Source: Lampris incognitus (Eukaryota; Chordata; Actinopteri; Lampriformes; Lampridae). Taken from it: a stretch of DNA of 64,000 bases. Shown in pieces: positions 1 to 64,000 of this stretch. The number at the start of each line of letters is the position of its first letter. The stretch's first letter is position 1. Under the pieces are notes generated by a model, which was given only the letters and a program-made list of their open reading frames with translations, did no database searches and had not been told where the DNA came from. The position numbers were made by a program, and so were the translations under genes. The stretch is from NCBI RefSeq assembly GCF_029633865.1, contig NC_079213.1:89701131-89765130 (forward strand), given 5' to 3'.

Positions 1-480
1 TAGATAGTTTTCTTCTATACAGGTCGAAATTTGTTGATACGCAACTCTTTTTTAGTACTTTAGAAACTAATGGAAGATTAGAGACTGGTCGATAGTTATT
101 AAGAGACCCTGGATCGAGACGCAGTGTCTTCAGTAGAGGTTTGACCACAGCTGTCTTCAAACTGCTGGGCACAGTTCCAGTATAAGTGATAAATTAACAA
201 TGTCTAGCATTATAGGTCACAGGAAAGGCCAGAGGTCTTTAAAAAGTTTTGCTGGTAAAGGGTCAAGTAAGCAAGTAGTTGGTTTAGAAGCTGACATGAG
301 TTTAGTCAAAGTATCAAGAGAGAGACTCTAAAAATCTGTAATAACAGGGTCTATCAGTGACTCATTGTATAGATATGAATTTGGTAAGACAGGGTCTGCA
401 GGAATAGCTGGAGTTGAAGAATAATTTTGTTTATGATCTCATCAACCTTATTGCAGAAAAAGTCTAGAAACTCATGAGCA
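1..480 (-). mobile_element. L2/CR1-like LINE reverse transcriptase fragment, antisense, decayed
   Basis: Read on the minus strand from about 480 down to 1, the sequence encodes pieces of a non-LTR retrotransposon reverse transcriptase: a segment like DPLPAKLFKDLWP, then VPSSLKTAVVKPLLK, then LNNYRPVSNLPLVSKVL. This is the N-terminal part of the RT domain as seen in fish L2/CR1-type LINEs. At least one in-frame stop and one frameshift separate the pieces, so it is dead. It is cut by the window edge on one side and abuts an RTE fragment on the other. It probably lies in an upstream intron of the phosphatase gene. Confidence 0.6.
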
Positions 481-504
481 GTGAATGGTGAGCAACTAAT
501 AGAT

Positions 505-1385
505 GGCTCACCATCACGGTTCTGAGCCCTTTCTTGTTTGCAATGGTTATGGACAGCTGGATGGACATGATCAGGCAGGAGTCTCCGTGAACTATGATGT
601 TTGTGGATGACACTGTGATCTGTAGTGAGAGTAGGGTGCAGGTTGAGGAGAGCCTGGAGAGGTGGAGGTATGCACTGGAAGTCAAGTCAAGTCAAGTCAA
701 TTTTATTTGTATAGCCCGATATCACAAATTATAAATTTGCCTCAAAGGGCTTTACAGCAACACAACACCCTGTCCTTAGACCATTGCATCAGATAAGGAA
801 CAACTCCCTAAAAAACTTCTTTAACAGAGAGAAAAAATAGGAAGAAATCTCAGCAAGAAGAACAGAGGAGGGATCTTTCTCCCAAGACGGACAACGTGCA
901 ATGGATGTTGTGTTTACACAATTTACAGAATACAACATTGAAAGAGAATAACAGAATTATAAAATTTATGAAGAATATGAGAAGAGGAATGAAAGTCAGT
1001 AGGAGCAGGATGGAATACATATGCGTGAATGAGAGGGGAGGACAGTGGAATGGTGAGGATGCAAGGAGTAGAGGTGACAAAGGCGTATGAGTTTAAACAC
1101 TTAGGGTCGACTGTCCAAAGTAATGATGAGTGCAGGCAGGGTGGAGTGGGTGGAGAAGAGTGTAAGGAGTGATTTGCGACAAAAGGGTACCAGCAAGAGT
1201 TAGAGGGAAGGTTTACAAGATGGTTGTGAGACCAGAGCTGGAGGTGGCTGAGTTGAAGATGTTAAGATTTTCATTGGGAGTGATAAAGAAGGACAGGATT
1301 AGGAACGAGTATATTAGAGGGGCAGCTCAGGTTGGATGGTTTGGAAACAAAGCAAGAGAGGCAAGATTGAGATGGCTTATTTTTA
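505..1385 (+). mobile_element. RTE-clade LINE fragment, 3' part of reverse transcriptase, interrupted
   Basis: The sequence matches, stretch by stretch, the better-preserved RTE copy at 24590-27508. It starts at the segment coding ALSPFLFAMV and the MMFADDIVIC-like catalytic motif (here MMFVDDTVIC, about 590-620). It resumes at about 976 with KVSRSRMEYICVNER and runs to LEVAELKMLRFSLGVIKKDRIRNEYIRG near 1320. Between about 676 and 975 it is split by a dispersed repeat. Multiple frameshifts and a deletion near 1080-1170 make it inactive. Confidence 0.7.
676..975 (+). repeat. Dispersed teleost repeat (TCAAGTCAATTTTATTTG head) inserted in RTE
   Basis: A tandem TCAAG run leads into a sequence with a TTTATTTGTATAGCC head, then text on clearing fields of purines, ending near 975. 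It separates two parts of an RTE reading frame that are contiguous in other copies, so it is an insertion. The same family is present in opposite orientation at about 19946-20122, inside another LINE. It has no coding capacity that I recognise. Confidence 0.6.
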
Positions 1386-1505
1386 CTGTTATTTGATCTT
1401 ACTCTTATTCCTGCCTTGTCTGGTTTTATCTGTTTTTTGTTTTTTTGTGAAGCACTTTGTAACATTGTTTTAGAAAGGTGCTATACAAATAAAATTATTA
1501 TTAGT
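1380..1505 (+). repeat. L2-like LINE/SINE 3' tail
   Basis: The stretch ends in GTGAAGCACTTTGTAAC, GGTGCTATACAAATAAA and an ATTATT-type tail. This is the typical 3' end of fish L2 elements and of the SINEs that borrow it. No reading frame is attached. Confidence 0.5.
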
Positions 1506-1628
1506 ATTAGTATCTTGCTCCATATAACACAAGGTATAACCACATTAGCTGTTGCGTGTTAAAATGTTGTAATATATTGTCAGAAGAAGCTTTGCTAACA
1601 TGATTTCATGTCTCTGTTGTGATTCCAG

Positions 1629-4976
<3,348 letters not shown>

Positions 4977-4989
4977 CCGCAATGACATG

Positions 4990-6189
<1,200 letters not shown>

Positions 6190-6696
6190 CCATGTAAAAC
6201 AGTTAAAATAAAACAGAGGCCAAATTTTTAAAACGCACAATTTTACCTGCTGACTCACTCAAACACATTCACACACTCATGTCTAATGAGAACATTTAGG
6301 GTTGGGTTCTATCTTGTTTAGTTTACAACCCCCAAGATAATTTTTAAATTAATCATTAACCTCTGGCATAATGCATTTCCCCCTTATCTCCTCAACCCAA
6401 CCCTAAAATTAGGCCTAACTGATATGATGCAATGTTAGGCGCTTTCCATGGAGGCCAAATGGAACATTTTCTCAGTTCACGTGGTTCTGCATAGTGATGT
6501 CAAAGCTACAAATTGATGTGTCCAACTGCTAAGAATGTATCCCTACTTTGGAAATTCCTCTGAATACTGTCAGATCAGGGAACTGAAACCTCGCAAATGG
6601 GATAATGTACCTTGAGCTTAAACAGGCCTCAACTGCCCTGACTAGATTAACTCTAGACAATAAACATTCTTGTCAGGCCTAAAACGACAGGTCCAA

Positions 6697-6770
<74 letters not shown>
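6697..6770. repeat. (CA)n microsatellite
   Basis: Uninterrupted CA units. The second repeat copy has a shorter version at about 21100-21134. Confidence 0.98.
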
Positions 6771-6774
<4 letters not shown>

Positions 6775-7690
6775 AAGGGGGGGGATACTTGAGCACTCAC
6801 AGCAGCTTTTTGCAAAATCATGAATTCTATGTTATCTGCAATATGTGAATATCAAATTTCACACTGTTTGCTGTATTGAGTAATTTGCTTTCTTGTCATA
6901 ATTGTTATTCAGCTTTTTCTGTGACTGTCAGGTTTCAAGTGGTGTGCTGGTTAAAGTTTACTCATTGCAAAAATGCACAACTAAGGCATGTGAAAATATC
7001 AGGCAGAACTCAAAGGAGGAAAATTGATTCCACCAAAATATCAAGGGAATTTCAAGATTGGCTTATCTTCCTGAGCCTGGAACAGTCCACCATCCTCTGA
7101 GATGGACCGAAAAGCCAATTAAGAGGAAACGCGAATCCAGCTCACTCACTTACCTGAGAGAATTACCAAACTGTCCATCTGAAACTGAAACATCCATTTT
7201 CTGGACCATGAAGCTTCATACTGCTGACACTTGGTGGGCCAAGAGTGTTTTCCATCCAACCAATCACTACACCAAGGGATTTCACAGATTGGTTCACCTT
7301 CAGCCAAAAAAGATCAGTTAAATCACATGGTGTATTGACTGGTTGGATGGAATACCTGCCCACATGGTTGCCTGTGTCAGTGCTTATCTACAGGTCCTTG
7401 TATCTACTTGCTGTTACTGAAAGGTTCTGACTTAGCTTAGTGCTGTCCTTACCATGAGTGCTCCTAGCTGTGTTGACGACTGCCCCTTATTCTGTATAAA
7501 ATTGAATTGTTCTGTAATGAAGGGCAAAATGTTGCATTCCTTTATGAATTGACACAGAACACTATTTGTTCTTTATTTCCCTACTTGAATAACAGAAATC
7601 AAAACAGCACAGTTAGCAGCTAGGAACCACAATGAAAGTCATAAACCATGACTAGAGTAAAGTTTTTTGCAAACAAATTAGAGGTTTGTT

Positions 7691-7800
<110 letters not shown>

Positions 7801-7920
7801 GTGCTTAAAAAGATGCTAATTGTACATGCCACGGTTAACTCTGAAGACTTACTTCTTGACCACTATGCAACTGAAATGACCTCTTCCCCTCCACAAGTCA
7901 TCCTGTGGGACCCTAATATA

Positions 7921-9550
7921 CAGTGCATCCGGAAAGTATTCACACCCCTTCACTTTCCCCACATTTTGTTATGTTACAGCCTTATCCCAAAATGGATTAC
8001 ATTCCTTTTTTTCTCTCATCAATCTACACACAATACCCAATAATGACAAAGTGAAAAAGGTTTTGTAGAAATTTTTGCAAATTTATTAAAAATAAAAAAC
8101 TGAAATATTGCATGTACATAAGTATTCACACCCTTTGCTATAACGCTCAAAATTGAGCTCAGGTTCATCCTGTTTCCACTGATCATCCTTGAGATGTTTC
8201 TACATCTTGATTGGAGTCCACCTGTAGTAAATTCAATTGATTGGACTTGATTTGGAAAGGCACACACCTGTCTATATAAGGTCCCACTGTTGACAGTGCA
8301 TGTCAAAGCAGAAACCAAGCCATGAAGTCAAAGGAATTGTCTGTGGACCTCCAAGACAGGATTGTATCGAGACACAGCTCTGGGGAAGGGTACAAAAATG
8401 TTCTACAGCTTTGAAGGTCCCAAAGAGCACAGTGGTCTTCATCATTCGTAAATGGAAGAAGTTTGGATCCACCAGGACTCTTCCTAGAGCTGGCCGCCCA
8501 GCCAAACTGAGCAATTGGGGGAGAAGGGCCTTGGTCAGGGAGGTGACCAAGAACCTGATGGTCACTCTGACAGAGCTCCAGCATTCCTCTGTGGAGATGG
8601 GAGAACCTTCCAGAAGGACAACCATCTCTGCAGCACTCCACCAGTCGGGCCTTTATGGTAGAGTGGCCAGACGGAAGCCTCTGCTCAGTAAAAAGCACAT
8701 GACAGCGCGCTTGGAGTTTGCCAGAAAGCACCTAAAGGACTCTCAGACCATGAGAAACAAGATTCTCTGGTCTGATGAAACCAAGATTGAACTCTTTGGC
8801 CTGAATGCCAAATTTCACGTCTGGAGGAAACCAGGCACCTCTCATCACCTTGCTAATACCAGCCCTACAGTGAAGCATGATGGTGGCAGCATCATGCTGT
8901 GGGGATGTTTTTCAGCGGCAGGAACTGGGAGACTAGTCAGGATCGAGGGAAAGATGAATGGAGCAAAGTACAGAGAGATCCTTGATGAAAACCTGCTCCA
9001 GAGCGATCAGGACCTCAGACTGGGGTGAAGGTTTACCTTTCAACATGACAACGACCCTAAGCACACAGCCAAGACAACGAAAGAGTGGCTTCGGGACAAG
9101 TCTGTGAATGTCCTTGAGTGGCCCAGACTTGAACCCCGTTAAACATCTCAGGAAAGACCTGAAAATAGCTGTGCCGCGACGCTCCCCATCTAACCTTACA
9201 GAACTTGAGAGGATCTGCAGAGAAGAATGGAAGAAATACCCCAAATATAGGTGTGCCAAGCTTGTAGTTTCATACCCAAGAAGACTTGATGCTGTAATCA
9301 CTGCCAAGGGTGCCTCAACCAAGTACTGAGTAAAGGGTGTGAATACTACTTATGTACATGCAATATTTCAGTTTTTTATTTTTAATAAATGTGCAAAAAT
9401 TTCTACAAAACCTTTTTCGCTTTGTCATTATGGGGTACTGTGTGTAGATTGATGAGAGAAAAAAAGGAATTTAATCCATTTTGGGATAAGGCTGTAACAT
9501 AACAAAATGTGGGGAAAGTGAAGGGGTGTGAATACTTTCCGGATGCACTG
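7921..9550 (+). mobile_element. Tc1-like DNA transposon, copy 1 (both ends present)
   Basis: The element starts CAGTGCATCCGGAAAGTATT at 7921 and ends with its inverse at 9550. The inverted repeats continue inward for roughly 200 bp, as in fish Tc1 elements. The left flank is the expected TA (7919-7920); the right flank reads CA, a likely decay of TA. It carries a broken transposase gene and is inserted in copy 1 of the long repeat, since copy 2 lacks it. Confidence 0.93.
8322..9329 (+). pseudogene. Tc1 transposase, inactivated
   Basis: This is the DDE cut-and-paste enzyme of the surrounding Tc1 element. The natural start [10 protein letters not shown] is at 8322. A frameshift near an A-run at about 8393 moves the frame, giving [11 protein letters not shown] and the DNA-binding HTH region, then [13 protein letters not shown] (first Asp), then [13 protein letters not shown] (second Asp, after an in-frame TGA at 9026-9028). 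Near 9120 about 10 bases are lost before PDLNP. In the segment after it, where an active enzyme has VEHLW, this copy reads VKHLR, so the catalytic Glu is Lys. All lesions are read directly from the sequence; the reference motif is family knowledge. Confidence 0.92.
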
Positions 9551-10966
9551 CATGTATACTCACATGACAGGTGCAGTAACCATAATATTTCAATTTCTCA
9601 AAGTTGGTGACCCTTGCTGTATTTTTCTCTGGGTCTTTTAAAAAATGTGGGCTACTGCTTTAAAAAGTTGCACAACCAATCACTCTGATGATAGCTTACA
9701 GCTGATCAGCGCTGATGACAAAGACATCAACCCATGCTGGAACCTCCAAGTCTCTGGTTCTCTTGAGCCTGTGTCATACACATTCCCGAGCTTAACCGCA
9801 TACAATTATAAACTCACACGTTGAACTGAGCCACAACTCGGCTGAACCTTTCCAAGTTGAGAGCCCAACCAGTCTTTGATGACGCCACCACACCTCACCA
9901 ACAGCCACTGGCTGTCCCAATCTAGTCTGCAAAGCAAACCTACAGGGTGGGCGACACCACAAGGTCAATTTGGCACAACAACGTCGACCCGGTCCAGATC
10001 ACCTCATCACTGCTGCTGCCAGACAGTCTGACCACTGGACATGAGGCGAACACAAAGTTCCAAAGTAAATTTGAAATTGGCATTGATGCTTAATTCAAGT
10101 ATTAATAGCAGTGAAAGAATAATTTCCTTTCTGTTCTCTACCTTCCCAGGTCCATGGAATTAAAATGGATTTATCCTCTAATTTTCAGTAATAGCCTTGT
10201 TGTAATTTGGTTCATTATTTGTAACCACGTGCCTTAATGTTGCCTTTATTGGCCATTTATCGCTTCAGTTTATCAATCCATTGTTTAATCATGTGTATTT
10301 TACTGATTTCTTAATTTCTTGATTTTACTTTTACGTCTTTCAGTGTTAGTTTATTTAGTTGCGTTGTGCCATGATTGTTTCAGCTATTTAGTTAATAAAT
10401 AACTAATTTCATTGTGGCAAGGTCTGCAAGAATGAGCACAGCCTTAAAATCCATCAAGACCGAATGAAATGCTTGGTGCAGGGGGAGCAGCACAGAGCAC
10501 AGGATCCACTCCTGGTGAGATGCAGGAGGAGCCCGGCCCGGAGACACCCCACAGAGCCCAGAACCTCCATGTGTGAAGCTGTCTGGCTCCCAGCAGATTA
10601 CTTCACCAGAATCAGATCAAGATGCTCCAGCAAGCCAGCACAGAGAGTTGCGCCAGTTTGACGAGGACACAGCCAGAATCATCAAATCAACAGCAAAGGA
10701 AGATGCAGACAGGTGGCTTCTAACGATGACAACCATCACTGTCAGTTTTGCAGCAGAGAGATTTGGTGTTGACGAGGGCAAGACCACCAGACCCAACTAC
10801 ACCATGAACCGAAGGGCAGACAAGATCCACCAATTGTGGCATGAGCTTCGGACTCTGGCAAGGCAGTCCAAGGTAGCAACTGAGGAGGAGAAACCACCAC
10901 TGGCTGAGCTTCATTACATCATCAAGAAGAAGCTCATGACCCTGCGCAGCGCATAATGGCACAGGA

Positions 10967-10967
<1 letters not shown>

Positions 10968-11026
<59 letters not shown>
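10968..11026. repeat. (GA)n microsatellite inside the LINE ORF
   Basis: About 29 GA units interrupt the LINE reading frame between ITLR-like and AKKHTVFIADPFGF segments. Confidence 0.95.
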
Positions 11027-11027
<1 letters not shown>

Positions 11028-11599
11028 AAGAAGCATACTGTGTTTATAGCTGATCCATTTGGATTCACAACGCAGCTGTTAGGGCAGAAGCAGAGTGGTT
11101 GTCTTGCCTGTTCTAAAGAAGAGGTAAAACATTTCCTGTACAACACTCTGAGTGGCCCTGATAGAGAGCAAGAGCTAGGGCCCCTCAGAGCTCTTTTGGA
11201 CATACCATCGCCCACAGTGGAGTTCAACACCAGAGAGCCCACCTGGAAGGAAGTCCAGGAGGTGATTACTGCAGGCAGAGCCAGCTCTGCTCCAGGACCC
11301 AGTGGAGTACCCTATAAGGTGTATAAGCGCTGCTGCCTCAGTATCCTCTGGAAGATTCTGTGGGTGATTTGGCGCAGGGGAACTGTAGCGGACCAATGGA
11401 GGCAGGCAGAGGGAGTCTAGATACCAAAGGAAGAGAACTCAAACAAGTTGGAGCAGTTCAGATCCATCTTGCTCCTAATTGTGGAGGGGAAGAGCTTCTT
11501 CAGTGTCCTATCGAGAAGGATGACAGACTTCCTCTGTAAGAATGCCTACATTGATAATTAAATACAGAAAGGTGGCATTCCCAGAGTTCCAGGGTCCCT

Positions 11600-11682
11600 A
11601 GAACACTGTCTATCTATCTAGCTCCCTAGCGCTAGATAGATAGCTAGATAGATAGACAGATATATAGATAGATAATTTTATT
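11600..11682. repeat. TAGA/TCTA-type microsatellite with inverted halves
   Basis: TCTATCTATC at about 11610 is followed by a run of GATAGATAGATAG units to 11675, giving a hairpin-capable tract. It lies where the LINE frame is lost. Confidence 0.9.
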
Positions 11683-12435
11683 AGCCACACGACCAAGGCT
11701 GGTGGAATTTGTTATCCAGCTGATTAGGGAGGCGCACGAAGGGAAGGGTGACCTAGTTGAGCTTTGGCTTGACCTTGCCAATGCATATGGCTCAATACCC
11801 CACAAACTGACTGAGATTACCCTGGACCAATACCATGTATCCAGTAAGATCAAGGACCTCATCCTGAACTACTACAGGAACTTCATGCTCAGATTCACTT
11901 CTGGGAACACAACATCAGACTGGAACCAGCTTAAGAAGGGGATTATAACTGGGTGTACCATCTCAGTTACACTCTTCACCCTCGTCATGAATATGGTGGT
12001 CAAGGCAGCTGAAACTGAGTGCAGAGACCCTCTGTCCAAGTTTGGCGTTCGGCAGCCCCCCATCAGAGCCTTTATGATGACCTCACTGTCACCACATCAT
12101 CAGTGCCTGGTGGTAGGTGGATCCTCCAGGGCCTGGAGAAGCTCATCTCTTGGGGCAAAGATTTTACAGTTTACAAGGTTTATGAAGGAACCCTGTCGAC
12201 AGTGGAGACCTTGGAGAGGAAGATCAGTGCCTACTTCTGGAGATGGCTGGGTCTGCTGCGCAGCCTTAGCAGTGCAGCACTGCATGGGAGGAGCAACAAT
12301 CTCCAGCTCCCTATCAGCAACCTCAATGAGGAGTTCAGGGTTTCTCGCACATGAGAGGCACTGCTCTATTGGGACTCCAAGGACTCTAGAGTGGCATCAG
12401 CAGGCATTATGATGTGGACAGACAGTAAATGGAGA

Positions 12436-13013
12436 TAGTCCATGGGCCAGAGCCCAAAATTTCCTATTTCGGTACACTCAAGGTGGCAAAACTTGCTTAT
12501 AATTTTTGAAAGGATCCATGTCTGTAGATGATATTTTGGTATGATAACCATTCCTGAGTGGGAGCTGTATCACAGTTATCAGCTCATGAAGTTAACCACC
12601 CCCTAAAGTAAATTGCATTTTAGACGCTGGTGCATATCCTGGTTTAGCCTCATGGTCAGGACATTTTTCAATGTTCTATAATATTGTCTTTGGTATCATT
12701 TTAAAGGGGACCTTCTTAGCTTTCATTCAAGCCCTGTTGTGGATATTTCTCACAAATATAGAGGTCACTTGAGCTCTTCAACCCGTCAATAACACACATC
12801 TTTCTGCAATGTTCGCCTAAACTATATACTTTCTTTTAGCCCTGTGGCATCTAGGAATATCAGGGACACAAAACACAAAAACTGGAATACTCACAGGACT
12901 GTAAAGATTCAGGAAATGTATAATATACCCATACTATTTCATTGTGTGAGGTGATTGTGAACCTTAAATTAGAAGGGCATTATTACTAAGAAACTAACTA
13001 GACCAAAGCCAGT
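12436..13013. repeat. Left terminal inverted repeat of the Academ-like element
   Basis: It is complementary to 18677-19223 along nearly its whole length. The left arm has about ten extra bases after the first 16 (GCCCAAAATTTCC against CGA on the right). It ends at ACCAAAGCCAGTTAG, where the right arm diverges. Confidence 0.93.
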
Positions 13014-13170
13014 TAGTCCATGGGTCAGACCAGATATCGATATCACCCAAGGTGACACAACTTCACTGGTGCCATTTTATTTGGTACACTAACAGAAGTA
13101 AAATAATACATGATAACCTTTCCAAATGAGCAGCTATTTCATTTTTCTTTCAGGAAACCTGTTTCTGTGC
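13014..13170. repeat. Second, internal copy of the transposon's left terminus
   Basis: At 13014 the sequence restarts with TAGTCCATGGGTCAGA (one mismatch to the true end at 12436). It continues with recognisable but diverged versions of the outer end (CCAAGGTGACACAACTTC against TCAAGGTGGCAAAACTTG; CATGATAACCTTTCC against TATGATAACCATTCC). The right side lacks a clear equivalent. Confidence 0.7.
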
Positions 13171-13693
13171 CTCTCACGATTGTGTATTTGCCCAGATTTT
13201 TACAAATATAGCATTTCAACACCCCTGGTACTGATTAGCCTAGCTTAAACTCTGGGACAGTTCTTAGTTGGCCAACAACCAAGGATAACCAGTACTGTGT
13301 ACTTCCATTCATTGTGCTAAGCTAGGCTAACGTGCAGCCAGATAGCTTTCTACTAAACACATGTAGAGGAAACTGGTATCTATCTTCTTGTCTCACTCTG
13401 GAGAAGATTGTAAGCTAATTTCCCATAATGTTAGCATGTTCTTTTAATGTATATGTTAATATGATTAGTTAAAGTGCCTACGAGGAACTTTCATCTTGTG
13501 TTGATTTTAGCGGCCTCATGTGGACAAAATACAGCTGTTGCATAGCAACTAGGTAATGTATCTATTTGTGGCTATGTAAGATAAATAATGGTAATATGAC
13601 GCTGGTGAAGCAAAGTAAACTTTGTTTTAGTGGTGTTCATACACCTAAGTTACATGTATTTGTTTGTATGTGGCAGGTGAAAACTGACTGAAT

Positions 13694-16600
13694 ATGGCCA
13701 CTGGTGAACAAGCAAGTTTTTACCCAATACCAAAGCGCCCACGGGTGGAGTGCATTATCCACTGTTCTGATGATACAGATAAGCTGGTTTCACTACAAAG
13801 TGTCGACTCATGGAGAACTCTGCTCAGGGCAGCTCAGATACGAAATCATGCACCAGTTTTGAAACTGGCAAAAGACATTCCTGAGGGACAGATTCCAGCA
13901 ATCTACTACCACAGAAAGTGTCGCAGTATCTTCCCTATGAAGCAAATTCTTGATGGCCTCCTTGCAAAAGAAAAGAAAAGTTGTGTCTCTGCTGAAGAGA
14001 AACAATCTAAGAGAGTAGCTCGACATGCTCCAAGTACATCTAGGACTTATGATGCAGAGTGCATATTTTGTCAGAAAAACAGCAAATATTCCAAGAGACA
14101 GAATACGAGAGAAGTACTGGTGCAGTGTCGAGAACTGTGAGCTGATACAAAGATCAGGAGTGAAGCCACAAAGAAAAGGGACAGCAGAATCCTTGCCATT
14201 GTGAGTAGAGACCTTGTAGCAGCTGAAGGGCACTACCACAGGTCATGCTATAGACTTTACACCAAAGAAGAGGTTTCCAAAGGAGAGGTTGCCAGCAATG
14301 AAGATGATGATGCTGTAGCCCAGTATGAAGCTGCTGTGAATAAGGCATACAATGAGCTGTTCCTCTTCATCAGGATGGAGCTTTTTGGCAATCCTCAAGT
14401 GATGAAAATGACTGATCTCTCTTCTAGACTGGTAGCTTCAATGAACTCCCAAGGCATTGCCCAAGTCAAGGAATCAACCAAGAAGCACATAAGGCGAAAC
14501 CTGGAGAGTGAGTTTGCTGGAGCCTTGCAGATATTCCCTGATGAGAAAGGAAAATTCCTCCTCTATCCCGATAACTTGTCCATGAGGGAACTTGCCAAAG
14601 AAAATCAGTCTCTCAAAAGGGAGCTGCAGACCCTGAAAAGTGTCAGTGCACAAGATGTTATAGCCAAAGCAGCCATCAAATTGAGAGCAGACATTAAAAG
14701 TCAAGATGTTCCTCAAACCTGGCCGCCTAAAGTCAAACCAGAAGCAGAATGTCCTACCATTCCAGAGTCGCTCATTATCTTCCTGTACTCTCTACTCACA
14801 GGCTCAAATGATCCGGATCATGCATCCCAGAGAGTGCAGTGCCTTCTGCAGTCATTTGGCCATGACATAGTATATGCAGTGACATGTGGAAATACCAAGC
14901 CTTCCAAGCACATTGTTCTGCCATTCAGTGTCAAATCGTTGACAGGAAATGTAGAGTTGATAAACATCCTCAACCGACTTGGTCACAGTGTGTCCTATTC
15001 ACAGATGGAAGAGATCAACACTGCCCTGTGTCTCCAGAAACTCTCATCATCAGGGAGTGGCATTGCCCTTCCAGCTAACATCCATCCTGGCATATTCACA
15101 ACTTTAGCCTGGGACAATATCGACCGTCTTGAAGAAACTGTCAGTGGTGAGGGAACATCTCACAGAGTCAATGGGATTGCTGTGCAAGCAAAGCCAGTCA
15201 ACCCACTTCCTGTCCAACCCATGCCCACTGTTCCCAAAACAAAGAAGAGAAGCATTGATGGACCCCCACCAATGTTACCAACTTACAATGCTGGACAACG
15301 GGTAGGGCCACCACAAAGCAAAAAGTCAGATGCCGATACTGCAGCCAATACTAAGCTTGCCAGAGAGAAAAACCTTCTTTGGGTCCTAGCACGCATGTCA
15401 CAACAAGAAGAACAGTCAGTCAGCAGCTGGGCAGGCTTCAACATCCTGAATAGAGGAGAGATGACGGTCATCCCCGACAATATAGGCTATCTGCCTACCA
15501 TCAATGCTCCAGCGACACAAATGTCTACTGTCAACGAGGTGCTTAACCAGTCACTGAGCATCATGCAGTGCTTAGGCCTGAGGAAGATTGTCTGTGTCTT
15601 TGACCAAGCCCTGTATGCGAAGGCTGTCGAGATCACATGGAAACACCATGACAAGTTCCATGATATCATCGTTAGGCTTGGGGTATTCCACACCATCTGC
15701 ACACTGCTGGCAATAATAGGAAAGCGTTTCCAAGATGCTGGACTCAAATACCTCTGCATTGAGTCTGGCATGATTGCAGAAGGCTCAATTGCTGGTGTTA
15801 TGGATGGCCGCAAGTACAACAGGGCAGTGCGACTACACAAGCTCCTGTATGAGGCTCTCATGCGACTGACCTTGAATGGTTTCCTGTCCTGGTTGGAAGA
15901 AACTCACAGGAATGACATGGTTCACCTGAATGAGACACTGAAGACCATTGACAGCCTTGGGAAAGAAGTCTCACAACATGCTTTGAAGGAGGTCCTCGAG
16001 AACAGCTCTTGTACACGCATCATGGATCTATTTGAAGTCTACCGTGAGTTCCTTAGAGGTGGAAACGGCAGCCTCTCGAACTTCTGGATGTCCTATTTGG
16101 ACATGGTTGAAATCTTGTTGGGGTTCATCCGAGCATCCAGAGAGGGAGACTGGATGCTACACTTGGCTAGCATTCGAGCAATGATCCCATGGTGCTTTGC
16201 TTATGACAGGATGAATTATGCACGCTACCTCCCCTACTACTACGCCCAGATGTCTGAGCTGCCCATCACACACCCAGATGTGTACACAGAATTCATGGAA
16301 GGAGGCTTCTCAGTCCAACTGGGCTCCAACAATCCCTTTGGCCAAATCCCTGTTGACCAAGCTATAGAAGAACGGTGAACAAAGACACCCAAACAGCTGG
16401 AGGGACAAAGGGATTCAGCTTGAAGCCAGGAGCTGTGACCAAATATTATCTCACAGCTGAGTATAGAAGCATGTACCTCAGACAGCTGAGAGACCTGACA
16501 GGTCAAGGCAGGTGCAAATGGTCTCATCCAGATCTACAGAGTCCAAGGATCAAGAGAGATGAAGCAGATGTCCAGTCTCTCATGGACCTTATGGAGAATA

Positions 16601-18369
16601 ACTGGCTCAATCCTATGTCCCCTGATGAGATTGATTTGGTTAGCCTCTCCACTGGCAACATGGCTCCACCTGATGTGACCATAGATCTCTTGAGAGCTCT
16701 TGAGAAAGGAGAAGAGGCCTACCAAGCATTCCAGCAAACAAGGTTAGATGCAGACCCACCACCTGTGAAATTCCACGACAAGATGACCAAGCAAAGTCTG
16801 AAAACATTCTCCAATGTCAGCACAAAACAAGCTCATGGAAAGAAAGCACAGGATGTGGTTCTGAAGGCAGATAGAAACCTTTTCAGTCACATGATCCTGG
16901 TGGCCGAAAGCAGGAAGGTGAATCTGAAGGATGTCCTTGCCTACCCATTGGGCCCACTACCATGGGCACTGGCAAATGCTGATGGGTCCTTACGAAAAAC
17001 AAACAAGGCTGCACTTGCCAGAGAGCTTGAAAAGAATGTATCTCCTGCAGAAGACATCCCAATCCCATCTACTTCCATCATTGATGGGATGAGCCTGGTC
17101 CAAAAAATGAATGGCAACAACAAAACCTTTGCACAGGTGGCGGAGTCAGCCTTGACCCAGGTCCTCCATGAGGGAGCACAGAGTGGGAGGATTGATGTTG
17201 TTTTTGATGTCTATCACCAGACTTCGATCAAAGATGCTGAACGACTGAACCGGGGTGGAGACATCACTCTCCAGTACAAGAATCTTGCAGGGGGACACCA
17301 CGTCTAGCAGTGGAGAAAATTTCTGTGCAGTTCTTCCAACAAGACCAGTCTCATCAAGTTTCTGGTGGAAGAGTGGAAACTCCCACGATACAGAGCTATG
17401 CTGCATGGCAAGGTGTTGTACATGACCTGTGAGGAAACCTGCTACAAGTTGACAGAAGATGGGTGTGAGGAAGCAGCAGAACTGCACTCCACACATGAAG
17501 AAGCTGACACCCATCTGCTCCTGCATGCATTGCATGCAGCAAATGCGGGCTCAAAGTCAGTTATCATCACAGCTGAGGACACTGATGTCATGGTGCTTTG
17601 TCTTGGCTTCCAGAAGGACATCACCTGTCCCATCTACCAGAAGTGTGGGACTCAGAACCGCACACGGTTTGTCGACATCACCAAACTGGCAAGTTCACTT
17701 GGAGACAGCATCTGTGACAGCCTAATTGGCTTACATGCCTTCACAGGCTGCGACACTGTCAGTGCATTCGCTGGTCGAGGGAAGCTGAATGCCCTGAAGA
17801 TAGTGAGAAAGCACACTTCCTGCCAAGAGACTTTTAGTCAACTGGGACAGACATGGAATGTGAGTGATGAGCTGTTCCAGAAAATTGAGCAGTTCACCTG
17901 TCGGATGTATGTTGCTAATACCAGCACTGCTGAGGTGAACAAACTGCGTTACCAGCTCTTCTGCACCAAAAGGGGAGAGGTTGAGTCCAGCCAGCTGCCA
18001 CCATGTAGAGACTGTCTCTTTATGCATGTTCAACGAGCCAACTATCAGGCAGCAATATGGAAGTGCTGTCTGCAGGCTAACCCTGTGGTGCCAAGCCCTA
18101 CTGAGTATGGATGGACAGACGATGAAGGCAAGCTGGCCATTTACTGGATGCGCTCCCCACCTGCACCAGATGTGGTCTTGGAAATGCTAACATGCAAGTG
18201 TGTGCATTCATGCAAAATGCCAAGCTGCATGTACCTGTCAAATGGACTTCCATGCACAGACATGTGCAGGTTACAGACCTGCAGTAATCAAAAACAGCAG
18301 GATGGTCCAGAACTGGACTTTGAACTTGGGGAGTCAGATGATGAGAGAAACGAGCAGTTTGATGAATGA
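13694..18369 (+). pseudogene. Putative transposase with C-terminal XPG/FEN1-like nuclease domain, interrupted
   Basis: The coding region is about 1,550 codons. The start ATG at 13694 follows a non-coding left end. The N-terminal part has paired Cys/His residues (IIHCS, YYHRKCRSIF, CIFCQKN, HYHRSCYRLYTKEE) suggesting a zinc-binding region. A long middle part has no motif I can name. Near the end come HEEADTHLLLH (about 17494), ITAEDTDVMVL (about 17566) and FTGCDTVSAFAGRGK (about 17740). This order of acidic metal ligands followed by a helix-hairpin-helix-like segment is the FEN1/XPG nuclease pattern. A Cys-rich tail follows (CKCVHSCKMPSCMY). Three lesions are visible: an in-frame TGA at 14138, a one-base frame change in a short G run at about 16374, and an in-frame TAG at 17305. 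Otherwise the frame is remarkably intact. Mechanism as transposase is inferred from position. Confidence 0.75.
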
Positions 18370-18676
18370 CAGTGTGATGATTCTGATGGTATTACTGTGG
18401 TAGTAGTCTATTGATGCACAGGATGTTGATTCTGGACTTGGTTACCCAGAGCTTGATAACAATAATGTAACCATATTCACATATACCCATTACCCTACCC
18501 ATTACCATTACATATACCCACTAATGATATGGGATTACATGTATCATTGACTAAGTATATGTAAATGTCAATGTTGTTTAAAATATTAAAATAGTTCATT
18601 ACCTCACTATGGTATTCCTTTTTATCATGTATTTTGATTGTGTATTTAAACAAATGTATAGAGACCAGTTTGTGAC

Positions 18677-19223
18677 CTAACTGGCTTTGGTCTAGTTCTT
18701 ATTTAAGGCTCACAATCACCTCACACAATGAAATAGTATGGGTATATTATACATTTTCTGAATCTTTACAGTCCTGTGAGCATTCCAGTTTTGTGTTTTG
18801 TGTCCCTGATATTCCTAGATGCCACAGGGCTAAAAGAAAGTATATAGTTTAGGCGAACATTGCAGAAAGATGTGTGTTATTGACGGGTTGAAGAGCTCAA
18901 GTGACCTCTATATTTGTGAGAAATATCCACAACAGGGCTTGAATGAAAGCTAAGAAGGTCCCCTTTAAAATGATACCAAAGACAATATTATAGAACATTG
19001 AAAAATGTCCTGACCATGAGGCTAAACCAGGATATGCACCAGCGTCTAAAATGCAATTTACTTTAGGGGGTGGTTAACTTCATGAGCTGATAACTGTGAT
19101 ACAGCTGCCACTCAGGAATGGTTATCATACCAAAATATCATCTACAGACATGGATCCTTTCAAAAATTATAAGTAAGTTTTGCCACCTTGAGTGTACCGA
19201 AATATCGTCTGGCCCATGGACTA
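18677..19223. repeat. Right terminal inverted repeat of the Academ-like element
   Basis: It is the inverse of the left arm, from CTAACTGGCTTTGGTCTAGT at 18677 to the terminal CCATGGACTA at 19223, with scattered substitutions. Confidence 0.93.
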
Positions 19224-20585
19224 AGAGCCCAGGAAGGCCTGGAGATAGTAGAGTCTTGGCTGAGACACAGGGCTGTGGTGGGCATGGTGGCAACTGGATG
19301 GGCAGGGCTGTGCGCCATCCTACAACCTCGCTATGATAAGGCCCATGGCAAGGACAACCACCATTTAGACCCGGAGTAGGTGCGGGCAGGTGTTGAGGAG
19401 GAAAAGACTAGCAGAATGGTGGGCATGTGGCAGCAGGGAGCATGGACAAGGTAGGAGGGTGCACTGGAGAGGAAGGTTTTCTAGGCACATCTGGCAGGCA
19501 GAACCGCAGGGGATCAAGTTCATGGTATAAGCCATGCATGATGTTCTGCCTAGCTCAGTACATCCTCATTTCCGGGGCAAGATTGATTCTCCATCATGTC
19601 GTCTGTGCCCTGGAAAAGGTTCAGTTGAGCACATCCTCAGCAGCTGCCCATCAGCCCTGGGGGAGGGCTGATATTGCTGGCAACATGACCAGGTCCTGAA
19701 GACAGATGCAGAGACCATCTCCAAAGCCGTGGCTTGCAACAAGCAGGCCTGCAGACAGAGGAACTTGCCTGTGTCAGGGCTGGTGAGCAGCCTCAATCAC
19801 AGCCCAGATCAGTAGCCAGTCTCCTCACCTCTGCGTCAGACTGGGAGCTGCAGGTCAACTGGGAGGGGGGGGGGCAGCTCAGGTTCCTGGACCACATTAT
19901 AACAACTCTGTTAAGGCCAGATATATTGCTGTCATCAGCATCTGTTGTTCTCGCTAAGGTTTCTTCCTATTTTTTCTCTGTTAAAGGATTTTTTTAGGGA
20001 GTTGTTCCTTATCCGATGCCGGGTTTAAGGTCAGGATGTTGTGTTGCTGTAAAGCCCCTTGAGGCAAATTTGTAATTTGTGATATTGGACTATACAAATA
20101 AAATTGGCTTGACTTGACTTCAAAGCAAGTGCTCCTTATAGAGCTGACAGTTCCCTGGGAGGACTAGATGGAAGAGGCAAATGAGCGGAAGCGGTCCAAG
20201 TAGCAGGAGCTGGTGGATCAGTGCCAGAGGAGAGGCTGGAAGGTGTGTTGTGAGCCCATTGAAGTGGGGTTTAGAGGCTTTGCTGACTGCTCACTGTGCA
20301 AGGTCTACACTCTACTTTGCATCACTGGGGCTGCAAAAAGGAAAGCCATCAAGTCTACTATGGAAGGTGCAGAGAGGGCCCCAAGTTGGCTTTGGATCAG
20401 AAGGAGTGATCTGTGGGCCAATGCTGCTGAGACACAAGTCAGGGCCCGATCAACCTTGGCTGGGTCGCCTGAGCAAGGGTATATGATGTTGAAAGACCCA
20501 AGAACCTCAGGAAACATCACTGATGATGTGTCCCAGTGCATTCTAGGATGTATCTTAGAATCATTGCCGCAGGTCTTGTAAAACA
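19224..20585 (+). mobile_element. REL-endonuclease LINE, 3' part (zinc knuckle and restriction-like endonuclease)
   Basis: This continues the LINE of 10436-12435. The frame resumes with AQEGLEIVESWLRHRA. A CX2CX7HX4C zinc motif lies at 19597-19647 (C-RL-C-PGKGSVE-H-ILSS-C). An RPD endonuclease motif follows at 19914-19922 (LLRPDILL) and the catalytic ELTVPWE at about 20142, then RGWKVCCEPIEVGFRGFADCSLC and KWLW-like WLWIRRSDLW at about 20385. CCHC plus R/KPD plus E is the signature of R2/R4-type site-specific LINE endonucleases. A dispersed repeat (19946-20122) sits between RPD and E. Several stops and frameshifts are present. The 3' end is near the A-rich tract at 20587-20604. Confidence 0.8.
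19946..20122 (-). repeat. Dispersed teleost repeat, second copy, inserted in LINE endonuclease
   Basis: It is the inverse of the family at 676-975: GTTAAAGGATTTTTTTAGGGAGTT, CTTTACAG-type sequence, then ACAAATAAAATTGGCTTGACTTGACTT at the end. It separates the RPD and Glu motifs of the LINE endonuclease. Confidence 0.7.
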
Positions 20586-21088
20586 GTAAAAAAAAAAAAA
20601 AAAACAGAAGACAAAATTTTTAAAATGCACAAATTTTACCCGCTGACTCACTCACACACATTTACACAATCATATCTACTGAGCAATTTTAGGGTTGGGT
20701 TCTCACTTGAATGGTTTACAATGTCCAAGATAGTTTTTTGATTAATTAAATTTCTGGGTTAATGCTTTTTCCCCTTTATCTCCTCAACCCAACACTAAAA
20801 TTCAGCTCAGTTGATATGATGCAATGTTAGGCACTTTCCATGGAGGCCAAATGGAAAATTTTCTCAGATCAAGTGGTTCTGCATAGTGATGTCTACGCCA
20901 CAAGAAGATGCGTCCAACTGCAAAGAATGTATCCCTACTTTGGAAATTCCTCTGAATACTGTCAGATCAGGGAACTGAAACCTCACAAATGGGATAAAGT
21001 ACCTTGAGCCTAAACAGGCCTCAACTGCCCTGACTAGATTAATTCTAGAAAATAAACATTCTTGTCAGGCCTAAAATGACAGGTCCAA

Positions 21089-21138
<50 letters not shown>

Positions 21139-23540
21139 AAGGGCGGAAAAAAAGGCTTGAGGACTCACAGCAGCTTTTCGCAAAATCATGAATCCTATGT
21201 TATCTGCAATATGTGAATATCAGATTTCACACTGTTTGCTGTATTGAGTAATTTGCTTTTTTTCTCATAAGTGTTATTCAGCTTTTTCTTTCACTGCCAG
21301 ATTTCAAGTGGTGTGCTGGGTAAATTTTGTTCATTGCAAAAATGCAAAACTAAGGCATGTGAAAATATTAGGCAGAACGCAAAGGAAGAAAATTGATACC
21401 ACTAAAATATCAATGGAACTAGAAGAACCCCGCTACAATGTAGCGGTTTGGTTATCCACCCGTCTAAATCTCCCTCCTCTTCATCCTGCCAGCTAACCGC
21501 CTTCCCCCTGCCCCTAACCCCCCCCATTCCAACTCCCTCCCCCCAAATGCTCAGAATCATCTGAAATGCCGAGAAAAGTGGTTTTTAGCCATTTTTAGAA
21601 AATGCATATTTGCATAATTATGCATAATTATTTTAATTATTTTAATTTTCTGCTATTTTTCTGGTCCTCTCTGGAACAATACCTACCACCTCCAAAAAAA
21701 TTAGGATCATAAGTGCATTTTTGCAAAAATGCATTTATTTTGCATAATGCCAAAACATTTCTAAGTCCCAGAAAAAAAATGTATATAGGTGAAAAAATCA
21801 AAGATGCTCAGAATCATCTGAAAGTAGTTTTCAGCCATTTTTAGAAAAATGCATATTTTGCATATTTATGCATACTTATGCTTAATTTTAATTTTCTGGG
21901 ATTTTTCCCGTACTTTCTGAGACAATACCTACCACCTCCAAAAAGAATTAGGATCATAAGTGCTTTAGTTTTCGGTCCCGCTATCTACACTAACTAACAC
22001 ACACACACACTAACGCCACACACACACACATTCTGAAAATATATGAGTCGATTTCAAGATTGGCTTATCTTCCTGAGCCTGGAACAGTCCACCACCTCTG
22101 AGATGAACTGAAAAGCCATTTAAGCGGAAACTTGAATCCAGCTCACTCACTTACCTAAACACTGTCATCTAAACTATTAGCAAACCGTCCATCTAAAACT
22201 CTGAAACATCCATTTTCTAGACCATGAAACTTCGTACTGCTGACACTTGGTGGGCCAAGAGTGTTTTCCATCCAACCAATCACAACACCAAGGGATTCCA
22301 CAGATTGGTCCACCTTCAGCCAAAAAGGACCAGTTAAATCACATGGTGTATTGACTGGTTGGATGGAATACCTGCCCACTCTTTGCCCTCCATAGCACAT
22401 GGTTGCCTGTGTCAGTGCTTATCTACATGTCCTTGTATCCACTTGCTGTTAATGAAAGGTTCTGACCTAGTTTAGTGCTGTCCTTACCATGAGTGCTCCT
22501 AGCTGTGTTGAGGATTGCCCCTTATTCTGTACAATAAAGAATTGTTCTGTAATGAGGGGCAAAATGTTGCATTCCTTTATGAATCAACACAGAACAATAT
22601 TTGTTCTATATTTCCTTACTTGAATAACACAATAAATCAGAATAGCACAGTTAGGAACTACAATGAAAGTAAACAATGACTAAAGACTTAAGTTTTTTGC
22701 AAAGTTTTTTTTTACAAATTAGAGGCTTGTTCCTGTTTGTGTGTGTGTGTGGGTCTTTAAAAAAGGTGGGCTCCTGCTTTCAAAAGTTGCACAACCAATC
22801 ACTCTGATGATAGCTTACAGCTAACCAGTGCTGATGACAAATAAAATAGCTCTTCCAAGACAATCAACCCATGCTGGAACCTCCAAGTCTCTGGTTCTCT
22901 TGAGCCTGGGTCATACACATTCCTGAGCTTAATCGAATAAAATTGTTAACTCACACAACGAATTCAGCCTCAACTTGGCTGAGCCTTTCCAAGCTGAGAG
23001 CCCAACCAGTCTTTGATGATGGCACTGCCTCTCCATCAGCCACCAGCTGTCCCGATCTGGTCTGCACAGCAAACCTACATGGTGGACGACACCACGAGAT
23101 CAGTTTCGAACAACAGTGCCAAACTGTTCCAGATCACCTCATCACTGCTGCTGCCAGACAGTCTGACTACTTGACATGAGGCTAACGCAAACTTCCAAAG
23201 TAAATTTGAAATTGGCATTGATGCTTAATTCAAGTATTAATAGGAGTGAGAATAATTTCCTCTCTATTCTCTCCCAGTTCCATGGATTTAAAACCGATTT
23301 ATCAATTTATATATTTTCAGTAATAACCTTGTTAGTTGGTTCATAATTTGTAACCATGTGTCTTAATGTTGCCTTTGTTGGCACTTTACCTCCTCAGCTT
23401 ATCAGTCCATTGTTTAATCATGTATATTTTATTGACCTCTTTATTTTTATTTAGTTGCTTTGTGTCATGTTTGTTTCAGACAAAGTTAAAAAAAGGTAAA
23501 AAAAAAAAAAGCTATTTCAGTTAAGAAATAGCTCTTTTGA
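20585..23540. repeat. Unidentified long repeat, copy 2 (carries a Helitron insertion)
   Basis: Same orientation and order as copy 1. It starts around TGTAAAACAGT and an A run, and ends near GCTATTTCAGTTAAGAAATAG at about 23540. It lacks the Tc1 element and about 190 bp of sequence around it, and has a short GT run instead of a long one. It is interrupted by a Helitron at 21419-22051. No coding domain recognised. Confidence 0.8.
21419..22051 (-). mobile_element. Non-autonomous Helitron with preserved empty site in the paralogous repeat
   Basis: On the minus strand it begins TCGACTCATATATTTTCAG (22051 downward) and ends with the hairpin CCGCTACATTGTAGCGG, a short spacer and terminal CTAG (21419). 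The flanks are A and T with no target duplication. The undisturbed site is at 7049/7050 in copy 1 of the host repeat (GGAA joined directly to TTTCAAG). TC start, 3' hairpin, CTAG end and A/T insertion are the defining Helitron features. Inside, two diverged units (about 21550-21715 and 21812-21965) repeat each other. It has no Rep/helicase gene. Confidence 0.88.
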
Positions 23541-24589
23541 TAAAGCAATGTGTGTATTTGTGTATATAATGTTGATGTAACTGAAGTTATCACTGCTGAA
23601 ATCCTTTGGTTATGAGACCAACCTGCTTAAGTCAGACTTTGTAATTCCTAAGAACGTGATGTATGCAACAGGGTTATATACCATTCTCATAAAATCATTC
23701 TCATAAAATCAATCTCATAAATTTATCAACCATTATTTTTTGGTGTCTGATATTCCATAATCAAATTAATAAAATTGACTAATCAAATCAGTCTCATGAG
23801 TCAGTCTCATAAAATTATTAGCCACTAATTTTGGTGTTCAACAGTTATAATCGAACCATTTAAGTTGGTGGAGTAATTGATGCTGCACAAGTTGGAGTTC
23901 TATATTTGGCAGAGGATGGCTACAGTGAGTACTGTCACAAAACAAGCAGGACAATGACTCACTTCAATAAACACAATTTATTATAACAATGAATTAAAAA
24001 AAGAAAATCAACTAATAATAATTAGTTACAATCAATAATTGAGCAGCAATGTGATGACCAAGGCACAAAAGGTGATATGAGGTAGCAAGACTATGCAAAT
24101 ATTGCATGTGCGCGTGGGGGTGCGCGCATGTGGGGGTGCTGCTGAGCACTGAAAAGAGGAGATGAGTGGGTGTAGGCACGCCTAAAGGAGGAGGTATTTG
24201 TGAAAGAAAAGTTGCGCACAGTCACCCAGGCAAGATGGCGTGCAGCAATAAGAATGTGATAAGCGATAGGAGTGTGACAAATAGATATGTGTGAGAGAGA
24301 GCGAGAGAGAGAATACGAGAGAGAGGAAGAGAGCAGCACATACGCAATCTACCCGAAATAATTTAATAATAACAAAAATGAAAGAAGCAATTCAACAACA
24401 GAAAAGTAGACAGTCCAAATAGCAAACTATGTGGATCAGTGAACTGAATAGCGAATGAATTCAAACAATAGTACTTTTTTCAAGTTACAAGGGAAGATTC
24501 AAACAAAAGAAAAATTAAAGGAAAAAAAAAATTAAAAACTAACAATCTGCCTATGTAACAAACAAGCCACTGGGGATGTACAAGCCAGT
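23541..24589. other. No gene seen; AT-rich sequence with short internal repeats
   Basis: It contains repeated CTCATAAAATC-like units (about 23690-23820), an A-rich part (23985-24060) and a purine run with GAGA units near 24290-24330. Frames are short. I recognise no domain. Confidence 0.4.
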
Positions 24590-27508
24590 GTTTTCTTAGT
24601 GCCAGCCCCAAGACCGCATAAAGGGGGAGGGTTGCATCAGAGGTAAAACCTTTGCCAAATCAAATATGCAGATTATAAATCAGATTTCCATACTGGATCG
24701 GTCAAGACCCGGGTTACCAATGACTACCACCACTACTGTTAGCCAGCAGGGTTGCCAGGAAACTAGCTACTGCTGGGTAAAGGAGAAGGAGAGGGGGAAG
24801 GGTAGGAGTGTGGAGGTGAGAGTCGGAACTTTGAATGTTGGCACTATGACTGGTAAAGGGAGAAAGCTGGCTGATATGATGGAGAGAAGGAAGGTGGATC
24901 TATTGTGTGTGCAAAAGACCAGGTGGAAAGGGAGGAAGGCCAGGAGCATTGGAGGTGGGTTCAAACTCTTTTACCATGGTGCAGACAGGTGGAGAAATGG
25001 AGTAGGGGTAATCTTGGAGGAAGAGCATGTGCACTGATTTAGTGGTGGAGAGTGCACTCAAGGAGGAGAGAGTGGTGTTTTAGCAGACTTCAATGTGCAT
25101 GCTGGTGAAGGGAATGGAAGTGATGAGGAGGTGATGGGTAGGTATGGTGTCAAGGTGAGGAATGTTGAAGACAGATGATGGCGGATTTCACAAAAAGGAT
25201 GGAAATGGCTGTGGTAAATATGTATTTCAAGAAGAGGGAGGAACACAGGGTGACATAAGAGTGAGAGGAAGGTACACACAGGTGGACTATATCTTATGCA
25301 GGGGGTGCAATCTGAAAGAAATGGAAGACTCTAAGGTGCTGAGAATGGGGAATGTAGCTAGGCAGCATCAAATGGTGGTCTGTAGGATGACTTTGGAGAT
25401 CAACAAGAGGAAGGGAGTGAAAGAAAAGCCAAGGTTCAAATGGGGGAAGTTAAACAAGGAATATTGTTTTGTGGAGTTCAGGGAGGAGCGTCGTCTGGTG
25501 TGTCATCTGGACAGAGCAAGGTAAACTGGGAGACTTGGAGGTGGAATGAAGTACTTGAAGGTATCTGGAGGAAGAGGCTGGCCAAGAAGTGGAATAGTTA
25601 AGAGAGATGAAGAAAGTAGACAGGAGTACAAGGAGATGCAGTTAAAAGTGAAGAAAGAGGTGGCAAAGGCAAAGGAAAAGGTGTATGGCGAGTTGTACGA
25701 GAGGTTGGACACTAAGGAAGGAGAGAAGGACTTGTACCGATTGGCTAGACATAGGAACCGAGCTGGGAAGGATGTGCAGCAGGTTAGTGTGATGAAGGCT
25801 AGAGATGGAAATGTGCTGACAAGCGAGGAGTGTGTTGAGAAGGTGGAAGGAGTACGTTGAGGGGTTGATGAATGAAGAAAATGAGAGAGAAAGTTGGATG
25901 ATGCAGGGAAAGTGAATCAGGGAGTGTGGTGGATTAGCAAGGATGAAGTAAGGGTAGCTGTGATGAAGATGAAAGGATAGAAAGGTGGTTGGTCCAGATG
26001 ACACACTCGTGGACGCATGGAGATGTTTAGGAGATATGGCAGTGGAGTTTTTAACTAGATTGTTTAACGCAAGCTTGGAAAGTGCGAGGATGTCTGAGGA
26101 GTGGAGAAGAGGCATACTGGTACCAATATTCAAGAATGAGGGTTATGTGTAGAACTGTAGCAACTACAGAGGTATTAAGTTGATCGGCCACAAGATGAAG
26201 TTATGGGGACAAGTAGTGGAAGCTAGGTTAAGAGGAGAGGTAATGATTAGCAAGCAGCAGGGTGGTTTAATGTCAAGAAAGTGCACTACAGCTGTGATGT
26301 TTGCTTTGAGAGTGTTGATGGAGAAGTATAGAGAAGGTCAGAAGGAGTTACATTGTGTCTTTGTGGCCTTAGAGAAAGCACAGGACAGGGTGCTGAGGGA
26401 AGAGGTGTGGTGTTGTATGAGGAATTTGGGAGTGGCAGGGAAGTATGTAAGAGTGGTGCAGGATATGTATGAGTGTGGTGTGACAGTAATGAGGTGTGTG
26501 GTAGAAGTGGCAGATGGGTTCAAGGTGGAGGTGGGATTACATCAAGGATCAGCTCTGAGCCCTTTCTTGTTTGCAATGGTGATTGACAGGTTGATGGAAG
26601 GGATCAGGCAGGAGTCTCCATGGACTATGATGTTCACGGAAGACATTGTGATCTGTAGTGAGAGTAGGGAGCAGGTTGAGGAGAGGCGGAGGTATGCACT
26701 GGAGAGAAGAGGAATGAAAGTCAATAGAATCAAGATGGAATATATATGGGGGCGTTCGGGTAGCGTAGCAGTCTATTCTGTTGCTTACCAACACGGGGAT
26801 CCCGGTTTGAATCCCTGTGTTGCCTCCGGCTTGGTCGGGTGTCCCTACAGACACAATTGGCCGTGTCTGTAGGTGGGAAGCCGGATGCGGGTAGGTATGT
26901 GTCCTGGTCACTGCACTAATGCCTCCTCTGGTTGGTTGGAGCACCTGTTCAAGGGGGAGGGGGGGAACTGGGCTGAATAGCGTTATCCTCCCATGCACTA
27001 CGTCTCCCTGGTGAAACTCCTCACTGTCAGGTGAAAAAAGCGCCTGGTGATGCCATGTGTATCAGAGGAGGCATGTGGTAGTCTGTAGCCCTCCCCGGAT
27101 TGGCAGAGGGGGTGGAGCAGTGACCGGAACGGCTCGGAAAATGTGGTAAAAATTAGCTAAGTACAATTGGGGAGAAAAAGGGGGGGGAAATACATATGAA
27201 TGAGAGGGAGGACAGTGGAATGGTGAGGATGCAAGGAGTAGAGGTGGTGAAGGTGGATGAGTTTAAATACTTGGGATCAACTGTTCAAAGTAATGGGGAG
27301 TGCGAAAGAGAGGCGAAGAGGAGAGTGCAGGAAGGGTGGAGTGGGTGGATAAGAGTGTCAGTGTGATTTGCGACAGAAGGGTACCAGCAAGAATGAAACA
27401 GAGCATTTACAAGATGGGAGTGAGACCAGCTATGTTGTATGGTTTGGAGACAGTGGCACTGACAAAAAGACAGGAGGCAGAGCTGGAGGTGGCAGAGTTG
27501 AAGACACA
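24590..27508 (+). mobile_element. RTE-clade LINE, nearly full-length remnant with endonuclease and reverse transcriptase
   Basis: The 5' region has the GCCAGCCCCAAGACC... leader and CCACCACTACTGTTAG. The AP endonuclease begins at 24810 with VRVGTLNVGTMTGKGRKLADMM, VDLLCVQKTRWKG (the Glu of a QET motif is replaced: QKT) and a short VQVDYILCR-like part near 25280. The RT region runs from VGPDD (about 25990), via FNASLESARM, RGIKL, to QGSALSPFLFAMV (about 26540) and MMFTEDIVIC (about 26628; FADD in active relatives). A SINE interrupts it at about 26750-27190. Homology stops after ELEVAELK at 27508. Large internal deletions and frameshifts show it is dead. Confidence 0.82.
26750..27190 (+). mobile_element. 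tRNA-derived SINE inserted in the RTE element
   Basis: The head has box A-like GGGTAGCGTAGCAGTC and box B-like GGTTTGAATCCC at tRNA spacing. The body holds CTCCTCTGGTTGGTTGGAGC and CTGGTGAAACTCCTCACTG, and the tail is G/A-rich (GGGGAGAAAAAGGGGGGG). It splits an RTE segment coding KMEYI / NER. The flanks AATATATATG and AAATACATATG are an imperfect target duplication of about 10 bp. Part of another copy is at 59020-59180. Confidence 0.85.
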
Positions 27509-27524
27509 GACACAGTCTTGTTGT

Positions 27525-28172
27525 TAACGTAACCGATGTGGGTGCAGGTGTTTGTTCCAACCAAGCAGTGACACACCTGAGTCTACAAATTAAGGTCCTT
27601 AGCAAAGAGTCTACTACTACTACTACTACTTTCGGCTGCTCCCGTTAGGGGTCGCCACAGCGGATCATCCGTTTCCATTTCTTCCTGTCTTCTGCGTCTT
27701 CCTCTGTCACACCAGCCACCTGCATGTCTTCCCTCACCACATCCATAAGCCTCCTCTTTGGCCTTCCGCTTCTCCTCTTCCCTGGCAGCTCCATATTCAG
27801 CATCCTTCTCCCAATATACTCAGCATCTCTCCTCCACACATGTCCAAGCCATCTCAATCTTGCCTCTCTTGCTTTGTCTCCAAACCGTCCAACCTGAGCG
27901 GTCCCTCTAATATAATCGTTCCTAATCCTGTCCTTCTTCGTTACTCCCAGTGAAAATCTTAGCATCTTCAACTCTGCCACCTCCAGCTCCGCCTCCTGTC
28001 TTTTCGTCAGTGCCACTGTCTCCAAACCATATAACATAGCTGGTCTCACAACCTTAGCAAAGAGTATTGTTGATTAATAGAATCAGGTGTGTAACTGCTT
28101 GGTTGGAACAAAGACCTGCACCCACACCAGCCTTTTCTGGATCATGCTGCCTATCCCTACACCGGGGAAAGA
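27525..28172. mobile_element. hAT-type MITE, split by an antisense RTE insertion
   Basis: The left half (27525-27610) has TGTGGGTGCAGGTGTTTGTTCCAACCAAGC-type sequence. The right half (28052-28170) has its inverse, ending CTGGATCATGCTGCCTATCCCT. The whole would form a long hairpin. The better-preserved relative at 34738-34989 has both termini and an 8-bp target duplication. Confidence 0.75.
27611..28051 (-). mobile_element. 5'-truncated RTE LINE, antisense
   Basis: The minus strand from 28049 encodes the C-terminal part of an RTE protein in one open frame of 134 codons: MLYGLETVALTKRQEAELEVAEL, LRWLGHVWRRDAEYIGRRML, GRPKRRLMDVVREDM, then CGDP and stop. The 3' tail is (TAG)n, seen on the plus strand as TCTACTACTAC at 27611. 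The 14-bp sequence CCTTAGCAAAGAGT flanks it on both sides (27597-27610 and 28052-28065). 5' truncation, simple-repeat tail and target duplication are typical of target-primed insertion. The intact partial frame suggests it is fairly young. Confidence 0.93.
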
Positions 28173-28187
28173 GTGATGGGCATCAAG

Positions 28188-28306
28188 ATGGCAAGCATTA
28201 GAGCAAACATCAGAGAAATTCAGCCATACATGTTTGAGCCTCAGTCAGACCCAGACACAGATTCTTTTGTGCACCAAAATCGGCGACTAGCAGATTTATC
28301 ATAATG
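28188..28306 (+). pseudogene. Exon-like fragment resembling the start of P2X7-intracellular-domain proteins
   Basis: ATG at 28188 opens MASIRANIREIQPYMFEPQS followed by an acidic stretch and NRRLADLS, then TAA at 28302 in place of an expected codon before a W, and a GTAAGT-type donor at 28307. The acidic MFEP segment is like the N-terminus of a family found in fish near transposons, which continues into a P2X7-type Cys-rich domain. No following exon is visible. The assignment is tentative. Confidence 0.35.
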
Positions 28307-28383
28307 GTAAGTGTAGAGTTCTGGTATGACTCTCATGTGAAGATGGTTGTCGGATACAATCCGTGCTATTTTCACTTTTTAAA

Positions 28384-28625
28384 CCTTTCAAGAACCTTCC
28401 TTTGGAGGTTTACCGGGCACAGCCAACTGGGAGGAGACCCCAGGGTAGACCCAGAACTCGCTGGAGGGACTACATGTCCAGTCTGGCCTGGGAACGCCTT
28501 GGGATCCCCCAGGAGGAGCTGGAGGGCGTTGCTGGGGAGAGAGACGTCTGGAGTGTCCTACTTAGCTTGCTGCCACCGCGACCCTACCCTGGAAAAGCAG
28601 CTGCAGATGAGATGAGATGAGATGA
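28384..28625 (+). mobile_element. LINE 3' end with (GATGA)n tail
   Basis: It encodes PTGRRPQGRPRTRWRDYMS, LAWERLGIPQEELEGVAGERDVW and LLPPRP, the typical C-terminal end of a common fish LINE protein, followed by a GATGA tandem tail at 28604-28624. The 5' part is missing (5' truncation). Confidence 0.65.
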
Positions 28626-29153
28626 AACTTTTGAAGAAGTAGCTTACCAGCACTAGAAGTGTTCTATCAACTGACATATTGTGCTTGGAAACCAGGAATG
28701 CTTTTACGCCGCAAGAACACAAGTTGTTGTGAATGACGAGATGGTAGTAAAGTCTGACACGGCCTGTAATGATGGTGAGGATAGCATGGCTACCATGAGA
28801 GCTACTTTCGCTCTTTCCGAGCTCACCCAGGTGGCATTAGAGAAGACGCTAATTACCAGCATTTGTGGCGAGATCAACTTCTTGCCGAGTTGAAATCTGT
28901 GGTTGCGACTCACACAACCCAGATTGCTGATATTGAAACTTGACTTACTGATGCTGACATGAGGCTTCAAGTGCTCGAGCAGAAATACTCCCTGCTCGAA
29001 ACAACAAACTCCTCATTAAGACTCAATCTTGAAAACCGTGCAAAAAAGGAAGGATTTGAGAATTATAGGTATCCCAGAGGGATCGGAGGAGGGACGCCCC
29101 TCAGAGTTCATATCTTCTTTTTTCAAAACTATTTTTGGCGAAAGAAAGCTATC

Positions 29154-29561
29154 CATCCATCCATCCATTATCTGGACCACTTTTCCTGCTCTCAGGGTCG
29201 CGGGGATGCTGGAGCCTATTCCAGCAGTCATTGGGCAGCAGGCGGGGAGACTCCCTGGACAGGCCGCCAGGCCATCACACAGAGCTGAGACACACACACA
29301 CACACACCCCCACACACACATTCATGCATGCACACTCACATTCATACCTAGAGGCAATTTGGGATGGCCGATTCACCTGACCTACATGTCTTTGAACTGT
29401 GGGAGGAAACCGGAGCACCCAGAGGAAACCCATGCAGACACGGGGAGAACATGCAAACTCCATACAGAGGACGACCCCCAAAGGTTGAACTACCCCGGGG
29501 CTCGAACCCAGAACCTTCTTGCTGTGAGGCGACCGCGCTAACCACTGCGCCACCGTGCCGC
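29154..29561 (-). mobile_element. tRNA-derived SINE, antisense, in L1 ORF1
   Basis: On the minus strand it starts GCGGCACGGTGGCGCAGTGG (box A region) and has GGTTCTGGGTTCGAGCCC (box B) about 50 bp on. The body runs through GGAAACC/CACGGGG-type conserved sequence and a CA run, and it ends in a GGATGGATGGAT tail. AGAAAGCTATC flanks both ends (29143-29153 and 29562-29572). This is a complete insertion. Truncated relatives are at 32371-32643 and 52611-52697. Confidence 0.93.
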
Positions 29562-29827
29562 AGAAAGCTATCTGGCAGTCCTGTAATCAAGAGAGCACAC
29601 CATTCTCTGGCCCCGAAGCTACAGACCAACCAGCGACCCTGGCCTATGATTGCCCACTTACCCTGTGAAAGAGGAGAACCTTTGTTACTCCCGCTCACCA
29701 AGCCAGCTGTGTTACAAGTGCTCCCCAATTTGCATATACCTGGATGTGTCTGCTGATTTAGCCCATCAAGGTGGGGAAGTCAGAAGTGTCAAATCGAAAC
29801 TTTACAAAGGTGGAGTGAAGTTTCACC

Positions 29828-30118
29828 AGGGTCTAGATCCAACGGGGTGTAGGCTCGGGAGTAGATGTGATTGGCTGTTGCGTCGGCCAATAGCCAGTGC
29901 AGAACCTCGAAGCGCACTGACTTGAAACAAACGATGCACACTGAAACATTTAGCTAGGTAGCTTACAACTGACCTTAATATTGCCAGATCGTACTATAAT
30001 GATAGCTAACGTTAACACTTGCTAACAATGGAAATTCAAAGAGTTTAAACCCTAACCCTAACCAAGAACCAATCACGTCTACTTCCGTGCCTACACCCCA
30101 GTGGATCTAGCGTCAACC
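29828..30118. mobile_element. Small foldback element, relative of 51506-52474
   Basis: The left arm (about 29832-29930) matches 51510-51600: CTAGATCCAACGGGGTGTAGG, a CAATAG-type middle and CCTCGAAGCGCACTGA. The right arm (30062-30118) is the inverse of the outer part. The left end lacks a few bases relative to the other copy. A pair of CCCTAA units sits at about 30048-30060. Confidence 0.7.
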
Positions 30119-30250
30119 TTTTGCCAGCTGTTCCCAATCAGGCTTGTCATTTCCCTCCCGGGAACACAGCCATAAGCTCACGACTCCGGCAGCAGCGACC
30201 CGCTTTGTCAAAAAGGTGACACAACCAACGTTGGAGCCGAATGATACTGT

Positions 30251-30876
30251 CTCCCCCACCCCCCGGCTATTTGGACGATCCAACAAGCCCTGCATATAAC
30301 ACGGGGCAGCTGAAGACATTAGTTCTGTTACCCTGCCTTCACCTTTACCCTGGATCTTCTCACCAGACAGTAAGACATTGATATTTTGATGCTCAATTTT
30401 GATAGTCGTCCAATAATTATATATGTAATTATTAATTTAATATTCTTTTGGCTTATATATTTGGCCTTTTGTTCTATTTGTTTATTTATTTTAATATTTT
30501 TTCTCCCCTTTGCCCCTTTTATTTATAAAGGTTGGGTTAACTGTCATCCAAATAGTCCTTTTACTATGTTAACTGTTTATTTTACTTTACTCTTTCCCCT
30601 CTTTTGCTTTTATTTCTCTTCAGGATATGAGTCCACGGAAATGTGGTGGTCTTTGTTTGCCTAAGGTTTTACTTTGCACCATCCCCGTGTTTTGCTTTTT
30701 CTGTGAGTGTGTGTGTGTTTTTTTTTCTTCCTATATTGTCCATATATGGCTATTTTTATTCCATGTGGGTCTGGACACCTGTTTTCCAAGTATTATTTGA
30801 CCAAGGTTCAGTGATTGTAATTATGTACTTGGACTAACGCTGGCCCTTTATTCTAAAGAGAGTTTGGAAGAGTCCT
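30251..30876. other. No gene seen; T-rich sequence
   Basis: The stretch is rich in T and in TTTATT/CCCTTT words and could be LINE spacer sequence following ORF1. No domain is recognisable in either strand. Confidence 0.4.
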
Positions 30877-30935
30877 ACACTGATCAGCCAAAACATTAAA
30901 ACCACTGACAGGTGAGTGAATAACATTGATTATCA
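30877..30935 (+). repeat. Tc1-like inverted-repeat end
   Basis: CACTGATCAGCCAAAACATT and AAAACCACTGACAGGTGAGT are the terminus of a common fish Tc1-like/MITE family, next to a TA. The rest of the element is absent. Confidence 0.6.
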
Positions 30936-30939
30936 CAGA

Positions 30940-31385
30940 AAGTTGAATCAGTTCATCTGGACACAATGTACATTGAGAGAAACGTTCCATCACTCATCTA
31001 AGTGATCTCTTCAGTTTAAACTGACTGCAGGTATCCCCACCCTTATAAACAATATGGTGGCATAACAATCGAAACCAACAATTGGTTTCATATGCAAATA
31101 TGGGCGTGACCATTAACTAGAGTTACAATGGCCAGGATTGTGGAATAGTTGCAATCGCAGCATTGTGAGATGGTGACAGATGTACTCTTAGCGCCCCCCC
31201 CCCCCCCCCCCCGGTTCTGGGATGGTCGTTCCCTCTTCCCATAGATGGCCTCTTTGACTCCCCATTCAAACCTGTGGCATAGGCAGAAATCACAGTGTGG
31301 ATGGGCACAGAGAAAATCAGGTGGGTCCAGCCCATCTGAGACAGTCTGAGACCAATCAAAGCCTGTGAAACACATTAATCAAAAT
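30940..31385 (-). mobile_element. Penelope-like element fragment with degenerate hammerhead motif
   Basis: The minus strand from about 31380 encodes the end of a GIY-YIG endonuclease region (WGVKEAIYGKRERPSQNRGGG), interrupted by a run of G (C on the plus strand, 31194-31212). Downstream on the same strand, 31014-30984 reads CTGAAGA, a 6-bp stem-loop, then GGAAC, a hammerhead ribozyme core with one altered base (GAAAC expected). Confidence 0.65.
31194..31212. repeat. Poly(C) run
   Basis: An unbroken C run inside the Penelope fragment; its length in the assembly may be unreliable. Confidence 0.9.
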
Positions 31386-31546
31386 AGGCAGTTAAAACTA
31401 TACTTGCCTAAATCCAACACAGTTTAAGCACACAAGGTTTATATATCATCAGCAGTCAAGTTTATTTGTATAGCCCAAAATCAGTAATGTTACAGGCACC
31501 AAGACAAACATTAACAGCATCACATAGCCTGGCACAGTGGCCACAT

Positions 31547-31549
<3 letters not shown>

Positions 31550-31611
<62 letters not shown>
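31550..31611. repeat. (CA)n microsatellite
   Basis: Uninterrupted CA units. A short C run plus (CA)n also occurs at 31730-31763. Between 31386 and 31877 I see nothing else. Confidence 0.97.
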
Positions 31612-31614
<3 letters not shown>

Positions 31615-31877
31615 GACAGATGCAACAGCATCATTAATCATTATCTATGGACAGAGGTACACCGGCACCAACATGCTCAGCAACGTTAAAGATGACACTT
31701 GAATATAGCCTGGCTCGGCGACCACGTAACCCCCCCCCCCCACACACACACACACACACACAATCACCATAAAATCCAACTGTACATCCAACAAAAACTA
31801 TACCCCATAAACAATAATATTGAAATAGGCAATATGCTACTACAGTCCTAAATTGTAAATTAGCTTACTTTTGATGA

Positions 31878-32370
31878 TTACAGCAGGAGACAATGGGGTT
31901 TGGTGTTGAACACTGAAATTATTTCATTATAGTCCAACAACTCAGTTGATTCTCTTTCAAAGGTGAGCAGGCACAAAGAGTTCAGTCTGTATGTCATCAC
32001 TGATGCCCTGAAGCCAGTTTTTAGCCGACTTACAGTTGAAAAGAGTCTTTCAACAGCGCCACTTGTTATAGGTAGGGTGACGGGGGGCCGTAGGAGACGA
32101 TTCATTTTGGGAAATATGCCGCTGGGGCATTCGTTGAGCTCTTCAGCAAGTGATGGAAAGACCCTGTCCACCGTGACCTTTCTCGTCAGCTGCTGTACAA
32201 ACAGGTCATGTTCTGCATCTTCCAGCGATGGAGAAGTGTGTGCTGGCGGGCTGTATTAATGCCTTGTCACCAAAGATGTTTGACTGAGGCAAGCAAGCAG
32301 CAGTAGCTCTCATAAACCTGTACATGTCTGCCTTAAAACGCGTTTTCATTTCCATGAGCTGCCTGTCTAG
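31878..32370 (-). pseudogene. hAT transposase C-terminal fragment, antisense
   Basis: The minus strand encodes KTRFKADMYRFMRATAACLPQ (about 32345-32280) and later LPITSGAVERLFSTVSRLKT with RLNSLCLLTFERES (32090-31950). The second part is the hAT dimerisation/C-terminal region that carries the last acidic catalytic residue context (AVERLFS). Stops lie between the two parts. The upstream part is cut off by the SINE at 32371. Confidence 0.8.
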
Positions 32371-32643
<273 letters not shown>

Positions 32644-32645
32644 TA

Positions 32646-33536
32646 CAGTGCATCCGGAAAGTATTCACACCCCTTCACTTTCCCCACATTTTGTTATGTT
32701 ACAGCCTTATTCCAAAATGGATTAAATTCCTTTTTTTTCTCATCAATCTACATACAATACCCCATAATGACAAGGTGAAAAAGGTTTTGTAGAAATGTTT
32801 GCAAATTTATTAAAAATAAAAAACTGAAATATTGCATGTACATAAGTATTCACACCCTTTGCTATGACGCTCAAAATTGAGCTCAGGTCCATCCTGTTTC
32901 CACTGATCATCCTTGAGATGTTTCTACATCTTGATTGGAGTCCACCTGTAGTAAATTCAATTGATCGGACATGATTTGGGAAGGCATACACCTGTCTATA
33001 TAAGGTCCCACTGTTGACAGTGCATGTCAGAGCAGAAACCAAGCCATGAAGTCAAAGGAATTGTCTGTGGACCTCCGAGACAGGATTGTATCAATGCGCA
33101 GATTTGGGGAAGGGTACAAAAAAATGTCTACAGCTTTGAAGGTCCCAAAGAGCACAGTGGTCTCCATCATTCATAAATGGAAAAAGTTTGGATCCACCAG
33201 GACTCTTCCTAGAGCTCTTCCCAGCCAAACTGAGCAATCGGGGGAGAAGGGCCTTGGTCAGGGAGGTGACCAAGAACCCGATGGTCACCCTGACAGAGCT
33301 GCAGCGTTCCTCTGTGGAGATGGGAGAACCTTCCAGAAGGACAACCATCTCTGCAGCACTCCACCAATCAGGCCTTTATGGTAGAGTGGCCAGATGGAAG
33401 CCTCTGCTCAGTAAAAGGCACATGACATTCCGCTTGGAGTTTGCCAGAAAGCACCTAAAGGACTCTCAGACCATGAGAAACAAGATTCTCTGGTCTGATG
33501 AAACCAAGATTGAACTCTTTGGCCTGAATGCCAAAC
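32646..33536 (+). mobile_element. Tc1-like transposon, copy 2, left half only
   Basis: It starts CAGTGCATCCGGAAAGTATT after a TA and is closely similar to copy 1. It stops abruptly after GGCCTGAATGCCAAA at 33536, where antisense Gypsy-A sequence begins. The other half is not in the window. Confidence 0.93.
33046..33536 (+). pseudogene. Tc1 transposase N-terminal part, truncated
   Basis: [17 protein letters not shown] opens in frame and continues through [14 protein letters not shown] and the HTH region. A short deletion around 33214 (the AGRPAKLSN region of copy 1) shifts frame. The frame then returns with VARWKPLLSKRHM and [17 protein letters not shown], which contains the first catalytic Asp. 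Everything after is missing. Confidence 0.92.
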
Positions 33537-35849
33537 GTCCGGTAATGGTGTCGGTTGTAATGGTTCAGGTGGGTCAGGTCTGGCAACTATCTGACAGCTG
33601 TGGCAACTTTTACAGTACTTTTCAGCTGCCCTATCCATGCTAGGCCACCACACCTTGGTCCTGAGATGTTGCTTAGTCCCACCGATCCCCAGATGTCCCT
33701 CATGTGCCAATGCCAGGGCTCTTGCATGCAATGTTGTGGGTAACACAATACATGTTACACGAAGAACTAGGTACCCCACCACGCACAGCTCATTCACAAT
33801 TGCTGCATCGGTTTTACAGTTTCCAAAATGTCCAGTTGTGATTGCCTTCCATACTTCAGTTAGTTCTGGATCAGCTGCAGAGGCCTCTTCCATCTCTCTA
33901 GTAGTGAGTGCTTTGGAGGTGGCGTTTATGGCTACAAATCTCATGTAATAATCTGAGCCATGGGCGTGTCTCTCTTGCTTTGCTGTCTCTCCCAGCAGTC
34001 GTGACAATGGGTCGGCAATGTTTTGTTTGCTCGGGATGTGTACCACCTTGAAATTGTATGGCTGTAGCCTAAGTACCCACCTCTCTATGCGGGCACAGGG
34101 TTTGAATTCGGGCCCATATATTATTTCTAATGGCTTATGGTCAGTTACCAAATCAAACCCTCGGCCATACACATATGGGTTAAGTCTCTCGCGAGCCCAT
34201 ACAAGAGCTAGAGCCTCTCTGACTGTCTGAGTATTTCCTCTCGCAGTCAGTTAAACTATGACTCACATAGCATATTGGCACTTCCTGTCTCTGTTGGTTC
34301 TGAACCAGTACTGCACCTAAACCTACCCGACTGGCATCCACTATCGTTTGTATCTGTACACACCATTATGTACAGCAAAGGTAGTGATTTCCCTTGACTC
34401 AGGGGTCAGTTCAAGTTGGTGACACCCCCAGGTCTAGTTTACTAAACACTGTCGAGCCATTCATCTCTTGAAGAATCTCATCCACAGTGAGGAATGGATA
34501 TCACCCTCTCACTATGGCCTGGTTTGCACGTCTCATGTCTAGACATAACCTTACATCATGGTCTGATTTTGGTACAATAACCACAGGGTTTACCCATGGG
34601 GTGGGGCCAGTTACCGGTTCAATAATGTCCACCATGTCCAATAATTGTTTTATTTTGGCCTCTACTGCGCCCCTTAGGTTGAACGGAAAACGCCTCAGCG
34701 GCTGGGCCACAGACTTTACTTTCGGGTCTATGTACAGCAGGATAGGCAACATGGTCCAGAAAGGTCCGGTATGGGTGCAGGTCTTTGTTACAACCAAGCA
34801 GTTACACACCTGATTCTATAGATCAACCAATAGTCTTGTTCCAACCAAGCAGTTACACACCTGATTCTATTCGTCAACCAATAGTCTTTGCTAAGGACCT
34901 TGATTTGTAGACTCAGGTGTGCAACTCCTTGGTTGGAACAAAGACTTGCACCCACACCGGACCTTTCTGGATCATGTTGCCTATCCCTGATATACAGGTT
35001 TATCTGTTTTGTCCTGGAATACCTTTGGATACTGCTGTTTGAGTGACTGTCTTTTGTCTACCACAGCTGAGACATTTGCGCCTATTTTAAAAACTCCCAA
35101 GTTTCATGGCTGTCTCCCTTCCTAGTAGTGGCTCCCCATTGCCTTTAACCACAATGAGCTCTGTCTGCTCAGTTTTGCTACCTATTGTAATCTTACATGT
35201 AAAGGCACCTTTAACTGACAGAGGTTGGCTAGACGCATAAGAAAATAACTTTCTCGATGTCTTAGGGATATATGAATGACACTTAATGCATTCGAACTTT
35301 AACCATTCCCATGTGTTTTCATCAATAACATTACTGGTTGCACCAGAGTCAATCAGCATTTTCAGATTTACTCCCCCTACACTAAGGGTAAGTCTCCCAG
35401 TCATTTCATTCCCATTAATCACAACTGCAAAGTCACCCCCCCTCTATATTGTTTATTCTGTGTTTCTTTATAGACCTACTCTTTGTGAGGAACACTTTTG
35501 AGAAATGATCCTTCCCACCGCACTTATGACAAGTTTGTCCTCACGCTGGGCATTTCGGATCCTTGCCCATGTGGTTTGTGTGTCCACAACTATAACATTT
35601 CCTTTCATCATTGTCACCATTTCCCTTTGGTTTCCTTGCCTAGCGTTTCATCCATTTCCCTTCAGTTTGTGTAATGCGACGAATAGTCTCTGTCTCCGCC
35701 TTCTCCGTGAGTGACATAGCTGACATCTGCTCCTCGACATTTTCACACTGTGAGGCTATTTGTAATGTGTGGGTGTGTGTTAGGCCTAGCCCTTCTTCTA
35801 GCAGTTTCCTCCACACATACTATGTTGATATACATTTACACAGGATAGC
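33537..35849 (-). mobile_element. Ty3/Gypsy element A, internal part (rest of gag, protease, RT remnant, RNase H, integrase start)
   Basis: Reading on the minus strand from 35849: gag continues with AILCKCIS and KLLEEGLGL (about 35840-35780). It goes on to CCHC knuckles near 35600-35510 (CYSCGHTNHMG, then CHKCGGKDHF-like), and a protease with MLIDSGATSNVID (35350-35310). The RT start follows (PWVNPVVIVPKSDHDVRLCLDMRRAN, about 34590-34520), then most of the RT body is missing. RNase H comes next (VTDHKPLEIIYG, ADPLSRLL, 34140-33990) and the integrase HHCC region (HEGHLGIGGTKQHL, CKSCHSCQ, 33720-33600). It is truncated at the Tc1 junction. Its gag N-terminus is at 50822-51205, beyond the Copia insertion. 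Confidence 0.88.
34738..34989. mobile_element. hAT-type MITE in Gypsy-A
   Basis: The left end is CAGGATAGGCAACATGGTCC and the right end GGATCATGTTGCCTATCCCTG, inverted repeats of at least 60 bp (CCGGTGTGGGTGCAGG, TTGTTCCAACCAAGC). Flanks ATGTACAG (34730-34737) and ATATACAG (34990-34997) are an 8-bp duplication with one mismatch. An internal segment with CAACCAAGCAGTTACACACC is duplicated in tandem. CAGGG-type ends with 8-bp duplication fit hAT. Confidence 0.9.
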
Positions 35850-35854
35850 ATCTC

Positions 35855-36175
35855 TGTTGACATATATGAAATGTGTGCTCTCAATTGTAGAAGTAAATCT
35901 ATATTTTTGTATTAACACAGGCAAACTTCACGAGTACATATGGTACTGTATGATGGACAACGATAACAGCCAATGAAATGCGCTGAGACTGGCATGTGGT
36001 CTGTGCGTATATAACAGTGTGCATCTGTCAATAAAGTTCCTCTTTCTACGTTGATCCCGGTAAGAGCAGAACTGGCGCCCCACTGTGGATTTATTCCTCC
36101 ATAAAGTTAGCATTTACTTCGGTCTAGCACTGGGTATGCACACCAGAATCGCTGAACAATTCAACTCTAACAACA
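35855..36175 (+). repeat. 5' LTR of the Copia element
   Basis: It starts TGTTGACATATATGAAATG and ends CTCTAACAACA. It contains GTATATAACAGTGTG (TATA-like, about 36006) and AATAAAG (about 36030). The presumed primer-binding site GGTTATGGGGCCAGAG follows at 36176. Confidence 0.93.
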
Positions 36176-36805
36176 GGTTATGGGGCCAGAGTTACCCAGA
36201 GATAGTTATCAAGTGATTTGCCACCGAGAGAAATATCGCAACGTACCGCGTGTATTGGTTAGCATGCTAGCACCATGAGTAGAAGGGTCATTGAGTCAAA
36301 TAGCAGGGGCGAAAGACCCATGATGGAAAGATCGAGTAGCCTTTGGTCTCGACTAGTCTTTGATGGAGATGAAAAGAACTATGAACTGTGGGAGACAAAA
36401 TTTTTGGGCCATCTTCGGTAACAAGGGCTAAAGGACACTATTTTAAATTAGCCTACTGACGGTGATGGACGGGCAGTAGATGGAGCGAAAAATGCCGAGG
36501 TATATGCGGAGCTAATCCCATTTCTGGATGATAAAAGTTTGTCGCTGGTAATGCGGGAAGCAGCGGACGATGGGCGGAAAGCGCTAAAAATTCTGAGACT
36601 ATTATGCATGTAAAAGGAGGCCGCGTATAATTAGCCTGTATACAGAACTGACTTAACTTCAAAAGTCGAGCAGTGAGAGTGTGACTGGATACGTTATACG
36701 TTATACAGCCATCACCGCATTGAGAAACGCTGGTGAAACATTGAGTGATGGGCTTCCAAAGGAGTTGAACCAAGTGCAACTGGACTTGGTATATATCCGT
36801 GAAGA

Positions 36806-36838
36806 CGTTTCGCCTCTCATCCAAGAGGCTTCCTCAGT
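36806..36838 (-). ncRNA. Hammerhead ribozyme core, intact motif
   Basis: On the minus strand: CTGAGGA (36837-36831), stem-loop GCCTCT-TGGATG-AGAGGC, then GAAAC (36811-36807). This is the CUGANGA...GAAA core known from Penelope-like elements. The short outer stems were not folded. Confidence 0.65.
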
Positions 36839-36909
36839 TCGTGCCTTTCTGACTAGACCAAGCTTGTCTTACTGGCTGGTGATGAGACTCAGATATTTAG
36901 CCTCTAGGA

Positions 36910-37130
36910 GTCGTTGTCAGAGCTATTGATATGCGTGGCTCTTTGTGTCCCGATGTATAACAACACCCGTCACTAATAGAGCCATAGATATGAGTGGCTC
37001 TTTTGTGTATCGATGTTATGGCTGCGCCCGTCATTATCGGAGCTATTGATATGTGTGGCTCTCCTGTGCTTCGATGTCCAGCCGGGCCCGTCGCCATCGG
37101 AGCTATTGATTTGCATTTGTTTAGCAGCGA
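36910..37130. repeat. Tandem repeat of about 60-bp units in the Penelope-like element
   Basis: Units start at about 36910, 36969, 37030 and 37090 with GTC...GAGC(T/C)AT...GAT and TGGCTCT. The last is partial. They extend the coding frame after the endonuclease on the minus strand (repeated ATHIN/SDNDG-like words). Confidence 0.85.
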
Positions 37131-37642
37131 CGGTCGTTGGGGGTGTTAGTTTCGACTTCATTGTTCAGTGGTCATGAGAGTCGTTGGAGCCGTTAGTGAC
37201 CGACTGTTGTTCTTGGAGGCTAGGCTTCTTGAGTCTCCTGGGTAGAGATGAAAGGACGGCATTGTAAGTGGGAGATAGGTGGTGACGCAGACCTCCTCCT
37301 CTGTTGAGGGATGGTTTTTCCAGTTTCACATAGATGGCTTCCTTCACCTCTCTTTCAAACCATCTGTCTTCTCTGTCCAAAATGTGTACGTTGCTGTCCT
37401 CGAAGGAGTGTGTCTTCTCCTTTAGGTGTAGATAGACTGCTGAGTCTTGTCCTGAGGAGTTTGGCCTTCTGTGTTAGGCCATCCGTTTGTGTAGTGGTTG
37501 TTTGGTTTCTCCTATGTATAGATCAGTGCAATCACAAAGAGCCACGCATATCAATAGCTCTGACAACGACTCCTAGAGGCTAAATATCTGAGTCTCATCA
37601 CCAGCCAGTCAGACTAGCTTGGTCTAGTCAGAAAGGCACGAA

Positions 37643-37673
37643 CCAAGGAAGCCTCTTGGATGAGAGGCGAAAC
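37643..37673 (+). ncRNA. Hammerhead ribozyme core, degenerate
   Basis: It is the inverted partner of 36806-36838. Stem-loop and GAAAC are kept, but the first motif reads CCAAGGA instead of CTGAGGA, so it is probably not catalytic. Confidence 0.55.
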
Positions 37674-38329
37674 GTCTTCACGGATATATACCAAGTCCAG
37701 TTGCACTCGATTCAACTCCTTTGGATAACCATGACCTGGATGAATGAGAACATTCACTGACATTGAGAGATGGGCTGTTAGTAGCAATGATTTTGAAGGG
37801 ACTACCAGAATCATTCAAATCGTTCGCTATTCATGTCACGCAAAGTGATGTGACAATGCCTTTTGCCGAATTCAGAACAACACTACAGAGCTACGAGAAC
37901 ACTGAGAAAATGTGCGCAACAGCACCCGACGACAACGTCATGAATTCGTGAGTGCAGCCGAGTGCGAGACCCGCTCTGGCGAGTGCTGGTGATCGGAGAG
38001 CCGAGAGTGCGGACATAGTGTGCTTCAGATGTGGCCTGGAAGGACACAAAGCCAGAGCATGTCAACGCAAGCAGTGGTGTAGTCGGTGCAAAAGCACTAC
38101 ACATTGGGACGCAATCTGCAGACGGAGACAGCGGCGGGACGACGCACGACAAGTGTCCAAGGAGGCAAGCAACAAGGCGTATGCATTCCTGACGAGTGAC
38201 GGGGATGCGGAGATCCAGCCAGGGCACGGTGTCAAGATGAGAGGTCTGATGGTGGACACAGGAGCAACTTCACATATCATCATGGATATAGCAAAGTTCT
38301 AGAAATTTGACGACAGGTTCCAGGCCGAG

Positions 38330-41311
38330 ACACACTGCGTGGAGTTGACTGATGGCACAAGGAGCAACGGAATCTCAAAGCACAGAGGAGACGTGGAGGT
38401 GTGCTTGATCGACAGCAGAGGGCGACACCACAACATGACGCTGAGACAGGCGTTGTACATCCCCTCATACCCACAAGACATATTTTCTGTGAAAGCAGCT
38501 ACTGTCAGCGCAGCGACCGTAATCTTCAGAAAAGGAAAGGATGTTCTATGAGACAGAGATGGTACATAATTCCACATTCATGAGCATAACAGACTATACT
38601 ACTTGCACACAGTAAATGAGGAATGTGATGACCAATGTAAAGCGTGTTTTGATATACAGACATGGCATCAGATTCTTGGGCATTGTGATTATGATGATGT
38701 TCAGAAATTACAAAATGTTGATAGTATGACAATCAAGGGCAAAGTAGACAAACCTACCCTATATTGCGAAGTGTGCACTCAGGGAAAATCTTTCCAAACT
38801 AATAATATGGAGCCTGATGTGAGAGCCAAAGCAGCTCTAGAGTTGGTACACACAGATCTAGCGGGACTAATAGACCCAGAGTCCAGAGACAGGTATAGTT
38901 TTGCGTTATCATTCACTGATGATTATTCCAGTGCAGTGTTTGCGTACTTTCTAAAAAAATAAGAGTGACACAGTGCAAGCAACAGAGAACTTTCTTGTTG
39001 ACACTGCCCCATACGGGAAAATTAAATGTATCAGATCTGACAATGTTACAGAATTCATGGGAAAGAATTACCAGGCACTACTCAGCAGAAATGTAATTAG
39101 GCATGAGACCTCAGCACCATACTCACCACACCAGAATGGTACAGCTGAGCGAAACTGGCGAACCCTGTTTGACATGGCAAGGTGTATGCTAATAGAGAGC
39201 GAGTTGCCAAAAATGTTACGGACCTATGCAGTGCAGACAGCAGCTGTAGTGAGGCACAGATGCTTTTGCAATCGCACAAAACAGATGCCTTACTTAATGT
39301 TGACAGGAAAACGGCCTAACATTTCTAGGATGCAAAAGTTTGGGTCAGTGTGTTATGCCTATAAGCATGACAAGAGAAAACTACACTCGAGGTGTGAGAA
39401 AGGAATCTTTGTCAGGTATGACAAGAATAACCCAGCCTACATGGTCTATTATCCTGACAATGGGAAAGTGCAGAAGCACAGACTGGTTAAGTTTGTGAGA
39501 AAAACGATTGCAGAGCAGCAGACACAGACTGACATGACGCCTGATGATGATGACTTCGAGGTGCAGAATAGGGCTAGCAAGACCAGGCAAAATACTGATG
39601 TGAGTCCAAGATGTACTCAGAGCCAGGTCTCAGTAACTAGGCCTGAGGTGAACAGCCAAACACGGACAGGCGAGCCCAGCCATGAGCCTACACGATACCC
39701 TTTAGAGTGAAGAAGAAACCAGGTTATTTAAGTGAATATGTATCGCATGAGGAGAGTGATGATCAGGTACTGATGAACAACATAGATTACTGTTACAGAC
39801 TGATCTGTAATGTACCCCTTACATTCAGGTAAGCGGTAACCTCAACTAACTCAAAGGAATGGATTAATGCAATGGATGATGAAATGCAATTAATTCAGAG
39901 AAAATGACACATTTACCTTGACCAACTTACCTGAGGAAAAGAATGCAGTGGGGGGTAGATGGGTATATGCGATTAAGAACGATGTTGATGGCTCTGACAA
40001 ATGCACGGCATGGTATGTAGCTTAAGGATACAGTCAAAAGATGGGTGTAGACTATGAGGAGACATTTTCTCCTACGGCTAACTTGACCAATATCAGAGTG
40101 TTGATACAAAAAGCAGTGCAGGAAAACCTGATTTTACATCAGATGGATGTCAAAACTGCCTACTTACATGCACCAATAGATTGCGAGATTTTCATGGAAC
40201 AACCAGAGGGTTACGAGGTGAAATCTAGTACAAATGAAAAGTTGGTGTAGGAGCTAGAAAAGTCATTATATGGGTTAAAACAGTCAGGCAGGAACTGGAA
40301 AAAACCGTCGCATGAGTATCTGAGCGAAAATGAGTTTTTGCAAAATCCAGCTGATCACTGTGTTTACACAAGGGAAACAGAAAATAAGAAAGTGATAATT
40401 ATAATATGGGTTGATGACTTGATTATTGCTGCCAGTGATGAAAATGCACTGAAGGTTGTAAAGGAGATGCTCACAGCAAAATTCAACATAAAAGACTTGG
40501 GTAAATTAAAACATTTTCTTGGTATCGATTTTGACCAGTGTGATAAATGTGTGAAAATGTCACGGAAGAGGTATGTGGAAAAATGCTAGAAAGGTTTGAA
40601 ATGCAAGATTGTAAACCTAGAGCAACACCCTGTGAACAAAAATCGAACCACACTAATGATGCAGAAATGTTGAGTGATGCCAGAAAATACAGAGATAGTA
40701 GGTAGCCTAATCTATCTGACTACATGTACGAGACCGGATCTAAGTTTTATAGTAAGTAAACTGTCACAGTACTTTACTGAGCCAACAGAAGAGCAATGGA
40801 TTACTGTAAAACATGTACTGAGATATCTGAAAGGCACAATTGACAGAGTTGTGTTACAGGAAATGTGATGATGAGAAACTGTGGCTACAAGCGTACAATG
40901 ATGCAGATTGGGTGGCTGACGTAACTGACAGATGCAGCACAACTGGTTATTATATAAACCTAAATGAAAATGGTCCTTTGGTTTCTTGGAAAACCAAAAA
41001 GCAGCCCACTGTTTCACTGTCCAATTGTGAGGCAGAGAATATGGCGTTAGCCGCAACTACTCAAGCGTGTATGTACCTATAACAACTAATAGAATGTATT
41101 GACAGACGTCAGTACTCACCACCTAAGGTCTATGAGGATAACCAAGGTGCAATAGCGTTGGCAAAGAATCCTATAAGCAGACAGAAATGTAAGCACGTTG
41201 ACATAAAGTATCACTTAGGTCCACTGTGAATGATGGAAAAATAAGTCTGGAGTATTGCCCAATAGACCAGATGGTAGCAGATGTGATGACAAAACCCGCA
41301 ACAAAAAATTA
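38330..41311 (+). pseudogene. Copia integrase-RT-RNase H region, interrupted
   Basis: Integrase: zinc region with ILGHCDYDDVQKL and CEVCTQGK (38670-38780), core ELVHTDLAGLI (38850), IRSDNVTEF (39030) and SPHQNGTAERN (39130), giving D, D and E. An extra A in a run at about 38952-38958 breaks the frame between them. RT: YEETFSPTANLTNIRVLI (40054), MDVKTAYLHAPI (40145), IIIWVDDLIIAA (40395). RNase H: SNCEAENMALAATTQA (41020), then DMVADVMTKPA-like end (about 41270). Several stops lie in 39710-40040 and 40586-40670. Confidence 0.9.
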
Positions 41312-41323
41312 AGTTGATTAAGT

Positions 41324-41436
41324 TGTGGTGGACACCTATTGGGGATAGAATTCACCCCAGGAACTAAGGATTAAAGAAAGTTGCCTACATGGCTAAAGTG
41401 TGAACCTACGGTCTTCTCCGTTCCTTCGGCTCTACA
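41324..41436 (+). repeat. 5' LTR of Gypsy-B
   Basis: TGTGGTGGACACCTATTGGG to CCTTCGGCTCTACA. The 3' LTR is at 50270-50382. Confidence 0.95.
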
Positions 41437-41488
41437 CTGGTGACCCCGACGTCGGTTTTCGGATAAGTTTTCTGAAACCACACACATT

Positions 41489-42140
41489 ATGGCTACGAAC
41501 GCCGTTGCAATTAAACTGCCGGAGTTTTGGGAGTCTTCCGCGGCTACATGGTTCGCGCAGGCTGAGGCACAGTTCGCGCTCAGAGACATAACAGCAGAGG
41601 AGACCAGGTACTACTACGTAGCGGCAGCGCTGGGGTGCGCAACGGCTTCCAGGATAAGCGGTTTCATAACCAACCCACCGGCCGATGGTAAATACGCCGC
41701 ACTTAAAAATCTCCTCCTTGAAACTTTTGAACTGTCAACAACGGAGAGAGCACGTCGCCTCTTCGCAATTCAGGGCTTGGGAGATGGCAAACCATCGGAG
41801 CTAATGAGCAGGATGTTATATCTACTGGGTCAAGAAAAGCCATGTTTCCTGTTTATGGAGCTGTTTCTGCGCAACATGCCGCCCGCGTCCAGACTGCGCT
41901 CGCTAACTCCACCATCACTGATCCCCGTGAGCTGGCAAAGGAGGCTGACCGATTCTTCGTCGCTACACAACGTTCCTCCCATGCCGGGGTGCTGACTCCT
42001 ACCTTCACTGGCCCCCCGCCGACATCGCGGGCGTGGCCCGACGGTGGCGCCACCGCTACAAGCCCTCTGGACTCTGTATGTACCACGCTCGATTTGGTGC
42101 GAAAGCTAAACGGTGCCGTTCCCCCTGCAACTATAGGCCA
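41489..42140 (+). pseudogene. Gypsy-B gag, frameshifted
   Basis: MATNAVAIKLPEFWESSAAT opens gag, with WFAQAEAQFALR and KYAALKNLLLETFELS typical of this Gypsy group. After FMELFLRNMPP (about 41880) the frame changes and the rest (VQTALANSTITDPRELAKEADRF) continues in another frame to about 42000. No CCHC knuckle is evident; the region after ends in a Cys-containing CTTLDLVRK part. Gag forms the particle. Confidence 0.88.
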
Positions 42141-42169
42141 ACGGGAAACGAGAGGGCCAACACTCAGTA

Positions 42170-43121
42170 GTGGCCATGAGTGTTGGCGATACGAGCAGGC
42201 TACTCTTCATCCTCGACACCATCTCCGGTCGGCGATTTCTCTGTGACACGGGCGCACAGAGAAGCGTGCTCCCTGCTACTGACGTCGACATCATGGGCGG
42301 GGAGCGGGGCCCCCAGTTGGCGACGGCTGACGGCAGCCCTATCGACACCTACGGCGTGCGGTCTGTAGAACTGTGTTTTGGTGGACAACGTTTCACGTGG
42401 GAGTTCGTCATGGCCAATGTAACGCTTCCCCTCCTCGGAGCTGATTTTTTTGTGCGCTTCCGGTTTGCTACTGGACATTCAGAACAGCCGTGTGGTCGAC
42501 GCCTTAACCTTCTCCTCCTTCGCATGTACGCGGGTGGAAGCGGCCTATGCAGGTCTAGCCAACTCTCTCTCAGAGGCAGACAAGTTCAACCGCCTCCTCG
42601 CTGAGTTCCCTGACCTCACCCAGCCTACCTTCTCTGCACCCATCGCTAAGCATGTGGTGGAGCATCACATTGCTACGAAGGGGCCCCCGGTCTACGCCAG
42701 AGCCAGGCGTCTCGACCCCGCCAAACTCGCCATTGCCAAGTCTGAGTTCGAGCACCTGGAACGCATGGGGATCATCCGCCGCTCTGACAGCCCGTGGGCG
42801 TCCCCACTCCACATCGTCGCTAAGCCTGATGGAGGTTGGCGCCCATGCGGGGACTACCGCCGACTAAATGACGCCACCACGCCCGACCGCTATCCTGTCC
42901 CGCATATCCAGGACTTTTCTGCAAACCTGTCTGGCAAACGCGTCTTCTCAAAAGTCGACCTTGTCCGTGGTTATCATCAAGTTCCCGTGCACCCCTCGGA
43001 CATCCCCAAGACAGCGGTGACTACCCCATTCGGCCTATTTGAATTCCTACGAATGCCATTTGGACTCAAAAACGCGGCCCAGTCCTTTCAGCAGCTGAAG
43101 GATTCAGTGCTCCGTGGCCTT
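42170..43121 (+). pseudogene. Gypsy-B protease and first part of RT
   Basis: Protease: FLCDTGAQRSVLPA (42236-42275) and [10 protein letters not shown] frame change near 42450 follows. [23 protein letters not shown] (42690), [33 protein letters not shown] (42770-42870) and [17 protein letters not shown] (42945), then [21 protein letters not shown] (43030). It stops at LRGL because Gypsy-C is inserted at 43122. The RT resumes at 48029 with the YLDD motif. Confidence 0.92.
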
Positions 43122-43314
43122 TGTAGTAGACCAACAGCGCTACCTAGTGGTGGTTAAGCTAGGCTCTCATATACCCCGGATGTTGACTGCTGCGACAGTC
43201 GGAGAGTTACAATAAAGAGGACAAGACGTTGGGAATTGGTCTCCGGCTCAAATCACTGTTATGGATATATTAGCAGTATAAGATACATCCAGATAATATA
43301 GAGAATATATTACA
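43122..43314 (+). repeat. 5' LTR of Gypsy-C
   Basis: TGTAGTAGACCAACAGCG to GAGAATATATTACA, with AATAAAG inside at about 43212. The 3' LTR is at 47836-48028. Confidence 0.96.
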
Positions 43315-43453
43315 GTGGCGACGAGGATGGGATACCTTTAATGTGAGAAGGTAATCCCAGTAGTTAATAAAAGCAGACGAAGCAACATGACGCTGCAAGC
43401 TAGCTTACAGCCAGCTAGCAAGAAAAGACTAGCTAGCCAAGCCAAGCACAAGC

Positions 43454-45307
43454 ATGGCGCATTTCATTGGCAATATTGCTGAATACAAGGAAGGTAAAGA
43501 GGACTTCGAGTCGTACCTTGAAAGATTGGAGCAATGGATGATCGTTAATGAAGTGGAGGACAGTAAGAAGGCCAATGTTTTCCTGTCTGTGATAGGCGCA
43601 GAAGCCTATGGCCTACTAAAGAACCTCTGCATACCAGACAAACCGAGTAGCCTCACATATGCAGTACTGAGCGGGAAACTAGCATCCCATTATAAACCCA
43701 AGCCACTAATCATAGCTGAACGTTTTAGATTTCAGAAAAGAAACCAACTAGAAAATGAGTCAGTGTCTGATTATGTGGTTGCATTAAAGCACCTGTCCAC
43801 ACATTGTGAATTCGGTCAGCATTTAAATGAAGCACTGAGAGACCGATTTGTTAGTGGTTTAAAGGTGGAGGCTATTCAGAGAAAGTTGCTCGCAGAACAC
43901 AATCTGACTTTTGCAAAAGCATGTGAGCTGGCCTTATCTATGGAAATGGCGTCAAAGAATACGCTGGAGTTTGCCAGCAAACCAAGCGGAGCTGCAACTG
44001 TGAATAAGATAGACAAGAAGAGAACAAGCAAGGGTGCGTGGAGAAGCAAGTCGTCCACCAGCGAGTGGAAAAGCAAGCAACCTACCAGTGATAACTCTAG
44101 ACCACAGAGAACAGAAACGCACCAACCCTGTTACCGATGTGGAGGTAACAACCATGCAGCTCAAGTATGTAGGTATAAAACCGAGACATGCCACAAGTGT
44201 TCCAAGGCAGGGCACATAGCAAGAATGTGTAAAACTAAAAACAGACAGGGACATACACAGTATGTGGCTGAAGACCACAGTCCAAGTGAGAGAGGAGATG
44301 GAAATGAGGATGAACTGTTTGGTGCGTATCTGATGAATACAGTGTACTCCACGAATACAGTTGGTAATGGAAAAAAGGACATCAAGGTCAATATTAAGTT
44401 AGAAGGAAACCCTGTAGACATGCAGCTTGACACAGGAGCTGCCGTAACCCTGGTATCTGAGATAGTGTACAAGGAACATCTCTCACACCTGCCACTGAAA
44501 GAAAGTAAAGTGCGTCTGTCAACCTTTTCCGGTGAGAACATTCCCCTGATGGGCCAAGTGACTGTCAATGCGAAATATGACAACCAGAGTGGAGATTTAC
44601 CTCTTGTGATTGTGAAAGGTGACAGACCAGCCCTCTTTGGCCGTAACTGGCTGGCCAATTTTAAACTAGACTGGGCAAGCATATTCTCAGTTACACCAGC
44701 AGGGGGCAGTGATAACACAGATGTAGAGGCAGTGTTACAGAGACACAAAGCAGTATTTGCTGAGGAGCCTGGCACTGTTCGTGAATTTAAGGCAAATATC
44801 AAAGTGAAGCCAGATACAAAACCTGTCTTCAGAAAGGCAAGACCAGTGCCATACACACTAAAAGACGCAGTTGAAAAAGAGCTAGATAGGCTGGAAAAAG
44901 CTGGTATTATCTCAAAGATAGACCATAGTCAGTGGGCTGCCCTGATAGTAGTTGTACCCAAATCAGACAAGTCAATTCGTATCTGTGGAGACTATAAAGT
45001 CACGGTTAATCAGAGTGTGGAAGAGGAGACCTATCCACTACCGAACGCCGAGGATCTCTTCGCCACACTGGCCGGGGGCACTCTCTTTAGCAAATTAGAT
45101 CTCTCACATGCCTACCAACAGCTTGAGTTCGAGAAGGACTCAGAGAAGTATTTAACAATAAATACCCACAAAGGACTGTATGTTTATCACAGACTTTCAT
45201 ATGGAGTGTCGAGTGCACCTTCTATGTTCCAGAATGTGATGGACCAGATACTACAAGGCTTAGAGCATGTGACCTGCTTCCTCGATGACATACTAGTCGC
45301 AGCCTAG
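43454..45307 (+). pseudogene. Gypsy-C gag-protease-RT, ends prematurely at the catalytic motif
   Basis: Start MAHFIGNIAEYKEGKEDFES. Gag holds two CCHC knuckles (CYRCGGNNHAAQVC, CHKCSKAGHIARMC, about residues 227-262). The protease motif LDTGAAVTLVSE is at about residue 328. RT motifs are WAALIVVVPKSDKSIRICGDY (about 495), FSKLDLSHAYQQLEF (about 545) and CFLDDILVAA at the end. The TAG stop at 45305 lies inside a perfect 29-bp inverted repeat and is created by it. The polyprotein would build the particle, process itself and copy RNA. Confidence 0.93.
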
Positions 45308-45332
45308 TATGTCATCGAGGAAGCAGGTCACA
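45268..45332. repeat. Perfect 29-bp inverted repeat with 7-base loop at the RT FLDD motif
   Basis: Left arm 45268-45296 (TGTGACCTGCTTCCTCGATG...) and right arm 45304-45332 are exact reverse complements around TCGCAGC. The left arm encodes the VTCFLDDIL segment; the right arm is its inverted copy. Confidence 0.98.
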
Positions 45333-46781
45333 GAGGAGCAACTGAGGAACCTAGATGAGGTTTTGAGCCGACTGGAGAGCTACGGGGTAAGAGTGAAAAG
45401 AGCAAAATGTGACTTCATGCAGGAGAAAGTAGAGTACCAGGGGCATCTGATAGATAAAGAGGGACTTCACCCCACTGAGACAAAGGTTGCCGCCATCGTA
45501 AATGCACCCCAGCCCACAAACGTCACAGAGCTACGGTCATTCCTAGGACTGTTAAACTATTATGGCCGTTTCATGAAAGATCTGTCGACCGTATTGCAGC
45601 CACTACACCAACTCCTGAAGAAGGAAGTCGAATGGAAATGGACACCAGAGTGTGCAGCAGCATTCAAGGCTGCCAAAGAACAGTTAGTGAAAAGCTCAGT
45701 AGTAGTACACTACGACACGCAGAAACCACTGAGATTAGCTTGTGACGCATCCCCTTATGGGATAGGTGCGGTAATGTCACACATAATGGAAAATGGGGAC
45801 GAGAAACCAATCGCCTTTGCGTCACGTACGTTGACAGAGGCAGAGAGTAAATATAGTCAGATAGAGAAGGAGGCGTTGGCCATAATATTTGGCGTGACCA
45901 GATTTCATAAATATCTCTATGGCCGCAAATTCAGTTTAATAACTGACCACAAACCCCTCCTCGCCATCTTAGGACCCAAGTCAGAAATCCCTACACTAGC
46001 CGCTTTGCGTATGCAGAGATGGGCACTGAGGCTTATGGCTTATGACTACAGTATAGAGTACAGAACGTCAGCGGACAATGCGAATGCGGATGCGTTATCT
46101 AGACTGCCGGGGAAAGAAAAGGACAAAACAGCGGAGGAGAACAGCATTTTTTATTTCTCATTAGTAGATGAGCTACCCGTGCAGGCTACAGAGATTGCAC
46201 AGAGCACTCTCAAGGACCCAGTCCTATGCAAGGTACTGGAACTGACCCGGTCTGGATGGCCGAGTTACATCAACGATGACACACTGAAACCGTACTTCAA
46301 CCGAAGGAATGAACTGTCTGTGGAACAAGGATGCATTCTGTGGGGAATTCGAATTATCATCCCACCAGCACACAGAGAACGAATACTGTACGACCTACAC
46401 CAAGGGCACCCCGGAGGGTGCAGGATGAAAAGTTTGGCGAGGGGCTATTTATGGTGGCCTCAATTGGACAGTGATATCGAACGTGCAGTGCAGCAATGTG
46501 ATGCTTGTCAGAGTGTGAGGAAACTACCAACAGTAGCACCACTACACTGCTGGCAGTGGCCTACGAGAGTGTGGCAGAGGCTACATATTGACTTTGCAGA
46601 GAAGGATCAGCAACACTTCCTAGTGTTAGTAGACAGTCATTCAAAATGGCTTGAGGTGATCCCCATGGCAACAACTACCGCCGCCAAAACGATCGAAGTG
46701 CTGCGGAGCATCTTTTCGTCCTACGGTCTTCCTGAGGAGATCGTCTCGGACAACGGTACACAATTCACCTCGCTGGAGTAG
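45309..46781 (+). pseudogene. Gypsy-C RT thumb, RNase H and integrase, downstream frame
   Basis: After the foldback: NLDEVLSRLESYGVRVKRAKC and LRSFLGLLNYYGRF (RT connection). RNase H follows with LACDASPYGIGAVM, EKEALAIIFGVTRFHKYLYG, LITDHKPL and NANADALSRLPG. Then the integrase zinc region HQGHPGGCRMKSLARGYLWWP with CDACQ, and the core LHIDFAEK and VSDNGTQFTS. The TAG at 46779 results from a frameshift; the integrase continues in another frame at about 46785. Confidence 0.93.
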
Positions 46782-46784
46782 AAA

Positions 46785-47547
46785 AACATTCCTGAAAAGC
46801 AACGGCATTAAGCAGACCTTGGTGCCAGCTTACCATCCTGCTTCTAATGGTGCCGCAGAGAGAGCAGTCCAGACGGTGAAAGCTTCACTTCTGAAACAGC
46901 TGCTCGATGAGAAGAAACAAAACGTCACTATTACAGTGAAACACAGGCTCGCCAACTTCCTGTTGTCATACAGGACCACACCACACAGCGTTACAGGTTG
47001 CACACCAGCAGAACTGTTCCTCAAACGTCGGCCTAGGACCAGGTTCAGCCTGCTGAAGCCAGACCTCGCTCGAGTGGTGGGGGACAAACAACAAAAGCAG
47101 AAGGACTATCATGACCAACCCGCCTCGAAGCTGAGACATCTGTCAGGGGGGGATTCAGTACTGATCCGAAACTGCCGTGGAGGAAAGGAGAGGTGGACGA
47201 AAGGGACAGTGGAAAAGAGACTCGGACCAGTCACCTACCTGGTGCGGAATGGAGTGAACCGACGTTCAGTCCACATTGACCATCTGCTGTTCGACCGACC
47301 CTCCAGTCCTCCTGAGGCATTTCAGTTTCAGGATGACCAGATGGGTATCAGCAACACCTACCCTGCAGTTGCGGATTTGGGGGGGAAAGGCACACCTGAA
47401 GCCATAGGTGCTAGCCCGTACTCACCTGAAGATACACCCGTTCCAAGGATGCAGGCTCCGGAGAAGCTTGCAACACCCTTACGAGGTTCGGTGGGCAAGG
47501 CTGTGTCGCCTCCTCACGGAGCATCCACTTCCCCTGAGGTGGTTTAG
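46785..47547 (+). pseudogene. Gypsy-C integrase C-terminal part
   Basis: It carries AYHPASNGAAERAVQTVK with the third catalytic residue (Glu of AERA), then LSYRTTPHSVTGCTPAELFL and the chromatin/DNA-binding tail (GDSVLIRNCRGGKERWTKGTV, VRNGVNRRSVHIDHLL). It is separated from the first part only by the frame change near 46775-46800. The frame ends at 47545. Confidence 0.92.
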
Positions 47548-47835
47548 CGCCGATACCCTCAGAGAGAGAGGGCACCTCCAAAACGACTGTCTTTGTAAGA
47601 TCAGCCGAGTTCCTGAATAAAAGAGTTCCTGAGAGACTAAATTGTTCAACTCCTGTTCAGAAAAAAATGTGAAAAAGAGTTCCTGAGACTGATATGTAAA
47701 TGGGCAAATGTGGGTCGAAGTGGGTTGTGTAACCAGTAATGACCAAGTAAAAGATGTTCAAAGTAATTTGCCATATCACATGTTTTAGAGTGATACTATT
47801 TTATTAGGGGAACTTCATAGTTTAAGGGGGAGGAG

Positions 47836-48028
47836 TGTAGTAGACCAACAGCGCTACCTAGTGGTGGTTAAGCTAGGCTCTCATATACCCCGGATGTTGA
47901 CTGCTGCGACAGTCGGAGAGTTACAATAAAGAGGAAAAGATGTTGGGAATTGGTCTCCGGCTGAAATCACTGTTATTGATATATTAGCAGTATAAGATAC
48001 ATCCAGATAATATAGAGAATATATTACA
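47836..48028 (+). repeat. 3' LTR of Gypsy-C
   Basis: Matches 43122-43314 with four differences by eye. Gypsy-B RT resumes directly after the GCCTT duplicate. Confidence 0.96.
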
Positions 48029-48615
48029 GCCTTCCTTTCATCTTCGTCTATTTGGACGACATACTCATCGCCAGCACCTCCGAGGAAGAACACCTGTCCC
48101 ATCTTCACGCCCTCTTCACACGCCTCAGCCAGCAGGGGCTGATCGTCAACCCGGCGAAGTGCCGGTTCGGGCTGACGGCCATTGATTTCCTCGGGCACCG
48201 CATCACTGGGGACGGGGCGGTTCCCCTGCCCTCAAAGGTGGAAGCGGTGGCGGCCTTTCCGCGCCCCCAAACAGCTCGTGCGCTCAGGGAGTTCATCGGG
48301 ATGGTGACATTCTACCACCGCTTCATTCCCCGAGCCGCCTTTATCATCCGGCTACTGTACGAGGCGCTGAAAGGCAAGTCCCCCAACCAGGCGGTCGACT
48401 GGACAGCAGAGCGGGACCGTGCATTCACCGAGACTAAAGCTGCGCTCTCCCAGGCTACCCTACTAGCGCATCCTTCACCTACAGCGCCTATTTCCATAAC
48501 CACGGATGCATCGGATTATGCTGTTGGTGCGGTTCACGAGCAGTGGGTGGGGGGGGGCTTGGCAGCCTTTGGCCTTTTTCAGTCGCCAGCTTACACCCCG
48601 AGAGCGCAAGTATAG
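48029..48615 (+). pseudogene. Gypsy-B RT catalytic motif to RNase H start
   Basis: The frame resumes after Gypsy-C with [20 protein letters not shown] (48045-48095), PAKCRFGLTAIDFLGHRI, LREFIGMVTFYHRFIPRA and [13 protein letters not shown] (48498). It then enters a G run (about 48546-48557) after EQWV, where the correct frame changes. Confidence 0.93.
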
Positions 48616-50248
48616 TACTTTTGACAGGGAACTCCTCGGTCTCTGGCTCGCCGTCCGGCATTTCCGGTTCCTGCTAGAGGGCCGCGAGTTTACTGCGTAC
48701 GTGGACCACAAGCCCCTCACGTTTGCCATGTCCAAGACGGCCGAGCCATGGTCCGCTCGCCAGCAGCGACAACTCTCCTACATTTCGGAATTCACTACCG
48801 ACATCCAGCACGTCGCTGGTAAGTCTAACCAGGTAGCTGACTGCCTCTCTAGGGCAGTGATTGGAGCGGTCCACCTAGGCTTGGACTATGCACAGATGGC
48901 CACTGACCAGGCCACGGACCCGAGCATCCTCCGTCTCCGGACCTCCGACACGGGGCTCCGCCTGCAGGACGTTCCTTTCAGCGACACAGGTGTCACCCTC
49001 CTGTGTGACGTCTCCACAGAACAGCCCAGGCCCATCGTCCCGGACAGCTGGAGACGCCCCGTGTTTGAAGCTGTGCACAGCCTCTCTCATCCAGGCGGTA
49101 AGCCATCCGTGCGCCTGACCTCTGCTAAGTTTGTGTGGGAGGGACTTAAGACAGACGTGAAAGCGTGGGCCGACTTGTGTGTTGCCTGTCAGCGGGCTAA
49201 GATACACCGCCACATTAAGGTGCCCCTGGAACGCTTCGCAGTGCCGGAGAGACGATTTGACCATGTCCACGTCGACCTGGTTGGTCCCCTACCCCCCTCC
49301 CATGGATTCACCTACCTCTTCACTGTGGTGGACAGGACTACGCGCTGGCCTGAAGCTGTTCCCCTGGCATCCACGACGTCTGCTGATGTGGCCCGGGCTT
49401 TTATTGGGTCGTGGGTCTCACGTTTCGGTACGCCTTCCGACCTTTCATCTGACCGCGGGCCACAGTTTACCTCAGAGCTATGGAATGCTGTGGGTGAGGC
49501 TCTGGGCGTCAAGCTTCACCACACTACTGCCTACCACCCTCAGGCGAACGGCCTATGTGAGCGCTTCCACCGGTCCATGAAGGCTGCGCTTCGGGCTACT
49601 CTCAAGGACTGCACCTGGGTCGACAAGCTCCCATGGGTCATGCTGGGCCTGCGGACCGCCCCGAAGGAAGACCTACAAGCCTCCTCTGCGGAGCTGGTGT
49701 ACAGCACGCCGCTGCGAGTCCCAGGCGATTTCATGCCCAACGCAATGCGTCCCTGGTCAGCTGTGGACCAACGACCCTCCTTGCTGGACGGGGTCAGAGC
49801 TTTCACACCCGTCCCTACGGCCCAACACGGCGCTCCGGTGTCCCAGGTGCCCCCAGGTCTGCAGTCAGCGGACTACGTGTTCGTCCGTCACGACGCACAC
49901 CGCCCCCCTCTGCAACCCCCTTATGACGGCCCCTTCCGCGTCCTGGAACGGGGAACTAAGCACCTGGTGGTGGATTTTGGGGGCACGGCCGAGCATATTT
50001 CAGTGGACCGAGTTAAACCCACACACCTGGACTTGACGCAGCCGTTGGAGTTAGCCCAACCTCCTCGTCGCGGTCGTCCCCCGGCTCCGCCTCCTCCCCC
50101 CGTGGAGGCCCGCGCTGCCTCTTCTGCTCCTCAGGCCGACCTCCACAGGCCCGCGTCATTGCCTCTCAGAGACACTCCGGCTCCTGTTACCCGGAGCCGC
50201 CGCGGACGGCCTGTCGTCCCCCCGCACCTGCCTGACTTCGATTACTAG
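48546..50248 (+). pseudogene. Gypsy-B RNase H and integrase
   Basis: After the G run: [46 protein letters not shown] (RNase H). The integrase zinc region is SHPGGKPSVRLTSAKFVWEG and CVACQRAK, with catalytic residues in VHVDLVGPLPP (49270), SSDRGPQFTSE (49450) and NGLCERFHRSMK (49550): D, D and E all present. The C-terminal tail (FRVLERGTKHLVVDFGG, DRVKPTHLD) and a Pro/Arg-rich end follow. The stretch from the G run to the stop at 50246 is open, and it would integrate cDNA if translated in frame. Confidence 0.93.
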
Positions 50249-50269
50249 GTCGAATTCTGGGGGGGCTCA

Positions 50270-50382
50270 TGTGGTGGACACGTATTGGGGATAGAATTCA
50301 CCCCAGGAACTAAGGATTAAAGAAAGTTGCCTACACGGCTGAAGTGTGAACCTACGGTCTTCTCCGTTCCTTCGGCTCTACA
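50270..50382 (+). repeat. 3' LTR of Gypsy-B
   Basis: TGTGGTGGACACGTATTGGG to CCTTCGGCTCTACA, preceded by the purine tract GAATTCTGGGGGGGCTCA. Confidence 0.95.
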
Positions 50383-50501
50383 AAGTTTACAAAGTTTATG
50401 TTTGGAGAGTAACCATGCAAGTGAAAGGTTACATGATGCGAGGCAGAAAATCGTATGATGTTTTGAGTTAAGAAGATGAACAACATGAGAGCAAGTGGGG
50501 G

Positions 50502-50816
50502 TGTTGACATATATGAAATGTGTGCTCTCAATTGTAGAAGTAAATCTATATTTTTGTATTAACACAGGCAAACTTCATGAGTACACACGGGTACTGATGG
50601 ACAATGATAACAGCCAATGAAATTTGAGATTGACATGTGGTCTGTGCGTATATAACAGTGTGCATCTGTCAGTAAAGTTCCTCTTTCTATGTTGATCCCA
50701 GTAAGAGCAGAATTGACGCCCCACTGTTAATGTATTCCTCCGTAAAGTTATCACTTATTTCGGTCTAGCACTGGGTATGCACGCCAGAATCGCTGAACAA
50801 TTCAACCATGACAACG
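50502..50816 (+). repeat. 3' LTR of the Copia element
   Basis: Matches 35855-36175 with small differences. Preceded by GAGAGCAAGTGGGGG, a plausible polypurine tract. Confidence 0.93.
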
Positions 50817-50821
50817 TTCTC

Positions 50822-51205
50822 TTATCTGATTATCAGAATCCTCCCCAAACCCACAGTCTCTGGCTGCCACAAACGAGCGGAAAACTGTTGTACAGTCTCA
50901 CCTGGTTTTTGGGGCAGCTTGGAAACGCCTGCCTGGCATACGCTGCGTTGATTTGGGGTACGAAGTAGCGCGCGAACTGCCGCCGCATAGTCCGCTGACT
51001 GACCTTGGTTCGGTAAAGTCGAGAATATGTCTTGTACATCTGGTCCGGGTAAGTGTAACAGTAGAGCTCTTCTCCGATGTTTCGTAGCATATGAAGAGTT
51101 GTCATCAATAATGAGTCCCTTGCCGTCGGCATATAGCTCGAAAGACGTTAGCCACCTCGTCCATCTTGGACCCAAACATGGCTGGCTCAGCGAAGCAGGC
51201 CACAT
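50822..51205 (-). pseudogene. Gypsy-A gag N-terminal part
   Basis: The minus strand encodes MWPASLSQPCLGPRWTRWLTSFELYADGKGL, LLLHLPGPDVQDIFSTLP and GVSKLPQKPGETVQQFSARL. The frame is partly shifted near 50950 (a second frame reads FARYFVPQINAAYARQAF). The next piece of the same gag is at 35849 downward, on the other side of the Copia element. Confidence 0.87.
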
Positions 51206-51505
51206 TCTGAATGCTGGTTTTCTCCATCCTACCTACCTAAACATATCTATCTAACTAAACGAGCACGGTCGTTATCTTCGTCGCCAGTGTTGTCGCTGTC
51301 CGTCTTCAAACATTCAATTAGACGGATAAACATAGCGAAATAAATCATACTCGTGACACAGACGTATTCAACTCTTTGCTGTCTTTATTAGAAGCCTCGG
51401 CATACCATGCGTCTTCTCATGACGTCATCACTACGGGTAATGACAGGTGTCAAACAACGAACCGATACAAGACATTTTCTAAATTCACGCCGAAGCTTTT
51501 ATTTA

Positions 51506-52474
51506 TGGTTGATGCTAGATCCAACGGGGTGTAGGCACGGAAGTAGACGTGATTGGTTGTTGCGTCGGCCAATAGACAGCGCGGAACCTCGAAGCACACT
51601 GACTGCCAGACCAACAGACAGAGCTTGGGGCGAATGAAGTTAACGTTAGTTAGCTAGTTTAGTTTAGGAACAGCGGGTAACAGTAGATTGACGTTAGACG
51701 CAGCTCGGGCCTTCGGCCCTCGCACCTTTACTAACCAACTCTATGTCAACGTGGATTGTAAAAAAAAAAACACACAGCTAAATAACTATAAAGCTAGTTA
51801 GCTAGCAACATAATCCGTGACATCATATGTAGTCGAAGGACCCCGAGTCGAGGCCTCAGTGCGCATCGTTTGTTTCAAGCAGAGCCCTAGAAAGAGTTGC
51901 GTCAATGAGGGGGTCAGAACGCGAGAGGGTCACGTGGTTCATGTAGCCGCCTTATAGTTCCAAACGAAGCTTGGCGGGTCATTTAAATGAATTGCTTAGC
52001 CGCGATTTCTGGTAACGACTAACCAATATTTTCCGATTTTTACATTTATATATAGATATATTCCAACGTGACACATATTCTGTGCTCAGTTTGGAACTAT
52101 CCGGGCTCCCATCACGTGGTTCATGTAGCCGCCGAATAGTTCCAAACAAAGCTTGGCGAGTCATTTAAATGAACTGCCTAGCCGCGATATCTGGTAACTA
52201 CTAACCAATATTTTCAGATTTTTACATTTATATATAGACATAGATATATTCCAATGTGACACATATTCTATGCGCACTGTTTGGAACTATCCGGGGCTCC
52301 CATGATCCGCCATTGCTGTGGCCCATTGACGTCTATGGAGTTGACGTAACTCTCTCTTTCTATGGCTCTGGTTTCAAGTCACTGCGCTTCGAGGTTCCGC
52401 GCTGTCTATTGGCCGACGCAACACCCAATCACGGCTACTTCCGTGCCTACACCCCGTTGGCTCTAGCATCAACC
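51506..52474. mobile_element. Foldback DNA element with about 115-bp inverted ends
   Basis: The left arm is TGGTTGATGCTAGATCCAAC to CCTCGAAGCACACTGA; the right arm is its inverse, ending CTCTAGCATCAACC. TTTATTTA flanks both ends (51498-51505 and 52475-52482), an 8-bp duplication. The centre holds two tandem copies of a 182-bp unit. It has no coding capacity. 8 bp is compatible with hAT- or P-like mobilisation. Confidence 0.88.
51930..52302. repeat. Two tandem 182-190-bp units inside the foldback element
   Basis: Units start TCACGTGGTTCATGTAGCCGC at 51930 and 52112. Each contains ATAGTTCCAAAC near its start and its inverse GTTTGGAACTAT (or AGTTTGGAACTAT) near its end, so each unit can form its own hairpin. 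Confidence 0.93.
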
Positions 52475-52610
52475 TTTATTTAGTCCACATGCCAGACTCC
52501 GTGTTCGTACCTCCCGACCTCTAATCTCAGTACGTCACTAGCTTGCAAAATAACATCTAGGATTCTGGGTAACGAAGTTCCTAACAAAGGCTTATAACAC
52601 ATCTTAGATC

Positions 52611-52697
52611 CATCCATCCATCCATCTATCCATCCAACTATCCATTATCTGAACCGTTTATCCTGCTCTCAGGGTCGCTGGGATGCTGGAGCCGATT
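52611..52697 (-). mobile_element. SINE tail fragment
   Basis: CATCCATCCATC units followed by TTATCCTGCTCTCAGGGTCGCTGGGATGCTGGAGCC, same family as 29154-29561, ending in an A run. Confidence 0.85.
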
Positions 52698-52703
52698 TAA
52701 AAA

Positions 52704-52921
52704 AAAAAAAAACCCTGTAGTGATATAACGCCATGTATATACACTGGAACTACACTAGGTGTTATGTACTACCCGGACTGTTATTATGGTAACACCACTA
52801 CCATGTATGGTTATTACGTCTGCCTACTGAGCAACGATCAAACCTGAGTTCTATAACCCTGTGTGGTCATTGATCCTCGACCAATACTACCCCAAGTATT
52901 ACTTCAAACCCCAAAAAACAG
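52704..52921 (-). repeat. Probable LTR of another antisense Gypsy piece
   Basis: It follows the integrase end on the minus strand. Bounded by TGTTTTTTGGGG (52921) and ATATCACTACA (52704). Only one copy is seen, so the call is tentative. Confidence 0.35.
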
Positions 52922-52929
52922 TCTGTCCT

Positions 52930-53575
52930 TAAGGATGAAGGGCATGAAAGATCTTAAAATACAATAAACATAAATAACTATTTTTAACATTTGAGACACT
53001 TTCAAATAATCTGTCCGGTTTCTTAATACTCCTTCCCGGTCTGCTGCATGTTTCAGCAGATGTTTTGACCTGCAGCATCTGTTTGTTTCGGTAAACCAGA
53101 ACAAACCTGTTGATTGCTGGCATGTCCCACCATGTCTTTAGAGGTGTTTTCAGAGGTGTCACTGTTTTGGTTTGGCTCTTGTGGTTTGAGCAGACGTCGA
53201 CAACTGCGTCTGAAGATATGTCCTTCCTCCGTCCTCACAGCGAATGGCCGTGGAGCTACTTCTTGAATAACAGTGGCTTTCATACTCCATCCACCAGGAT
53301 CCTCAATCCTGACTGTATCATTACTAGACAGTGGTGGAAGCTTCTTGGCTGTCTTGTCATAAAATGACTTCTGCTCCATCTTTTGTTGCTGTAGCTTTTG
53401 ATCCAGTTTTGGATGTTTCTTCTGCTTTGAGTAGCTCGGCAGTGTGGCGCACACCTTTCGATTCATCAGCAACTCAGCAGGTGACAGTCCACACTCAAGT
53501 GGTGATGCTCTGTAGCTGAGTAGAGCGAGATAGGGATCTGACTCGCTGTCCGCAGCTTTCTACCAGAGCTGTTTG
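52930..53575 (-). pseudogene. Gypsy integrase C-terminal fragment, antisense
   Basis: The minus strand from 53575 encodes LLSYRASPLECGLSPAELL, then MNRKVCATLPSYSK, KSFYDKTAKKLPPLSSNDTVRIEDP and VIQEVAPRPFAVRTEEGHIFRR. These are the end of the integrase core region and the DNA-binding tail of a Gypsy polyprotein. The catalytic core is absent. Its orientation is opposite to the Gypsy pieces that follow. Confidence 0.83.
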
Positions 53576-53985
53576 AGAATGAAATTTCAAATTGGAAATT
53601 TGATTAGTTGTGGCTTAAATAGAATAACTGTTTCAAATGCAAAAAAACAACAACACTAATAGCCTATCATTTTAATTTAATTGTCTAATTCAGTTAATGC
53701 ATGTTATCAAGCCTACATTACATAAATGAAATATAGTGTCAGACAATGACAGGCAAACGGAAAAATAAACGAGTTCTGTTAAACATATGCTATTTGTTTT
53801 TATTTCTGAAATGTATTAGACGTTTGGAAGTAGACTTGTGTATGTTTCTTAAAAAAAGATTAAATGATGTATCCTAGCAGACTAGACTCTTATGCCTGCT
53901 GTGTCAAGAAAAATTATAATTCTGACGCGCTGGATTCAACGCAGCCCCACCTAGTGGAAAAGTCATGACACGCCACTAAACCTGA
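53576..53985. other. No gene seen; AT-rich sequence
   Basis: No domain or clear repeat structure recognised in about 400 bp. Confidence 0.4.
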
Positions 53986-54488
53986 TCAAGAAAAAATCAA
54001 TGTCATACAGGACATTCCAAGGCCCACAGACAAGACAGGTGTGCTATGCATCATGGGGATGGTTAGCTTTATATGTAAATTCATTCCTAACCTCTCTGCA
54101 AAAACATCCTGCATCCGTGAGCTCCTGCACAAAGACACTGAGATCAAATGGACTGCCAAACATGAGCATGAGTGGCATAAACTCAAAGAGACACTCACAA
54201 CTGCCCCTGTGCTGACATTCGTTGACCCGACGAAGAGAGTGAAAGTATCGACTGATGCCTGTAAGGACGGAATTGGTACAGTACTCTTACAGGCTGAAGG
54301 TGAGCATTGGAAACCACTGGCCTATGCATCCAGGTCCATGACAGAGACTGCGTGTTGATATGCTCAGATAGAAAAATAATGCCTGGGGTTAGTGTTTGGC
54401 CTAGAGAGGTTCCACGGCTACATATAAGGTTTACCCAAATTCACTGTAGAGACAGACCACCGTCCACTAGTTGCCATCATTCAAAAAG
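53986..54488 (+). pseudogene. Gypsy RT end and RNase H fragment
   Basis: It reads MGMVSFICKFIPNLSAKTSC, LLHKDTEIKWTAKHEHEWHKL, RVKVSTDACKDGIGTVLLQAEG and KPLAYASRSMTETAC followed by stops, then FTVETDHRPLVAIIQKDP. Order and motifs are Gypsy RT connection plus RNase H. It breaks off at 54488 into a rearranged junction. Confidence 0.85.
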
Positions 54489-54583
54489 ATCCCACATGCC
54501 AGACTCCGTGTTCGTACCTCCCCGAAGATTAGAGGTTGGCCGAGTGAAATTTAGCCCTCTCAAAGTTTGAGGGCTAAATTTCA
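54489..54583. repeat. Rearranged junction: 31-bp copied segment plus inverted repeat
   Basis: A 31-bp segment shared with 52487-52517 (containing CATGCCAGACTCCGTGTTCG) is followed by an inverted version of the bases that come next there. Then comes a 15-bp-arm inverted repeat (54545-54559 and 54569-54583) leading into gag. Confidence 0.85.
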
Positions 54584-57424
54584 GAGAGTGCAGAATTCTG
54601 GTGAAGGCGTGGACGTTTTTATTAGACAGCTCTACGAGCAAGCAGGAATTTGTGATTTTGGAGCCCAAAAAGAAGAAAATCTAAGAGATAGAATTGTCAT
54701 TAGAATTCGTGATAAATCACTGCCTCAGAAGATGCAAATGAAGGATGACTTAACCCTATGTAGTGCAATAGAAATAGTGAGACATTATGAGCTAATTCGG
54801 GTCCAGAATGAACGACCCAACTCGTCTGATAATATGGACAAATTAAAAGCTTTCTCCCAGATGGGGAGGCGAAGCAATGGCGCCCGTGCAGAAAAAGCAT
54901 ATGAACAGAAAAATTAGCAAATAAAAGGAACATTGTGGAAGATGTAACCGAGACCACAGTAATCCAGCTCAATGTCCAGCAAAAGGAAAAAAATGCAACA
55001 AATGCAAGAAAATAGGCCACTTTTCTGTAGCATGTCACACAAAGAGGAAGATAACAGAAAATTACAGTGAAAGTGATGAGGAGTCAGTGTTTTTGGGATC
55101 ACTCACGGAGAATCAGAAAAATGTGGATGCAGTCCTCACTGAGGATGAGCCACCATGGCATACCACACTGTACATTGCAAATACCCCAGTGACATTTAAA
55201 ATAGACTCAGGGCTGATACATCAGTAATCTCAGAAGCTACTTTTAATAGCCTAGTCAAAAAGCCCCAGTTTAAACCTGTGAAGAGACCACTTGGAAGCCC
55301 AGGCGGCACAGTGGCCACTAGAGGGCAGTTTATGGCCAAAATTAAAGCTGAGGTACAGAACAAGCTGCGTGATTGCTACTTCAGAGTAGTTGTAGTCAAT
55401 TCATGTGGAGAAAACCTGCTTGGCCGGGCTGTAGCCACCAAGTTGGATCTGATCAAGCGTCTGGATGAAGTGAATGTGTTCGGTGATATGGGCACATTAA
55501 AGGGAGATCCCGTGACGATTGTGCTGAAAGGGGGAGCCAAACCCTACAGTGTAGCTACACCACAGTGTGTTCCTGTCCCACTACTACCCAAAGTGGAGGA
55601 AGAATTGAAACGAATGGAGTCAATGGGCATCATAGAAAAGGTTACACAACCAACGCAACAGTGCGCACCCATGGTTCTAGTCGTAAAGAAAAACAATAAA
55701 ATCAGAATGTGTCGATTTGAAGAGGCTGAATGAATGTATGGAGTGAGAAAAGTTAATCTTGCCTACCATTGACGACCTGCTCCCCAAGCTCGCCAGGAGC
55801 ACAGTCTTCTCAAGCCTGGATGCTGCCGGCGGATTCTGGCAGATCCCCATGGAGGAGAACTGCGCCCTACTAACAACGTTTATCACCCCACTGGGAAACT
55901 ATTGCTTCAAACAGCTGCCGTTTGGCATTACTTCAGCGCCTGAAATATTCCAAAGGAAAATGTCAGAGCTATTATAAGGGCATGACGGCGTAATAGTATA
56001 CATGGATGACATCTTAGTTGTTGGAGAAACAAAACAACAACATGACATCAGATTCAGGAGAGTGATGGAGTCCATCAGAGAATCTGCCCTCAAGCTCAAT
56101 AAAGAGAAATGCAAGCTGTCTCAATCTAAACTGGACTTTTTAGGGCAAGTGGTAGACAAAGATGGCATTAGGCCAAGCCCAGAGAGTTGCTGCTATCAGA
56201 GACATGAGTGCCCCTAAGAACATTGCGGAGCTACGACGGTTCCTGGGGATACTGAACTATATAGGTTGCTATCTGTCAAACCTGTCCACCCGTCTCCAGC
56301 CGATGAATGACCAGCTGAAATCGGACCGGGAGTGGATTTGGGGTCCTCAACAAGAAAAGGCCTTCACTGAGATAAAATCACTGATCTCCTCAGCACCAGC
56401 CTTGGCCTAATTTGACTCCCGGAGGCCCACCGTCGTTAGCACCGATGCGGGCAGCTACAGCCTCAGAGGCCTACTGATGCAGCAGCATGATGGAATATTG
56501 AAGCCTGTGATATTTTGTTCCCATACCCTAACTGATGTGGAATGAAGATAGATTGAGAAATAATGTCTGGCAGGTGTGTAGGCGTCAGAACGTTTCTATC
56601 AGTATCTGTGTGGCTTAGAGTCATACAAGCTCTTCACAGACCACAAGCCTTTGGTCACATTGACCAATTCAAAAGACCTGAACACAACACCCCTCCGCTG
56701 CCAGCGCCTCTTCATCAGATTGATGAAGTTTAACCCTGTGGCTGTGTATGTCCCTGGGAAGAATCTCATCGCACTGTCCCAGCACCTGTTACAGAGCACA
56801 GAACCGGATAGCCTGGAAAAGTAGGTCCAGGCATATGTGAATGCTAAAGGAGAGTGTGGGAGTAAGGAGGTCGGTCCTGGAAAAGATCAAAGAACAGACA
56901 GAAATGGACAGTGAGCTGCAGTGTGTCCTTAGCTACATAAAGAATGGCTGGCCTGATCAAATTTAAAGCATAGCCATGTCAGCCAAACTATACTTTCATG
57001 AGCAGGAAGCATTGAGTGAACTGAACGGAGTCCTGAAGCATGGCAACCAGATTGTTGTCCCACGCAGCATGCGTGACGACATGATCCAGAAGATCCACCA
57101 GGGTTGCCAGGGGCTGACAAAATGTAGACAACGCTACAACCTTGCCATCTGGTGGCCAGACATTGGCAATGACGTGAGAGAACTCATACAGTCATGTCGA
57201 CACTGTAACATCAACCGACCCAGCAAGCACAGGGAGCCCTTACTCACTACAACACTGCCGGAGTTGCTGTGGCAGAAAATTACAGCAGATCTCTGTGAGT
57301 ACAAAGGCCGAACATACCTAATCATAATAGATTACTTCTCAAGATGGCTGAAAATTCTGAATCTGCCAAAGACAAATTGTGAGACAGTGATTGGAAAGTT
57401 TAAAAGCACCCTCAGCTGTTGTGG
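54568..57424 (+). pseudogene. Another Ty3/Gypsy gag-pol remnant (gag, protease, RT, RNase H, integrase)
   Basis: Gag: FQRVQNSGEGVDVFIRQLYEQAGICDFGAQK, to 54917, then CCHC knuckles around 54945-55040 (CGRCNRDHSNPAQCP, CNKCKKIGHFSVAC). The protease has FKIDSG where A of DSGA is lost by frameshift (about 55200). RT: MESMGIIEKVTQPTQQCAPMV, FSSLDAAGGFWQIP (55808), FGITSAPEIFQ and VYMDDILVVGE (55998). RNase H follows at about 56440-56790 (FTDHKPLVTL, VYVPGKN), and the integrase zinc region and core start at 56976-57410 (HQGCQGLTKCRQRYNLAIWWPDI, CRHCN, ADLCEYKGRTYLIIIDYFSRW). It ends abruptly before the second catalytic Asp. It carries many stops and frameshifts. Confidence 0.88.
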
Positions 57425-57568
57425 TATGTTAATTAGGACAGGATACTAGGTGGAGTGATACAGAAAGTGATGCATGATGTATCGAGGCCTGAGCATAACG
57501 TGGAATAAAGTTATGTTAAACCCTATTCTGGTTGTTTGCCTTGTCATCCACTAATACTTCATGGTGGC
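57425..57568 (+). repeat. Probable LTR end and leader of a further Gypsy element
   Basis: AATAAAGTTATG near 57505 and a CA-type end before TGGTGGCAGCGGTAATTG, a typical Gypsy primer-binding region. The exact LTR start is unclear. Confidence 0.5.
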
Positions 57569-57753
57569 AGCGGTAATTGATTGCCTATACGACCGACGCA
57601 AAGACCCGCTTTGTGCTTGATGAGAGACACAAACAGAGTTGTCTGAGGATAATTTCTGTCCCCGGAGGCGGTGAATGTAAGCCACAGGCTACATCAGACT
57701 AGGAAGCTAGCGGGAGCGTGCAGACCATACAGTGGAAACATAGCAAAGTCGAA

Positions 57754-58573
57754 ATGGCATCGCATTTACCGACAATGAACTGGTCCGACCCTGATTTGAG
57801 TGAGGCTATCTCGCTATTCAGACAAAAAAAAAAGTGTCTTTACTTAGAAGATGAGGAAATAGCAGACGAAGCCAAGCAAGCAAGGAAAATATGCCGTGGC
57901 ATTGGAGACAAAGGGCTAAAATGACTGAATGCTAGCAGACTCAGTGAGGCAGACAAGAAAAAGCCTGAGAGCCTATGGAACTTTTTCGAAGGCCAGCTAA
58001 AACTGAATAAGAACTTTAGGATCCACAGGCTCCACTTAATGCAATATAGACAACAACAAAAAAACAGATGAGAGCAATGATTATTTTGTGACCAGAGCTA
58101 GAACATTAGCACTGAAATGTCAGTTCACTGATGAGGAACTGAATGAGATGAGGTGGTGCCTACATACAACCCTGCCAACCCTAAAGGAAAATCTAAGACC
58201 TGCCTGGCCTGACCTGGAGAAAGTGAGGATAAATGACAAGCAAGCCAAGCAGTGCTATGAGAGGTTTTACAACTGTAGGTACTCAGAAAAGTTCATCTCA
58301 AGCTTGATGGAGAGGAAACGTGGGCAACGAAAGCAGTTGTGCAACAAGAGGAAATGGCACCACGGTCGTTCACATTACAAACGGGACGAAGTGACAACAC
58401 CGATAAGGAACCGCAGGAACATCCAGTTGGTGAACAAAGAAACTCCTGCAGAATCACTGGTGGTCCTGCTTGAGCCAGTCACTACACAACCTGTCAGCAG
58501 CCACCGAACACCAGGTCCTGGAGGTCTTGTTGTCACAAGGAGTGGAACAGTGGTGAAGCCAAACACCCGTTAG
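57754..58573 (+). pseudogene. Gypsy remnant: gag N-terminal part fused to integrase C-terminal part
   Basis: Gag opens MASHLPTMNWSDPDLSEAISLFRQK. An A run at about 57826-57835 and several stops disrupt RKICRGIGD, PESLWNFFEGQL and RARTLALKCQFTDEELNEM. From about 58165 the same frame continues as the end of an integrase (LKENLRPAWPDLEKVRINDKQAKQCYERFYNCR) and a C-terminal tail with PVTTQPVSSHRTPGPGGLVVTRSG. Protease, RT, RNase H and the integrase core are missing, so a large internal deletion fused the two ends. The fusion frame is open from 58088 to 58573. Confidence 0.82.
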
Positions 58574-58839
58574 TTAGAGAGATGGATGGCATATAGGGCA
58601 GAATAATCCCTGCCACCTCTCTATCAAGGGGCTGTGGTAGTCTACCCACTCCCCTTTTGTTAGATTGTGTTTATATTAGTAACAGTTAATTATTTCGTTC
58701 TTACAGAAACACTGACTTTAACTCAAACATGTCTATTTTTATTTTAGGACAAAAGGACAAGAAAGTTTTAAATGGAATTTATGATTTAAGGTTTATAGTT
58801 CTGGGAATTAAAATTGGAAATCCTTTATTTTAGAGGGGA

Positions 58840-59012
58840 GATGTCAGGTGAAGTAAACTCAATAAAGTTTTCAGTTTTGAATGCACGTCAGCGCATGCGC
58901 CCACTTCGGGTTTTGGTGGGTCTGATCAACAATAAAGTTGTCCACTGTTGCACATGTATGAAAATGTCCGAGTGTCTTATCTGATAAATCAGATTAAGTC
59001 AATAAGCGTACG
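58840..59012 (+). repeat. Probable polypurine tract and 3' LTR of the deleted Gypsy element
   Basis: AGAGGGGAGATG is followed by TGTCAGGTGAAGTAAACTC, two AATAAAG words and an end in the SINE fragment. It does not obviously match the sequence before 57568. The 58574-58839 stretch holds nothing else I recognise. Confidence 0.45.
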
Positions 59013-59019
59013 AAAACGC

Positions 59020-59180
59020 CACAGTCGCTGCACTAACGCCTCCTCTGGTCTGTCGGGGCGCCTGTTAGTGGGGGAGGGGGGACTGGGGGGGAATAACGTG
59101 ATCCTCCCATGCGCTACGTCCCCCTGGTGAAACTCCTCACTGCCAGGTGAAAAGAAGCGGCTGGCGACTCCACATGTATA
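59020..59180 (+). mobile_element. SINE fragment, same family as 26750-27190
   Basis: It shares CACTAACGCCTCCTCTGG, a GGGGGAGGGGGGACTGG-type tract and CTGGTGAAACTCCTCACTG with the copy in the RTE element. The tRNA-like head and the tail are absent. Confidence 0.85.
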
Positions 59181-59256
59181 GAGGGTATGCGTTGACGTCA
59201 CTTTCCCACTGGAACACGCCCCCTCAGTCGCAGCGAGGGGCAAAACATCCCGCAAC

Positions 59257-59807
59257 ATGGCTGCTTCCAGTATGGGAAACAGTGAAACCGGGATTATAAC
59301 GCAAGATTATCTGCTTAAATTAAAGGAAGTTGGACTTGACAGTGACCCATACAGTTTACCAAATAACCAGTGGTCCATGGGCATTAACATTTGGCCACAA
59401 ATCGAGTTTCCTGATATGTATATGTACTTGATTTCTACGCTAAGGAAATACACAAAGCAAAGCCTGAAGGTATATGTAGTATCCTGACTACATGAAACAA
59501 GCACACACACAGGATTTATTTACTTATATATTGATGAAAACTTCGGGAGTACTACACAACACAGCCATCTCGTCAGGCATTCATTACACAATAGAACTAC
59601 ATCCGGGGGAAGGTCCTAGGTAGTAATGGGTAAACCAATTTCCTGCTACTGCCTCCTAGTGGACACACAGGTAAGTGGATCTGGTTTATTACACAAGTTA
59701 CTACAGTATACAAAGGTCTTGACGCTTGGTCGTACTTCAAGGCGGGATTTGTTGGCGAAATGGAAGTTACGAGAACACCGATGGACGTTCTGGTTGTATG
59801 TGGACAG
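59257..59807 (+). CDS. First exons of a SWIM/YqaJ-type protein gene (partial, possibly transposon-derived)
   Basis: ATG at 59257 (CAACATGG, a good start context) opens MAASSMGNSETGIITQDYLL. It continues with KLKEVGLDSDPYSLPNNQW, NIWPQIEFPDMYMYLI and YTKQSLK, and ends at a GTATAT donor (exon 59257-59469). A second exon (about 59707-59807) reads YKGLDAWSYFKAGFVGEMEV before a GTTTGT donor. Together they match the N-terminus of a large fish family (SDPY, LWP-IEF-DIY-YLI, Y-KEKLKAYKSLEAYNYF) that goes on to a SWIM zinc finger and a YqaJ-like exonuclease. Joining at 59469/59707 leaves the frame off by one, so either the junction differs or a base is lost. Nothing follows before the Gypsy-D LTR at 59960. 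The family call is from memory. Confidence 0.5.
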
Positions 59808-59959
59808 GTTTGTACAAATATTTATTTTATTTTATTAAGTTACAACTTTGAAAACTGTAACGTTAAGCCAACGGACGTTTTAAAAAAAAAGATATGCTGA
59901 CAAAAACTTATGAAAGATCTTGAATATTTAGTTGATAACTAGTCAATAAAGTATATGAC

Positions 59960-60174
59960 TGTTGTGGAGTTAGAAAACAACGAGACAGGAGACGTGAGAG
60001 TAGACGTAGTCGAGGTAGTTTACTAGCTCCAACTTTGCATGTCATACGTTCGACAACGACACTGAACTGTGTACCGGAAGCGGAAGTGCATTATCTGACC
60101 CCTCACCTCTTCCCTTAAAGGTACACTGTCCTCTTAGGTGAATGTCTCTAGTTATATAGATGTGGGTCACCACA
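59960..60174 (-). repeat. 3' LTR of Gypsy-D
   Basis: On the minus strand it runs TGTGGTGACCCACATC to CTAACTCCACAACA. The start is fixed by the adjoining purine tract, the end by the CA rule, with no partner to confirm. Confidence 0.75.
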
Positions 60175-60283
60175 CAGGCCCCCCCAGAATTCACCTACAC
60201 AAAACAATGCAAAACAGCAAAAGCGCAAGTCATGAACATAAAAATAGACTCTACAACAGAACAGTCAATGACATAGTGCAAAG

Positions 60284-61975
60284 TCACGGGGAAAACAAGT
60301 GACGAGTTGGGGGGCGGACCCTGCGGCCATAACGGCTGCGCTTCACAGGAGGGGAAACAGATGGGGCCGAAACCCGGGCCATAGGCGGGGCCGAAGCAGG
60401 AACAGAGGCAGGTGCCGGGGCCGACCTAGGAGGGCGTCCCCGCCGCGGGGGTAGGGCCAATTGCATTGGCTCCCCAATGTCCAAGTGAGCGGGCTTGAGA
60501 CGGTCTATAGCGACCCGCTCCGGCCTGCCCCCCATGTCCACCACAAAGTTCTTATCCCCCGCCTCCAGGACGCGGAAGGGCCCGTCGTATGGGGGCTGCA
60601 GCGGGGACCGATGGCTGTCGTGCCAAATGAAGACGTACCTCGCCGATGGCAGATCCTTGGGGACGTAGGACCGGGGGAGGCAGTGTTGAGACATCGGAAT
60701 GGGAGCGAAGGCACCGGCAGCGCTCCGGGACGCACTGAGGTGAGAGGCGGCCGACCAGGGAGCCGTAGCATCCGGAAGAAACTCCCCCGGAACTCGCAGG
60801 GGCTGGCCATACACCAGCTCAGCGGAGGAGGTCTGGAGGTCTTCCTTCGGGGCCGAACGCAGGCCGAGCATGACCCACGGGAGCCGGTCCATCCAGTCGC
60901 AGCCAGTGAGGCTTGCCCGCAGAGCGGCTTTCATGTCCCGATGGAACCGCACACAAAGTCCGTTGCTCTGCGGGTTGTACGCCGTAGTGCGGTGGATCTT
61001 CATCCCCAGGTGCTCAGCGACCGCCGTCCAGAGCTCCGAGGTAAACTGGGAGCCCCGGTCGCTCGTTATGTCACCCGGCGTGCCGAAACGGGCCACCCAG
61101 CAGCCGATGAACGCCCGTGCTACCTCTGCTGCCGTCGTGGAGGACAAGGGAATAGCCTCTGGCCACCTGGTGGCCCTGTCCACAATAGTGAGGAGGAACG
61201 TATAACCACGGGAGGGGGGCAGGGGACCCACCAGGTCAACATTGACGTGGTCAAACCGCCTCTCTGGAACCACAAACGGCGCCAAAGGGGCCTTGGTATG
61301 GCGGTGAACCTTGGCGCGTTGGCACGCCACACACGAGCCGGCCCAGGCTCTAACATCCTTACGGAGCCCAGGCCAAACAAACTTGACGCTCACCAGCTTG
61401 GTCGAGGCCTTCACTCCCGGGTGGGAAAGGCCGTGGACGGTGTCGAAAACTCGGCGCCGCCAGGAAGTAGGCACCAGGGGGCGCGGTTGACCGGTGGAGA
61501 TGTCACAGAGGAGGGTGGTGTTGGCCGCGTCGAACGTCACGTCCTCCAGCCGTAGCGCCGTAGGGGTCGACCGGTAGTCTTGAACGGTCGCGTCCTTGGC
61601 TTGGTCCGCTGCCATAGCGGCGTAGTCGAGTCGCAAGTGAACGGCGTTAACAACCGCCCGTGAAAGGCAGTCGGCGACGAAGTTATCCTTGCCCGACACG
61701 TGTTGTAGTATGTCCGTGGTAAACTCGGAAACCGCGGCGAGATGGCGCTGCTGACGCCCAGACCACGGTTCTGAGGTTTTGGCCATACAGAACATCAGCG
61801 GTTTGTGGTCCACGAAAGCGGTGAACTGTCGGCCCTCCAATAGGAACCTAAAGTGTCTGGTTGCGAGGAAGAGACCCAGTAGTTCCCTATCAAAGGTGCT
61901 GTATTTGCGCTCGCTGTCACGGAGTTGTTTACTGAAGAACGCCAACGGCTGCCAGCCCCCCCCCCCCCACCCACT
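60284..61975 (-). pseudogene. Gypsy-D RNase H and integrase
   Basis: From the G run (about 61957-61970) the minus strand reads [35 protein letters not shown] and VADCLSRAV. The integrase zinc region is LSHPGVKASTKLVSVKFVWPG and CVACQRAK. Catalytic positions are VNVDLVGPLPP, TSDRGSQFTSE and NGLCVRFHRDMK. The third, Glu in Gypsy-B (NGLCERFHR), is Val here (codon GTG). The tail with FRVLEAGDKNFVVDMGG and a Pro-rich end follows, stopping at 60284. The frame is open for 570 codons. Confidence 0.94.
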
Positions 61976-63491
61976 GCTCACACACGGCCCCCACGGCATA
62001 GTCGGAGGCATCCGTTGTAAGGGCTATGGGGGCGGCAGGCGACGGGTGAGCTAGCAGTGCAGCGTTGGCCAGCGCGGTCTTGGCGGCCACAAAAGCCTCG
62101 TCCATCCCCGAAGACCAGTCCAGCTCGTCCTTAGACTTCTTACCCCGCAGGGCCTCATACAGGGGACGTATGATGTGGGCGGCACGGGACAGGAAACGGT
62201 TATAAAAGTTCACCATGCCCAGGAATTCCTGCAGCGACTGTACAGTGCGGGGGCGGGGGAACATGGTGACAGCCTCAACCCTGGCAGGGAGGGGAACGGC
62301 CCCCTGTGGAGTGATGTGGTGCCCGAGGAAGGTGATGGACGACTCCCCGAACTGACACTTAGCTGGGTTGATGATGAGGCCGTGTTCACTGAGCCTGTCA
62401 AACAGCTGTCTGAGGTGCGTCGTGTGTTCCTCCGCCGACGCGCTGGCCACGAGGATATCATCTAAGTACACAAACAAAAATGGCATGTCGCGGAGCACAG
62501 AATCCATAAGGCGCTGAAACGTCTGCGCCGCCCCTTTAAGGCCAAAAGGCATACGTAAAAACTCAAAGAGCCCAAAGGGTGTGATGACAGCCGTTTTTGG
62601 GACATCCAGTGGGTGGACCGACACTTGGTGATACCCCCGCACTAAGTCGATTTTGGAATAGATGGCAGCGCCCGCCAGGTGGGTAGAGAAATCTTGTATG
62701 TGCCGTATGGGGTACCGGTCGGGGGTCGTGGCATTGTTTAGGCGACGGTAGTCCCCGCACGGGCGCCAACCCCCGTTGGCCTTAGTAACCATGTGAAGAG
62801 GGGAAGCCCACGGGCTGTCAGAACGGCGGACAATGCCGAGGCGCTCCATAGTCGAAAACTCCTCCCTGGCTATTGCGAGCTTGGCCGAGTCGAGGCGTCG
62901 GGCCCGGGCGTAAACTGGGGGGCCCACTGTGGTGATATGATGTTCCACGCCGTGCTTGGCCACCGCCGAGGAGAAGGTGGGTGTGGTGAGCTCGGGGAAA
63001 TTTGCGAGCAGGCGTTGGTATGGATCCCCGGTGGAGAGTGTGTTAGCGAGGCACAGCGCTCCAGCGCCCCCAAGCGTGCAGGGGTATGACGCAAAAGAGA
63101 CGGCATCAATCACGCGACAGTTTTTAACATCCACCAGCAGGTTGAAAGCACAGAGGAAATCCACACCTAGGAGCGGGGTGGATACAGCAGCCATCACAAA
63201 GTCCCAGCCGAAACGTCGGCCGCCAAAACACACGTCCACATGTCTGATACCGTACGTCCGAATGGACGTGCCGTTGGCGGCGTCCATCTGGGGGCTGTGA
63301 CTGTCGGTCATCGTGTCCACAGCTTGTGCTGGTAGTATGCTGCGTTGAGCGCCAGAGTCAACCAGCAGCCACCGGCCTGACAAGGAGTCTCTGATGAACA
63401 ACAGCTTGCAGTCACGGCCGGCGCCCATAGCCATTAACGAGCGCCAGCCTTGGCGTTTCCCTGAACCCTGTAACTGCAGGGTTTTTGACAC
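61960..63491 (-). pseudogene. Gypsy-D protease, RT and RNase H start
   Basis: The frame enters from about 63491. Protease: [14 protein letters not shown] (63355-63315) with [95 protein letters not shown] and [19 protein letters not shown] (about 62480-62430). Then come [17 protein letters not shown] and [19 protein letters not shown], after which the frame is lost in the G run. Catalytic YLDD is intact. The open frame is 520 codons, uninterrupted. Confidence 0.95.
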
Positions 63492-64000
63492 CGTTTTGCT
63501 TTTGCCCCAAACCTGGCATGGTAATAACAGAGCCCGTCGTCAGGTTGGCGGCGGGCTGTCACCGCAGCCGCGGTGTCCATATAGTTGTACACAGGTGGTG
63601 GTGGGGCGGTCTGGTGGGGTAGCAGGGCATGCACAAACTGTTGCCGGTTGGCCAGGAAAACCCTGTCTGCTTCAGCAGCCAGAGAACGGTAGTCCTTGGA
63701 GGCGGCGAGAGGAGAACTGGCCAGTGCTGTGCGTACAGGTGCGGGGAGCTGCCTCAGAAAAATGTGTGTGAAAAGAAAGGCCGGATCAGCCGATCCCAGC
63801 ACAGACAGCATTTTTTCCATTAACTCAGACGGTTTGCCGTCGCCGAGGCCATTCGGGGACAGTAAACGGTCTGCCTTCTCCAGCTCCGACAGTTCAAATA
63901 GTTTCAGGAGGAATGTCTTTATAGCATCGTACTTGCCAGCAGCTGGCGGAGCTTCCAACAGTGTCATTGCTCGCGCCGTTGTCGATGCGTCTAACGCCGC
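63434..64000 (-). pseudogene. Gypsy-D gag, C-terminal part, incomplete at window edge
   Basis: The minus strand encodes KYDAIKTFLLKLFELSELEKADRLL, GLGDGKPSELMEKMLSVLG, FLFTHIFLRQLPAPVRTALAS, LAAEADRVFLANRQQF and [22 protein letters not shown], the last being a Cys/His segment of the kind that ends gag in this Gypsy group. It is the same arrangement as Gypsy-B gag without its frameshift. The gag frame (63434-63967) and the protease frame (from 63491) overlap by about 57 bp. The start lies outside the window. Confidence 0.93.

Follow-up and report, generated by a model that had tools for sequence, protein, structure and literature searches.

Which enzyme moves a DNA transposon whose one protein appears to carry two active sites, one of the transposase type and one of the flap-nuclease type? 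The question is raised by an element of 6788 bp that occupies positions 12436..19223 (+ strand) of a 64,000-nucleotide stretch of the genome of the fish Lampris incognitus (contig NC_079213.1), referred to here as the window. Our best explanation, which we consider very probable, is a young AcademX transposon encoding a single protein made up of a zinc motif, a winged helix, a P-element/hAT-like DDE core, a FEN1/EXO1-like nuclease and an eight-cysteine domain, in which the nuclease would act as the partner of the DDE core.

Element ends and insertion site

The element starts at 12436 with the 16-bp sequence TAGTCCATGGGCCAGA, and the complement of this sequence closes it at 19223. The left flank ends in ...GGAGA and the right flank begins with AGAGCC..., so that AGA stands on both sides (12433..12435 and 19224..19226). 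An earlier note, made from the letters of the window, had described exact 16-bp ends, flanking AGA triplets and inverted repeats of about 550 bp, and all of these are borne out, with repeats of about 540 bp. Aligning the left terminal inverted repeat (12436..13016, + strand) with the right one (18677..19223, - strand) gave 96.7% identity over 539 aligned nucleotides, and pairs of arms match over 416 nt at 100% and over 97 nt at 96%.

Just inside the left repeat, the terminal sequence recurs as a diverged direct copy (13014..13063, + strand; 82% over about 50 nt), which was considered as an alternative end of the element. Its similarity to the outer end is strong only over the 50 nt or so; across the whole length it is on a par with shuffled sequence (score 77, with the best of 100 shuffles at 76), and no copy ending there was seen among the copies examined, which had not been picked for that purpose. 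A 10-mer shared with this inner copy is found 576-580 bp inside the left end at all ten loci L009-L018. We treat it as a probable subterminal copy of the end rather than a nested element.

Joining the two flanks with a single AGA allowed us to search the genome for the empty site. Forty places were scored out of 202 first-look candidates, and the joined flanks match all 40, which are places of a dispersed repeat, at 87-90% identity with the junction spanned; the five that were aligned at the junction are uninterrupted and carry one AGA each. The upstream flank has a weak match to RVT_1 (reverse transcriptase; E 2.1e-6, slightly below the Pfam cut-off), and a 77-codon open stretch, which may be the LINE's own frame as the earlier note has it, crosses the junction once the flanks are joined. 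The empty host-repeat sites with their single AGA, together with the weak RVT_1 flank, indicate that the element inserted into a LINE-like repeat, with duplication of 3 bp at the target. A search within the window found no further copies of the element, and a plasmid search gave no match, as expected. Scanned open reading frames elsewhere in the window (8300-9028, 26180-26872, 33408-34172, 38973-39710, 43454-50248 and 60284-63491) belong to other mobile elements, namely a Tc1-type transposase, a LINE-like reverse transcriptase and retroelement pieces that are probably Gypsy- and Copia-like.

Family copies and target duplications

Copies were sought in the genome from which the window was taken (1.48 Gb). 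The protein search scored 60 places, the window's included, that are 98-100% identical to the middle piece of the window's copy; its 2738 first-look candidates are not a copy number, since only these 60 were scored. A DNA search with the element end, which skips common words, gave 15 matches. The duplication table was built from 71 copies (59 from the protein search, 11 from the end search and the window's copy), after exclusion of L019 at a contig end and of L021, a 65-80% relative. Both ends lie at the expected place in 55 of the 71; the other 16, with one end off that place, were left out (two of them contain runs of N). The 3-bp target duplication claimed earlier from the single site proved general, as exactly 3 bp are duplicated in 49 of these 55 copies, with 5 bp in one, 9 bp in one and none in four. 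When left and right flanks from different copies were paired as a control, a 3-bp match was found in 97 of 2970 pairs (3.3%). Two of the 55, L046 and L060, have the same left flank and do not count as independent; they lie about 30 kb apart on G000:C2 with different right flanks, which points to rearrangement or segmental duplication of the DNA surrounding the element.

The two longer duplications are exact flanking matches of 9 bp at L090/L091 (G000:C15, near 52.23 Mb; CCACACACA, CA-rich) and of 5 bp at L104/L105 (G000:C11, near 44.46 Mb; AGCTT). Target preference is weak, consisting of C, an A/T-rich triplet with a final A and then G, at 0.34 bits at most, and palindromy of the target site is hardly above that of shuffled pairs (3.08 versus 2.90 matches). 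Two copies, L018 and L020, are internally deleted or rearranged derivatives with 5045 and 2502 bp between their ends, and both have kept 3-bp duplications. The excluded relative L021 (G000:C12:55313100-55321500) has ends about 76-80% and a coding part about 65% identical, a divergence which indicates that the genome contains at least one further Academ-like family of greater age.

The family is recently amplified, with young and partly intact copies. Divergence among 29 copies has a median of 0.62% pairwise and 0.31% from the majority sequence; because the protein-search copies used for duplications and divergence are those that best match the window, the true divergence is higher and the share of intact copies probably lower. 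At a neutral rate of about 5e-9 per site per year, itself uncertain for this host, these best matches would place the family age at roughly 0.6 million years. The nonsynonymous/synonymous ratio of the same copies is 0.78 of the neutral expectation, a weak sign of selection that would fit a recent burst in which intact sources gave rise to copies that now mostly decay. An open frame of 1560 codons was found at 28 of the 60 scored places (the window's own included) and one of at least 1530 codons at 34 of 60. Ten loci were translated, the internally deleted L018 among them, and two (L010, 1557 aa; L017, 1558 aa) have an unbroken frame from the first Met to the stop codon.

The coding region of the window's element (13694..18369, + strand) is that of one protein, 1557-1558 aa long in these two intact copies. 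In the window it is interrupted by two in-frame stops and one frameshift, leaving open pieces at 13688-14137, 14141-16375, 16357-17304 and 17308-18366; a third reading frame previously given as 16375-18369 is in fact cut by the stop at 17305-17307. None of the three lesions is common to the 28 other aligned copies, so they arose after insertion or shortly before it. The window's copy has also lost one of the eight C-terminal cysteines.

Domains and active sites of the encoded protein

Sequence searches gave little to name the protein by. With the coding pieces, Pfam returned no family above cut-off and sub-threshold matches only; no helicase match was found in the four pieces, much of the coding region being accounted for by other domains. 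One PDB sequence search gave three chance-level matches (E 1.8-2.1) and the other none. The named relatives are uncharacterised proteins of amphioxus, corals, anemones, molluscs, crustaceans, a sea spider, a beetle, hagfish and teleosts, and most matches are nameless. Conservation was measured on a set of 73 full-length proteins, comprising 72 of the 88 matches P0237-P0324 (those of 1480-1620 residues) and L017, with P0325 and 86 matches beyond the 120 listed omitted. Among the matches listed, full-length relatives of 1480-1620 residues include Branchiostoma belcheri (amphioxus), Oculina patagonica (coral) and Nymphon striatum (sea spider), indicating that the one-protein architecture is widespread. 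Five relatives (P0033, P0044, P0065, P0296, P0305) carry a precomputed Pfam assignment to PF20231, which may be an Academ-type transposase domain and which the pieces of the window's copy do not reach. One close relative, P0138, is filed in a bacterial metagenome bin (Sedimenticola) and is most likely animal contamination of that bin.

All features of the protein are on the + strand. A Cys2-His-Cys motif near the N-terminus (14060..14248), which probably binds zinc, consists of C123, C126, H182 and C185 in the numbering of the intact protein, kept in 71, 71, 73 and 73 of the 73 proteins, and is followed by a winged-helix-like domain (14288..14581). The middle of the protein (14825..16375) models as a DDE transposase core, an RNase H fold of the P-element/hAT type with an all-helical insertion and invariant D, D and E. 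The first and second predicted catalytic aspartates (15113..15115 and 15602..15604) are kept in 58 of 58 letters and in 73 of 73 full-length proteins; the proposed third residue, a glutamate (16367..16369) placed from the ends of the structural alignment, is kept in 42 of 43 letters and again in 73 of 73. The resemblance to the P element was seen with the second structural aligner only, which warns about helical models, and Foldseek with the transposase model gave nothing usable. The statement of the earlier note that no DDE motif was recognised is not confirmed.

The C-terminal part contains a domain modelled as a FEN1/EXO1/XPG-type nuclease (17002..18099), for which EXO1 and FEN1 are the closest folds. 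Its seven acids (17083..17754; codon starts 17083, 17206, 17500, 17506, 17578, 17584 and 17752) each have no more than one exception in 63-64 letters, and all 73 full-length proteins keep every one of them. An Academ-like element with an XPG/FEN1-type nuclease had been proposed from the letters alone, and this assignment stands, now as AcademX. The same proposal had set against itself an RNase H fold in mid-protein with the XPG fold missing, or a different duplication length; the RNase H fold is there, and so is the XPG fold, with 3 bp still the rule. The protein ends in an eight-cysteine, CXC-like domain (18193..18282); some relatives bear the name Tesmin/TSO1-like CXC. An eight-cysteine zinc finger is a feature of AcademX, and the eight conserved columns here (Cys in 71-72 of 73 proteins) agree with it.

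Proposed division of labour between the two enzymes and comparison with known systems

There are several possible explanations for the presence of two active sites in one polypeptide, the most likely being a DDE transposase to which a nuclease is joined as partner domain. In such an arrangement, the zinc motif and winged helix would bind the inverted repeats and hold the element ends, and the DDE site would release the 3' ends and join them to target strands 3 bp apart. The nuclease would cut or trim the other (5') strand at a forked or flap intermediate, and such second-strand cutting would turn single-strand transfer into clean excision and insertion. This is the job that TnsA does in Tn7. 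That the nuclease is fused to the transposase and strictly conserved is an argument for its importance in every round of transposition. A stricter form of this mechanism, in which the DDE core does the cleavage and joining of 3' ends, the nuclease is always needed to cut the second strand (making it the eukaryotic equivalent of TnsA), and their coupling sets the 3 bp so that the rare 5- and 9-bp outcomes are uncoupled events, is one that we put forward only tentatively and hold to be rather doubtful.

A partner domain could also work later. The nuclease may be an accessory repair enzyme whose work begins once the element is inserted, with 5' flaps to be trimmed and gaps to be repaired, and which is dispensable for excision, a reading that we regard as a real possibility though not a probable one. 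In the host, EXO1 and FEN1 remove 5' flaps or carry out resection, and it is to these that the nuclease model is closest; moreover, the deletion breakpoint of L018 shows a match of 6 of 7 bases, as expected from interrupted gap repair. However, the nuclease is fused to the transposase, with acids as invariant as the DDE residues in the full-length proteins, although a host would have its own FEN1, and a core role fits these facts at least equally well. It is improbable that the nuclease sets the duplication length, whereby the DDE core would leave an AcademH-like stagger of about 9 bp and nuclease processing would usually cut this down to 3. PMC10045372 does tie two duplication lengths to two partner enzymes, and exact matches of 9 and 5 bp each occur in one of our 55 copies; yet the 9-bp case is single and sits in CA-rich sequence, and a duplication fixed by strand transfer would be hard to shorten later without removing the element. 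Far less credible still is the suggestion of the earlier note that the nuclease, in place of a DDE enzyme, is itself the transposase, which would leave the RNase H-like middle to bind DNA only. The nuclease active site is indeed invariant, but so are D, D and E, kept within a P-element-like fold in all 73 proteins, where a domain serving only to bind DNA would have no use for them. It is well established that 5' nucleases act by hydrolysing DNA, and they have no known strand-joining activity. The suggestion is therefore unsupported and very unlikely.

A search of titles and the opening parts of abstracts in the open-licence literature found no experimental work on an AcademX element, and as far as we know these elements have been recognised mainly by computer annotation. 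With intact, near-identical copies, clean ends, measured duplications and two active sites that can be named, the present family offers a practical starting point for the AcademX mechanism. It allows one to ask why a flap nuclease should be part of a transposase and how the length of the duplication is determined.

Compared with FEN1, EXO1 and XPG, the nuclease of the element appears alike in its modelled fold over about 260 residues and in its seven-acid pattern, whereas sequence similarity is not detectable and the element's nuclease is fused to a transposase and an eight-cysteine domain. With the transposases of the P element and of hAT (Hermes), the protein of the element would share an RNase H core and an all-helical insertion before the last acid, as judged from the structure model. 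We know of no P-element or hAT transposase with a FEN1-type nuclease domain, and their target duplications are 8 bp, a length found in none of the 55 copies. The same difference separates the family from KDZ (Zisupton), for which PMC12730594 also gives 8 bp. AcademH is said to be the subject of a 2020 paper by Kojima. According to PMC10045372, it belongs to the same superfamily as AcademX, in which AcademX has duplications of 3 or 4 bp and AcademH of 9 or 10 bp, a difference related to the encoded nuclease or helicase respectively; here an AcademH-like length (9 bp) was seen in one of 55 copies.

PMC9587614 places Academ with the superfamilies that have a DDD/E transposase, PMC10294476 uses an Academ DDE/D profile, PMC4746887 records Academ elements, making up about 0.01-0.02% of the genome, in three of the four teleosts that it compares, and PMC4705583 suggests expression of Academ in platyfish, for which its authors want more testing. 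AcademX, a Repbase lineage of the Academ superfamily, has in common with our element a nuclease, duplications of 3-4 bp, a DDD/E transposase and terminal inverted repeats, and no difference between the two was found. All of these features are present here together with the eight-cysteine domain, and on these features the element is an AcademX-type cut-and-paste DNA transposon, of a kind already described.
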